A stretch of DNA of 64,000 bases from Cyanodermella asteris. Its lineage: Eukaryota > Ascomycota > Lecanoromycetes > Ostropales > Stictidaceae. The notes below the pieces were generated by a model, which worked only from the letters and a program-made list of their open reading frames with translations, was not told where the DNA came from and ran no database searches. Position numbers and translations under genes: made by a program. The stretch's first letter is position 1. Each line of letters begins with the position of its first letter. Positions 1-64,000 of the stretch are shown here, one piece after another. The stretch lies in assembly GCA_900618795.1 (NCBI GenBank), contig UYJD01000001.1:2178840-2242839 (forward strand), read 5' to 3'.

Positions 1-3000
1 GAGAGATGGCGGCTGTCATCACAACGCACGGGAAGCCTGACGACCCTGGATGATTTGGAAAACGACGACGAACATGGCTTGAATTGAGGCGTACAGCTCG
101 ACTGACGCGAAACGCCGTCTTCGTAGATTGATACTGGTGGCCGCCAGCACCTACGTGCCAGCGATGCCGACAAGCAGCTGGACAACAGGCGGTTTGTGCG
201 TGGTGGCAAGGAGACAAGATGAAGTGAAGTGTGTACAGAACAGCTGCAATGGAGTCGGACCCAAGGGCTGTTGCCACTTGGGGAGTGCAATGCGCCTTCC
301 TAGCCTCGAACTGGCGTGTCGAGCAGTACTAGTAGTCCACCGAAACGCTCCTTCCCCTTCTCTGTGAGGCCGGCGCGCTGCGGGAGCGACCGTCGGGCAG
401 ACGAATCCTGTAATGCAACTTGCATTGCTGCGTTGAAAGATTTTCGCAGGCGGTCCTCCTGGGAGCTCCCCCAAATCCCTCTTTCTTGCAATTGATGTTC
501 GGCCGTCGCTTCGTTCGAGATCGTGTTCCAGAAGCAGAAAATCGGACAGGCTCATCATCGGTATTTCGACTGGTTTGATTTGCAAGTGCCTGACGCAAAT
601 ACGTCAGCTCTCACCAAGTCCGGCACGGCTTCGTTTCCGTTCACGTACCGCACTGTTCGGTTGGTTTGCTTTCTCTGCCGCAACGTCAGCTGCGCCTGTC
701 CGTCTTGGTTCCGTCACAAACTCAACTTACGTTGAAACCAGGTTCGGAGGACATTTCACCTGTGTCTGCTGGTAACGAGTGCACCATGCGACTACGATAT
801 ACCGCATGTGCCCGCACTGGTATTTGACCTCACAATAGTCGCACATTGTCGTTGCTTGTCTTGGAAGAGGAGGAATTCAGGCCGGCAAATGAAGCTACAG
901 CCTCGAAGCAACTGATGTTGAGTCCAGCACGCTCTGACGACAGGCAAATGTAACCCTGTGAGCTTGAAATCCGGCAGGACCGTCGCAAGAGTGTGACAAT
1001 GGAGTGGAGCAACAATCATAGATTATTGGGGAAGTACCCAGCATATGAAAGACAGGCTTGCTCGGGGACGGAAGCTAAGACAGCCTTCGAGACCACCCAC
1101 TACAGAGCGGTAATGAGCTTGGAGACCAATCAAAGAAGCAGCCGGCCAAGGCCAACAAGAGTCAATCTTCAGCACCGGCGAGCTTTGCGCTCGATGCCCG
1201 TCTTCAAGTACCAATACGAAGCGTGGGATTCGTAGTACTCGCCTATACGTTCCGATAAAAGTGGCGGACGAGGGCGCCCGTGTCTTGCTTTCGACCTCAC
1301 TGGCGGCAACAGCATGGTTGGACGTCAGCGCCGCTGATCGTGTGCCCTTCCAACTTCTCCAGCTTGGCAGATCAAGAGGCGACAGCCCATGGGTATTTCG
1401 GAGGAACGCATGCGGCGAGCCATCGAAGAAGTCTGGCTCGACGCTCAAGTCTGGAGGGAGGTCAAAACTTTGCCAGTTGTCCCAAGGATCAGCATGACGG
1501 CGGCAGAAAGTCTCCCTCCTGCAGGTGGGCGTGATGCGAGCTTTGGCGCGGCACGCTGCGAGCGGCGCATAGCCGTGAGAGAATCGTCACGGCACACCGG
1601 CAGATGGACATGTATAATACATTCCCATGCTGAAGCGTCCCAACATGGAGCAAAGGCCCATGCTCAATGCGTCAAGGAGCTGTGCGCGGCGGGAAGACAT
1701 CGAGCACACCTAGGGCGATGGTGCTTACTAGACTAGCTTCGGGCAGAGCGCACAGTCCTTGCTGGTAAAGGCTTTGCGTTGTCACGTCCTCCATCTGGTT
1801 GATCTGAGCTACCGGTGGCATCTTGCTCTAGTACTCCAATTTCTACAGATTACTTGGTACTCCAGAGAGCCAGGAAAAGCACGCGGCAGCACCGGGCCAG
1901 AGGCTCAGAGCAGGTAGCGCACATCGTGACCGTCACCGCCTTCCCGGCAGCGCTAACTCGACATCCGCCGTCAGGCCGTTCCTGAAACGTGGATCTCGTT
2001 ACATGATCCAGGCCAGCTTACTGCAACCGGGATTGCGCCATTGGCCCGTCCGCCGGCAGCGACCTCGCCATCGTTTGGTCGCGCCCTGCCTTGAAAGAGC
2101 TGTCTGCAGCTGTTTGGCGCAACCTGGAGCCACGTGCAAGTCAAGGAAGCCTACTCCGTTGCCCGCCGACCAACCCCATCTGCCAGGATACTCGATATCG
2201 ACCGACTGGCTTTCTCACCGCGTATCGAGCTATGGGCCGAGGGTACTTTACCTGACCCTCTACCGCCCTGATGTCCGTCATTGCCCGTCGTTGCTCGCCA
2301 AATAGCACTACATGACTGGCAGAGCTCACATCACTGTGCCGTTGTCCGAAAGGATAACCCTTCTGGCCCGTTGTTCTTGCATGGGAAAAGTCGTGCGGCA
2401 GACAGACGGTAACCTAACGGCACATAGAGACGCAGCACTGAATCCTGATGGCTTGAAAGGATTCGATGATCGCAATAGCTGAGAGCCCGCACAACTCGGG
2501 GTCATAGTGCTTAAAGATGCACCATTGCAAGGGAGATGCTTTGCCATCCAAGCTAGCTTCGAGGTCTGATCTAAAGGCGAAACATCGGCAAATATTCCTT
2601 ATGAATCGTCCGCTTTGTGTTTGGCAACATGCTGTGGCGGCGTCACGCTTGCGCAATGTTGTGTCGCATGCAACCCACCAGGCTGGGACCCTCGAAATTC
2701 CATGCACGAGGCTCCTAAAAGTACCGCGAGCTGCGCGGCGGATCTCGTGATCATTGTCACCTCATCAAACAGCTTGGTGTGCAACGAGCAAGCCATTCTC
2801 TCTCGACTTGCAGCGTTATTTGGATGTGCCCGCCAACAGGAGCTTCGCGAACTGTGAGCGAACAAGAGATGATCCGCTATGTCGTGCTATTACAGAAGAG
2901 ATGTGGTTTGTTTACGACATAGGGCAACGCTAACGGCGGTGCCTTGCAATCGTGTAACGTGAGTAAAGACTAAGCTAGTGTGTTGTAGTCTTTGCTCTCG

Positions 3001-3627
3001 TAATTGGTAATGACTTGTGCATATATTCAATCGTGGCCTTGCTTATGGCGAAGAGTTTACCACGAGGGTGACAGGACGAAGACGGGAAGATTGTTCAGAC
3101 TTTGCCTGGGAGCTCGAGGTGATGACGTGGTAAGACAGAAATCCTGTCGGTGTTTCGAGGTACTCAAGTCGCACCAATTCGACTAGGACATGTTTTGCCG
3201 TTAAGGGATCATCCTCGCTTCAGTAATGATAGCTCCGTATCGACAAACAGGCACTTGGAGGTTCAATGTCTCATCCAAGCTTCAGACCCATTCATGGTGG
3301 CACTGCACACTCTCGATGCCGCTGGAAATACCAGGACAAGAGCTTGGTCGCAGCGCGCCGGTGTATTTAGCGGACAGATGACTGCTCGCTGAAAAAGCAT
3401 ACACACAGCGATGATCACTTGCAGCGAGATAAGCGCATGCTCAGCCATAGGATCTGCCCCCTTTCCTTGCCTCGCCTCGCAACAGTGACTTATGAAACAC
3501 GAGAAGAGCTGACCTTTTTGGAGCGAAGCGTCCATCTGAGTGGTTGTGAAACCCTGTAGAACTCCTTCACGGCCTAGTCAGCCTTTCGATCTGCGGTTAG
3601 AGTGCGAGCATGAGCTAAGCATCCATG
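1..3627. other. Intergenic, no gene supported
   Basis: Both strands hold only short open frames of low-complexity or mixed composition, the longest about 140 codons. None shows a recognisable domain, a signal peptide or a consistent intron/exon pattern. No tRNA-like cloverleaf or long repeat was noticed by eye. A small unannotated gene or a non-coding RNA cannot be excluded. Confidence 0.5.
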
Positions 3628-4674
3628 TCATGCCAACTCATTCTTGAAAGGAATGCTTTCCATAGCTCCGGACTTCGTCACGGTCCGTGCCGCTGCTAGA
3701 TTGGCATGGCTGACCGCTTCAGCCGGTGACCAACCCTCAACACCAGTGTCGCCACGGCGTTTAGCTTGCACCAATCCGACTGCAAAATATCCCACGAACG
3801 AATCGCCCGCGGCGGTGGTATCCACAACTTTGGAGACATCATGAGCCTTGACCATTTTCCAAGACAACGTGGCCTCTTTGAAGGATTCTTGGAAAGCCAC
3901 TCCTCGGCTGCCGAGCGTCACGATTGGGTACCTGACACCACGGACCGAGAGATTGGTAAAGACTTGGTCAAGAAAAGATGAGAAGTCTTCGGAGTCAGCA
4001 GGAGGCTGCAGCTCGCACAATATTCCAGCTTCGGTTTCGTTCAGCACGAGGTAGGCAAGACCTCGGAGTGCTTCATCCGGCAATTGAACCGCCGGAGCTG
4101 GGTTGAGCAAGACATCGATGCCCTCTTGCTTTGCGCGGCGCAAGATCTCCAATACGGTGTTGAGGGGTATTTCCAATTGCAGCACAATCAAGTCTGGCTT
4201 CGTCGGCTCGGTGAAAGAAGGTATTAGGTTCGGCTGCATGAGTCCGTTGGCCCCAGGGGTGAATAGAATACGGTTCTGTTCCGATGTCTCCTCGACCAGA
4301 ATCACCGCAACGCCAATGGTCGAGTCAACTTGGGAAACCTGATCACATTTGACACCATTGCGTCGCAAGGTGCTCAGTAGCAAATCTGCATACGTGTCAT
4401 GTCCAACGGCACCAATCATCGAAACTTGCACTATCTCAGAACTCGCTGTCAACTGTCCTTGATCGTCATCCTTGGGTTTGTCCCTGGATGCTCGAGCAAC
4501 CGCGACCGCTTGATTTGCCCCCTTTCCACCAGGGTGGGTCGCAAATGAGCTTGCTGTCAAGGTTTCTCCACCGTCAGGAACGCGAGGAGTGGTGGTGACC
4601 AGATCAATGTTCAGAGAGCCAATGATCTGGATATGTGGCAACGGATCATCTTTGCGTGAGATGGGTTCGGACAT
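3628..4674 (-). CDS. RBK1: Ribokinase (PfkB family)
   Basis: Predicted ribokinase, which phosphorylates D-ribose at O5 using ATP so that it can enter the pentose phosphate pathway; cytosolic by family. The single-exon frame gives 348 residues from the ATG at 4674; a start 20 codons further upstream (4734) is in frame but adds a poorly conserved leader. Visible hallmarks are the N-terminal substrate-binding GSLNID segment, the PfkB signature HPGGKGANQA, and the C-terminal signature DTTAAGDSFVG, whose Asp is the family's catalytic base and whose preceding residues form the anion hole. The length fits fungal ribokinases (about 310-350 residues). It is transcribed divergently from the DUF1992 gene. 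Other sugar kinases of the PfkB family are possible, but the asparagine-rich N-terminal motif favours ribose. Confidence 0.9.
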   Translation of the reverse strand: MSEPISRKDDPLPHIQIIGSLNIDLVTTTPRVPDGGETLTASSFATHPGGKGANQAVAVARASRDKPKDDDQGQLTASSEIVQVSMIGAVGHDTYADLLLSTLRRNGVKCDQVSQVDSTIGVAVILVEETSEQNRILFTPGANGLMQPNLIPSFTEPTKPDLIVLQLEIPLNTVLEILRRAKQEGIDVLLNPAPAVQLPDEALRGLAYLVLNETEAGILCELQPPADSEDFSSFLDQVFTNLSVRGVRYPIVTLGSRGVAFQESFKEATLSWKMVKAHDVSKVVDTTAAGDSFVGYFAVGLVQAKRRGDTGVEGWSPAEAVSHANLAAARTVTKSGAMESIPFKNELA

Positions 4675-5035
4675 TATTGTCCACAGAGAATCAAGGAGAC
4701 GCTTGCTGGTATTAATTTTAGGCACCGACAACAAGGCTACCGGTTCTTGACAGCGGTGCAGTGTGTCCAGGTGCTTCTGGGATTAACTGTGTGAGACTGC
4801 GGGCGGCGAAACCCTTATCTGGACATAGAATTCTTAGCAAATGGATCCACTCCGCTGAACCACCTGTGTTGCGACGTGTAACTTGGGCCACACAGCGCCC
4901 AATGTTGCGTATGTGTTTCCCCTTTCTGCCTGTAGTTCGGCCACCGAAGAATTGAGGTGACATTCTCACACACGATCATCTCGCGCCTGTCGGCAGGTCC
5001 GCTCGCCACGTGATGTCACCCCGTCTGCCAGTCTC
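4675..5035. promoter_or_regulatory. Divergent promoter region, ribokinase / DUF1992 gene
   Basis: This 361-bp spacer lies between the start codons of two divergent genes and must hold both promoters. A CACGTGATG element (E-box-like CACGTG) sits near 5007-5015, close to the DUF1992 start. No TATA box stands out. Confidence 0.5.
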
Positions 5036-6859
5036 ATGCAGTTCCACCGACCTCCTTCCACTCTAACTCCTTCCGGCATCAGTATCTACATGCACTCGAT
5101 CATCGCCCAGGAACATTACACCTACCGCTGTTGTCTCGCCCGAGGCATACAACGCAGAGCGAGGCTTCGGCCCGGGCACGCTCGCCGCAGTATTTCCAGC
5201 ACGCTGCGGCGTCTCGACTCGTCCGGTGGCAAAAATGAGGCCAGCACGCAGCAGACGGCGGAGACGGGCGCCATGTCTCGCCGGTTGGAGGCCATGACCG
5301 AGCAGAGTTTCGAAGATGATATTCGCAGCGCTCGCAAGGCCGTCGACGAGGCCGGTTTCTCTGCGGAGCTGAAAAAGCAGCTCGAGGAGCGAATCATGAC
5401 CGACAAGTCACGGCAGCTGGATCCCGCCGCCTCAGCGGTCTTGAGCATGCCGGTAAGATTTGCAACAGTCAATCGCCCGTCGTTCAACAGCTTACACATG
5501 TTCTAGGAAAGTGCTGGAGCCGCGACCCGGGACGCTGCACTCGCAAGGCCTTGGACCGGGACTGAAACGACCGAAGATGCATCGCTCCGGATGCTTCAGG
5601 ATGCACACAAGCCGCTTCGCTTCGGTGGAGGAGGCCGAACACGCCGGACAGCCGCACCACGGTTGTCTTCACTGAGCGTTAATGCGCGAATGAAGCAGTC
5701 GCTGAATGCGTCGAAAGGCGAGCGGCTGGCCAATGCCCGTGATAAGACATCCATATATGCCATCAGCCAGGACTCGAACCTTACAGAAAAGGAGAAGGAG
5801 GACATGCGTAAGATACTTAGGGACCGTTTCCAGCCAGGGGCTCGTCCCATGCCTACGACAGTACAGGGCTTGTCTTCGCTGGCTAACGAGAGGATCGAGG
5901 ACGCGATCGCTCGCGGACAATTCAAGAATATACCTCGAGGGAAAGGCGTGGGCAAGGAGGTCGATTACAACGCGAACAGTCCCTTTATTAACACCACCGA
6001 GTACTTTATGAACAAAATGATCCAGAGACAGGATATTGTCCCACCGTGGATCGAAAAGCAGCAAGAAGTCGTCAAGACGGTAGCCAAATTCAGGCAGCGA
6101 TTACGAAACGACTGGAAACGGCACGCTGCACGCAGCATCGCAAGCAGAGGAGGGTCTCTGAACGACCAGATTCGGAGAGCCGAGGCCTACGCCGTCGCTG
6201 AGGCTGAGTTGAACCCCAAGGCGCAGAAGGTCGAGACGTTTAGCCAAATCGACGCTGCCGGCACAATCACACAGGTGAACGTTGTCGAGACTCCAGCTAC
6301 CGCCAACGACGGTGTTGACTCGAAGATAACCGTCGTCGAGACTCCTGCCGGACAGGACACTGCCAAAGTCGCGGCAGATGTGGCTGCTGCTAATGCAACA
6401 CCAAGAGCGAGCGATACAGAAACACATCAGTCGCCAGAGTCGGGTTTACCGCCATCGCCGCCACCACCAGCTCCACTCAGACTCCCTCCCTTCCGCGATC
6501 CTCAATGGGAGAAGATTGAGCTTCCATATCACAGCGCGGCGCTAAAGGAGCTCAACAGCCTGACAAGGTCTTATAATCTGATGGCACCTGAGCTTGCGAA
6601 GAAACCGTACTACATTCTCGAGCGAGAACTGACATCCTGCTTCGCCGATGTGGCACCACAGCTCGCAGGTGAGATCCGCGAGCGCGCAAGAAGACCGGAG
6701 AAAATTAGAGTCGAGGTTATCGGGCATACCCCAGGCTCTGTGCTGGAAAGATTTGCAGGCGAGAGCGCGAAAGTGTACGATAGTCGCAAGCCAAATTACG
6801 GCTTCAAAGAGTTCTGGCGAGAACTGTGGAAGAACGGCGAGGAAGAGAAAAGAGTATAA
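5036..6859 (+). CDS. DUF1992 (DnaJ homologue subfamily C member 28-type) protein, probably mitochondrial
   Basis: Two exons, 5036-5452 and 5507-6859, joined by a 54-nt GT-AG intron in phase 0, give 589 residues. The intron ends in TAG and would otherwise stop translation. The N-terminus is rich in Arg, Ser and Leu with almost no acidic residues (the RRSISSTLRR region), as in a mitochondrial targeting sequence. A second ATG at 5090 also gives a good presequence. Around residues 260-330 lies the DUF1992 signature: IEDAIARGQF, a Gly/Lys-rich GKG turn, then the NSPFINTTEYF and VPPWIEKQ segments. The C-terminal half is charged and includes a proline-rich stretch (PPSPPPPAP). The J-domain seen in the animal homologue DNAJC28 is not evident. 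Molecular function is unknown; a mitochondrial or membrane-trafficking role is inferred from homologues. Confidence 0.85.
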
Positions 6860-8147
6860 CTATGCCAGTGTTTAATGTGTAAATACGATCCCTCTCTTCA
6901 AATATACTTTTTGCAGAACTATTATCATTGCACAACGGTCGCATTCGCACCACAAAGTGGAGGACTAGATCACTAATGTGGATGGGAAGGCAACCGTGTC
7001 CAATCGAGCTGGGCGAAAGTATATGAAGCTCTGCAATAATGCTGCGTGGTCAAGATTGAGCCGTACGAGCTGCATGTGTGAGCGGTTGTGATATGCAATT
7101 TTTCTCCGCACATGGGATTTGCGCCAGTTTAGCGTTTTAGAGCTTTTGACGGGACCGCTTATCACATGCGGCGCCATCCAGATGATCCAGCGGGCCGGTG
7201 ATGGGACTGTGGCCGCGCCACGAGCAGAATAACGAAGCGAAGAAGAAGAATCAGAAACGTCTCGACTCCAGCCTCGCCCTGGGTCTGGTGTAACCAATTA
7301 CGAACGGCAGCTGCAGGCTCCACTGCACTGTCGCTGCACAAAGGTGCCCTGTAATCCGGGGAACCAATTGTGGTCCGCAGGTCTGAGGCTGAGAGCAGGT
7401 ATGAACGTTCCATCGCATTTGGATCGCAGTCAGCAACCTGCAGAGGGACGCCTCAGGGCCACACAGACGTGTAAAGGTCTCGATATCAGGAGACGGAAGA
7501 TAGGCTTGCAGTGTCCCGGCTGGTGTTTGGGCGTAGGAGCTCGTGGGGTGGGGAAAGCCTCGAAGAGAAATCATGATGATTGCTGTAGCTACTCATTGGG
7601 CTCCAGGCGATCCCTGGTTCGTGGGCCGATCCGCCTGATGAGCTCTTGGAGGGAAGGAAGCGCCAACCAGGCGCAGGGAAGGGAAGGGAAGGCGCGACGC
7701 ACCGCGCTGGTGTCTCTGCTAGTAGTCTCTGCATTAGCAGCTGCTCACTTTTGCCGTTGCGCCCTGCATTATTCTGGCACCGCCTGACTCCATGTTGCTT
7801 GCCCTACAGCCTCGCTGCCGTATTGTCATCATTTTAATTTTCATTGCCCATGTCTATCCTGCTTCATCTTGCGCGGGGCTGTTGAGCTCGTCCTCCGTTT
7901 TCTCCTCCCGCACGCGGCTCGAACCGATAGCGTCAGTTTAGACTCACCCCGGAACGATCAGCGCTGTTACTCCCAGATAAGGTCGGCTCGACTCCGCGCG
8001 CTCGGTCTCCAGCCAACGGTCAAATTCCACCTGCAAACTCGTCCACGCGATTGTTATTGCAACCTCTTCCTCCCTCTGGCCTCCTTCCCGACGCCGTACA
8101 ATTTGCCTGTACTGCTTGGGAGCGTGCGTGACCGGCCTCGAGTCTGC
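6860..8147 (+). promoter_or_regulatory. Intergenic region and RXT3 upstream region
   Basis: A spacer of about 1.3 kb without a convincing gene. The last 300 bp before the RXT3 start are pyrimidine-rich (CTCC and TTCC tracts), typical of fungal 5' leaders. Purine tracts (GGGAAGGGAAGGGAAGG) lie near 7677-7695. Confidence 0.4.
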
Positions 8148-11100
8148 ATGTCCAGCATGGACACACGTCCACCGCCTTTCCACACTCACGCTGCCACGTC
8201 GGGCAGATCTCACGAGCATCCGCAATATAGCATTCCGCCGTCGCCTTACCGACAAGACGCTCAGCGATCCTTCCCACCACCTCCACCGCCTGCCTCTACG
8301 CTGCAGCAAGATCCCTTCTATCGCACACAGAGACAAACCTTCGAAAGCATCGCTGCTTCGACACCGAGACCAGACACTCGATCAGGGCCGTCATACGCGC
8401 CGCCGCCTCGACCTCCATATAGTGGCGCGGATCCATGTCAGCGAGATTCTCGAGATGCTTCTGGCGAGAGAAGAGAAGGATATGGCCTCAAGAGATCGCA
8501 CGACCAGGCCATGGCCGGGGAGCCGACGGAGAACGGGCGACCAGGTAGGTCATATACCATACATTGCACTCCCGGGAGATCGAACAAATGCCGAAACAGA
8601 ACGCGACACGGGTTTTTCTCAGTGTTGGCTCGATCTTGTGTTTGGTGTTTGAATGTACCCCATTGTCTTGACGGTGTGGCGCTTTCCGTTCCCGCAGCAT
8701 CCGGGCAGCCGCTGTCAGCCTGACGGGCCTGGACAGTCTTGCACTAGATGCTGGCATGGTGTCTCGACGATGGGTCCATTCGAGAGCCAGTTTTGGGGAC
8801 TTTTGAGCGGTCGCAATGCTTTTGTCTGCGAGCTCGTTGAGCACTGGGTACGGGCTCACGACTGCAGCCAATGGCATCAGCGGGGAGCGTACCTGGCCTG
8901 AGCAAGCTTTCCGCGGCTGCACTGGCCGCCCATCAAGCCAAGCCCACGCCATGCTGTCAGCAAGTCAGCTGCCTCCTAAGCATCCCCTGCCTGCCTTGAT
9001 GCTCGCCCTGCGGCGAATCCTTGCCTCGCCTGGCGCAGCATGCTTTCCCGCGCAATCATCATCGTCGACATTTCTTGCGCGACGCATTGCTGACTGTCTT
9101 TTTCTCTGCTCAGACTCACGTCGCCTACACCACGACGACCCTCATACCGCGCCGAGTCACCACCACCCTCCCCCTTTCGCTCATACCGCCCCGGCTCATT
9201 CAAACGGTGCGCCGCCTGCACATTCTTTTAACCAGCATGCGCCAGAACATCAGCACATAGGCCACGGCAACATGTATCAGGGTAAGCACCTCCATCTGCT
9301 TTTCGGTCAAGCCGTCGCGCTTTATATTCCCATGGATTGCCTGCTTCCGGCAGCAGCAACCGCACTGTCATGTCCTCGTCGGGCGCTGACTTCTTTCTAT
9401 AGCACCCGCATCTCGATCACCTCCCCCCCCTTCGCCATATGGCGGCCGCCCAATGCCACCACCCGGTTCACCTCAGTACAGTCAGTCGCAATATAGCCCA
9501 CATGTGCAGCAGCAAGGGCCACTTCCTCCGCCACCGTTTCCCCGAGACCCGGGCATGTCAGGCCACGGGGCTAGACTTTCGCTGGCGTCAATACTCGGTG
9601 GTGAGCCGCCGCGACCTCCGTCAGATCCTAGATACGGCCACCTAAATGGCGCTCAAGCCAACGGGCAGTCTCACTACGGCGAAAGAGATGGACAACGGGG
9701 GGCGCCTCCCTACATACCGCACAACGCGCGATCGCAAACACCCGACAGGTTTGCCCCGAGACCTTTCGACTACAACCGCCCATCGCGGGCACTTTCAACA
9801 GGAGAAAGACCACCATATATGACGGATCGGTCACCGGAGCGGCACGGATTTGGGCCTCCGCTGCCGCACCAGAACGAGCTGCCTCATGGTCATCACGGTC
9901 CACCCCCATTGCACCCTCACAACTCGGCCCCGGGATCGCGACGACAGAGCATCAGTGGCATGCCTCCTTCCTCAATGACTAGACCCCAAACAAGTGTGGG
10001 TCCTTTATCAGGACCAGAGCCGTTGCATCATCTTCCTGGACCGCCGTTCGATCCTGTTAATAATCACCACCGCGACCCTCGGGATTTTCCGCACGAATTT
10101 CACCACAGACCGCCTCCACCCCCTATGCCACCGGTCGAAGAGCTCAGGGATGGACCGCCTCATAGTCTTGGCGAGCGGCGCATATGGGAGCAGGATCAGG
10201 GACGTGCCTCTTATCGCGATGAGCCTGTGGCTAGTTCGAAGCCGATGAACTACCCGTTTTTCTCGTCCATCCAACAGCCACAGCAGCCTCCACCCCGCTC
10301 CGTCGAGAGTCCCAGGGATTTCGATCCCGCTCTACAGCAGATCAACGGCCACGCGCCAATTTACGGACCCGATCCAAAGCCAAACGGGCATCTGCCGGAG
10401 CCAGAGAAACACGCACAGGGCGATGGCAGGAAGTCTTCGGTGGACTCCATGCCAACTCACTATCAAGGCCGGCTGGAATCGCCCTTACAACGACATAGAC
10501 ACGTGATGGATCGAACCAACAGTACGCGCAGCGAGCATACTCCATCCAGACTGCTGGGTCTCAGCAATGAGCACAGACACCGTGCTGCCAGTCCTCTCCC
10601 TCAAGCGGTACAAGGCGCACAAGCCCCGGCGAAGGGACCTGCTACTGAGCCGGGCATCAAGAATGAATTCGGCCGCATGTTCGCCGGCCTCGGCGGCGTA
10701 ACGCCTACGCCCACACCTGTAGAATTGGTACACAAAAGATATTCTAGCCCTGCCGACGATGCTTCTGGTGGAGGCCGCAGCACACCGGGCCTCGGGAACT
10801 TGAGTGCAAAGCGGACCAACTCTCGAATGGGGAAGCGCAGGAAGGATAGGGAGGATGCTTTCGACGGTGAATTGGAGAGTCCCACGGATATACCACGTTC
10901 TATTGGTGGTAAAAGTCTGAAGCGCAGCCGGAACAGCTACATTGAAGGCCTTGGCATTCATCGTGGCGACACGGGGTCTCCGTTCGGTCGCAGGGCATAC
11001 ACACCGAATTCGCTCGCCCACTTGTCAAAACGAGAGCGCAAGCTGCGAACTATCGTGCGGAGCCAGCCTGTCCTGGACGCAGTCAAGGACCGGCCACGCA

Positions 11101-12002
11101 AGCACCTTGGTAGCTTGCTGTATCAGATCCAAGTAGAATCTGTCGACCCTCTTGCCGGCTTTGGTGGTGAGGACGGCGAGAGATATGGTTTTGGTGCTGC
11201 TCCTGTCCCAATTCCGAAGTTCGAGGACAAGGAGAATTGCACGTTCACTATGCGAGTCCCGAGAGAGCATTTGACCAAGGAAGCGCGTATAGAGACATGT
11301 GAAAGGCGCAACATTTGGGGGACAGAGGTATACACCGATGACAGTGACCCTTTGGCTGCGGCAATCCACTCTGGCTGGATACGCGGCGAATGGAGGGACG
11401 CGGTTAACGTCGGAATGTTGAGCATTGGGAAAGAGAAGACACGCGAAGAGAGAATCAACAACAACGCCATTGGTCCGAACGGCCGAACGAGCCTCAGCGT
11501 TTCCGTTTCACCCGAGCTCAGCAGGAAGAGCCTTGCACCTTACGCCAACGGTACAAGCGGTGGTAACACCAGTGGCAGCGATCAGGAACCAAGCCGAAAG
11601 AACTCCGAAGCTAGGCCTGGCGACAGTGAGGGCAAGAACACAGGTGGCGAGATTATGACTTCAATTCCAAACTATCCGGTGACTCCTCCAGCAGGCAAGG
11701 ACGCTCACATCACCTTGTTGCTGCTCCCCAGGCTGCAGCAGTACGCAAGCACTGTTCAGAATGGAATTAAGAGCCGATTATGGACGACTGCCCACGATGG
11801 GTGCAGTTTCATGATACATTCGGTGCAATTTGTGGACGAGGGCTCTGAGGGTCGCAGAGATGAACGTGGTGCCGATGCTAAGCACTCGAGGATGCAAGCC
11901 TTCGAGAAGCAGAACAAGGGCATGAAAAGGAAAGTGAACGGCTTTACTCGCAACATGAATGGAAGCACCGCAGCAGGAGTGGTTGCAGCAGTCGGCGCAT
12001 AG
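8148..12002 (+). CDS. RXT3: Rpd3L histone deacetylase complex subunit Rxt3
   Basis: Three exons (8148-8544, 9114-9281, 9403-12002) close in frame and give 1054 residues. Rxt3 is a subunit of the large Rpd3/Sin3 histone deacetylase complex, a nuclear transcriptional co-repressor. The first 600 residues are low complexity, rich in Pro, His, Gly, Arg and Ser. The conserved Rxt3 domain follows in the second half: a basic KRERKLRTI segment, the CTFTMRVPREHL block, then RRNIWGTEVYTDDSDP and AAIHSGWIRGEW. This block is the diagnostic part of the family. After a disordered Ser/Gly linker, the final segment resumes conserved structure (ITLLLLPRL, WTTAHDGCSF). Intron 1 is 569 nt, unusually long here, and might hide a small exon or a retained leader. 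The start at 8148 (second ATG at 8157) follows an upstream pyrimidine-rich leader. Confidence 0.88.
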
Positions 12003-12445
12003 GCTATGAGGCCACGAAATGGCAGCGGCGGTTTGGCATCAACAATTATTTGAATGCCGTCATTGTCGTCGACTGACAGAAAGGCGCACGATCGATGTGT
12101 GTATATTTCACCAAAGCTCAAAGCTGCGCACACTCTCGACTCACCACATTGATGATCTTCAGCATTTATTGTACAAAATATCGACTACCAAACTGGATGA
12201 TGCTGGACCTGGTATCTACACACGTGTATCATAGATTGACTTTGGAAGTGCTTGGGAGCACATCGCGTGGAGGGAATTTCACGAGACTCACGACCCAAAA
12301 ATTGATATCCATATACATTTAGTAATCATCATAATGTTTTCAGCGCTACGCAGCATGATCAGATCACAATGAATGGCCTGTAGCATATCGCTTTGCACCC
12401 GCACCTTCTCTGCTATTCCTCGCCTTTACTTTGCCTCGTACCACT
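12003..12445. other. 3' regions of two convergent genes
   Basis: AT-richer stretch between the RXT3 stop and the end of the opposite-strand GPI-protein gene. It contains TTGTACAAAATA and several AATAAT-like segments usable as polyadenylation signals for either transcript. No gene seen. Confidence 0.4.
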
Positions 12446-12976
12446 TCACATCCAGACCAACAACCCGTACATCACGCCTTCAACCACAGCCAACGAGCCC
12501 ACTCCGGCCTTACCCATGGCCCCCGCCCTCGATGTCGTCGTACTTTGCGCTTGTAACACACCCGCCGAAGGATTCGATCCACTCGCCGTCCCCAAAGGCC
12601 GACTTCCACCATCCGTCACAATCCCTCCTCCTCCTGCTGCCGCTGCAGGCCCCGTCGTCGCCGCGGCCGTCATCGAGGAGGTCCCATTTCGATCTCGAGG
12701 CGCACTAATGTACGAGGAGTAGGTGCCACGTGCGCTGCCGCCGCCGCCGGCGGTGGTGGTGATTATGGACGGCAGCGAGGACGGGACCACCGCCGGCGCC
12801 GATGTGAAGACGACGCCGCCGTCGTCGGGAATGGCGCTCGCCGTTATTTTGGGCGGGGCCTGAGAGACGCCGCCGCCGTTGTTGGATATCTTCGGCCTGC
12901 CGGTGGCGGCGGAGGCGAGGAGATTGGTCTGTGGAAGGACAGACGCGAACAGGACGAGGAACGTGAGATGGTTCAT
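12446..12976 (-). CDS. Small putative secreted, GPI-anchored Ser/Thr/Ala/Gly-rich protein
   Basis: One exon of 176 residues. The N-terminus MNHLTFLVLFASVLPQTN reads as a signal peptide with probable cleavage after ASA near residue 23. The middle is low complexity, rich in Ser, Thr, Ala and Gly, and suited to O-glycosylation. The last 20 residues are hydrophobic (VGSLAVVEGVMYGLLVW) after a small-residue stretch, which fits a GPI attachment signal. Cysteine is absent, so it is not a typical cysteine-rich effector. No catalytic domain is seen; a cell-wall or surface role is inferred. A T16 tract (A16 in the transcript) lies just upstream at 12987-13002. The opposite strand is also open over much of this span, but lacks such features. 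Confidence 0.55.
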   Translation of the reverse strand: MNHLTFLVLFASVLPQTNLLASAATGRPKISNNGGGVSQAPPKITASAIPDDGGVVFTSAPAVVPSSLPSIITTTAGGGGSARGTYSSYISAPRDRNGTSSMTAAATTGPAAAAGGGGIVTDGGSRPLGTASGSNPSAGVLQAQSTTTSRAGAMGKAGVGSLAVVEGVMYGLLVWM

Positions 12977-12986
12977 GATCGCGGCG

Positions 12987-13384
12987 TTTTTTTTTTTTTT
13001 TTGACGAAGGAACAGTTCCTGCTTTTGTTTTTTGCTCCTGACTTCCCACGAGAGAGAGCTTTACGGGGATTCGAGGATGGGCCTGCACTATGGGAAGGTT
13101 CCCTTCCTCCCCTCCCACCTCTCGCTCTCCTTTGCAGCGCGCAGTTTCGGGAAAAGGAACACACACACACACACACACACAAAGAAGGACACCGTTGAGG
13201 GGAGTTTTGGAACGTCAATTACGAGGTTTTCGTGATGGATTAGAAAATATCAGCTGAAATTGGAAACGAGGGTGCGTTGGTCGCAAAAACAGAGCGAATC
13301 CTGGCGCCCCAGCCCCGGCATACGCTATATCGCTCGGCGGCCGCAATCGTGCGTACGCTTAACTCGAGTTGAGGGGGGGGGGGG
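12987..13384. repeat. Cluster of simple repeats: T16, (AC)11, G12
   Basis: Homopolymer T at 12987-13002, a perfect AC dinucleotide microsatellite at 13159-13180, and a run of 12 G at 13373-13384 followed by GA-rich sequence. All lie upstream of the GPI-protein gene, within or before its 5' leader, and are prone to length polymorphism and sequencing error. Confidence 0.85.
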
Positions 13385-14706
13385 AGGAGGAAGAGGAGAA
13401 GTTAATCGAGACGAGGCAGAAAAACGGACGGCAGTAAGCCGGACGAAGCACGCGGTGCGGAATGGAGGTGAGCGATTAGCTTGGTTTGACCAGCCCGCTT
13501 TTAGCGTGCGCTGCGTTGGAAGGAGGGCGTCGTCGTGACGAATGGGGGGCCGAACGCGACTTTTATCACCTGCACCGGCACGAGTCCGGATTGGGTGGTG
13601 CCATGTAGTGTTGAACGGGACCTGAGAGACTCGTCCAAGGCTCACTTGCGAATTTTTCCTGGAGGAGGATTTTTGTAGATCATGTGCGCCATGGCGGTCG
13701 GGGCATGGACATCAGCGTCGTTTGCGTGGCCGACATCTATCTGTTCAGGACCTCATGGTTTCGAATCTTGGCCTGGGGGGCATGAAGCAATTTTCCAAAT
13801 CTGATCAGTACGGTATTGATTGGCGCAGTTCAGTGAAAAATAAGCCGGTCGTCGTTTCCTGTAAGAACTTCAGAGGAGCTATGAATAGAGAGGAAAGAGG
13901 CATGGAGATTTTGCTGGCTTGAGCCTTTGACGTCGTCGCTTTACGAAAGTGGAGAGCTGAGTCAGCCACTCATCTACACTAGGAGCACCACAGTCCGGAG
14001 ATTCGAAGCCCGTGCCCACCACGATCGATTCAGAGATCAACGCAGGGGTAAATGAGACGACCAAAGGCCTGGGACGCGATTGAAACGATCCGAAGGACCG
14101 TGTGGTTCGAAATCCACTCTGGGATCCATCCGGACGTGGCGAGACTGGGAGAAAGGAAGGATGTCGCGGGTGTTGCACACGCGTGTCAGAGATTTGCACT
14201 GGTGGAATTGCAAGTTTTCGACTTTGTCATTCAAGTTTCGTTCATGTCCGTTCTCGCTATCTCGTACACTCTCGTATTACTTCTCGTGGGCTACTTCCTG
14301 ACCAGCAAGATGTTCGCCAAACAGCAAGCTTGATCCCGCAAGCTTTGCACTCTCCATTTCTCTCGTGTCTCATTCCTAAATCGCTCTCGAATTCTCGGGT
14401 CATGAATCCCATTAAGTGCCTCCAGAACAGAGACGAAAGTAGCTCATTTTACCTTTGGCATTGCCATGAGCGGAGCTTCGTCGCTGAATATTTTCGAAGC
14501 TACATGCGAAAATATGTTGGTCGTGTTCGTCGTGTACGTCGTCACAAATACAAGAGGTTGGTATGCGCCCAAGAAGAATGGTGACAAAATGACTGCAAAG
14601 CGCACCAACTCTGCAGGGCTGCAGATCGCTAATTGCAGAGGTGAGTGCAACAGAAAATTGGACGCCGGCCCGTGTTCATTCGAGCGCCGCTCGGTTTCGA
14701 ACAACC
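13385..14706. other. Intergenic; one weak small membrane-protein candidate
   Basis: No gene of normal size is supported. On the + strand a short frame starting at the ATG near 14244 and ending at 14333 encodes about 29 residues: a single hydrophobic segment (VLAISYTLVLLLVGYFL) followed by a short basic tail. This is the layout of a tiny single-span or tail-anchored membrane protein. It may also be chance, or the last exon of a gene with unrecognised upstream exons. Confidence 0.25.
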
Positions 14707-16065
14707 TCAGAACGCGTAGTGGCTTGCGAGCTGGCCCGGAGTGGGCTCGCCAAACGTGTCTGCACACTTTTCCTCATCGGTGATGCCCCACATTGAAAGG
14801 CCAGAGTCTGGAAGCTGGTAGTGGCCTGTGTAATCCGTGGTGACCCCGAGGTTAACCGGTTCCTGATACTCTTGGGTCGTGTAGGCGTAGATCTCGGGCG
14901 CCTGTGACATGGACATTGGCGTCTGGACCTCAGCAGCCGAGACTAGCTTTTCGGCTTTGACGGGGGCTTGCAATACCCTTTGGGCGTCACTGGGCTCGTT
15001 ATGCTGCGGTGGTAGCATCGGAGGATGAATGTGCATCGCGTTGTCTTGCGAGTAGACAGGCGTCGGGGCGTTGGAAATGTCTTGATAGTACGCATAGTCA
15101 GCGGGCATGAAATAGGCAGAGTGCGGCACATTCTGGGGACCACGGTAATGTGGTTCAGAGTTGAGAATTGGTGCTGACATCGGGCCAACGTCGTGGTATT
15201 GCATCGGATTGTACGTTTTCAGCTGAACGGGGAACCTGCTGTCTCTCGCACGCATGTGGCTTTGGCGTCGGCTTTGGTCCATGTCTTGCCATTCAGGAGT
15301 GCTTTGTGTCGGAAGCTGCGGGTTGATGTAGTAGTCGTTTGTCTGAAGTCGAGGAGCTTGCGCTACACGCCTGTACTGCGGAGGTTGGGCGAAGTTGACC
15401 ATCTCGGTCTTGTGATAGGGGTTGGGCACACCCATCGCCTTGGTTCTGGCTCCCTGACCAGAGATCGAGAGTCCAGACTCGCCTTTCGCGGAACCTGACG
15501 AGGGCTCCTCGTCGCTGTCTGACGAGATCGGAGAATGGGCAACACCGGGATGCTCACGGTTCATATGCTTGTTCAGTGTGGACTTGCGGCAGAAACTTTT
15601 GTCGCACCTGTCAACTTTGCATGCATAAGGGCGTTCGTTGTTGTGGATCTTGCGGTGTCGAGCAAGACTGGATGAGTCTGAGAAGCGCTTCTCGCACATT
15701 TGGCACTGGTGAGGCTTCTCGCCCGTGTGTGTTCGGATGTGGACTGTCAAGGCACTGGTCTGAATGAAGGTCTTGCCACATCCCGGGTAGTGGCACTTGT
15801 GGTTGCGAGTACCGGTGTGGGTGTGGTGATGTCTGATGAGATCTGACTTGCGCCCGAAGCTCTGATCGTCGCGTTAGTTTCGACAGGACGTCCATGAATA
15901 GTTCGCAGGGGAACAAACCTTTGGGCAACCTTCCCAGTCACATCGCCATTGCTTTGGCACGCCCGGAATCTGGGGATTCTTGCTCGATGGCCGCCCTCGC
16001 TGAGCCGCACGCCTTCGTGTCAGTTGAACAGCAGCTGTCTCTGATGCAAGATATGGCGCGAACAT
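14707..16065 (-). CDS. C2H2 zinc-finger transcription factor
   Basis: Exon 1 is 16065-15919 and exon 2 is 15861-14707, with a 57-nt intron that splits the first finger after its two cysteines; 433 residues in all. Four consecutive C2H2 fingers fill residues about 42-155: CDWEGC with its histidine pair after [25 protein letters not shown]; and [10 protein letters not shown] with a final HMNREH. Linkers are of the TGEKP type, the signature of sequence-specific DNA-binding tandem fingers. A Lys/Arg-rich stretch (RRRAAQRGR) before finger 1 may be a nuclear localisation signal. The rest (about 275 residues) is Gln/Pro/Tyr/Met-rich and disordered, as in activation or co-regulator regions. An acidic Ser cluster ([12 protein letters not shown]) follows the fingers. 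I recognise no specific orthologue. Confidence 0.85.
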
Positions 16066-19000
16066 GGTCGAAGAACTATGTTCTTGAGAAACAGGGTTGT
16101 GTGTGGGCGAAGGAATACCAAAGCGTAGGACACGAGACCTGAGATTGCAGCAGGACTTTGACTATGTATAGTGGTTGACAAAGAGCAACAGGATCCTGGA
16201 CTCCACGACCAGAGGCAGCCCGAAAATAGCGTTGACGGTCAACATAAACAAAGTCGTCGGTCGTGGCGTGTCAAATAGCGGTGCGGCTGCTGTGCGTGTC
16301 CAAGTCGTCGTTTTGTGTAACGCAAATGCAGGGGATGAGTGTGGATTGATATCGTGTCTCCACGAGTGCCAAAGCTAGGAAAGCTGCAGCAACGAAGTAA
16401 GGTGGATCGACGGCAAACGTTGCAAACGTCCCGATTCGGGACGAGCTTCTGAGCTCGATAGGTAGACCGACGGTGGTTTTGTCAAAAGCTAGCCGGCTGC
16501 AGTGGCAGGAGGCAATGGATCAGACTGGACAGGAGGATTCCGAACCAAGCGAAATGTGGACTCTCAGATTGGCCGGTAAACGTTGAGGCGATCCTGCGGA
16601 GTTTGAGACAAGTGGATACTGGTCGGATTGCCAGATGAAGCATCGACGTGGATCGGGAAGTAGAGAGTATGGGAAGCAGCTGACGTGTTTGCCGAAATAG
16701 CTGCAATGAATCCCAAGTAGACGGTGTCCAAGTCGGCAGTAGCGATTGAATATCTGCTGGCTAGCGCCGGCACGTGACAGGTATGATGATGGTGGTATAT
16801 GCAAGAGGATGTCGGAATGGACCTAGTTGGCAGCAGGGCAATCAAGGAGCCCGGGTACAGGCTTTCAGACGGCGTGGAGCGGTGAGACTTGACTCGTCGG
16901 TGGTCGAGAGACAGGACGTGCCAGGGAACGATGAGGATTTCGTCGACCCGGGGCAAGTGTATATACTTGGGTGACCGAGGTGCGTCGTCCGTGCCGCGTC
17001 GAGGAGAGTCAGGCAGGCAGAGTGAGGCTCAGGGACAGTCGGGAGGGTACGCTTGGACTCGAAGTGGCAGAGAGTCTGGCGCTCCACACAGGTGGCGACG
17101 GAGCAGTTGGGCCTCCAGGAGAGAGAGCGAAGGTCGGCGAGAACGAAGATAAAAACAGGTCGAGGTACAGGGGTCTGGGATGCAGCGTGTTTGAGGCTCG
17201 AAACGAGGCTTCCCTGTTGCGGGTCGACACCCGACTTCCGGGAATTGGCAACGAAAGCCTGAGGACGTTGGCAGATGTGATGGCGTAAACTGGCTGCCGG
17301 CATGAGTGCTGAGAGAATAATGATGATAGCCAGAGCGAGAGCATGCGCTGCTGCAAGGCGGAAAAGGCAAATGCGAGCGATGGTCCCCCGGCACGCGGTC
17401 CGAAGGCACACTGGTCGGGATGTCGAAGTGTGATAGTTATAAGCTATACAGGAGCGAGTTAGTCCCCACTGGGCAGAGGGGAGGAGGAGGAGGAGAAGGA
17501 GAAGTTGGCAAGCAGAGTATACCTCAGAGTAACGCTAGCCCACTGCCGAGTGTCCCTGGCGGCATCGAGCAGCAGCGTGAGGGTACGGAAGTCTGGCCAG
17601 CAGCATCGTGCCATGCCTGCTCTCTGGTGGTGACCTTGGTTAGTCTTGCGAGGGCGGGCAAACCTTCTTTTACCGCCGGATGCGCTTGTGATGCTGCCGG
17701 CCGCCTCGGCTGCGAATGGCGATGCTTCGGCTCTTGTCAAGTATACCCGTCACCACACATTCGCTGCCACCAGACGACATGACGGTGGTACTGTAGTAAG
17801 CCAGATACGCAGCTATACACACGCCTTCACGCGCTAGTTGCCCTTCGTCTGCAGCCACCCACGGTGCCGCTGCTGGCCCACAGGTCGCTGACCTGACTCG
17901 TCCGAAGAGTAATAAGTTGCAGCCAGACCATCGGCATCAATGTGGCCCAGCGACGAAATGGTTGATTCCAGGACCCCCGCGCGGCTTGAGATTACTCTTG
18001 CTAATTAACGATTCCTGGGTGTGGCCCAGTCCGATCTCACTCGCCTGACACCGGTCCCCTCGGCGGCCACCCAGGAACAGCAGCACCACAGCACGACAGG
18101 CAGCATTCCATGTCGTCTCCCCGCTTGCAGCCGTCGAGCTGATGGCAGAGTACGAAGCTCAGCAAGTTTGGCTCTTGGCACACGGTGGCCGCAGGGGGTG
18201 GTCGGCTCGAGCCAAGGTCGGACTCTGGGCCAGGCCAGCACGCGGCAGAGCAGCCACTCGTCTGTTTCGGCAGTTACCAGCTACAGGAATACTGATCATC
18301 ACAGGCCTATCGCGTCTCGAATGTGCCCTCCGTTGCAACATGTACCCGGATGTACCTGCTCGTTGCCATCTCGCTGCCGCCGGTCAGGTACCAATGAAAT
18401 GTGGCCCGCCGGACGCATCCCCGTCAGGCATCGAGAGTCCGGCTGGACCTCACCTCCAAGAGTCCAAGACAAGTATCTACACTACGTACATGCGGCAGTA
18501 AAAGTACCTCCCTCGCAGTCTGACTCTCTTGCACGTACAGTATGTACGCGGCTGCGCCCAGACTGCCTGGGCAGCATGCATGTCACCATGCCTGATCAAC
18601 CAGTCAACTCTTTGACGGGCCTTGTCGTCGACAAACTCTAATTAGCCTGTTGTTGATCACTCTCTGCTGCTCCAGAACCCGATCGTCCAACGCTCATGCG
18701 TACCAGTTATGTCATTTGTCAGGCTGCTCCCCCGCCTTCACTGCACTCCTCCTCCACTCTTGCTCGCATCACGCATCACGCAGCCCTGTTCTTCAAAACA
18801 CCTCCCTTGGCACCATGGCGCCATACCCCTATTGCAACCTGCCTCATCTCCCCATACAGACTTGGCCCCATCGGAAAGCATCATGGATAGAGCTTCAAAT
18901 TTTCAAATTCCGACAAGCCGATCGCGGGTGGAGCCCACCAAGATCGTGAAGCAAGCCGTGATCCGATCTCCCGCGACGACGACTCGACTTGCTGCAAGCC

Positions 19001-22000
19001 ACGGGCGGTTCGCCAACTATGGCCACGCATCGTGCTGTTCGGAGATTGCAAGGATGGCTGCCCGCGTCCTTCGATCTCGTCCAAAGCGGCCCGGGTGCTC
19101 GTCCTGTATAGCATAGCGCCGGCACCGCTGAGATTCCTCCGCGCTCCTGTCGAGCAAGCTCAATTTACAAAATATGGGCATTTTGCAGAAATGCATCCGA
19201 CGAGAAACGGTGATTCGAATGCTCAACTATAAATGATGCACGGGCGGGGCGCCATCGTGACCCACCAGATGCAAGCAAACGCCCGATTCAGCAAAGCGCA
19301 GCAACGCGGCCCACAAACAGCGCACCTCCTGGTTGGCTTTTCATCGCCATTCCCCGATCAATCTTGATTGCTGAGGATCATCATCGCCGGAGTCCCGATT
19401 TTCACTTACCAGTGGCTGGTCCAAGTCGCCGTTGAAAAGTCGAGACCTACCGAGTCCGGCCCTTGCCCCCGATGCTGAGCGCTACGTACGCCTCGAGAAC
19501 GACCTCCGTCTGCGGTCTTGGCTAACCTACCGAGAAAAGCTGACCGGCAAGCAGCCCGTGTGATCATCTGTTGTAGTCGATTGTGCGGCGCAATACCGGG
19601 TTTGTCGGGTGATATTGGGCACAAAGTAGCTGAATGATGGTGTCTCGACTGTGAGACTATGGCCGACGATCAAGACGATCATCTTGGGATAAGGCCCAAG
19701 CCGTGCCGCGTCTCGTGCCCAAGGTTTGGTACTGGTTGGTCTGGGCGAAGCGATGAGTGCCAGGCCGCTGGGACGACACCAGCAGACATAGATCTGAAGT
19801 CTCACAGTACGCCTGCCAATGACCGCTCAATATTGTCGGCCCGGAGACGCCCGTCGTCCCAAGTCTTCATTGAATGCACACAGCCGGGACGAAAGCGGCG
19901 AAGATCGTAGCTGAAAGAATGCGCCGTGGCTGGCTGCCTGGCCTACCCCATCTTCTCATCCTTCTGTCCTTTGCGAACGAAAGTATGATTGAGCGATTAC
20001 TGTTGAATCTTGAGCCAGAGTAACTCACAGGTAGCATCAGGTCAAGCATTCGCAGCTGAGCTTTGCGCTACTCGGTTCTTGAACAGGGGCTTTCTGCATA
20101 GAATTCCCTCGTATGACTGGTAGAGTACATCTTGCCCAAAGCCATGCAAGCTGCACACATACAATGGCGATTGAGTTTGGTGGCGTAATATCGTGTTTGC
20201 TTGCCGCTTCGGCGCGATCCATACGCATTACGGGATAGCTAGCCACGTCTGACCACCTTGAACACTTTTGGAAAGATACTGGTGACCATGACTCGGAAGA
20301 GTAAGTCGCACCGAGCCACGTTGGAAAATAGCATTGGCGAAGTTGAGCCGTGAAGTCTCATTCTCGTAGCCAGATTCCACGAGGTAGACTTGCCAGACAG
20401 AGGTAGGCACTGAACTCCCTCATCCCCACCACATCACGACAGTAGCAGCATGAAATGAAGCATCGACCGAAGGCATTGATTGCTATCCGACGATGTGGAT
20501 GTTGGTACGTGGCGACAGGCTCGGGGAAGACGACGATGCTTCCGCTGATCACGTATCCAAACACTCTCTCTGCAGGTACAGGATGGCGATTGCTACACCA
20601 GCCCTACTCAACTTAGTGCTCCAGCTGTTCTCAGAACTTCCTCAATCGTCGACTTGCACCGCCGGTAAGCATGGCCACTTATCAGGCCAACTCGCGACCT
20701 CGACTGCTTTAGTCATCGGGCTGACAAATTTCACCTGGAGTCAGAGGACGTAAAGTATCTTTAAGCTCTCGAGAAATACCACACCACGCAAATGCGAAAA
20801 CGGTCGGTTCACGTTGCACCGGATGTACTGCAAGGAACAGGACGACAACAGCTTCACAAGCAGCGGCGAATCAGACCATCACCGGACTGCTGCTTCCGTC
20901 GCCCCTCATTAGCCAATGCAGCTCGGTTCGGCACTTGGGAGATGAAGCCACCAACCACCAACCACCAAGACCTGTCACTGTCAGCAAACCTCAGCAGCTG
21001 CGTCTCTCTTCCCGTCTTGGGGAAAACACTGCTTGGCACCGACAGCCTCTCGACGTCGTGATTTTTTTTTTGGAACGTTGGCTACTAGGGCACCATGCAA
21101 AGTACTCACCTCCACTTGCTAGTTTGCCGCCTGTCATGCCGTCTTCTGCCGTTGCCTGAGTTCCTTGCTTCCACACTGTCTGAACATGTAGCGCATCCAG
21201 CTACGCCAACGGAAAGTTGCCCGCCATTCGTCCATTCCGGACCCTAGCACGTTGAAGTGTCTCGGCTGTTGGGCCTGGCCGCCCGACAGCCAACCGACGA
21301 CGACTGGACGTGAGCTTGGTCGGAGGTGTAATCCGAGATGTCTTAATTCATCCTACGCCGTCACTAATGCGTCTCTAGACTATTACAATTCTATCTTCTC
21401 GACTTCGTTAGCTCAACGTGCTCTGCAAGCTCAGTCATGCTCCTCGATCGTCGCTACGATAGACTGCTTGCAGAAGTGATCGACGGCACATCTGCGAAAA
21501 GCCCGCCATCTCGCCGCTCAGGCTTTGCTCGCGTCTGCCCACCTGATCATCAGTGCGCCCGAGACGCACGAGATTTGCACTGTGTGGCGCCCGATGTATT
21601 GAAGCAGATCGAGAATCTGGAAGTGCCGATCCAGCCTCGCACATACCCCCGGCGGCGGAGTGCCGAAACCCAGTCTTCTTTCGGATCCAGACTACCCCAT
21701 TTTATCAAGAGGCCGAGTCGTGACCTTCCAGCATGTCCCTGTTCTTCGGTGCCGTCTATCTGACTGGAGTCCATGCATTAAGTTAACTTGGCTTGACAAC
21801 AACAGAAAATTGCTCCTCCTCGATATCGCCATCATCACAAACCAGCCGCGATAGCAAAGACATGGCCTGACAACGGTGTGAACCTTCAGGCAGCGTTCAG
21901 GGTGCGGCGCTGCGTTGTCTCGCCCCAATCGCGTCTTTGTATTGTGCCGGAAACTTATCCGACAAAGTTATGGCATGCTTGGACTACTCGAACGGTGTAT

Positions 22001-23852
22001 CCGCGATCGGACATGAGTATAGCACGACGGCTAGCAGCTTGTGGCTTTTGCACCGGCGCGGACTTGGAGTCTCGGACTCGATTCGTGAGAACTCTCGCGC
22101 ACGTCTTTAATCACGTTCTCACCGAACGGCTGAGATGCAGTAGCGTCGTTGACGCTTATCAATCCGTCGACCTAAATGATCCGCTTGGACTGCTAGGAGG
22201 ACGCTTTGTGTATGGCTGGCTTGGCCACTATCGGCCAATGCTCTGACTGATCGACGCTTCATCGCGATAGTGTATCTCGCGGATCGACAGGCCAGCATGC
22301 CTGATTGCATTGCGCAACAGCCTCTGCTTCTCGAGAGCGCTCAGTCTAACAGTGCCTGATTGCTTCTTGGATAGCCGAAAACTGCAACATCATTTCAGAT
22401 GCTAATATTCCAGACTGCATGAATGCGGCAAATGCCCTACCACTGCAGGAGCACAATCTAGTTGTCCAGATGGGGTTTCGCTTGATAGATTAGACTCTTG
22501 CTACTCCTGCATTCGGGACCGAATCTTCGCAGTTGCCAGGATTGCCGTATCTTTCATCACGTCCACGTCGCGCCTGGTGTTGCCGAATTCCAAGCCAAGG
22601 ATGAATACACTTTCGAGGCGAGACAGGGAGTCCCAAGCCCCCGGCCCTGAATCATACCCCGCTGGATTCCTTCGCCTACAAGATCCCAACAACAAACTGA
22701 ACGGCTGTCAAAGGAAGTTGATAGCAAGCACGGATTGCCGAAATGAGCCGCATGAAACTTCCATGGTTTCATCCTCGCCTGTTTATGCGAACAGATGGAG
22801 TTCAGAGTTTCTCCAGATTGATCCTGCTGATTGTTGCCGTATCCCAGAAGAAGAAACGAGAAGCAGGGCGGCTAGCAGACTTTTTCGCACCGAAAACCCA
22901 TGTTCCCTGCTCCGTGGCAGTGTTATTTCTTTCTTGTACTTGTTAGCAGCCTGCAGATGGTGCTGAGGCTGGGCTTTCGATGTCAGCTGAGCGGCTCCGT
23001 GACTGTTTGAGGCTCTGCTGGCAGCTCAATTTTCAGTGGGCCAGTTCGCAGGGGTGTGACTCATGCGAACGTGGAGATGAAGGTTTGTGGGCTTCGCGCG
23101 GCTACTGAAGGGTGGTGCATGTCTGCTGGTCGTTCACCGGGGTCCTTTCGTGGAGTGCGAGGGCCGGACTCGGGCGCGCGAGCTTCTGATTAGCTGGTCG
23201 GCGTGAGGGAGAATACTGGATGGAAGCCGAAATCATATATCGCGGATTCCCGGACATCGTTCTTGGGGCCGCGAGGCCGTGACTGTGGAGTTTGACGTTG
23301 GATTGAGATCCGACGGCGGGCTTGGAATATCTCACCACCAACGGCATCGACGGCAGCTCCCATGCCGATTCTGCGGAGAAAGAGATTTCCTTCAGATTTT
23401 GTTGAATGCTCTCCAAGAATTCGCGTCGCTAGTCTGTGTTGAACATCTGTTGAGCTTACGGAGCATCCCGTTTGCCAGCTGCCCGGGGGGTCGTTTACAT
23501 GTGAACGAGCCGCGACAATTCCTTTCTTTTCCTGCATCTCGAAGGGTTGACGGCAATTTCACGGGCACCTTTGCTAAATGTACAGGCGCTTGCATTCTCT
23601 GGACTGCTGGAGCGCTATTGATGCTAGTAAGCTGGGATACTTGCTGACGTACTAGCTGAGATAGTCGCTGAAGTAGTTGTTGAGGGAGTCGCTGAGGTAT
23701 TTGCTGAGACACTTGATGAGGTATTTGCTGAGTTACTCGCGAAGGGACTTAACCTGGGAGACCCGCAAGTACCGTGGTGAACGCGTCCTACAAATACGGT
23801 TACCCCTCTCCGAGAACATCAGGTAGACGTGGTGCTCATCAGAATTAGCTTA
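16066..23852. other. Gene-poor region of about 7.8 kb
   Basis: The first kilobase or so probably holds the promoter and leader of the zinc-finger gene. The rest has only scattered frames of up to about 200 codons, rich in Ser, Arg, Pro and Cys on whichever strand is read; none shows a domain or a coherent exon chain. A few runs, such as T9 near 21063, and the minisatellite at the right end are the only structures noticed. No transposase or reverse transcriptase motif is seen. Confidence 0.45.
23631..23750. repeat. 12-bp degenerate tandem repeat, 10 units
   Basis: Ten consecutive 12-bp units with consensus GCTGAGgTAtTt, for example at 23655, 23667, 23691, 23703 and 23727. The GCTGAG half is well kept and the second half varies. 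The period is a multiple of three, so one minus-strand frame reads as a four-residue Gln/Leu-rich repeat, but no gene around it is supported. It lies about 100 bp downstream of the stop codon of the neighbouring FAD oxidoreductase gene. Confidence 0.9.
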
Positions 23853-25292
23853 TTATGGCTTCAAGTATTGCTTGACTCTCTCCAGCCGAAACGACCTGGG
23901 CAGATACTGAGGCTCTTTCCCCGTAGTAATCATGTCCACCAACGCCTGCGCGGATTGAAACGCCAATGCCATCCCATGCCCATTGAAACCTGCACAAACC
24001 CAGAGCCCATCACCTTCACCTCGGGCATCTCCCTTTGCCTCTCCCACGATCGGCCGTTCATCAACTGTATAGCCCATGATACCGGTCCAGGCCATGATCA
24101 GTTTGCCGTTGTCCCCCCAATTCTCCTTTCCGTAGAACTTTTGCGCGGCCTTGGGTAGATACTCTGCGATTTCGGGATGCAGCACCGAATCGTCCAGCGT
24201 CCACTGCTCACCCGTCTTGGAGATCAGTCTTCCGCCGCCGTAGATTAGGTCGCCGGCTCCGGACGAGCCTGCGGGCCTTTGGATCATGTAGTCGCCTTGT
24301 CCGTATCCGTTCAGCCCGAGGCCTTTGTGAATTCGTGGCTCCTCGGATACGGCGCTGCCGGGACGCATCGCGACGGCTTGTGCGCGGGTCGGAATCAGGA
24401 ATCGGGCATCGCCCAGAATCGGAAGCAGGGCGGAGGTGTAGGCGTTTGTGGCGAGGATCACATGGTCGGTATCGATGCTGCCACGGGAAGTGTGGACGGT
24501 CCACCGGAGTGGACGGGCAGGAGACCCCTTGTCGGCGGAGAACGGGTTGCGCGAGATGGAGAGAACAGGAGTCGTTGTCTGGAGATTGATTCCCTGGCGG
24601 AGCAGCCGGCGGAACATCTCGGCGACGAGCTTGTACGGCGAAAGCGTATACCCAATCCGTGATACTGCGCCGGCGATGTTCGCCACTTTGAGGTGCTCGG
24701 CGGCCTCTTTTCCACGCCTGACTCTGAATCCCGAAATCACCTCACCTCCCCGTTTGCCCTCGCTGCTTTCACGGATTCTCTCATACGGCATTCCTGCTTC
24801 CTTGTGAGCCCGCTCTTTCATCTCGAGCACCTCAATCGTAGCCTCAAACGCCTCCTGCTCAACCTCAAAGTCCACCCTCTCCACCTCGTCCAGATCGCAG
24901 TCGATCCCGTTGCCCCTGATGAATGCCGCCACGTTCTTTACACAATCCTCCTCGAAAAGCTCTGCGCGGATCGCATCTTCGACTCCGTACTCCTGGGCGT
25001 CGGCAGCGAAACGGGACCCCACGTTCGTACCGCAGTGACCGCCGTTTCGGCCTGTGGCGCCGGAGCACAGAGTGCGGGCTTCGAGGACAGTAACCTGGGC
25101 AGAGGGGGTGTGCGACAGAAGCTTGGTTGCGATAGAAGCTCCGGTGATGCCGCTGCCGACGATGGTGTACGTCGATGAGGACGGGAGCTCCGCGGTGGTG
25201 CGGTGCGTGGCGAGGTCGGAAGGGGGGGTTTGCCAGTATGAGGAGAGGGGATGGGGATGGGGAAGACCTTCCTGGAAGTGACCTCCGCCCAT
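23853..25292 (-). CDS. FAD-dependent oxidoreductase (DAO superfamily)
   Basis: Single exon, 479 residues. The N-terminal half carries the dinucleotide-binding fold: GSGITGASIA around residues 47-56 (GxGxxG) followed about 20 residues later by the FAD-ribose acidic residue in VLEARTLCSGATGRNGGH. GATGRNGGH is characteristic of the DAO / glycine-oxidase-like group, which oxidises the C-N bond of amines or amino acids with O2. A second FAD contact region appears near the C-terminus (MGYTVDERPIVG and CAGFNGHGM). Substrate cannot be read from sequence; sarcosine, gamma-glutamyl-amine or other secondary amines are typical of homologues. No targeting signal or peroxisomal SKL end is seen (the end is YLKP). 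It is divergent from the nicotinamide riboside kinase gene. Confidence 0.85.
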   Translation of the reverse strand: MGGGHFQEGLPHPHPLSSYWQTPPSDLATHRTTAELPSSSTYTIVGSGITGASIATKLLSHTPSAQVTVLEARTLCSGATGRNGGHCGTNVGSRFAADAQEYGVEDAIRAELFEEDCVKNVAAFIRGNGIDCDLDEVERVDFEVEQEAFEATIEVLEMKERAHKEAGMPYERIRESSEGKRGGEVISGFRVRRGKEAAEHLKVANIAGAVSRIGYTLSPYKLVAEMFRRLLRQGINLQTTTPVLSISRNPFSADKGSPARPLRWTVHTSRGSIDTDHVILATNAYTSALLPILGDARFLIPTRAQAVAMRPGSAVSEEPRIHKGLGLNGYGQGDYMIQRPAGSSGAGDLIYGGGRLISKTGEQWTLDDSVLHPEIAEYLPKAAQKFYGKENWGDNGKLIMAWTGIMGYTVDERPIVGEAKGDARGEGDGLWVCAGFNGHGMALAFQSAQALVDMITTGKEPQYLPRSFRLERVKQYLKP

Positions 25293-25907
25293 TGTGATAG
25301 AACTAGACGAGACACTTGCAGTGAAAAATTATGTAGAGTGTATGAACAGGAGTAAGGCACGAATATATCAGGGAGGTTTAGTGGGAAAGCACAGCAAGCT
25401 CGAGGCAAACGTTGCAGCTTTGAGTGAAAGACAGTCTGTGCTGCTCAATGATACAATCGGTTACACAGGCTGCAGGTGGCCTCAATATGGAGCTGAGACT
25501 GTGCTAGCTTGAGTCCTGAGATGTAAACAAGGTGGCGATTCAGAAAGCTTCGCGGGATGAACTTTAAAATCAGCTTCCCCGCTACAGGCAACACATTCTA
25601 AGGAAGTCGCGCGCTATCGACCCTCCTGACGCGACTCAGCGAACTATATCGAACTGTTCCTCACTCATTCACCAATAGATGTTCATCAGCTCGAAGTCAA
25701 GATAGGGTTACGTCTGTAAAAGCACATGTCTTGAGCAAGTCATATTCTTGGCTGAGAAAAATCGGTTTAGCATCGGACTTTGACGTCGAACGGGGAGACC
25801 ATCACAAGAGGCAAGGAACTCCACCAACACCCGTCGAAGCACTCGCCAGTTCTCTTTGCAGCTCTCAGGCAGACACCCGCATTCTGATCCATTCGAAGAA
25901 TCCCGCG
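25293..25907. promoter_or_regulatory. Divergent promoter region, FAD oxidoreductase / NRK
   Basis: This 615-bp region separates two divergent genes. An in-frame upstream ATG at 25731 would extend the kinase by 59 residues of unconserved sequence and is treated here as leader. No strong named motif is seen. Confidence 0.4.
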
Positions 25908-26651
25908 ATGGCCTCGCAGCCACCTCTCCTCGTCGGCCTGTCGGGAGCATCCTCCAGCGGCAAGACCACATTGGCCCGGTTGCTTCGAGACATATTCCCC
26001 CACACCATAATCCTGCACGAAGACGACTTCTATTTACCGGAAGACAAGCTCCCTGTTCGCGATGGAGTCGTCGATTGGGACTGCGCCGCGTCCCTAGACA
26101 TACCCGCTTTCGTGGAGGCGCTGAAACACATCAAGTCGACTGGAAAAATTCCGCCCGGCTTCGTTAGTAAGGAAGACCGGAACGATTTTGGCGAGAGTGG
26201 CGTCGGCGCGCAGACTGTGGAGCAACTGCAGGGCGAAATCAGGGCCTGGGCAGAGGAGAAAGGGCCTCTACGGCGACTATGCATCGTAGACGGTTTCTTG
26301 CTCTTTGGGGAGAGTGTCAAGGATGCGAGGGAATGCTTTGATCTAAGGCTCATGCTACGGGCGACGTATCAGAAGGCTAAATTGCGGCGAGAGGCACGTT
26401 CGGGATATGCGACCATCGAGGGCTTCTGGGAAGACCCGCCAGGTTACGTGGACAAGATTGTGTGGCCTGCCTATGTCGAGGAACATGCTTTCTTGTTCAA
26501 AGGGAACGACGTGGAAAACGACGTTGATGAGGATGTTGTTCGTGACTTAGATATACAGGTCATTCCTGGTAAAGGTGACTGGGACGTCCAGCAAATGTTG
26601 TTGTGGGCCATTGAAAGGATCAAGCCAGCTTTGGTCCTGCGACCCAGATAA
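25908..26651 (+). CDS. NRK1: Nicotinamide riboside kinase
   Basis: Predicted kinase that phosphorylates nicotinamide riboside to nicotinamide mononucleotide, a salvage step to NAD+. The frame from the ATG at 25908 gives 247 residues, beginning with the P-loop GLSGASSSGKTTLA close to the N-terminus, as expected for the family. The motif HEDDFYLPE follows (general base Asp), then VVDWDCAASLD, which contacts the nucleoside base, then IVDGFLLFG, and an Arg-rich lid (KAKLRREARSGY). The length matches fungal Nrk1. The upstream in-frame ATG (25731) is rejected because the P-loop would be displaced by an unrelated leader. The stop codon is only 6 bp from the stop of the convergent xanthine dehydrogenase gene, so the two 3' UTRs must overlap. 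Confidence 0.9.
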   Translation: MASQPPLLVGLSGASSSGKTTLARLLRDIFPHTIILHEDDFYLPEDKLPVRDGVVDWDCAASLDIPAFVEALKHIKSTGKIPPGFVSKEDRNDFGESGVGAQTVEQLQGEIRAWAEEKGPLRRLCIVDGFLLFGESVKDARECFDLRLMLRATYQKAKLRREARSGYATIEGFWEDPPGYVDKIVWPAYVEEHAFLFKGNDVENDVDEDVVRDLDIQVIPGKGDWDVQQMLLWAIERIKPALVLRPR

Positions 26652-26657
26652 AAAGGC

Positions 26658-29600
26658 TTAGATCGATATGAAGAAGCTCTTCTCGCCTTCCTGCGGCGCC
26701 ACATATGCCCGTTTGATGATAGGGTCGGCGCAGCTGACTCGGATTCTCTCCGGCGTGGCTGGGCTTTGCAAGCAAAGCACATCTTCGACTTGGTATTGCT
26801 TGCGAGCTGCCTTCAAGGCGTCACGAATGGCGAAAAAGACGGCGCTTCCCATGAACAACGGAGGCTCACCAACGCCACGAGATCTCTGGATTGTGCGCAA
26901 GTTCTCCCATTCGACATCCTTCAGCAAGCTGACGTTGAACTCCTGAGGAATGTCACGGAAGCCGGGGATCTTGTAGGTACCCGGGCCGCGGGTGAAGATC
27001 TGTCCTGTCGAGCGAGACCAAAGGGATTCTTCTGTGGTGAAAAGACCTTGTCCCTGAACAAACGCGCCTTCAATCTGACCATAGTCAATGGCTGGGTTGA
27101 TGGTTCGGCCAACGTCCATCTTGATATCAGCGCGCAAACATGTCCAGTCGCCCGTGAGGGTATCAATTTCGACTTCTGCCAATGCGATACCTTGCGTGAA
27201 GTAGAAGAACATCAGTCCTGTGTTAGGGCCCCAGACGTATCCAATGTCTGGTGTCTTGTAAAAACCATTGGCGGAAAGATTGACTCTGTCGAAGTATGCG
27301 GCATGAGCAATCTCCTTCATACTGGCGTCTTTGCCCAGCTTCTCCCTGTACGGAGCAAGACGCTCATTCAGCTGTTCGCATGCGTTGAAAATGGCGTACC
27401 CGTTCAGATCGCTGGAGGCGGACGCAGCGGTAGATGACGTATTGGCGACAGTGTTGGTTGAAGTCTCCGATATGTAGACATTCTCCATCGGTACGCCCAA
27501 CGACTCCGCTGCAATCATTGTCATCTTTGTGTGCAGTCCTTGGCCCATTTCCGTACCACCGTGCGCCACCAGAACAGACCCGTCGTGATAGATGTGTACA
27601 AGTGCGCCAGCCTGGTTGAGGAACAGAGCTGTAAAGGAGATGCCGAACTTGGTCGGGATCAGAGAGATACCGCGCTTCTTCCACTTGCTAGCCCTGTTGA
27701 ACTCTTCGATAGCTTCCACTCTCTCTTTGTAGTTGGCCTCTTCCTTGACCTGATCCCACATGAGGGGAACTAGTGTTATTGTTAGTATGTATGTGCAGAG
27801 AATAGATCGAACAGGATGCGCTTAGCACTTACCATGCCAGTCCTTCAGCTTTTGATTGAAATGCGTCTCTTCGTCGGGCTTGTACATGTTCAGCTCTCTG
27901 AGCTGTTGAACGGGGATCTTCAGGTGATCTGCGATTTCTTCCATGTAAGTTTCGCAAATGAACATGCCCTGTGGACCACCAAAGCCTCTGAATGCTGTGT
28001 TTGAAACAGTGTTCGTTCGGCATGGCCGGCCGCGGACGTGGACATTTGGAATATAGTAACAGCCATCGATGTGGGACAGAGCCCTATCGCTCACGGCGCC
28101 ACTCAAATCCTGAGTCCAACCTGCGTTGTTGAAGACATCACAGTCCAAAGCAAGAAGCTTGCCTTCCTTGCTCACGCCAACCTTCCATCTTGCCAAGAAG
28201 GGGTGACGCTGACCCGATGTCTGAATGTCTTCATCACGGCTCAGCATACACCTGACAGGTCTCTGCACCTTGTTCGCAGCGACAGCGCAAATGGACGAGA
28301 GTTGAATGGATCGAGTTTCTTTTCCACCAAACCCTCCGCCCAGACGCTTCACCTTGGCCACAATCTTGTTGGCTGCGACGCCAGTAACCTGCGCGGCATA
28401 TGCTTGTGTCTCTGCAGGGTTCTGCGTGCTCGCAATGATTTCCATCTCGCCGACCTCGCCTTTCGGGATGGCAACGCATGCGTTCGTCTCAAGGTAGAAA
28501 TGCTCCTGGCCTCCCATGCGCACTGTACCAGTGAGGACATGGTCTGCCTCCTCGAATGCCTTTTCCGCATCTCCTTTCTTGATGTATCTGAAGTAAGGGT
28601 GGTAGCTCTCCTTCTCTATGGCTTCCTCAATTGTGAAGATCGCAGGCAAGTCCTCGTACTTGACACTGACGGCCAATGCACCGGCCGCCGCATGATTCGC
28701 CGAGTCGGCAACAACCATACCGATCGGCTGTCCAGCGGTATGCACTTCGCCGACAGCGAAGAAGACTTCGTCACAGTTAGGTGCACCCCACCAGTTCGCC
28801 TTTTCGTTTGGCAGGTCTCTGTGGTCGACGTAAGCAACGACGCCTGGTAAGTCTAAGGCGGGCTCCGGATCGACACTGACTAGCCTTGCATGCGCTTTCT
28901 TGGACAGTACTAGAGCGCCGTATAGCTCGCGCTTCTGGACCGGAATGTCATCAGTGTAGATGGCTTCGCCTGTGACTTGTCTCATCGCTGCGACGTGAGG
29001 CTCTGGCTTACCAAGAACCTTCTTCGCGTACTTGAGCGATGCATCGTGGTCCTTCTTGCCGAAGGAGATGCCACGCTCAATCTCGCCCACAGCATCGATT
29101 TCTCGTTTAGCCATGGTAGTCGTTTCAATCTCAGCAAAGACCTCGTGGTAGAAGCGATAGAAAAATCCGAACGCCAGAGACTTGCGATATGTTGCCATAC
29201 CACCTGGAACGCCAAATCGTAGATCGAAGTCTTTCTCGAGAGCGTTCATGACTCCTTCCAGGGTTTGAGAATCAGTGAACTTCTTGCCCCGCAAGAATGC
29301 TGTTGCTTCCTTGGCGGCGATTGTGACCGGAGCCATGCCACCGTAGACAAGGTTGAGATCCTTGACGATGTGATCTTCGTCGAGTTGGACTCGCAATGCC
29401 GCGTTGACGATTGCAATATCATCATCCTTTCTCTTCGCTTGCTTGTACGCCCGTAGGTATTCGCCCTTTGGTGCTGTTGCTGGGATCTTGATGCTGGCAA
29501 TGACTGCGTTTGGGGGTAGTGCTGTAGTTCGGTATCCCTTGAAGAACTCCATCATCGGAATTTCGGTTGATCCATCCAACGATTTCGCCACCACCACACT

Positions 29601-30803
29601 GTTGGTTGCCATGAAGACTGGATTGAGGTCAGATATCGGGCTCGCCGTCGCCAGATTTCCGGCCGGAGTGCCCACGTTCCGTATCTGTCGTCCTGCAAAG
29701 TACCTGATCTGCTTGAGGATGGCCTGGAAAGATTGACTCCGCTCCGGGCCAAAGTGCTTGGTTGCTTCCTTGCAAATTTCTTCGAGATCTGTCAGAACCA
29801 CGTTGCCGCCAATCTCCAGATGGTCTTCTCCGAATGAATACTGCCGAAGTTCTGCGATATCCCCGACAAACACGGACGCAGAGTAATTCATGTTCTTGAA
29901 CTTAATCTCGATCTGCGTTTCTGTGCTACCGCCAATAACCTTAGCGGAGGGATATGCACTCTTGATCTCCAGCAGTTGCTGCAAAGTGACTGGTCGATAC
30001 CATCGCTTTCTCTTGTTGCCCAGAGCCAATGGTCGAAACTCGTGCTTGGTGAGAGCTGGCGGGAAAATCAGCTGGGTCTCGGGATTATACTCAATGAATC
30101 CCGGCGGTGTGAACTTCTTTGATGGCTGCTCCACACCGTTGTTGGTTGACATGCAGCATCCGCCATTGGCCTTCCCATTTCCGTTCTCCATGCAACATCC
30201 ACCGCTACCATTTTTCATACCGCAACCTTTCCGTGTGCTGAAGGATTGTGCGGCGTCTAGAATGGGTCGGTAACCTGTGCATCTACAAAGATTGCCATCA
30301 AAAGCTTCCTCCACCTCCAACTCAGATGGATCGTCGGTGTTTCTGAGCAAAGCATATAAGCTCATGACGATGCCAGGAGTGCAAAACCCGCACTGGCTTC
30401 CATTCATCATCGCTATGCGTTCCTGTGCAGGATGTGGACTTTTCGAGTTTCCAATGCCTTCAACTGTAACGACGTGCTTGCCATCGACACTGATGAGAGG
30501 AGCCAAGCAAGCGTTGACGGACGCATGGTATATCTTCTTAGTGGTCGGATTCCTCTGGGAGATGAGCACTGTGCAAGCTCCGCAACCACCCTCTGCACAT
30601 CCAAGCTTTGTTCCGGTCAAACCGATGCCTCGAAGGTATTCAAGTAAAGTTGCTTCGGGATCAAAGGTCTCGAGTACGACTTTGGTACCATTCAAGTAGA
30701 ACTTGATAGAGTCACCATACTCTGTCGTGACGGACTGTAGACTGGCGCGAGACTCGCTGTCAACAGCTGGCTCTACAGCCTCCGCCACTAGGCCTGGAGC
30801 CAT
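26658..30803 (-). CDS. XDH1: Xanthine dehydrogenase (molybdenum hydroxylase)
   Basis: Exon 1 is 30803-27833 and exon 2 is 27769-26658, with a 63-nt intron in phase 1; 1360 residues, the normal size. It oxidises hypoxanthine to xanthine and xanthine to urate in purine catabolism, passing electrons to NAD+. Visible in order: N-terminal 2Fe-2S domain with C69, C74, C77 (CAEGGCGAC) and C99; second 2Fe-2S domain with CGFC at 138-141 and CRC at 173-175; a Gly/Asn linker with paired cysteines (about 194-217); the FAD-binding domain with VIGGSTETQIEIKF; and the two-part molybdopterin domain with GGGFGGKE and EPPLFMGSAVFFAI. The cysteine-rich linker also occurs in other fungal homologues as far as I recall. 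Aldehyde oxidase is unlikely given the conserved XDH motifs. Cytosolic; no targeting signal. Confidence 0.96.
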
Positions 30804-31917
30804 CCTGGTGGCTGTATTTACTCCAAAGAATGCCCGATACGCAGGTCGTGGTGGTGAGGCGGCGAGTTCGTTAGGCGAGGGAGGTTCTTGCGTCTAGCGG
30901 CAAGGAATTAGACAAGGATGGGAAAGCCGACTCAAGCAGAGCGTCAGGCTTGCATGCGCCGTCACAGGTACTACTCGTTCTTCTTGGAACAGTCACAGTC
31001 ACACAGGAGAGTAGGAAAGCAGTCAGCAGCAGAGCCGTAGAGATATCCTCCTGGTGGCCAACGAAGGACGGTGGCCGACGGAGACTGCAGATGTGCCCAT
31101 GGACATTCCATCAGCTTATCTCTGCGGGCTGCTGATTGGCAGCACGGGTGGCCTTAGCAGACGGCCGTCTCCGCCACCTGACTATTTTGTAGCTTAGCTG
31201 GCTCGAGTTTGCAGCAACGGAGGGGTCCAAGAGCTCTGGCTACAGGGATCTCAAGTGGGGGCTTTTGAGACCTTTGACTACCCAGTTTGACACGAGCGCG
31301 GCTGAGCGGCCACTATTTCTGCCTGCCACCGAGAACGACAATTCAGCCGAACATCGACACATTGCTTGCCAGTATCTACGTCCTTTCGCACGATACGTTG
31401 GAGTGATAAAGAGATGGAAGGTCTAGTCCTAGATCCCATGTGTAGCAAATTGGATGCCTGCCTAGAATGCATCAAACCTTTTCAGGCAGACATCAAACCC
31501 TGACGACAACTTCATAGCAGGAACCATACATGTAGAGAATACAATGGGGACTTGCCAGTATATTTTCAGGCTCAATAGGTCCGGGAATTGCTCGAGCGCG
31601 CGAAAAACATTCGTGTCGGAAGCCGTTTGCGTGTCACTCGATGAAGTGTCGTGCCAATCCTCAGGGAATAATGCCCATTCTGAGACTGGCGGGCTGTCAG
31701 TGATTTGATGTAGTGTTCACGATGGATTCGCAACTTTCTTCAGACCAGTGATCCAGCCACTGCTTCTGCTCATAATGCACAACCGGTTTACTAACAAGAC
31801 GTAAAAGCCCCATTTGAATAGTATATGTCTGCTTGCCCAATCGCAGCATCAGGATCAAGCTGCGGCCACTATTAACAATGAACGCCTCTGCTGTAGTCAT
31901 ATCGCAGTGTCACGGAC
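30804..31917. promoter_or_regulatory. Xanthine dehydrogenase upstream region
   Basis: About 1.1 kb upstream of XDH1 up to the assembly gap. On the minus strand it contains GATAAG (31115-31120), a core site for GATA nitrogen regulators of the AreA type, a GCCAAT box at 31134-31140, and a perfect 12-bp palindrome AGACGGCCGTCT at 31159-31170. Whether any of these act on XDH1 is inference. No gene seen. Confidence 0.35.
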
Positions 31918-32186
31918 NNNNNNNNNNNNNNNNNNNNNNNNNNNNNNNNNNNNNNNNNNNNNNNNNNNNNNNNNNNNNNNNNNNNNNNNNNNNNNNNNNN
32001 NNNNNNNNNNNNNNNNNNNNNNNNNNNNNNNNNNNNNNNNNNNNNNNNNNNNNNNNNNNNNNNNNNNNNNNNNNNNNNNNNNNNNNNNNNNNNNNNNNNN
32101 NNNNNNNNNNNNNNNNNNNNNNNNNNNNNNNNNNNNNNNNNNNNNNNNNNNNNNNNNNNNNNNNNNNNNNNNNNNNNNNNNNNNNN
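31918..32186. other. Assembly gap (269 N)
   Basis: Run of undetermined bases. The flanks show no matching repeat by eye. Frames that appear open across it carry no information. Confidence 0.99.
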
Positions 32187-32307
32187 CCTTCAGACTTGAC
32201 GCCGACCTTCACTGGTCGCCTACACAGTCAACCACCCCGTGCCCGCGTTACACGCAGGATGAAGGCGACTTCGTTGATTTTCTACATTGTTCCCTACAAG
32301 AATTCGC

Positions 32308-33624
32308 TCAATGCCGAAGCTTTTGCCACAAGAATGCAACCGACGCAAAGGCTAGCGACCCGAGGCCACAAGCTGTCTGCCAATCTCCAGTACGCCCAGC
32401 TATAAGGAGGGTACAGAACCAAACCAGGAACACTGAAAAAAACGCAAGGGATACATGCATAGGTAGATCTTGTCTCATCTTGTCCCACTGCCACCCAAAC
32501 TCCACATATAAGCCTCGAAACCTGACCGAGGTATCGACACTCCGCACGTTGTTCGGCAGAACTGTTATTGTGGCGTCAGAATCATCGGGATGACAAATGT
32601 TTGGACCCTCGCTTCGCAAAGTGTATACGCAGCTTTCCTGCGCCAGACCAGACAAAGTTTCGCGGCCATTCGCAATCGCAGGATGCAGAAAGTTGGATCT
32701 CAAATCATCAAGCCTGTCGAGTCTTTTGAGCCGGTCCGTTGCGCTGTCGGCTTCAACTTGCGCGCACTTTTGGCTCCAATATTCCATCCCAATCCAACAG
32801 TCATCACTGTGTTGTTGATGGCTATCGCACCAAGACTCGCCGGCATCTAGACAGAATTGTATGCCGTAAAGAGTTCCTGCACACTTCAGGTGCTCCTCGC
32901 GTCGCTTTGAGCAGTCCTTTCTGATGGCATCGATGTCAAGACGAGCCATTCTAATTGGGTAAGAACCATCCCGATCCACCGAGCCGTCAAATTTGAACTA
33001 TTCCTGGTTTAGTACAACTTCGTCATCTAATACTGAATTGATGGGGCCTACCGTCACTTCTTCAACCTTCGTCACTCCGTAATATGGGACGACTGATTTC
33101 AAAAGGCCCTTTTTCGAAAGCGCCATATCGCGCAGTCTTTCGAAAATGTCACTATCGCATTCAATAATTGCTTCATCGAGCCTTTGCGGATAGTAATCCA
33201 CCCTTCCGGACTTTTGTAACCTTTTGCGGTGGTGCGCGACGTCTTCGTCGCTTTCTTGGACGAACTCAAGGTCCTCGGAATGTACCCGGCGTGGTGCTCT
33301 TGGCCGCCTGCATCTCACGACATTTGCGGAATATGATCCCCCAGGCTCTTCCAGGCACAAGAAAATACAATTTCCTTCGTACGGCTTCGATGCAGACTCA
33401 TGCTCTTTTCGTGCCTCACATCCCTCTAATCTCTTCAGCTGTAGTTTGCAAGTATATGGGTATGGCCGACAGAACCCCAATACCGAACTGATAGCAGTGT
33501 TGTCGTGTCTGTGCTCTTCTAGCGGCGTGGTCGAGCGTATCAAATCGAGGCCAGACCGCGGGGCCAGGCGTGGATCTTCTACAGCACCAGCCTCGAGATC
33601 CACAACAGTGTTGGAAGCCGCCAT
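32308..33624 (-). CDS. Conserved fungal membrane protein of unknown function
   Basis: Two exons, 33624-33052 and 32997-32308, with a 54-nt intron in phase 0; 420 residues (431 if the ATG at 33657 is used). The N-terminal half holds a globular Cys-containing part (YPYTCKLQLKRLEGC, NCIFLCLEEPGGSY) and a strongly charged stretch (RCRRPRAPRRVHSEDLEF, ESDEDVAHHRKRL). A conserved block around the intron (LLKSVVPYYGVTKVEEVT) follows, and a Cys/His/Asp-rich region after it. The last 50 residues contain two hydrophobic segments (SLAFFSVFLVWFCTLLI and ACGLGSLAFASVAFLW) separated by a short GDWQ loop, so the bulk probably faces one side of a membrane as a C-terminally anchored domain. I know the pattern as an unnamed family common in ascomycetes, but no function. 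Confidence 0.7.
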
Positions 33625-35155
33625 GGTGAGATTTGATTTGAATGGACCAGGGATCACATCTGCAATTCTAGAAGACGGATCAAGCCTTTATAACGACTCG
33701 CACCGATTCGCCTTACTGGTCAGGCTAGAACTGCCAACTGCCTCAAGGAACGCCTTACCGCACTAGCTCGGGGCCTGTGATGCCTTACAAAGACCCACTC
33801 GTTATCATTGATGTTGACGTAGGATATAGGCTGACCGGTGATGCGCCTCTCCAAAACAGCAATTACGCTAGTAGTCGGAGCCTGACCGACAATGTGGACA
33901 GCCTTGCGACGCAGCCGGTTAATCAGCAACGCAGCAATGCGTACTCCAGAGAGTTGGCGACCACAATCTGCATGCCAGCAGGCAGATCGTTTCGCACTGT
34001 TTGGCGCCGAGAGTGTGGAGGCAATCATGAGAGACGAGCAAGACCACGATCAGTTTCGACGATGCAAGTGAACTCGACCTCTCGTACCAGGCCGCCATGG
34101 CCTTTTGTGGCTAGTATTGCTACGCTAAAGAGGGCCAAAGAACGCATTCGTTGGCGTTTCGTGAATTTGCTCCACTGTGAGCTATCAAATGATACTATGC
34201 ACCAAGTCGCTAATGAAGCCTTGCTTCGACTTGTTCTCCAAGCCTGTCTTCCAAGTCTTCCCCTGTCATATGTCCATATAGAAAGCAGTGGCCCACAACT
34301 AACAGATCTCTCTGGGTGTTCGACTGAGCGCTTCTTGCGATAATGATACCGGAGCAAGCATGAGTGCAAACTTGGATCCGCCTACGATCCAGGCGAACTT
34401 GCCACTTGCAGTGACAAAGAGCATATGACGTCGAACAATCTCTTCAGACCACCAGGATACCTCTGGTCGGGGATAGATACTATTCAACTTGCGAGGACTT
34501 TGTAGCAGATATGAGCCTTCAAGCTTGTCGAGTCTGGCGAGCTGGTGATCGCATTTTATAGGCGACAGGGACTTGCCGGTATTCATCCTCAGCAGGCACA
34601 TCTTAGAGGCTGGAGAATCGGTAGGCGGAAAAGAGGAGCTGCAGGAAGCTGGTGCGCGCTTCATCAAACTTGATCTTAGATCGATGATGCTTTGGGGGTC
34701 CATAGGAAAGGGCAACAGCAAAGCTGTAACCACGGCTTCGTAGCGCGACTTCAGATACAGCCTTGTACGGCTGTTACTGGGAAGATAAAGGGTCATAGAA
34801 GGCAAGGTTTTGTTCTGCCTGGTGGGCAAAGCTGCAGGACCAAGCCGCTACAGAGATATGAATGTTGGACCAAGGAGGATCAAAGATGGGTCATATTCTT
34901 ACAAGTGTATCTCCAATCTAGTCGTCGCCAACGCCGTATGAATCCATCGGGTAGACTCTGAGGTAGATGGCAACCAAAGAATGGACCATGATGGATGAAC
35001 TAGAAGCAACCTACTGCGAACTTGAAGTTCGTCGGCGCCAAGGGCACGTGACCTTGACAATCCGTGTGTCGTTCTCGAGCGGCCCGTCCGAAAGTTCACC
35101 ATACCGAGATCGCTGTCGCTGTTGTCACGACCATTGACGACTGCGCTGCCCCGGC
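33625..35155. other. Region with unresolved coding potential
   Basis: On the minus strand, a 176-codon frame (34829-34299) ends with a plausible globular segment (SWWSEEIVRRHML, TASGKFAWIVGGSKFALML). Two further frames follow downstream on the same strand (34369-34025, 34028-33720) that could be later exons. The plus strand is also open at 33777-34343 (188 codons). I could not build a convincing exon chain for either strand and recognise no family, so no CDS is called. The last 300 bp hold the promoter of the mitochondrial S7 gene. Confidence 0.3.
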
Positions 35156-36175
35156 ATGCCTCCGAGACTCACTCCAATCCGCTCGATACGGGCTCTGCCT
35201 TTGCGGAGTCGAGCCAGCGCCAATGTGCCCTTCTTCTTGCGAACGGCGGCACCTCGACGACACATCACTGCCGACGAGAAGCCTTTGCCGACACAAGACC
35301 AGCCTGGAAAGCCAGGGCCAAACGAGAATCAGCTTCCACATGTGAGCGAGGAAGCTGCCGCGACTGCTAAGATCACCGGCGAACAGCCTCCCGATCTCGA
35401 ACAGGGAACGCCCGTTGAGGAGGTTCTGAAGCGTGACAAAGATGGCAAGGCCAACGCGCCAAAAGTATTGCAGGACAAGGTCAACAACGGCACGACTCCA
35501 TCAGGAACTCGGTCATACTCCACATCGGCGCGAAGATCACAGGACGGCTTGATCCAGTACGAGGACGAGACGGCGGTGGCGCCTGGACACAAGTTCGGTA
35601 TGCCGACCATTCCTCTCGGGCCTCAAGACCACCTCAAGTTTCGATATGACCCCGTAATCAAGCAAGTCACTAACTTGCTGATGAAGGATGGCAAGCTTAG
35701 CAAGGCACAGACAGACATGGCTCGAATCCTCAATCATCTCCGAATGTCGCCGCCACCCAAAGTCAATCCATCACAGCCTCTACTTCCAGGAGCGCCACCC
35801 GCCCAACACCTACCTCTCAATCCTGTCCTTTACCTACAACTTGCCATCGACTCGGTAGCACCGCTTCTCAAAATCCGTAATGCGAAGGGTCTCGCCGGAG
35901 GCGGTGCCAATCTTCCTTTACCCACACCTCTCAATATCAGACAACGGAGACGCACCGCTATTGGATGGATCATTGATACTGCTTCCAATAAACCGTCAAG
36001 AGGAAGCGGCTCCGGACAATTTGCACAACGCGTTGCTGAGGAAGTCATTGCGGTTGTGGAAGGCAGATCTGGTGTTTGGCAGAAGCGACTAGGAATCCAC
36101 AAGCTCGGTACAGCTGCGCGAAGCAACATGGGCAAGTCGAGGAAGAAATCGGGCGGAGGAGGCAGAAGATTTTGA
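35156..36175 (+). CDS. RSM7: Mitochondrial small-subunit ribosomal protein uS7m
   Basis: Single exon, 339 residues. The first 40 residues are rich in Arg, Ser and Ala without acidic residues (RSIRALPLRSRAS), a clear mitochondrial presequence. A hydrophilic spacer rich in Glu, Pro and Lys follows, then the S7 domain from about residue 150: VTNLLMKDGKLSKAQTDMARIL, the PVLYLQLAIDSVAPLLKIR helix, the basic NIRQRRRTAIGWII strand that contacts rRNA, and a C-terminal helical part ending in the basic tail KSRKKSGGGGRRF. S7 nucleates assembly of the 3' domain of small-subunit rRNA. Convergent with STN1, with 135 bp between stops. The cytosolic paralogue uS7 (Rps5) lies only 3.6 kb away. Confidence 0.9.
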   Translation: MPPRLTPIRSIRALPLRSRASANVPFFLRTAAPRRHITADEKPLPTQDQPGKPGPNENQLPHVSEEAAATAKITGEQPPDLEQGTPVEEVLKRDKDGKANAPKVLQDKVNNGTTPSGTRSYSTSARRSQDGLIQYEDETAVAPGHKFGMPTIPLGPQDHLKFRYDPVIKQVTNLLMKDGKLSKAQTDMARILNHLRMSPPPKVNPSQPLLPGAPPAQHLPLNPVLYLQLAIDSVAPLLKIRNAKGLAGGGANLPLPTPLNIRQRRRTAIGWIIDTASNKPSRGSGSGQFAQRVAEEVIAVVEGRSGVWQKRLGIHKLGTAARSNMGKSRKKSGGGGRRF

Positions 36176-36310
36176 TTGAGAGTCTAAGCTGTATATACTG
36201 TATTCTATGTCTTGTGACGACCGTCACAACTTGTTGGGCAACAACCGGGCTCGTTGATTTGTAGGGTGCATGCTATCATAGTGTTCACAATGACCGAACG
36301 CTCAGGATCG

Positions 36311-37197
36311 TTAAACTGGGTTTTTCTCGTCAACACTCCCAATAGCAGCCTTAGCAGAACGTGCCTTTGTCGTTACTGTGCGGACCCGATACTTCCGCTC
36401 CCTGCCGCCTGCCTCAGTCGACGTTGCCCCAGGATCCATCTCAGCATGCCGTCTCTTCTCCTGCTTTGCCAATCTCCTCTCGCGCCTCTCTTGTTTCTCC
36501 TTCAAGCCAACAATATCAGACCTGGATAGTGTCCATGGCTTTGAAAGCACATTCCGCTGAAAATCTGCCAGCTCCTCCCAAGCCTTCACCTCCGCTGCGG
36601 TGTCTGTCAAGACCTCTACCCTTTCCAGGAGTACTTGCCGCTGATCGCGGAACTCATCGATCCAGCCTTTGACTTTGACGACCCTTCCAAGCTCGACGTC
36701 GTCCAAACTGATATCTCTGTCTGTGACCGACCGGCCTGGCTTCCTGTGGAGATCCGCAAAGCGCAGTTTGATTTCTTCTCCCGGCCGGGTCGCCAGTTGC
36801 GCGTCTTCCGTGTCTTTCCAGCAAACAACATTGATCACGTCGCCACTGCCATCATCCAGTACGAAAGTCCACGGGGTCCGAGTTGTCTTGGCGACTTTGT
36901 CAGGCCCGACCAGGGTGGTTGTTTCAGTCGCATCGTCGAAGCTGGTCACGAGTCCCACAAGGCGAACATGGCGGATCGGATGGTTCTTGTGGAAGTATAG
37001 GCGCTGGCCTGGGAGACCGTTAGGTTGCGCACCCAACACGACGAGGCTGCGTGGAGAGCTTTACCTTCATAGCCAGGTTGTCGCTTCAGGCTGTGAACAT
37101 CGGCGGCGCTGAGCTTGACCCATGTATTGTACGTCGGACTTGCAGTCCAACAGTACGCCGGATAGAAGGTCAGGGCGGCCGAGGGAGCCTCGGGCAT
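36311..37197 (-). CDS. STN1: Telomere-capping CST complex subunit Stn1 (OB-fold)
   Basis: Exon 1 is 37197-37065 and exon 2 is 37008-36311, with a 56-nt intron in phase 1; 276 residues. Stn1 is the RPA2-like subunit of the Cdc13/CTC1-Stn1-Ten1 complex that binds single-stranded telomeric DNA and recruits DNA polymerase alpha-primase. Hallmarks are the N-terminal fungal Stn1 lead-in FYPAYCWTASPTY followed by WVKLSAADVH, then FHKNHPIRHVRLVGLV at the first OB-fold strands, and WTFVLDDGSGDVINVVCW in the middle of the fold. After about residue 190 the protein is a charged, coiled-coil-like stretch rich in Lys, Glu and Arg (KEKQERRERRLAKQEKRR) with no second winged-helix domain visible; short fungal Stn1 proteins of this kind are common. 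Nuclear. Confidence 0.87.
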
Positions 37198-37783
37198 GTC
37201 ATGTTGCTTGACGTGAGCTATACGCGCTGTGGAGTCGCGCCCGGCATTACTGTACAGCGTCGGTGGTTCGGGCTCTCAGTCAGCAGGCGCGCAACCTTGT
37301 GCGGCGGCTTGCCGTCGGTCGCGCTCGCACCTTTTTCTTCGGCTTTTGTTATGTGAACAGCACTAATCGACCCTGAAACGCGTTTCATTATCAAACCTCT
37401 GGCTCGACGGGAGCTCGTTATTGCGACATTCAGCCTCATTTCTCCACACTCCGAGAGTCCGCCATCAGGTCGGTCGTCGAACCAGCCGAATCTCTAATGC
37501 TTAATTTGTGGTCTTGTGGCAATGTCGGAAGAAAGCCGCATATTTGCTAAGCTTATAGCGAAGTGTGCTAAATGATTGCCGAACAGGCTTGACAGGTCGA
37601 AGTATTTTCTCTTTTCCCGTAGCTGTACAAAGAAATTGGTCATTTGCGTAGGTTTCACAGAGCCTGTATATCCTTCACCACCAGGCCGCTCTTTCATGTC
37701 TTCAATTTGACCATACTCGCATCCCCTGCGACAGAACTTCATTGCCTTGACCATACTCCTTCTTCAAATATCTATTTTACGCA
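37198..37783. promoter_or_regulatory. Divergent promoter region, STN1 / AIF-like gene
   Basis: This 586-bp spacer separates two divergent genes. AT-rich near 37490-37640. No gene or named motif is supported. Confidence 0.35.
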
Positions 37784-39073
37784 ATGTCTTCTTCCACCCA
37801 TGAGATCGTCCTCTTGGGCGCCAATATCAGCGGCAACCTAATGGCACACTACTTACTAAGGCACACCATTCCCCAGTTGAAAGCCGTTGACAGGTCACGA
37901 GACTTCCATCTCACTATCGTTAGCCCGAACACGGACTATTATTGGAAAATCGCGGCCCCACGCGTGCTCATCGATGAGAAGCAGATTCCGACGTCAGACG
38001 TCTTCAAACCGCTTTCCGACATATTTAAGCAATACCCAGCGGACTCGTGGCGGCACGTTCTAGGCAAGGCAACCTCTGTTGACCCTTCATAAAAAACCGT
38101 CGCCGTCTCCCTGGCGGACGACTCGCAAAGGACTGTCTCATACAACAGCTTGATCGTCGCGACGGGAGCTCACTACGAGGCGCCTCTATGGACAACCGAG
38201 CATGGATCCCCTCTCCAAAAGGAGACATTTGCGCGCATCCACCAGCAAATCCCCAAAGCGAAGACCATCCTGATTGCTGGAGGCGGTCCCGTCGGCGTCG
38301 AAACCGCCGGTGAGATCGCGATCAACTATCCCAAAGCATCGGTAACTCTCTATTCTGGCACGTCCCGCCTGCTGGAACGCAACGTGAAGCCGAGCATCAG
38401 TGCCGTTGCAGAACGCCAGCTCAAAGCCGCAGGCGTGACTGTCGTGCACAAGGTCCGCGTCGTCGACTCGCCGACCGGCGCAGGCGAGGCAGCTACCGTG
38501 CACTTCGACGACGGCAGCGAGCGGACGGTAGACATGTACATTAATGCTGTCGCCTCCCGCAAGAACACAGGCTTTCTACCCTCAGCATGGCTGGATGAGA
38601 AGACAGGAGCAGTCAAAGCAGACAAGGACACGCTTCGCGCGACCGGTCCAGGAGCCGAGGGGGTCTACGTCCTCGGCGATGTAAATATCCACAGCAACGG
38701 ACAGTCGGTCTGGGCGTCGGACGGTGTCAGACCCGCAGCCTCTGTTCTTGCCCTTGATGTTTTGAAAACCATGGACCCGAAGGAGAAAGTTGCCGCTATC
38801 GAGGCAGCTCGGCCGGCCGAAAAGCAAGGCCTTCTCGCGTGGCTGCTCGGCTTGTTTGATGCTGGAGGAGCCAAGCCCAGCGGTGTCGGGACCAAGCAAC
38901 AGGTGTTCAAGACCATGGAAGGTTTCATTATCATCCCCGTTGGAAAGACCGGCACTGGTGAGATGGGAGGATGGAAAGCACCGGGGTTCTTGGGGCAAAT
39001 GATCAAGGGAAAGAACTACTTGCTCAACTTCTTGGGTCCACAACTCTCTGGAGAGAGCATGGCAAAAGAGTAA
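37784..39073 (+). pseudogene. AIF-like FAD/NAD(P)H oxidoreductase with an in-frame stop
   Basis: The reading frame runs from the ATG at 37784 to the stop at 39073 (428 sense codons) but is broken by a TAA at 38090-38092, codon 103. Both sides are in the same frame and together form one complete protein of the AIF/AMID class of pyridine nucleotide-disulfide oxidoreductases. Before the stop: an N-terminal nucleotide-binding strand (VLLGANISGN, a degenerate GxGxxG) and the DYYWKIAAPR block. After it: VATGAH, the NAD(P)H-binding IAGGGPVGVETAGE, then YVLGDVNIHSNGQ near the second FAD contact. No intron with proper phase removes the stop: the nearest GT...AG pair (about 53 nt) shifts the frame. Possibilities are a nonsense mutation, an assembly error next to an A6 run, or read-through. 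A downstream ATG-started product would lack the FAD-binding N-terminus. Confidence 0.75.
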
Positions 39074-39806
39074 GGCTAGAGCATGGGGTTGTGAGATAGA
39101 AGCTGAGCGAGCGTTGATGATCCGGATTCCGAATACCCTGGCGTTGGATAAGGCAGACTCGGGCACGTACTTGTACAAGTGTGGTATTTGCAAAGATCTA
39201 AGAATGGAAGATACCCTCTCATAATATTAAACATTTGCTTTGTCGACACCATCTCGGGCATGATGTCGAATGCTTGCCGCAACGGGATAAGAGCTTCAGT
39301 GCAGGCGTTGGAGCCACTTTCTCCATAAAAGGAGGGCGAAATGTCTGCAAAACTGCTGTTCTCCTATTTCCCACTTTACCACAAGCATCAGGCTCTCTGT
39401 TTGCATCGGCTATTGTGGAAAGCAAGCGATATGACGTCCCACGCATTTTGCGAATTATACGCGTTAGTGATGATGTTTGCACAGGTAGATGGCTCGACCT
39501 ATCAGCAATGTCAATACCCCGAAGACTCCCCATGACATGCTCCGGTCGATTATATGTCCTTGCGAGCTCTGCATGAAATCGGTCCTTCGTAATCCGCCTA
39601 CTTGTTCACGTTGCAAGTCAAATTTCGTGATCAAATTCATCCTTCATGGTAGTAAACGTTTTCATTGCAGTAATTTGAATCTGCACATCAAGCCTATGCT
39701 GGCCCATCCATGACGCCCATAAGAACCATGCCATACATTGCACACGTGAGAGATGGCCATCGCTTCTGCCAGCTTCCAATACACCTCTCCAACATTCCGC
39801 ACGCCT
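39074..39806. other. 3' regions of two convergent genes
   Basis: About 730 bp between the AIF-like stop and the end of RPS5. AT-rich patches (TAATATTAAACA near 39222) are consistent with transcript ends. No gene seen. Confidence 0.4.
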
Positions 39807-40716
39807 TTATCGGTTGGACTTGGCAACACGCTCCAACTCATCCTTCTTCTTGATGGCGTAGCTGTTTGAGCTACCCTTGGCAGCGTTGATCAACTCTTCG
39901 GCCAAGCACTCGGCGATGCTCTTGACGTTGCGGAAAGACGCCTCACGAGCGCCAACGGTGAGGAGGGTGATAGCCTGGTTGACACGGCGGAGAGGGGACA
40001 CATCGACGGCCTGGCGACGGACGGTACCTGCGGAACCGATACGGGTTGAGTCTTCGCGGGGACCGCAGTTGACAATGGCATCAACAGCGACCTGAATGGG
40101 GTTCTGGTCGGTAAGAATGTGGATCTGGAAATCATCTGTCAGCTCTGCCTGAAATCCCAATCTTGCTTCTCCTGCTGCCGACCAAAGCTTGGCTTTTGTA
40201 GTCTGATATTGACAGCTGCGCATAGTCTGGGGGAAGACGTACGATCTCGAAAGCGTGGGCAACGATACGGACAGCCATGAGCTTCTTTCCGTTGTTGCGT
40301 CCCTTCATCATGAGCGAGTTGGTCAGGCGCTCAATGATGGGGCACTGGGCCTTCCTGAATCGCTTGACGGCATATCGGCCAGCGGAGTGCGAGATGTAGA
40401 CGGGGGATCGGATTTGAATGTAGTCACTGCGGTTCGAAAGACGTTAGCCATAGGTTGCGCAGTTGCTAGGTGATGTTCCAAGCTGCCCGTTGCCTTTCCA
40501 CATAGTCCTCCTCTTCTCGATAGCCCCATTCATGCTAATTTCCCTTCAAACAGTCGTGTCGGGTTTCACGTACGTCAATGAGATGTCCTTGACCTCGACA
40601 TCCTCGTAAGTCCACTTGTTGAAGAGCTTGATAGTGCCGATCTCCTGCGCGACGTCCTTGGGGAGGACTGGGTAGGCAGATCCTCCCTCAACCTCGACTT
40701 CGCCGTTGTCAGACAT
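39807..40716 (-). CDS. RPS5: 40S ribosomal protein uS7 (Rps5)
   Basis: Three exons (40716-40574, 40426-40243, 40124-39807) with introns of 147 and 118 nt give 214 residues, close to yeast Rps5 (225). It is an essential protein of the small-subunit head, contacting the E-site and mRNA exit channel. The N-terminus is short and acidic ([12 protein letters not shown]). Highly conserved blocks follow: the KDISLTDYIQIR segment across the first splice junction, [64 protein letters not shown] and the invariant C-terminus [14 protein letters not shown]. The introns are the longest of the housekeeping genes here, as is frequent in fungal ribosomal protein genes. Head-to-head with RPL3. Confidence 0.97.
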
Positions 40717-40990
40717 CTTCACTAGCCGCTATGCGTTCGATGGAGATGTCAGGGTGTATTTGTCGACGAGTTGTTGCTGGTGAGCGGCGCACTAGTTAGG
40801 GTTCACTTCTTTTCTGTATGGCAGTCGCTTGCCGCATAGGGCGTCGTCGGAGCGGCACGCTATGTGGGCGGCGCTAGGGTTTAAGCGCCAAGCCCAGGTC
40901 CTTCCGCACCACCCTCACTTTTCGGATCATCGCTACTTTCGAGATCGTGAGAGTGCAGCATCCTCTGGCGACTACTAACATACAGCAAAA
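40717..40990. promoter_or_regulatory. Bidirectional RPS5-RPL3 promoter with TAGGGTT motifs
   Basis: Only 274 bp separate the start codons of two highly expressed ribosomal protein genes. The spacer contains TTAGGGTT at 40796-40803 and CTAGGGTTT at 40874-40882. TTAGGG is the recognition core of the telomere-repeat factor Tbf1, a known activator of ribosomal protein genes in several ascomycetes. That these two copies act in this way is inferred. Confidence 0.6.
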
Positions 40991-42291
40991 ATGTCGCACC
41001 GGTACGTCGAGTCCTCAAGCATTGTTGCTACCATGTCCACTCTTGCCGGGCGCATTCTAACAGCTTATCGATAGTAAATTCGAGGCGCCCCGTCACGGTT
41101 CGCTCGCTTTCTTGCCCAGAAAGCGTGCCGCCCGCCACAGAGGCCGTGTCAAGAGCTTCCCCAAGGATGACCCGAAGAAGAAGCCCCATCTCACTGCCGC
41201 CATGGGATACAAGGCCGGTATGACCACCACCGTCCGCGACCTCGACCGTCCCGGCGCGAAGATGCACAAGAAGGAGATTGTCGAAGCCTGCACCGTTGTC
41301 GAGACTCCCCCCATGGTTGTCATTGGTCTTGTTGGATACATTGAGACTCCCCGTGGTCTGCGTTCGTTGACCACCGTCTGGGCCGAGCATCTCGACGAGC
41401 AGGTCAAGCGCCGCTTCTACAAGAACTGGTACAAGTCCAAGAGAAAGGCTTTCACCAAGTACGCCAAGAAGTACAGCGAGGAGAGCAAGCCAATCGCCCG
41501 CGAGCTTGAGCGCATCAAGAAGTACTGCAGCGTCGTCCGTGTCCTCGCCCACACTCAGATCCGTGAGACACCGCTCAAGCAGAAGAAGGCCCACCTCATG
41601 GAGATCCAGGTCAACGGTGGCAGCGTTGCGGACAAGGTCGAGTTCGGCCACGGTCTCTTCGAGAAGAAGGTTGAAATCGACAGCGTTTTCGAGCAGGACG
41701 AGATGATTGACGCCATTGCCGTCACCAAGGGTCACGGTTTCGAGGGTGTTACTGCTCGTTGGGGTACCAAGAAGCTTCCGCGCAAGACACACAAGGGTCT
41801 CCGCAAGGTTGCTTGTATCGGTGCTTGGCATCCTGCCCACGTCCAGTGGACTGTCGCTCGTGCCGGTCAGGACGGTTACCACCACCGTACCTCTGTCAAC
41901 CACAAGATCTACCGTATTGGCAAGGGTTCAGACGAGGGCAACGCCTCGACCGAGTTCGACGTTGGCAAGAAGAGAATCACACCGTATGTTGTCACAACCT
42001 TCATGAACTCTGCGCAAGTGCTAACAATCATTCAGGATGGGTGGCTTTGTTCGCTACGGAGATGTCAAGAACGACTATGTGCTCCTCAAGGGCTCCATTC
42101 CCGGTGTCAAGAAGCGAATCATCACCCTGCGAAAGTCCATGTTCGTTCACACCACCCGTCGTGCTTTGGAGAAGGTCGACCTCAAATGGATCGACACCGC
42201 CTCCAAGTTCGGTCACGGTGTCTACCAGACCCCCGCCGAGAAGAAGCAGGTACAGGGTACCCTCAAGAGGGATCTTGTCCAGTCATCGTGA
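40991..42291 (+). CDS. RPL3: 60S ribosomal protein uL3 (Rpl3)
   Basis: Three exons (40991-41001, 41075-41983, 42036-42291) give 391 residues, the standard length. The first exon encodes only three and two-thirds codons (MSH plus part of Arg), a common layout in fungal RPL3. Conserved parts include [21 protein letters not shown] at the N-terminus, [22 protein letters not shown], and the [24 protein letters not shown] loop that reaches the peptidyl transferase centre; the histidine methylated in yeast and the tryptophan linked to trichothecene resistance lie in it. [13 protein letters not shown] spans the second splice junction. Intron 1 is 73 nt, intron 2 is 52 nt. The antisense strand is open for 290 codons across exon 2, as often seen in codon-biased genes, and is not a gene. 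Confidence 0.97.
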
Positions 42292-43822
42292 GCGGGTGTG
42301 CGCCATGGTGTATTTTGATGACGGAGACTTGTTTAGTGACCACACGAAAAGGATTATGCATGGGCGTCCGGGGCAGTCTAGCACGCACGTGAATGAATAC
42401 CACATTTCTGATTCATATCTTCTCGTCTTACCGACTTGACTTGTCGGGTTTCTTGATATTAGTGTAAGCAATTGCCCACGCCAAAAACTTCCAAGTGTAT
42501 CTCGCACATTAGACCAGCCCCAAGTCTGTGAATAGCCACGACAGTATCTATCAAGGTAGACATGCAGTAATGGTGGAAGTAGGAGCTGCAGGACGCACCT
42601 AACTACTTTTCTTTACCCGCTTTGACTTGGACTAGTAGTGGTGGATGTAAAGATCGTCGGTGCTACGTAGAGGGCCCTCTTCGCTCTCTGCCAAGACAGC
42701 GTCATATCGCTTCCTGTTAATTTCCCCTTTCGGGTTAGCGGCCCTGCCGCCCTCTGCCCTTCAAGGGCCCTCCCGGTATAAATCGAGGGCTTTGTNNNNN
42801 NNNNNNNNNNNNNNNNNNNNNNNNNNNNNNNNNNNNNNNNNNNNNNNNNNNNNNNNNNNNNNNNNNNNNNNNNNNNNNNNNNNNNNNNNNNNNNNNNNNN
42901 NNNNNNNNNNNNNNNNNNNNNNNNNNNNNNNNNNNNNNNNNNNNNNNNNNNNNNNNNNNNNNNNNNNNNNNNNNNNNNNNNNNNNNNNNNNNNNNNNNNN
43001 NNNNNNNNNNNNNNNNNNNNNNNNNNNNNNNNNNNNNNNNNNNNNNNNNNNNNNNNNNNNNNNNNNNNNNNNNNNNNNNNNNNNNNNNNNNNNNNNNNNN
43101 NNNNNNNNNNNNNNNNNNNNNNNNNNNNNNNNNNNNNNNNNNNNNNNNNNNNNNNNNNNNNNNNNNNNNNNNNNNNNNNNNNNNNNNNNNNNNNNNNNNN
43201 NNNNNNNNNNNNNNNNNNNNNNNNNNNNNNNNNNNNNNNNNNNNNNNNNNNNNNNNNNNNNNNNNNNNNNNNNNNNNNNNNNNNNNNNNNNNNNNNNNNN
43301 NNNNNGCGGCGTCTTCGACTCGTATCTTAAGGTCTATGGGGTGTAAGGCTTACGGGTGGTCGATGCAAGCATTTTCCCCTTGATTCCGCGTGGCAACATT
43401 CAGAGTAGTGTTTACGCAGTGGCGGAAAAGGCAGCAGACATGATCAAAGCGGAGCTTGGTCCTCTTGCATAGAAGCGACATGCGCATGGCATGGCAACGC
43501 CCACGCTGTTCATGATATACAGACTGAATGTGATTCAAGAGTGCACTTGACCTTCAACAGGTCTTTTGGGCGGCATTGAATGTACCCTAAAGCAGTAGTA
43601 CCATCCATACTGACGATCTGCTCACACATAGATGACAAGTCTGCGGTCCTAGCTCCCCGTGCTAGGTGTAATATCTCTCAGCTCAAGTGCCTGTGTGTTA
43701 CGAGGGGTTGAGTGTCACTAGTTGATATCAACGGCAGGTGCTCGGTGCTCACGGGTCTGACAATGACGAACTAATCCAATAACGAAGCCTCTACATAATC
43801 ATTCAATCCAAATTGTTGCATG
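42292..43822. other. Intergenic region containing the second assembly gap
   Basis: Sequence between RPL3 and the PKS stop. The part just before the gap has two GGGCCCTC copies (near 42671 and 42767) and is open in one frame up to and beyond the N run, ending at 43346; this may be the edge of a repeat or transposon collapsed in assembly, or chance. After the gap no gene is supported. Confidence 0.35.
42796..43305. other. Assembly gap (510 N)
   Basis: Run of undetermined bases, about 0.5 kb downstream of the PKS stop codon. It hides the left border of the metabolite cluster. Confidence 0.99.
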
Positions 43823-46800
43823 TTAAGCAGCATCCGCCTCCTTCACACCCAGATTCTCACACACAATCTTGGCAAATTTGGTGATCGTCATGGTCGACGA
43901 CAAGAGCTGCTGGAAAGGGATGTCGAGGGTGTAGTTCTTGAAGATCCAGTTGCGCAGCTCGGAGCCGATCATGCTGTCCAGGCCGTAGTCTGCAATGGCC
44001 GTGGCGTCGGGCTGGATGATGCTGGGGTCGAGGAGCAGCAGCCGCGCCAGCTTCTCGCCAAAGTGCTCGACCACCAGCTCCACGGCCTCGCCGAACGAGG
44101 CCGCAGCCAGGATGGAGCCCTTGTTGGAATCGCCCCCACCGGATGCGCCGGCGCCGGCGTACTTGCGGATGGAGTGCAGGAGCTTCTCGAAGCGGGCGTC
44201 CTCGAGCCAAAACCCGTCCACCGTCTCCGAGGAGTTGACCGACTTTGCGAGGAGCGCGGGGTCCATGCCGATGATGAGCTGGTCGGTGACTGGAGCGGCT
44301 TTCCTTGAGAAGATTGCTGCCTCAAAGGACTGCAGGAGGTGTGTTTCGTCGATACCGTAGATGCCCTTGCGTTTGAGCGCGTCCTCGAGCTCGGGGTTCT
44401 CGGCCACCACGCCGACACCCAACACCATTGGAAGGACGATGGACGTGGCGGGAAGGCCACGTGCGTGTCTCCATCGTGCAAAGTTGTCCATGAAGGCATT
44501 GGCGGCGGCATAGTTGGTCTGACCCGGCGTTCCGAGCGTTCCTGATGTGGACGAGGTGACCAGGAAGAAATCGAGAGGCGCATTTTCGAGGGCCTGGTGG
44601 AGGTTGAAAGCGCCGCGGACCTTGGGACCAATCGACGTGTGCCAGTTTGCATGGGTCATGGAATGGAACATGCCATCTCGTAGGACCATGGCGGCGTGGA
44701 TGACACCGGACACGGGATGAGCAGCAGGAATCGATGTCACGGCCTTGTCGACGTCGGCGGCATTCGATACATCACCGCGGAAAATGTCAACATGCGCGCC
44801 AGCGGCTTTGAGGTCCTCGACCAGCCTGGCGGCAGAGGGTGCATCGGCGCCAGATCGCGAAAGGAATGCGAAACGACGGGCGCCCTTGCTCAACATCCAA
44901 GATGTCAAGCTGCGACCCAGGCCGCCGAGACAGCCGACCAAGAAGTAAGTTCCATCGGGTTTGAGCTGGATCTCTGGTCGAGGAGGGAGGACGGAGAGAC
45001 TCTGCTTTCCACTGTACGAGAGCACAGTCTTGCCAGTAGAAAAGCTCTCCTCGAACTTGGCGACTGCCGTGTCGAGGTCTTCGAGCTGGATGACGTTCTT
45101 GGGTGGCATGACGGAGATCTTGCCTGCCTCGTACATTTTGACGAGATCGCTGAGGATAGTGCTCAGGACCGGGGATGACGACTGCAGCATCTCAACAAAG
45201 TCGAAGGAGAGGTACTGCGCACCGGCATGAAGCGGCACAATGTCAATAGCTGATCTGTAGAGGACATCTTTGCGTCCAAAGTCGACAAAGCGGCCCTGTC
45301 GCGCAATGTAGCGCCAACACTCGCGAGCCAACAGCTTTGGCACAGCGCTGCAACTGAAGACGACGTCAGGTCCCTTGTTATTAGTGCGTTCGAGGATGCG
45401 ACGGCGTAGCAGATCAGGTGCTGGGGAGATGATTTGCTCGTCTGCCAAAGCAAAGTCGCCAATAAGGCCTCCTGCATCCTCGTCCTTCTCTAGCACCACG
45501 GTTACTTGCGCACCGATTGCTTTGCAGATAGTGATGGCTGCAAGGCCAGCAGATCCGGTGGCGCTGAGGATAAAGACAGACTCTCCCGGCTGGACTCTTG
45601 CCAGGTGCGACAGTCCATAAAGCGCTCGACCATAGGCCACAGGAAGGCTAGCGAGCCGCAGAAGGTCTTCACGCTTGGCTTTCACCCTCTGCACTCTGTT
45701 GATAGGCACAGATTGGTAACGGCCCATGTTAGCAGCGTTGAACGCGATGACACAGTCCCCAGCGGCAATGGACGAGACCGCTTTGCCGACGCGGCTGACG
45801 ATACCAGTGATCTCTGTAGAGAAGGTGGTGGGATAGTCTGTGCCGTTGATAACATGAATGCTCTCGCGATTGAGACCAGCGTACAACACCATTATCTCAA
45901 CATGGCCTGGCGACAACGGCTCTCGAGATTGTCTGTCCAGGGTCCAAACAACCTTGTTGTCTCGAATTGTACCCTCAATGGGAGCAGTCTCCTCGATTTC
46001 TTGTAGAGTAGCGTCGTCCGCAGAAGGACCGTAGACACCGTTGAGGGGGGCGTTCGGCACCAGACGACTTATGTGGACCCTGCCATTGGATATGGCATAT
46101 TCCGTTTCGACGACGCTGGTACTAGCAGTTTGCTTGGCGATGCATTTACTGACCAAATCAATGGCATCCGTATCGCTAGTGGTCTCCAGATCCAAATCGA
46201 TGGTGACGAGATTAAGTTGGGCATTTTCCGAAAGCAGTGACCGAGCGAGACCAGAAGCCATGGCATGTTCTGGAGCCTTGCCTTTCATGATCGCGCCGGC
46301 GGATACCCATGTGACTTTGGAGCAAGTCTGCAAGATGCGCTGTAGACCCTCGAGCTCCTTTTCGGCAAGACTGGGCAACATGGGGCCTTCGAGATCTGCT
46401 GCCACGATGACATGATCGTCACCTGTCACTTCACACACAGAAAGCTGTTGGGTCTTGACTTGCGCGTGAGCAGGTAGTGTCGAGGAGAGTTGCTTCGTCA
46501 GGGTAGTCGGTTTGTTCCTATAGACAACAACGAAGCTCTTCGGCTTCGGCTCTGCAGGGACTTCCTCGGCCGTTTCGACCACATCCGCAAGCACAACAGG
46601 AGTCTGCTTGACGGTCACTGCCTGGCCCGACGAGAAACCTGCCACTGCCAAATCCTGCGAGGCTTGGTTTGCGCCATTGATCAGAATGAGGCGGCCTTCG
46701 GGTTTGAGCAGACGTCGAAGGCTGCTGATCTCGTAGGACAAGGCGCGATCCTCGGCGATGACCAGGTCAAAAGCTGCATTCACCGCCTCGTTCTCTCCTG

Positions 46801-49800
46801 CGCTGTCGAGTTTGAGATACTTGTAGTTGGCAGCATTGTCAAGCGCACTCTGGAGAACCGCCGGCACCTCATCAGAGAGATCACCAATTGTAAAATCCAT
46901 GTTGTTGTTGCCGCTGGCCACAGGAAACATCTCCAGCGATGCCGTAGAAGATAGCTGCAACACATTCAGTCCGGAAGACTTGAACGAAAAGAGCTTAAGA
47001 AGTTCCTCGCCCGCCCTGAGACTGGTTTTGCCAGAACCCAGTAGTGCGACATCCTCTTTCCAGACAGAGGCCATATAAGGCTCGCTCTTGAGGGGTTCCA
47101 GAGCTGACTGTGGTCGCGCGGCCTCATATGCGACTGTGCGCATACCACTGATGTCCATAAGCAACTCGCCATCGTCGCTCAGGAGCTGACATCCGCTGTG
47201 GAAGGAACGATGACCACGCGCTCCCGTCCAGGCGTAGGCGTGGCCTTTCGAGGCATCAAGCTGTGCTTGAGTGGGTGGGAATATGGCGACTTCATCAACT
47301 TGAATTGGCACAGCACCACATGTCATGCGATTCAGCTCCCCGGCGTAGATTGAGACGATGATGAGCTGGAGACACGAGTCAACACAGCCGGGGTGCAGAA
47401 CATGGCGAGATTCTCCCTCCATGCTGCCCGCTTCCTGCTTGACAATGGTATCCGCGGCAGCCTCGTACGTCTTTCCGTTGAATCGGATGTTGTCCATATC
47501 CTGGAAGCCGGGGCCGTAGTCGAAACCTACCTCGCGAAGTCCTTGGTTCCATGACTTACCGCTGGCTCTCTGAGGGAATGCCGGAGGTGTGCGGCCAGTC
47601 TCACCCTTTGAACGTCCATTCGCTCGAACAGAACCAGTGCAATGTTCTTTCCACGCGTTCTCGCTCGAATCAAAACTGGTGACATTGAAGTCCCACCAGA
47701 TAGACTTTTCCTCGTGCTCACTGAAGATCGAGGGACGCATGCTCAACATGGTCTCGATACCATCGTCTGTGTCAGGTGTGACCAAGGCCTTCTTGATTGA
47801 GATGTCGCGAAGAATGAATGACTCCGCCGGCTGGGGGTCTGGGCTGGACTCCTCTAGCTGCCGAATTGCCTCAATGGCCATTGAAAAGTAGCCAGCAGCA
47901 GGGAACACTGCCTCATTGCCGAGGGAGTGAGAGTTGAGCCATGGAACATCTCGAATGCGCAGCATGTTGCGCCAAATCGGTTCAAACTTGGATCCGCCAG
48001 GAATTCGTGCTCCAAGAAGATCATGGCGTGGGTACTTGGGCTGCCTATGTTCGGCGGAATGTCTGGACTCAGCCCAAAGCGTCTTGGCATAGTTCCACTG
48101 GTAGTTGGGCAGGTCGACTATGATCGAGCCGCTGCGGAGGTTGAGCTTTCCTGAAGGGAATATCTCCTCAATGGCGGTGACGCGGGTCAAGTCAAGATTG
48201 TATCCCTTGAGGAATAAAGAGCCTGCCGTGCTGAGCAAATTCTCTGCAGATGACTGGTTTCTAACCAGTGTAGGCACATATGCGAGCTTTTCGAACTTAT
48301 TGGCGGCGCAGATTTGGCGAACAGGGCCCGAGAAAGATGAATGAGGACCTATCTCGATGAGAAGATTGACGCCCAAAGACGAATGGTGGCCGATCGTCTC
48401 GACGGCCTCTGTGAATAACACTGGGCTTGTCAAGTTGGCTGACCAGTAAGTCTCATCCAAGGAAGCATCCGGGCCAAGCGGCTTGTTCGTCACCGAGCTG
48501 ATCATCACACACTTGGGTCGAGATGGAATATCAGAAGCGAAAAAATCCGCTGCTTTGCGCATCAGGTTCTCGTACTCGCCAGAAACTGCGAGCATATGAG
48601 GTGAATGGTAAGCCTTGCCGCCAGTATTCACCAATCGTGCAAACACCTTCTCGGCGTCCAGAGACTCTTTGATCTTCTGAAGCGCATCGTTGTCCCCAGA
48701 AAGTGTCACGAGAGAGTTTGAGTTGTGACAGGCAACGCAGACTTCGCTTTCGTAGCCCTTGAGATAGACCGCAACTTGTTCAGGGCTCAGACCCACGGCC
48801 ATCATAGCACCATTGGCATTGGCCTTGCTGACCACTTTGCCACGATAGTATGCAGCGATGATGGCATGGCTGGCGGAGATTATTCCCGCAGCATATGTGG
48901 CTGCGATTTCTCCAGAAGAATGACCGGCTGTGACTGTGGGGGTCACACCCCACTGACCTAGGATATCCACGAGGGCGACTTGTACTGCTGTACACAGGGG
49001 CTGAGAAAACTCGGCCTCGCCAACTCTGGAGGACGCAGCTTCTTCAAGGAGAAGGTCCTCAATTGTCCAATCAGGAGCATCTGGCAGGTCTCCGAGAATG
49101 AAATCTAGGCGTCGAATAGTGCCCATAAAGCTGGGGTAGTATTTCATGAGCTCAGCGCCCATGCGCGGCCATTGGCTGCCCTGACCAGTAAATAAGAAGC
49201 CAGGAACTGGCGCAGCACCCTTCGCCTCTCCAAAGTGAATGCTTGTTTGATTGCTCTCGAACAGGTCAGAAATTGTCTCGCAGTTGGCGATGGCGAAGGC
49301 CCTGTGGTCTAATTTCGAACGGTGATTCGCCAGAGTATGGGACAGATCGTGCAGGTCAAAGTTGCTGACAACCTTTGATAGAGCAATGTTGTTACGCTTG
49401 AGAGTGGGGGCATCATGGGCCGAAAACAAAAGCAGGTGTGGACGCTTTCGAGCGAATCCGCCCCGGGTCTTGGGCTTAGACTTGCGGAAATGGTATCCAG
49501 GGACCAACGACTCCACTGCTTCACAAATGATATGGCCGTTGGTACCGCCGTATCCGAAGCTGTTAACACTCACTCGCTTGACGGGCAGATGCTTGGGGAA
49601 AGGCATTGCCTGCGTGACCGGCTTGATCTTCCATTCGTCCCATTTGATGTTCGGATTTGGCGTGTTCAACTTGTAGATTGGTGGAATGATACCCTTTTCT
49701 ACCGTCAAGCACGCTTTGATCACAGCTGAGAGACCGCTTGCCGCCTCGCTGTGGCCAATGTTGGTCTTCACGGCGCCGATGTTGAGGGGCTCTTCACTCG

Positions 49801-51383
49801 AAGAGCGGTTGTCGTTCATCGCCAGTGAAACAGCATTGCACTCAATGGGATCTCCCACTGGAGTACCGGTGCCGTGGATCTCGAAATAGCCCTTGAAAGA
49901 TGTCAGCATAGGCGCAATGTTTTTATTACGAAAGGCTCCCATTTCTTTCTTTCTTTTCCCTTTTGAAGACTGACGCGCTGGTTAAGGAGGCCATAACGCG
50001 GCATGTACACCGACTGCTGTGGAAACAAACGGTAGAACACTGGGTCTCCGGAGTACAGGCGAAACAGTGTCATCGCGGCGATCTGATCTCGCTTAGAGAA
50101 TACACCGACAGGGACGAATGAGATCCGCTGTGGCCCAGCATGTACTGGTGTTGAGTCTTCGAAAAAAAGAAAAAAAGGAGGGGCCTTTACAGAACAGGAA
50201 AACTTACAGTCAATTTCGGATCGAGGTTGCCCCCGCGTATGTATGCATGTCGAATGACTTCCTCTTGGCCCTCGCGGTTAGGGTAGGTGATTCCAACTGA
50301 AGGCACTTTGCCGTTGCTGTTAACTGCAGAAGATCTGAGACAGGCCCTGATGGGATCGCCATCGCGAAGAGCATCGCTCAAGCGTTTGAGGTAAACTGCA
50401 CCCACGCCATCTGCGCGACCGTAACCATCGGCGCAGGCATCGAAGGTGTGGCATTCGCTAGTATCTGAGAGCACACCAAGTTTGGCAGTGTTCATGTGCT
50501 GATCGACTGTGAGCACGAGATTTGTGCCGCCGACAATTGCGCCTTCGCATTCGCCGTTTCTCAAAGCGTTGCAGGCATTGTGCATGGCGTATACTGAAGA
50601 GGAACAGGCCGTGTTGACGGTAATACTGGGACCGGAGAGGTTGAACACGTGGTTAATGCGGTTACTGAGAATGCCTGGATCGACACCAGTCGCTGGTCGA
50701 GACGTTAGTCAATGGCAAAAGGCCGATGAGCAACTGGACCAACCTGCGTAAGAGTGTCGAAAATCGGGCTCCTTGAAAGACATTTGCTGGTAATCAGCGG
50801 TAAAACTGCCAATAAAAGATGCGGCCTTGGTGCCAGAGATCTTCTCAAGAGGCGTGCCTGATGATTCGAGGGTCTCATACACCACCTCTAAAAGTTTCCT
50901 TTGTTGAGGATCCAGCCACAGTGCCTCAATCGGGGAGATGTTGAAGAGGCCTGGATCGAATTCCTTTAGAGTGGAATCTAGAAAGTAGCCCCCTAGAACG
51001 TTGAAGGACCCGGGACGTTCGTTGTTGGGGTGGTAATGAGCGTCAATATTAAACCTTGATTCTGGGACCTTGGGAGTGCGGCCGGTTCGGTGCTCCATCA
51101 TAAGATCCCAGAGCCCCTCTGGCGAGGAGACATCGCCAGGCAAGCGACAGCCCTTAGTCAAGTCAGTGTCTGAGTAACAAAAACCCTTTACCGAGTGAAG
51201 TTGACGATGACCTACCATGCCGATCACTGCAATCGGCTCTAGCTGCTCTGAAAGCGGCTTCTCGCTGGAGCCTGGAAAACCACGAGCAGCATAGTCCTCG
51301 TCGGAAACGATCGACCAATATTTCTGACTCTGCTCGACGCCCTGGTCAGAGCCAGAGCTACTCGTGTCGTGTATGAAAGGCAT
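43823..51383 (-). CDS. Highly reducing type I polyketide synthase
   Basis: Four exons (51383-51216, 51152-50744, 50692-50208, 49891-43823) give 2376 residues. It should build a reduced polyketide chain from acyl and malonyl units. Domains in order: KS (about 48-480; Cys222 in TACSSS, His360 in HGTGT, His401 in KTNIGHSE); AT (about 587-895; Ser679 in GHSSGE); DH (about 976-1270; His near 1009 in NSHSLGNEAVFPAAGY, Asp near 1192 in HPGCVDS); a short degenerate methyltransferase-like region (about 1300-1430; FDLVIAEDRAL, LLKPEGRLILI, no glycine-rich SAM motif); ER (about 1655-1982; NADPH loop ATGSAGLAAI); KR (about 2002-2219; GCLGGLGR, catalytic Ser/Tyr in TSSTSG and QTNYAAANAF); ACP with Ser2327 in LDSM. 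No C-terminal thioesterase, so release must be in trans or spontaneous. Intron 3 is 316 nt, far longer than the other two (63 and 51). Confidence 0.95.
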
Positions 51384-52230
51384 TTTGGTGAATACGAAGG
51401 ACTGGTACGAAAATGATCGTGTAGACAGCCAAGAGGCTGATCGAGATGGCTAGAAACAGTGAAATCTTCGAGTACAAGACTTCAGATATGAGTTATACAT
51501 CAGCAATCTTGGGCAAGAACTCAGAGGGGTTGATGATAAGCTTTCCGACCAATCAGATTCTTCACTTGAGCTGAAGGACCTAGAGCCCTGTTCCCTCGGC
51601 CATGGCCGCCAGCCATGGCATTGGTGTTTGTGAGCTGAAACAAACCCGGCATGATTGACCGTGTTTCCACGTCAAGCCGCCAGTCCTGGAGATTGGTGGA
51701 AGATAGGACGAGACGGCTGTCCGCGAAAGCGATCGGGTGGCGCACTGGCCTCGGTCTTGTCCTGAGCCGAGTCTTCGGAGGGTTGCAACAACGACGGGGG
51801 AAGGCCGCCATCGATGCCGCTTAGCGCAAGACCGAAGGCATATTTTAGAATGACGGGGTTCCTCGCGCAGGAACGCCACGCGAGCTGACATCGGTGAAAG
51901 CTTCCGTCTCACGGCCTGGGCTCGGATAAGACACAACGCGACGAGCGGCACCGATAAGCTATGGCCATGCTGATGGCAGCGCGTAGGTCGGCCCGTTTGA
52001 GCTGTTGGCTCAGGAAATGCATCCATCAACTTCAGTGCAGGTCAAATCTGGGGGACATGCGCAGGTTCTTATTATCAAGCGGCCATGCCTTAAAATGATG
52101 CAAATGGTTTCACCTTTTCATACATGCTCGGGCTATGAATATTTCCGAATTCTTGAAGCGGATTCTCAGCTGGCTACAAAGCTTTGTGTATCAGGCGAAC
52201 GACATAACTCAAAAATCAACATATGCAAAG
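51384..52230. promoter_or_regulatory. Divergent promoter region, PKS / DUF3237 gene
   Basis: An 847-bp region between the start codons of two divergent cluster genes. It contains TCGG-N12-CCGA at 51751-51770, an inverted CGG pair of the sort bound by Zn2Cys6 dimers. That it is a target of the regulator at 61.7 kb is speculation. Open frames on either strand look random. Confidence 0.4.
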
Positions 52231-52938
52231 ATGGGTGACGATGCGACTCACGTAACGGGCAAGACCGGCTTCGCTTCCCTGAAGCCGAGCTTCGTCATGA
52301 AGGTCAACGTAGGAGACGCAAGCCCGATTGGCGAGGTGTCCAACGGGTCAAACCATTATCACTTTGCAAGTGCCCTCACGAACCCTTCGATGGTGTGCAA
52401 CGTGCTGACTGGAATGCCAGGCAACCAACAGTGGCACCATCAAATCTATTCCTGGAAGCGGCCTGGACTTGGACTTCCAGATCGTTTTTGGAGGCGACTG
52501 GTTGTATTTTGATGCGGACAAGGGCCGCGCTCGCGTCAACCTTCGCGGTATTGCCCAGTGAGCTGTGATCTGCCGCCAGCCGACCACCAATGTGCTGACC
52601 CGAGCCCAGGGACGCCGAGGGTGTACCGATCTCTTTCTCTTATGTAGGCATTGCCTTGATGAATGAGGGAACTGGGAAGATCTTTTCCTATTCGCCAGAG
52701 GCCAAGACGATTCCATTCGGATCCAGCAGTGAGTGATCAAGTCCCCGTAATCGAGCTCTTACTGATGCCACCAGCCACCATCCACACTTTCGAAAGCGGT
52801 CATCCCAAGTACAAGTTCCTTGAGAACAAAACCTGGGCTGGCAACGGTCGATTTGTAGTTCACCCCGAGGGCATGCTCAAGAGGCTGACCGTCGAAAGCC
52901 GGGTTTCTGAGCTGGTTCCATCGACAGACATGGACTGA
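52231..52938 (+). CDS. DUF3237 family protein
   Basis: Four exons are proposed: 52231-52365, 52421-52557, 52610-52728 and 52775-52938, giving 184 residues. Introns 2 and 3 (52 and 46 nt) are ordinary GT-AG. Intron 1 fits best as a GC-AG intron (donor GCAAGT at 52366), the only option found that keeps phase and gives a family-like junction; a GT donor at 52348 (acceptor 52426) is the alternative, with a shorter loop. The fold reads as DUF3237 (small beta-barrel): LKPSFVMKVNVGDASPIGE, then SGTIKSIPGSGLDLDF, GGDWLYFDADKGRARVNLRGIA, SFSYVGIALMNEG, and FLENKTWAGNGRF near the end. No catalytic assignment is known to me. The position, divergent from the PKS, suggests a role in polyketide tailoring. 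An upstream exon cannot be ruled out. Confidence 0.7.
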
Positions 52939-53959
52939 GGCGGCTGACCGTGTAAGGTCAATTGTTGTCGTCCGGCCGGGGGGCCTGCATGAGTTCAAAG
53001 ATAAGACTGGTGTGTCACCTGGCTAAATCGCATCCTCGACGTGGTGAGTGCAAGTCCAATGTACATAGACATCTCGAATGCATGATCTGTGTTGCAAAGC
53101 CAATCGTCTTCGTAAGCCGGGCGCGAATATGCTGCTCGTAGACTCCAGGATTCAATGCAAGTACAGCCAGTACAATACAGCCATCTCATCTTGGTGTCGT
53201 TTGAAATGAAAACGAGGCGACGGATACATGAGGCGCTGTTCAGAGCGAGATCAGCCGACCAAGGCGGGCTGACAGAAGTCGTTGCGGGTGTTCTGCGATG
53301 AGTAGTCTACCTTAATCCTTCCGCCTATACGTACTCTCAGCGCTGCCCATACAAGTACTTGTGGAGGTAACTCCCTAGCTCAGTGTCGGGCGACATCCCA
53401 GATACTGCTAGAAGTACTCGTGAGCATGTTGATCGAAGGATTTACTCCACGAGTCAACTACGAGCGGCGCTGTTGGAAGGCGCGGTGGCAAGTATCACGT
53501 GATGCTGTTTATATAGTTACTCCTTTCTCTGCTAGTTTACCTCATAATCCACCACCATTCTGTTGAGCGATACCGTGAGAGGTCCGTTGGCCCTGTGAGG
53601 CAACGTTGTTGTTAATTCTTTGTGTGCTGTGTTGAACCGAAAAGGGCCTACCGCGAGAGGGGCTTTCTCGTGGTCCGAGGCAACAGCGCCCTCGACGAGA
53701 GCTTTTTCGCACGCAACACGACCTCTGGGCGTGACAGGTCGACAATTGTCTGTGTCCGGTTGGCCGTCGCCATCGTTCAGTCTGGATCTACAACCAACAG
53801 CCAACTTTTCAATCGAGGGAGCTCCTTCAAGCTAGTTCGCTAATGTTTTCCACATTGTAGATACATCTCTTCGTCGTTTTGTGCAGCAGGATTGTCTTGG
53901 GTACATTCTGTATCAAATTGGAAATCTCGGCTCATGTCCTTCGCTGCGCGATATTCTGG
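52939..53959. other. Intergenic, no gene supported
   Basis: About 1 kb between the convergent DUF3237 and DUF2306 genes. Short overlapping frames on both strands at 53532-53843 look random. It contains CCAAGGCGGGCTGAC at 53259-53273, which recurs exactly at 55487-55501. Confidence 0.45.
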
Positions 53960-55066
53960 CTATGCGACCTTTTTGCTTTGTTCGAGAATACCTCCTGGGT
54001 TTTGGACTTGCAATGACTGATCGGCTGAGAGTTGGTCCTTGTTCTTACTCTTCGACTCGAAGTAGATCTCAAGGGCGACTGCATGCAAACAAAGGCAAAG
54101 CCAGAGCTAAGGTCGTTGTCAGTATTTTTCGGATTCTCTTTTCAATAAAGTCAGAAAGAAAACCCATCACTTACACCCATGCCGAAAGTCAGGTCCAAGG
54201 CCGCTCCGACCTGGTCAGGCCTCGAAAGATCAAACTTGCCCTTAACAGCGACCCACTTCTCTTCCGTCGAGTTGACATTACCACACTCTGGATACAGCTC
54301 GGGCACGGGCCTCATGCTCCCGTCGCTGAAAGTTGTTTTCCCTTGGCGCTGGATGAAGTCAAGTTCATGGCAAGGCTTCACGAAGAAGTAGTTGTCCATG
54401 GCCGAGAGCGATATGACTGCTATCGGCATGACGACTCGCGTAGACACAATACAGCCCATCCAGATCATCGCTCTCATCGCCCACATGCGATGCTGGTCGA
54501 TCCTGTGCAGTTTGGCATTGCGCCATGCTTGGTACATCGCGATCTGGCTTCCCACAGCAAGGGTAACGACCGCGCTCTGAACAGCAATGTCTCCACCGAA
54601 TGAGCGCCGCATGACGACGAGAGCGGTTGCATTGCCGATACTCATCAGAGCTATGACGGTATAGCCGTTGATGCGATGAAGACTTAGGGCCTTTGCTCTC
54701 AATTTTGGAATGAATTGTGGGAGCATCAAAATGCCAGCTGGAATTGTGGCGAAAAGATGAATGCGAATTGCCGCCCTGTACAGGCCTTCTCTGAAATAGA
54801 ACCAGTCGCCTGGAGACACGTTTCTGGAAAAGGTCTCGACGTTGAAATAGGTCATTCTGGTCCCACAGAAATACAGCATTGCGAGGCTCAGACCGATGAC
54901 TGGCAATAGCTGTTAGTCGTTGCCCTCTTTCGCGGCTAGATTCTATTGCTCGGAGGTTTTCTACCAACGTACAGAATTTGGCGTTTACGACATCTTTGAA
55001 CCCGAGCGTCTGGGCTACAGAGCTCCACCGCTTGGGCGAAGTCGCCATTGTTTGCTTTGCGTTCAT
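53960..55066 (-). CDS. DUF2306 polytopic membrane protein
   Basis: Three exons, 55066-54973, 54899-54175 and 54106-53960, give 321 residues. The second intron (68 nt, GTAAGT donor) is needed to reach the family-like C-terminus LWLCLCLHAVALEIYF; without splicing the frame stops a few codons later. Several hydrophobic segments alternate with short loops: FIGLSLAMLYF, IHLFATIPAGILMLPQF, GYTVIALMSIGNATAL, AVVTLAVGSQIAMY and WMGCIVSTRVVMPIAVI. HRINGY and HRIDQHRMWAMRAMIW carry conserved His/Arg residues typical of DUF2306 and reminiscent of heme-binding or redox membrane proteins, but no enzymatic role is established. An internal ATG at 55048 is an alternative start. Its place in the cluster suggests a membrane step, inferred only from context. 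Confidence 0.8.
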
Positions 55067-55749
55067 TCTGAGGTTCAGAGCTGTTGAATCCCGATTAAGG
55101 ATGGGGGTGTGGTCGAAAGTGTACAGACGGTGTTCTGCTGGGTTGGACGAGCATGAAGCTTGTCAGAGCACCACAGCCCAGCCTTCAAAGCAATCATCGT
55201 ATGTGTTTGTTGTCTATTGCAGCCATGGCAGGAGCTGTTAACAGGCAATTCCCCGTCCGCAGCGCTGAGTCCGAGTTGTCAGCGGAGACGCAGCGGGACC
55301 GCAGCGGCACTGTGCCGCAGTCCAAGCAAAGACTCGACTTGTCATAATCATGACCGGTGTCTTGGGCCGTTCGGTATCGCTGTTGACGCGATGAATATGC
55401 GCTGACTGCTGATGATGGTCAGCGCTAATCTTCATGGCTCGGGACTTATGGCCGACGCCAATGTAAGCCGCTCAGCCACATGCCGCCCAAGGCGGGCTGA
55501 CTCTCATCTGCAACGAATTGTCACCTCCGCCTCTCCGAACCAGCCCTCGGGCCTGTCTCTATGGCTTCGGATGGCACAGCTGCATCAATGCGCTGACCGA
55601 GATGGAGATGACGAGGGCACTTTTCAAAGAGAAAAAAAAAGAAAGGGCGGGGAAATATTTGGGTATCTTGAGCTGGAATGAGCGTTCTTGCACATTCCAC
55701 CAAGACCTGAACGCTCAGTATCGACGTCTCGTTGCCAGCAACCTGCACC
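55067..55749. promoter_or_regulatory. Divergent promoter region, DUF2306 / SRPBCC-like gene
   Basis: A 683-bp spacer between divergent cluster genes. It holds the second copy of CCAAGGCGGGCTGAC (55487-55501), whose left part forms an inverted repeat CCGCC-CAA-GGCGG (55483-55495). Confidence 0.4.
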
Positions 55750-56631
55750 ATGATTCTCCCAATTACTCCCCAGCAGCTCATTCTTGCCAATCTCGCGCTG
55801 TCGCCCCCTCCGGCAGTTCCTGCAGACGCGCTGCCCGAATGTTCCATCTTCTCGGCCCATCCCTGCGCATGCCCAGCTGGAACGGAGCTGGTAACAAGCA
55901 CGACGTACGCGCAGATGGGCGCCAACGCGAAGGTGATCAAGGAGATTGTGAATGACTGTAAGCGGCCTCCCAGACCTCCCCCCCGAAAATGCCATGATTC
56001 AGTCGACTGACGTTTGCAATCTCAAAGACTGGGATCTCAGCTGGGTCGGAAGCACCATCAAGGAGACTCGAGGATGCCCCAACAAATTGGGCTCGGTCCG
56101 CTTCCTGGACGTCCCCACGAAGCAAGGAGTCTACGAGTGGCACGAGGAGCTCGTCAAGAAGCAGTCGCGCGGCGACGGATCCGTCTTCTTCGAGTACCAA
56201 GTGAAGAACGGTACGCTTCTCTGCCCCCCCCCCCCCCCAGTGAACAATCGATCGATCCCCCCCCCATGAGTCGCGGCAGCTAAAGCATCATCCCAGTGCC
56301 CATTGAGTACCACGGCAAGAACGGCAGCTTCGCGTTCGACGCCATCTCGTTCAAGTCCGAAGCAGTCTCAGAGGTCCAAACGAACGTGTCGTGGCACGTG
56401 CGTGCCTGCCACACCGACGGCCTGCAGGGCTTCCCGGAGTTCCACCAGATCGTGCTCGGGCTGATGCAGAAGGGCCTGAAGGAAGCGGGCCACACCAAAG
56501 GCCCGTACGTCTCTCCTTGGTGCGAGACCGGCGAGAATGTGACGAGTTGGACGAACTCGCTCGACCCGGCGCTGGGCGGCTGGGACCAGCCTGATGAGCT
56601 CGAGCACGAACATTGCGGAGCGTATCAGTAG
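55750..56631 (+). CDS. SRPBCC/START-like small protein (candidate)
   Basis: Three exons (55750-55957, 56028-56210, 56297-56631) close in frame to 241 residues, starting at an ATG in a good context (CACCATG). The N-terminal 45 residues carry a Pro/Ala stretch and three close cysteines (CSIFSAHPCACPAG). From about residue 50 the pattern resembles the SRPBCC ligand-binding fold: a helix (NAKVIKEIVND), then WDLSWVGSTIKETRG, CPNKLGSVRFL, and alternating strands VFFEYQVKN-VPIEY and VQTNVSWHVRAC, ending with a long amphipathic helix (FHQIVLGLMQKGLKEA). Members of this superfamily bind hydrophobic ligands, and some act as polyketide or terpenoid cyclases, so a role on the PKS product is plausible. 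The fold assignment comes from pattern only. Intron 2 contains a C15 tract (56224-56238) and a C9 tract, so its length is uncertain. Confidence 0.6.
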
Positions 56632-57175
56632 CGGGAGAGTATGGTGGCTCTGAGGCGGCAGATGTTTTTCCCCTGTACAAGTAGCTGTATCAAGGGCTTT
56701 GGTTGTTAGTGTGGAAGAGCTTTCAGTTTCTTGCGTGTAACGTCAAGGTCCGGAACATGTTGATGACCTGCTTGGCAACGTCAGCGCTGTGGTAAGGACT
56801 GATTGCACAAGTTCACACACGGCAAAAGTCGCTTCAGATGTCTTACGACAACGCTGCGGCTGGGTGCTATTAGTCCATCACGGCGCCGGAGGGAGTCACT
56901 CAGCATATATGACCCGGAGTGGTATTATGCCCCGATATTGCAGAGGCCTGCGCATTCAGAAGACAGCGTGATCAGTTCAATCGACACAATGCGAGATTTT
57001 CTCTAAACGAAACCCATACGAGCCAACATGTTGCAGCTTCCCGGCCTTCCATTCTCCTCTGCCTGACTCCTTGTGCCCATCCAGGAGCACCCCCCTCGCA
57101 CACTAGTTATCATTGGCAGCTCGATACCCAGAAAGGTACACAGTACTTGGCCTCATCAGCCCACAAGAGGTCCAT
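56632..57175. other. 3' regions of two convergent genes
   Basis: About 540 bp between convergent stop codons. Small frames on the plus strand look random; no gene supported. Confidence 0.4.
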
Positions 57176-58295
57176 CTAGTCAATAAGTTCAATTGATCCG
57201 AAGTCCTCGCTCCAGTACAAGGCCACGCTTAATATAGCTCCTGGGCCCAGAACAAAGCATGCGATGCTCAAGCCAAACACAGCAACTGTCGTATGAAATC
57301 TGACTGTTCCGATCCTCTCCCTCAGCACGAATGCGGCCCAAAATATGCACGTAATGCTGATAAAAAGATTGTCGAAATTCATGAAGAGCGTGGAGCCGTC
57401 TGGCAGATTCATCTCCGATCCAGGTGTGACACTGGCAGGATTCGGCAGGTACACGCCTGCAAAGCTGATACTGCTGGACTTTCCTGCGAGAGCGATGGAT
57501 GCGAGACAGTACACATGCGTCGCTCCACAGACGAGTGCGCTGATCAGATAGGCAGTTTTAATGTGCCACTTGGCTATCAAGTCGTCTTCTCTCTGGCATG
57601 ACCCTCTCATCTGCGGCAGAACCAAAGAGAGAAGCTTCTGAGCTGCCACGAACATCACTGGCCCGAATTGGAACGCAGCAGTTATGCTTTGCACCGTAGC
57701 CGGGTCATCCGCGAATACCAGCGGCGCGCCCATGGCGATGACCACCGGCACGTATGAAGCCAGCAAGAGCGACGGCATCAACGCCTGCGCATCACGAAGC
57801 GGCAGTGGGCGCGTCAACCTCTTGCCGAAGGAAAAATAGATGCAACAGTACAGTGGGAGGATGAAAGCCGCGCCGACTGCGTTCCAGAGAAAACCAATGA
57901 GCGCCGTGCTACGTACTGATCAGCGGGCGGGCTGCGTCGCATTAGAATCTTACTCACGTATTCAGAAGCCAGTGCTTGCTATACTTGCGTTGGGATTCCA
58001 CCGTGATCCACAGTATGGCGCTGTGAAGCGTGACAAGGACATCCAACATGAGTAGTCTGCCATTGGGGTTGCTTCGGTCAAGCAAGGGATCAAAGAAAAT
58101 AACCAATGTGGCAAGGCTGTCATCGAGAAGGTATATTCCAGTGTAATCTGATGTCAAGGGCTTGCCTCCTGGCAGTGTCTTGCTGGCCTTGATACCATCA
58201 ATGGATGCCAGGGTGCCGTTCATGAGCATGCGAATCCATAGGCTGTGGAAGGCAAAACCTGCAACCAGAATGAAAAGCCATGATTGACGAGACAT
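57176..58295 (-). CDS. Polytopic membrane protein, unknown family
   Basis: Exon 1 is 58295-57958 and exon 2 is 57908-57176, with a 49-nt intron; 356 residues. The N-terminus SWLFILVAGFAFHSLWI is a first membrane span or signal anchor. About seven more hydrophobic segments follow: LATLVIFFDPLL, LDVLVTLHSAILWI, ALIGFLWNAVGAAFILPLY, LLLASYVPVVIAM, ITAAFQFGPVMFVAAQKLL, AYLISALVCGATHVYCLASI, FISITCIFWAAFVL and FGLSIACFVLGPGAILSVAL. The size and topology are larger than the seven-span Pyr4-type terpene cyclases, and I see no known cyclase or transporter signature. Acidic and aromatic residues are enriched near loops (FFDPLLD, YWSEDFG). A membrane-bound tailoring enzyme or a transport role are both possible, neither proven. 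Divergent from the FMO gene. Confidence 0.75.
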
Positions 58296-58797
58296 GGCTG
58301 ATAGCAAAATTGAGAGTGTGTATCAGGAGAACTGGTGAGGCTTGGTGAACGATGGTGCAATCATGTCGCTGGCGAGCTGGCTGTGAGACCTTTCATTATC
58401 TCGATGCAGACACAGAACGCCCACTTACTATGCCACACGTCTTGCTGACTGCACCAGGACTTGATAGGCCGTCGAAGATAAGGGCGTAAGCAGCCGCGGG
58501 TATGCAACCCGAGCGACCTGTCGGCGCTTTCGGGGTGGCATGAACAACGACTACGTTGCGAGAGGCGTAAGCGGAATCGGGCGCATAATCAGAGCGGAAT
58601 TCCCGCCCTTCATCGGGTCGAGGCGTACGATGGCTGCAATGGACCGAAAGCTGTCAGCTACGCCGTTTTGACAACCAGTGTGGCGGTCGGGGGCTTCCAT
58701 GCCGTGTCTCCAGCGGTCTTCGACTGCGCTGAAGTAGTGATCATGAGTGCAGAGCCTAGAATAATTCAGATAGACTAGTTTGATCGGTACCATACTG
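58296..58797. promoter_or_regulatory. Divergent promoter region, membrane protein / FMO
   Basis: A 502-bp spacer between divergent cluster genes. It has a direct repeat CGG-N6-CGG at 58522-58533, a possible Zn2Cys6 half-site pair. Confidence 0.35.
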
Positions 58798-60720
58798 ATG
58801 TCCACCTTTGCACCACGCCGGATCTTTGAAGGCGACACCATGGCCAGCGAATCTCCAGAGAATTTTGATGTTGTTATTATTGGTGCAGGATGGTACGGCC
58901 TCATCGCAGCGTACACTTACCTTCGTGTAGCTCCAGCAACAAGACTTCTGATAGTCGACGATGCCGAGTCCATCGGCGGCGTCTGGTCGAAGGAGCGGAT
59001 TTACCCTAATCTTTTTGCTCAGGTCGGGCATGGACTCTTCGAGTACACGTTTTACCCAATGAGAAAGGAGGGACTTACTCCAGACCGCTATATCTCAGGA
59101 GAGACCATCAGCAAATACCTCTACGACTTTGCTCACGACCACAACCTCGCCAAAACCATTCGCCTGCGGACCAAGATCACCAAGGTCGACAAATTAGACT
59201 CTGGGAAATGGCTGCTCACCTCTCCAAGCCTTTCCCGTCCGCTTTGTTGCGACAAGCTCATCGTCGCCAGTGGGGTTACTTCTCAGCCGCACATCGTTCA
59301 GTTTCCCAATTCAGGCTTCGATGGAACAATCATGCACTCTGCCGATCTGGGAAGACAGCTCACGTATCTCCAGAGTCCCAAAGTCAAGCGAGTTCTCGTA
59401 TTAGGTGCAGCCAAAAGCTCTTATGATGCCGTCTTCTTACTATTGAAGGCCGGCAAACGCGTGGAATGGGTGATCCGAGAGGACGGAAGTGGCCCGCTTG
59501 CAATAATGCCTCCACGGTAAGTCTCCCAGCAGCGTCGTTTATCCGCGAATGATGATTGAGTGGCTGACGCGGGCGCCAGTCTGTTCGGCTTTCTCAACAC
59601 GGTCGACGTGATGGCGACCCGAGCATGTGCGGCGTTCTCGCCAGCCATCTTGAATGCCCACGGATTATGGTATCAAATGCTGCAGAAGACGAAGATCGGA
59701 CGTCTTTGCGTTCGAGGCTTCTGGCGAGTGGTCAATCAGTGTGCTGAAATGCACGCTGGCTACGGTCGAACCGAAAATGCCCGAAAGCTGCGGCCCTTGC
59801 CGCATGGAGAGGGCATCATGTGGGCCAACGCTGGTCTGGGGCTCGCAAGCGTGCCTGACTTTTGGAAAACATTCCATGCGGGCGACATAACCGTGCATCG
59901 GACCAACATCAAATCGTTTGGAGAGGGCGACCAAGTGCATCTCAAGGATGGCACGACTGTGGGAGTCGACGCCGCAATCCTTTGCACAGGCTGGACGCAT
60001 AATTTGAACGCCTTTGATGAGGATTTGCGTGTCAGATATGGGCTGCCATCCTCGCGTGACTTTGATCCTGATTGGCAGCGATTGGATGCCAAGGCCGAAG
60101 CAGTTGTCGATGAAGCGTTGCCTTATCTCAAGAATGGGCCAAGGACCGAAACAGAACACACCCAGAAGAGGCCATGGCGGCTCTACAAGCGGCTTGTCAG
60201 TCCAACGGCTTCTTCTGAGAATGACCGATCGGTCTTCTTGTAAGTCGAACCTCAATGTGGGAGGGGTGTCCTTTTGCTGACCGTCATCTCGGATAGCCCG
60301 GGCCAGATACATTCGGTCTTCACGCCTTTAGTCGCCGAATTCCAGGCGCTCTGGGGTGTTGAGTACCTGCGAGGCAATGTCAACTTGCCGTCACTCGAAG
60401 GCATGAAAGCTGAGGTTGCAGTCTGGGGCGCATGGACTTCCAAGCGTTATCTCGAGCAGGGTAGGCCATGGAAGAATCCCAGGACAAAAGCTTGGTGTTT
60501 GAGACTGACATAAGATGCTTCTCCAGGCCGGCGTCATGCTTACTCTATTTACGATTACCTCGCGTATTGCGACGACCTCGCTCGTGACCTCGGAGTCCGG
60601 CCGCAGAGAAAAAGGAACGCAGTGTTGGAGATGTTCCAGCCGTACAGACCGAGTGACTATCGAGGTTTGATCGACGAATACCTGGCGGCGAATCCGGCCG
60701 TAGCTAGCCAGCGAGGATGA
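58798..60720 (+). CDS. Flavin-containing monooxygenase-like enzyme
   Basis: Four exons (58798-59516, 59580-60239, 60297-60460, 60527-60720) give 578 residues; a second ATG at 58840 gives 564 and starts right before the nucleotide-binding strand. FAD is bound by VIIGAGWYGLIAAY (GxGxxG, near residue 27). The FMO-type motif FDGTIMHSADL is present and the second dinucleotide motif VLVLGAAKSSYDAVFLL should bind NADPH. ILCTGWTHNLNAF is the late FAD-contact segment. The family inserts one oxygen from O2 into soft nucleophiles or ketones; substrate unknown, presumed to be the PKS product. The full Baeyer-Villiger fingerprint (FxGxxxHxxxW) is not met because the last Trp is missing. A phosphopantetheine or signal peptide is absent; cytosolic or membrane-associated. 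Confidence 0.88.
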
Positions 60721-61716
60721 CAGATCCCTCGTGGCCATTTGTAGGGGGGGGGAAACGGCCCAAGGGAGATCGGGCCACCGCCTTACTGCTCCCAACGCTC
60801 GGCAGCACGACGTGGGCGGGTCGCCAAGTAGGAATCATGTCGGAGCGATGGCGTGCGGTGGGCGAGAGGGTGTTGCTGCAAGAACACGACTGTCAATTCC
60901 CAGCGTATGCTACTTACTAGTGGGGTATTTACCGACCTGTAATAGCAGGCAGGTATCACGTGAATTCAGGGGTTCTCTTGGCGCGTTGTTCTGACAAAAT
61001 AGCACTTAGTCTCAAGTCAATTCATTCATTCAATACGCGTTCTTTTCGATGATCCTTGCACTCGCGTAATTGCTCTCGTAATACCTCTGCCGCAATGGGC
61101 GAAATCCCTTGCTGTCGCAGATACGCCATGCCGTTCAGGGACGGATCCAAAGTTGGCCTGGTGGGCGGCGACTGCAGTGAATCTGACATTCGGTAAGACT
61201 GCGTCTGGGATCGACTAGCGGCCATCAGGCATGACCCAGTGTCAGAGGGATAAGACGTGGCTAAGATAGCGCAGCTGGACGCGATGCTGGAGTGAAGCTG
61301 AAGCTAAAGAGAGCCGAGCCGTTGGGCGCCAAGCAGACTCCGACGACTCCGACGCCGTCTGGCGCTGCTGAGTGGCCGGCCACTTCACTCCATTCCCTGC
61401 TGAATTGCAGCGACTGCTCAGCCGATCCTCCACCATGCAATAATGCAACGCCAGTATCACTCTATCTGCTAACACAGAGTGCAACCCTGCATAAGCCGAG
61501 CGGCTCGGTGTAGGAATACAACAACAACAACAACTCCATCTGCTAAGCGGCTCCCTATCCACTGAGCGCCACGCTGAGCCCAGAACTCCAGAACCCCAGA
61601 ACCCCAGAACCACAGAACCCCAGCAAGTCCAGCCAGAAAGGCCGCTTCAGGCCTGCCTTATCGCCTCGCCGGGCCAGGAGAGCGAGCTTATTTATATCAA
61701 GTAGTCCAGCTTTGCC
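60721..61716. other. Upstream region of the Zn2Cys6 gene
   Basis: About 1 kb between the FMO stop and the regulator start. A 67-codon minus-strand frame (61225-61022; LDPSLNGMAYLRQQGISP) looks less random than its neighbours but matches nothing I know. A CCAGAACC tandem and a (CAA)n run (about 61521-61536) lie close to the start. Confidence 0.4.
61580..61619. repeat. 8-bp tandem CCAGAACC, five units
   Basis: Five near-identical 8-bp units (one CCAGAACT, three CCAGAACC, one ACAGAACC) about 100 bp upstream of the Zn2Cys6 regulator start, inside its probable 5' leader. Confidence 0.85.
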
Positions 61717-63943
61717 ATGTCGCATTTCAACGACAAAAAGACCCGACACATGGCCTGCCACCTCTGTCGCGAGCGCAAGGTCAGATGCGACGTATGTGAC
61801 CCTGCCTGTGGTCGAGCGAGAGTGGAATCCAGAAGTATCCTGACTGCATCTAGGGCGTACAGCCTACCTGTAGCCGCTGCCGAAGGCTGGGCAGTGAGTG
61901 CATCTATACCACCGATCGCCGCCTATCCAGCCGGGACAACGAAAGGCGCCTCAACGAGGCCATTCGCACGCTCAAGGAGCGTCTATGTACAGTCTCCTGC
62001 CGCTCGAGCTTCACATGGACTGACCATTCCTGGCAGCCGACGCCGAAGCCAAGCTGAACGATCGCCAGAAGCCACCCTCAAGCGTCGAGATCTTGCCGGC
62101 TCTTGACTTCGACACTTTGCCCGACAGCGATCAATGCTTCGATGTTTTTGCTCAATTCAACGATTCCGCAGCTTTTCCGACCCAGCGATTGCAGGACGTG
62201 CCCGAAGAGTGCACTGCGCTGGCCTCCACTTCATCCGATGAGTCCTATTTCCACCAAGCTGCTCCCCAGCCTGCACCACAGTACAGCAGGAACAACCAGT
62301 CTGGGCATCATCAGCGGACACTCAGTTCGAGGCCGGAGCTCAGCGCTTCCAGGTATGTGCCATCTTCCAATCGAGGCCACCCAAGCGTTGCACGGGCTGA
62401 CTTGTTCCAGCTACGACATTTACTTTGACTGCATGCACCGATGCTATCCTTTCCTCGATCGCGACCGCTTCATGGATACAACGAGATCTCCTAATCAGAC
62501 TCTTGCATTTATATCGCTGAAATATGCCGTCGCGATGCATAGTGCATGTCTCTCCGATCCCGGCTCGCCGAGTGTGACCGCCTTGTACCGGGCAGCACGT
62601 TCCTCGCTGGAAACGGCAGAGACCGAGAGCGCGACCAGCACGAGCGAGCTCGCCTTCCTTCAAACCTGGATTCTCATTATTATATACGAGCTGCGCAACC
62701 AGCCCTTCGTGCAGGCTTGGGCGCTTTCTGCAGGGCGCGCTATCAGATTAGCTAAGGCTCTAAAAATGCACATGATGGACGCGCCAGCGCACTGTCAGCA
62801 GAGAACCCGACGACCTGGCTTTGAGCCATGCCTGTCTCCCACGTGTGACCCTATTGAGATAGTGGGTTCCCTATTTGAGCAGGGACTTGGCATCCAAAAT
62901 GAGCCCGCGCTAACTCTGTCCTCCGCAGGAGAACCGTCGCTACACCTTCTGGACTGTTTATCTCATAGATTGGTATGGATCGGCTAGAACGGAGTGTGAC
63001 ATGACATTTGACTACAAAGAGGTATTTCCCATCACCGTCGACACCCTGCAGTATTTGACCGTCTTCCCAGGTATTCACCCTGTTGCCAGCCAAACCTGGT
63101 GCCCCGCGCCTGTCGCTCGCTCAAGCAATGGCAAATCTTGCGTCTTCATGTGCATCCATCACCCCTTTCGGTGCTGGCATAATTACTTTGGCCATACATG
63201 GCCGTCTTCTTCGCCACATCAGCCTCAGCAAATCCTTTGACCTACTTTCCGCTACACCCAGCTATGACTTCTGGTCAGAGCACTGGCGAATATCACAATT
63301 ATTCGAGCAGTGGTATGCTTGTCTTTCCCACCATCTATCTCTTGCAAATGCTGGCAACGACCCGAGTATTATTAGTCTGCACATCAACACATGGGCCATC
63401 TCTATCGGACAGAATGACGTGGCCACGGTAACGATTGAACGTACTGGATATTCGCAAGCAATGCTGCAAGATTGCCAAAGCAACTCACTCGTCGCTGCCG
63501 CCTCCATTGCGAACCTCGTTCGTAGCGCAATCAAAGCCAACTTCGCTTTTACTCGTGTAAGTAACAAGATCCAGATCCTTGACCGTTGTTCCGTGGCTCA
63601 CAGCTGTGTCTCAGCTGGACCCTGGTATCACCTGGAGTCTATACATGGCGGCCATGGCCTGCTTGAGCGCCCTTCGTCGGACACCTGGCGACATTTCAAT
63701 CATGTCGCATCTTGAAATACTTCTTGAAGGCTTCCAGAAGTTCCAGCACATAGCGCCACGTATTGACACGTTTGTTTCGATAGTAGGTTCCCACCTCCGG
63801 CTCGTCAGAAATACCGCTGAGATAATCTCGCTGACCGTGCCCTCACCCAGATCTGCCAGGAGTACGAGTCTCTACCACCGGCACAGCTTGCCAGACCCGT
63901 AACTTCGACGACGACGACAGAATCATCCCCAGTATACATCTAG
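61717..63943 (+). CDS. Zn2Cys6 fungal transcription factor (probable cluster regulator)
   Basis: Eight exons (61717-61791, 61854-61986, 62037-62352, 62411-62861, 62929-63021, 63071-63556, 63615-63782, 63851-63943) close in frame to 604 residues. The zinc cluster lies at the N-terminus, CHLCRERKVRCD joined over intron 1 to GVQPTCSRCRRLGSEC: the six cysteines in CX2CX6CX6CX2CX6C spacing. A basic linker and a short heptad-like helix (RRLNEAIRTLKERL) follow, typical for dimerisation. The middle homology region starts near residue 150 with YDIYFDCMHRCYPFLDRDRF and runs to ENRRYTFWTVYLID over the fourth intron. Intron 4 (62862-62928, GTGGGT donor) and intron 5 (63022-63070) were placed by phase and family pattern and are the least certain. 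Being next to the PKS cluster, it is the obvious candidate regulator. Confidence 0.87.
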
Positions 63944-64000
63944 TCCGATTAGTTTGGTGCCACGCCGATGTCACGGACAAAGGAAGGACCGATCAGACGT

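Follow-up and report, generated by a model that had tools for sequence, protein, structure and literature searches.

Gene inventory of the cluster

The window, a stretch of 64,000 nucleotides from contig UYJD01000001.1 of Cyanodermella asteris, contains seven genes within about 20 kb, all of which gene models and domain matches confirmed about where the original prediction had placed them (positions below are those of the window). At one end, a reducing polyketide synthase (PKS) of 2376 aa is encoded on the reverse strand (43823–51383; exons 51216–51383, 50744–51152, 50208–50692 and 43823–49891). It is followed on the forward strand by the gene for a DUF3237 protein of 184 aa (52231–52939; exons 52231–52365, 52421–52557, 52610–52728 and 52775–52939). 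A DUF2306 membrane protein of 321 aa on the reverse strand (53960–55066; exons 54973–55066, 54175–54899 and 53960–54106, with an AG acceptor) is paired with a 241-aa protein on the forward strand (55750–56631; exons 55750–55957, 56028–56210 and 56297–56631). Next come a polytopic membrane protein of 356 aa on the reverse strand (57179–58295; exons 57958–58295 and 57179–57908, the stop codon lying just past them) and, on the forward strand, a class-B flavin monooxygenase (FMO) in four exons (58798–60721), which comprises 578 aa, or 564 aa if translation starts at the second ATG at 58840. A Zn2Cys6 transcription factor on the forward strand (61717–63902, end approximate) completes the group. Reading frames were intact in all six genes apart from the regulator. 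An L3-like ribosomal protein gene flanks the cluster on one side.

The three divergent pairs are real. Their start codons lie 847, 683 and 502 bp apart, across the PKS/DUF3237 promoter (51384–52230), the DUF2306/241-aa protein promoter (55067–55749) and the membrane protein/FMO promoter (58296–58797), respectively. As had been proposed, no P450 was found near the cluster: the closest scored match on the contig lies about 112 kb away, among 102 matches scored in the genome (92 of 164 candidates). Of the 73 listed ORFs in 40–64 kb that reach 100 aa, 20 were compared with Pfam, and these likewise yielded no transporter or thioesterase family; a genome search for MFS proteins scored 9 of 304 candidates. 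Taken together, the seven genes with their three shared promoters form a plausible biosynthetic unit.

The polyketide synthase

The PKS has the domain order KS-AT-DH-ER-KR-ACP with catalytic residues present and no internal stop. We found the motifs TACSSS, HGTGT and NIGHSEA in the ketosynthase, GHSSGE in the acyltransferase and YGLDSM in the acyl carrier protein, together with the H and D motifs of the dehydratase and the Y motif of the ketoreductase. The ketosynthase region is split by a 316-nt intron in the gene. No methyltransferase family was detected among 15 Pfam matches; the C-methyltransferase is optional in the highly reducing fungal PKS family.

The cofactor motif of the enoylreductase (ER) reads TGSAGL, where GGVGQ, the NADPH motif of an active ER, is expected. 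Five other PKSs in the genome gave an ER match; two of them (L031 and L033) have GGVGQ, and the remaining three deviate. Among the best 120 of 1006 PKS matches, all of which have letters at this position, GG[VMIL][GA]Q is absent from 120 of 120, a shared change that is expected of a clade since these are the best matches. The domain is full-length and retains the T-G-x-x-G core, and with two of the glycines kept it could still bind NADPH, so that the changed motif is not proof of inactivity. On balance, the ER is probably non-functional. The earlier label of a highly reducing PKS therefore fits the domain order and the catalytic residues, whereas full activity is doubtful because of the altered ER motif, which recurs in all 120 listed relatives.

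A close relative of the PKS is 85% identical over 84%, and relatives at about 50–56% occur in many fungi. Of the best 120 of 1006 matches, five carry the automatic name “Reducing polyketide synthase DEP5” (49–55%) and five others are auto-named lovastatin synthases.

Accessory proteins

The FMO was assigned by PF00743 (59.2 bits, cut-off 22) and contains the motifs GAGWYG, GAAKSS (a degenerate second Rossmann motif) and FDGTIMH, the last of which we take to fit FxGxxxH of class-B flavin monooxygenases. The longer motif FDGTIMHSADL resembles the fingerprint of plain FMOs more closely than that of Baeyer–Villiger enzymes. Comparison of the N-terminal part with the PDB set ranked a plain flavin-dependent monooxygenase first and also matched phenylacetone, steroid and cyclohexanone monooxygenases.

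The DUF2306 protein matched PF10067 (44.8 bits, cut-off 31.6). Its 80 homologues are mostly 28–44% identical, so function may differ among them, and four matches at 81–87% are close relatives. Four histidines are kept in 62 of 69 to 73 of 73 aligned sequences and two cysteines in 73 of 73, which would suit a cofactor site. The structure model gave no clear match to any solved fold.

The DUF3237 protein matched PF11578 with 86 bits (cut-off 24, E 2.8e-24), and a first intron of GC-AG type is required for all of its conserved parts to be kept. Another DUF3237 protein, PinX, shares 42% identity with the decarboxylase PhcG and 38% with the decarboxylase PhcF. A role for DUF3237 in fungal polyketide chemistry was not found in the literature searched. 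The 356-aa membrane protein has nine hydrophobic segments (Kyte-Doolittle), seven homologues at 69–81% and one distant paralogue in the genome (hhalign E 6.4e-5, probability 64%). Where close relatives of this protein, of the PKS and of the DUF2306 protein carry a name, they belong to Teloschistes, which are lichen fungi; for the membrane protein this applies to one of the seven. The 241-aa protein had been described as SRPBCC-like, a description left unsupported by Pfam and NCBIfam, in which no SRPBCC or polyketide-cyclase match appeared at E <= 10; a weak DUF3010 match stayed below the cut-off, no family exceeded it, and the genome search found the protein's own exons alone.

Regulator and shared promoter motif

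In the transcription factor, Fungal_trans (PF04082) scored 30.3 bits (cut-off 23) in a different exon from Zn_clus (PF00172), which with 17.4 bits fell short of its cut-off of 21; by eye, the six cysteines of the latter are spread over two exons. The palindrome CGG-N9-CCG occurs in all three divergent promoters, at 51647 and 51892 (PKS/DUF3237), at 55355 and 55440 (DUF2306/241-aa protein) and at 58497 (membrane protein/FMO), so that these promoters, 2.03 kb in all, hold five of the 19 sites present in the whole 64-kb window. This pattern was equalled in 0 of 1000 shuffles for N9, a spacing chosen after a scan of inverted, everted and direct CGG arrangements, and, when every inverted spacing from 0 to 20 was allowed, in 2 of 1000. 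Everted N10 and direct N12 arrangements likewise occur once in each divergent promoter, and CGG-N9-CCG is absent from the 987 bp upstream of the regulator. Because the palindrome is common to the three promoters, it supports a predicted co-regulation of the cluster genes.

The gene row in lichen fungi

A published table for Cladonia rangiferina lists ORFs 06819–06824 beside the atranorin genes atr1–4 (PMC8262933, Table 1). Compared by type, order and length as tabulated, these ORFs agree with the genes here in all six types and in their order (PMC8262933). The lengths, given here and in C. rangiferina, are 2376 and 2377 aa for the PKS, 184 and 184 aa for the DUF3237 protein, 321 and 301 aa for the DUF2306 protein, 241 and 236 aa as well as 356 and 356 aa for the two hypothetical proteins, and 564 or 578 and 565 aa for the FMO (PMC8262933). 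The table, which gives no strands, differs in that the row adjoins a non-reducing PKS cluster and shows no regulator, whereas a regulator is present here (PMC8262933). Synteny limited to the PKS had been named as evidence against a unit; in types and lengths, the match to the table extends over the order of six genes, an outcome in favour of the unit. For the same reason, the accessory set, thought to be unusual, is not unique, and the cluster appears to be a further, uncharacterized example of a type already known rather than an isolated case.

For Bacidia rubella, the legend of a drawing that compares its atranorin region with that of C. rangiferina includes R-PKS, DUF, HP and FMO-like genes; the genes carried by B. 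rubella itself, and their order, are not evident from this legend (PMC9146135). In Letrouitia transgressa, matches to the PKS (56%, LQ342_006318) and to the DUF2306 protein (44%, LQ342_006322) carry nearly adjacent locus tags and come from contigs of equal length.

Related pathways

Depudecin is a linear, unmethylated bis-epoxide, the cluster of which contains two FMOs and an MFS transporter. The likeness to it is one of label, in that five of the best 120 PKS relatives are auto-named DEP5. In contrast to depudecin, there is one FMO here, DUF2306 and DUF3237 proteins are present, and no transporter turned up at 43.8–64 kb in the 20 ORFs compared with Pfam.

Judged by description, a parallel in gene content is offered by pramanicin praA–D, in which a PKS-type megasynthase is likewise accompanied by a DUF2306 membrane protein and a flavin monooxygenase; the differences are that PraA is a PKS-NRPS, praB encodes an SDR and an MFS protein is named, and that the available description names no DUF3237 or second polytopic protein, both of which are present here (PMC12895699). 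The DUF2306 protein PraC is reported as needed for epoxidation in pramanicin biosynthesis, and Aspergillus nidulans expressing it converts fed pramanicin-A to the epoxide, while the empty-vector strain does not; its authors still allow for a role as scaffold or redox partner (PMC12895699). In addition, fungal polyene pathways are described in which an FMO is paired with a membrane-bound epoxide hydrolase. AurC/AurD (aurovertin), CtvC/CtvD (citreoviridin) and AscI (ascofuranone) resemble the present set in an oxygenase plus a membrane-bound epoxide-opening enzyme that act on a lipophilic chain, although the chain in those systems is either a methylated polyene pyrone or a prenyl group (PMC12312803, PMC8827043, PMC8902786, PMC8235479). 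The 356-aa protein is likened to AurD, CtvD and AscI by polytopic membrane character and description.

Proposed pathway and alternatives

The cluster itself is well supported, and from it we infer co-expression, the substrate, each enzymatic step and the product. Our best explanation as a whole, to which we give roughly even chances, is a conserved, regulator-driven cluster of a lichen-type ascomycete that makes a polyene acid, oxidizes it without a P450, processes an epoxide and ends in decarboxylation or ring opening. The Zn2Cys6 regulator of the cluster would switch on the seven genes as a unit via the CGG-N9-CCG sites of all three divergent promoters. With an ER that looks inactive, the PKS would leave most units of its linear, unmethylated chain as alkenes. 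The FMO and the DUF2306 protein may then insert oxygen into this chain, most likely as epoxides, as the PraC precedent suggests. Subsequently, the 356-aa membrane protein could open or rearrange an epoxide, and the DUF3237 protein might take off the terminal carboxyl group, for which decarboxylases related to PinX provide a precedent, or aid ring opening. Product and chemistry had been called unpredictable; given the published functional precedents for DUF2306 and DUF3237, the chemistry is not wholly so, even if it stays conditional.

An ER active on some units would instead give a largely saturated chain, with the FMO as a Baeyer–Villiger enzyme that forms an ester or lactone and with the DUF2306 and membrane proteins acting on a fatty-acid-like product. 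We regard this as unlikely but credible: the full-length ER domain with its T-G-x-x-G core speaks for it, as do the matches of the FMO to phenylacetone, steroid and cyclohexanone monooxygenases, though a plain monooxygenase ranks first, while the replacement of GGVGQ in the PKS and in 120 of 120 relatives (the best of 1006) and the closer likeness of FDGTIMHSADL to plain FMOs argue against it. It is also possible, if improbable, that the FMO performs all oxidation and that the DUF2306 protein is no oxygenase and serves as a membrane redox partner or in export or self-protection. This would agree with the model's lack of a clear match among solved folds and with the scaffold or redox-partner role allowed by the PraC authors, but less well with the epoxidation of fed substrate in the PraC-expressing strain and not the empty-vector strain (PMC12895699), or with the conserved histidines (62/69 to 73/73) and cysteines (73/73) that suit a cofactor site.

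The contribution of the remaining proteins may be questioned as well. That the pathway consists of the PKS, FMO and DUF2306 protein, with the DUF3237, 241-aa and membrane proteins as bystanders, seems quite unlikely to us. The PKS has relatives at about 50–56% in many fungi and the membrane protein only seven matches, of which the one with a name is from a lichen fungus, which would suit such a separation; however, six types keep their order and similar lengths in the C. rangiferina table (PMC8262933), and every supposed bystander shares a divergent promoter, each with a palindrome, with a pathway gene. Decay or silencing of the cluster, with no product, might be suspected from the intron that splits the ketosynthase, yet it is highly improbable in view of the intact frames in six of six genes apart from the regulator and of the KS, AT, DH, KR and ACP motifs that are all present.

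Returning to the regulator-driven epoxide pathway, a more specific version, speculative and in our judgement rather unlikely, would be a P450-free pathway of lichen fungi in which a polyene acid is epoxidized by a cofactor-bearing DUF2306 protein and the FMO, a polytopic membrane enzyme of a new class opens the epoxide, DUF3237 decarboxylates, and the DUF2306, DUF3237 and 356-aa proteins form one membrane-bound assembly. If true, this would be the first role in fungal polyketide chemistry for DUF3237 and for the 356-aa membrane family. Our best explanation, if right, would tie lichens to epoxidized linear chains, a kind of product distinct from the aromatic depsides for which they are well known. 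After pramanicin, the cluster is a second system for testing whether DUF2306 proteins have oxygenase activity, and it would also serve to study the function of DUF3237 in the fungal polyketide field. Overall, the gene row tabulated with close lengths in Cladonia and the promoter palindrome found here mark a pathway that has been retained.

Gene content and gene order of the cluster

The C. asteris assembly (28.5 Mb in 25 contigs) contains 24 ketosynthase matches, counted as pieces rather than genes. We found seven genes (43.8-63.9 kb) between the right end of the window and a ribosomal protein L3-like gene, named by eye, that borders the cluster on the left (about 41-42.3 kb). The readable part of about 29 kb beyond the window holds ordinary-looking genes, for example a DNA polymerase epsilon-like frame (by eye). 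Just past the regulator gene, at the right end of the window, the readable bases flanking a long withheld stretch are similar in inverted orientation, as judged from translations.

The PKS consists of a single 2052-aa frame and three upstream exons, which are spliced to 2376 aa with no internal stops. Its third intron (49892-50207), within the ketosynthase, measures 316 nt, next to introns of 63 and 51 nt, and its sequence is single copy in the genome. The DUF3237 gene (184 aa; PF11578, E 2.8e-24) is open as sequenced with a GCAAGT donor; its first intron (52366-52420) is of the GC-AG type, the sole splicing that retains the conserved parts in frame. We rejected a reading of this gene as broken, since GT donors cost the frame or a conserved stretch and the GCAAGT donor restores an intact reading. 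Intact frames were also found for the DUF2306, 241-aa, membrane protein and FMO genes, and the regulator combines a Zn2Cys6 motif spread over two exons with a Fungal_trans match.

The cluster is real and probably co-regulated. The original prediction of the seven genes as one biosynthetic unit is backed by published gene order, linkage elsewhere, parallel relatives and promoter sites. Conserved gene order, proposed as a check, was found in Cladonia rangiferina, for which Table 1 of PMC8262933 gives ORFs 06819-06824 as R-PKS (2377 aa), DUF3237 (184), DUF2306 (301), two hypothetical proteins (236 and 356) and FMO-like (565), adjoining the atranorin genes. The order is identical to that in C. asteris (2376, 184, 321, 241, 356 and 564 or 578 aa), the comparison being one of types and lengths from a table that gives neither strands nor sequences. 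The figure 2 legend of PMC9146135, for a drawing of Bacidia rubella versus C. rangiferina, likewise names R-PKS, DUF, HP and FMO-like, with species not assigned per gene. For Letrouitia transgressa, the matches include a PKS (locus tag 006318, 56% identical) and a DUF2306 protein (006322, 44%) whose contigs share a length of 119,549; this was the only such pair seen by eye among named matches (80 for DUF2306; the best 120 of 1006 for the PKS). The nearest relatives of the PKS (best 120 of 1006 matches) are 85% identical; identities are 81-87% among those of DUF2306 and 69-81% among those of the membrane protein.

A palindrome shared by the divergent promoters

CGG triplets are binding targets of Zn2Cys6 factors. 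Each of the three divergent promoters (PKS/DUF3237, DUF2306/241-aa protein, membrane protein/FMO) carries the palindrome CGG-N9-CCG, and together their 2.03 kb hold 5 of the window's 19 sites. The palindrome is absent from the 987 bp before the regulator and from both 3'-3' gaps. When the three promoters were shuffled 1000 times with dinucleotides preserved, three shuffles had the palindrome in every promoter, none of them with at least five sites, and two did equally well at some inverted spacing between 0 and 20. Everted N10 and direct N12 arrangements also occur once per divergent promoter; because everted and direct repeats were scanned too, the true correction is larger than the shuffles allow for.

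A 15-bp direct repeat, CCAAGGCGGGCTGAC, lies in the DUF2306 promoter (55487-55501) and in the gap at the DUF2306 3' end (53259-53273); both of its 14-mers have no further occurrence in the window.

The PKS and its ER motif

Pfam identified KS, AT, DH, ER, KR and ACP domains in the PKS and no methyltransferase. The description as highly reducing holds for the presence of an ER domain and for the KS, AT, DH, KR and ACP motifs, which are all in place, but not for the ER cofactor motif, where GSAGL stands at the position of the usual GGVGQ. GG[VMIL][GA]Q is missing in all 120 listed relatives (the best 120 of 1006), each with residues aligned there, and still missing with 150 columns on either side included. 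As these are the best matches, the changed motif is a clade trait.

The main rival explanation is that the ER still works and that the FMO, which is of class B, acts as a Baeyer-Villiger-type enzyme. Seven other ER-like matches occur in the genome, five of them by position in PKS genes. GGVGQ is retained in two of these five (L031, L033), so that the control is mixed; the others read GGVSQ (L032) and GGLGL (L030) or have lost the motif entirely (L034, C12:779951-780802). L035 and L036 look like stand-alone reductases. Five of the 120 listed relatives (49-55% identical) are auto-named DEP5 and another five lovastatin synthase. DEP5 is the PKS of depudecin, a linear C11 bis-epoxide with no methyl branches. 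A depudecin-type product would fit a PKS that has neither an active ER nor a cMT, the likeness to DEP5 being one of auto-names.

Accessory proteins

Of 80 DUF2306 homologues, 73 were aligned and 7 short ones excluded. In the numbering of the reference sequence P0008, Q167, H168, R169, W171, R174, R186, C208 and C237 are invariant (73/73), and H79 (68/69), H106 (72/73) and H281 (62/69) are largely kept. Fold prediction for P0008 was confident (mean pLDDT 90.5); no solved structure clearly matched the predicted fold. Judged from the helix limits, H106, H168 and H281 would lie near one bundle end and the two cysteines in a loop at the opposite end, a layout that would be compatible with a metal or heme site at the histidine end and a disulphide at the cysteine end. 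PraC, of the DUF2306 family, is reported to convert pramanicin-A to an epoxide in A. nidulans, with the mechanism left open by its authors (PMC12895699). PinX, which carries DUF3237, is described as sharing 42% identity with PhcG and 38% with PhcF, both decarboxylases, and its authors predict decarboxylation with furan opening. Further DUF2306 and DUF3237 matches occur in the genome at loci L015 and L017 (contigs C11, C15) and L019-L024 (C5, C14, C7, C15). The contig that carries the cluster has a DUF3237 match as well, some 36 kb to the left of the window. For the 241-aa protein no family match was found, and the earlier label "SRPBCC-like" found no support.

The 356-aa membrane protein has nine hydrophobic segments and no Pfam name. 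A search that required shared words (7,998 candidates scored) gave seven matches, one of them named (Teloschistes exilis). Given this type of search and the 32% match in Aspergillus listed for the C. rangiferina 356-aa protein (PMC8262933), distant relatives may well exist. A 418-aa paralogue (L014 1459-2712, contig C20) aligns almost end to end (hhalign E 6.4e-5, probability 64%, 25% identity), so that the 356-aa protein is probably a member of a broader family not named in Pfam. The paralogue neighbours a P450 and a phospholipase-like frame, and C20 has no KS match. AurD, CtvD and AscI are described, in reviews and one paper, as membrane-bound epoxide-opening enzymes that act after an oxygenase (PMC12312803, PMC8827043, PMC8902786, PMC8235479); from genomic context, our guess is that the 356-aa protein might work like them.

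Proposed pathway

Gene set, promoter sites and PKS motifs are sequence evidence; each chemical step is inferred. The regulator would bind the palindromes and switch on all six genes, and the PKS would make a linear polyene acid. Oxygen would be introduced by the FMO and the DUF2306 protein, probably in the form of epoxides; the membrane protein would open or rearrange an epoxide within the membrane, and the DUF3237 protein would remove carbon dioxide.

The cluster type has already been tabulated in C. rangiferina; in the literature searched we found no study of that cluster. Overall, the C. asteris cluster is a further member of this uncharacterised type, of moderate interest owing to the pairing of DUF2306 with DUF3237 and to the few relatives found for the membrane protein.
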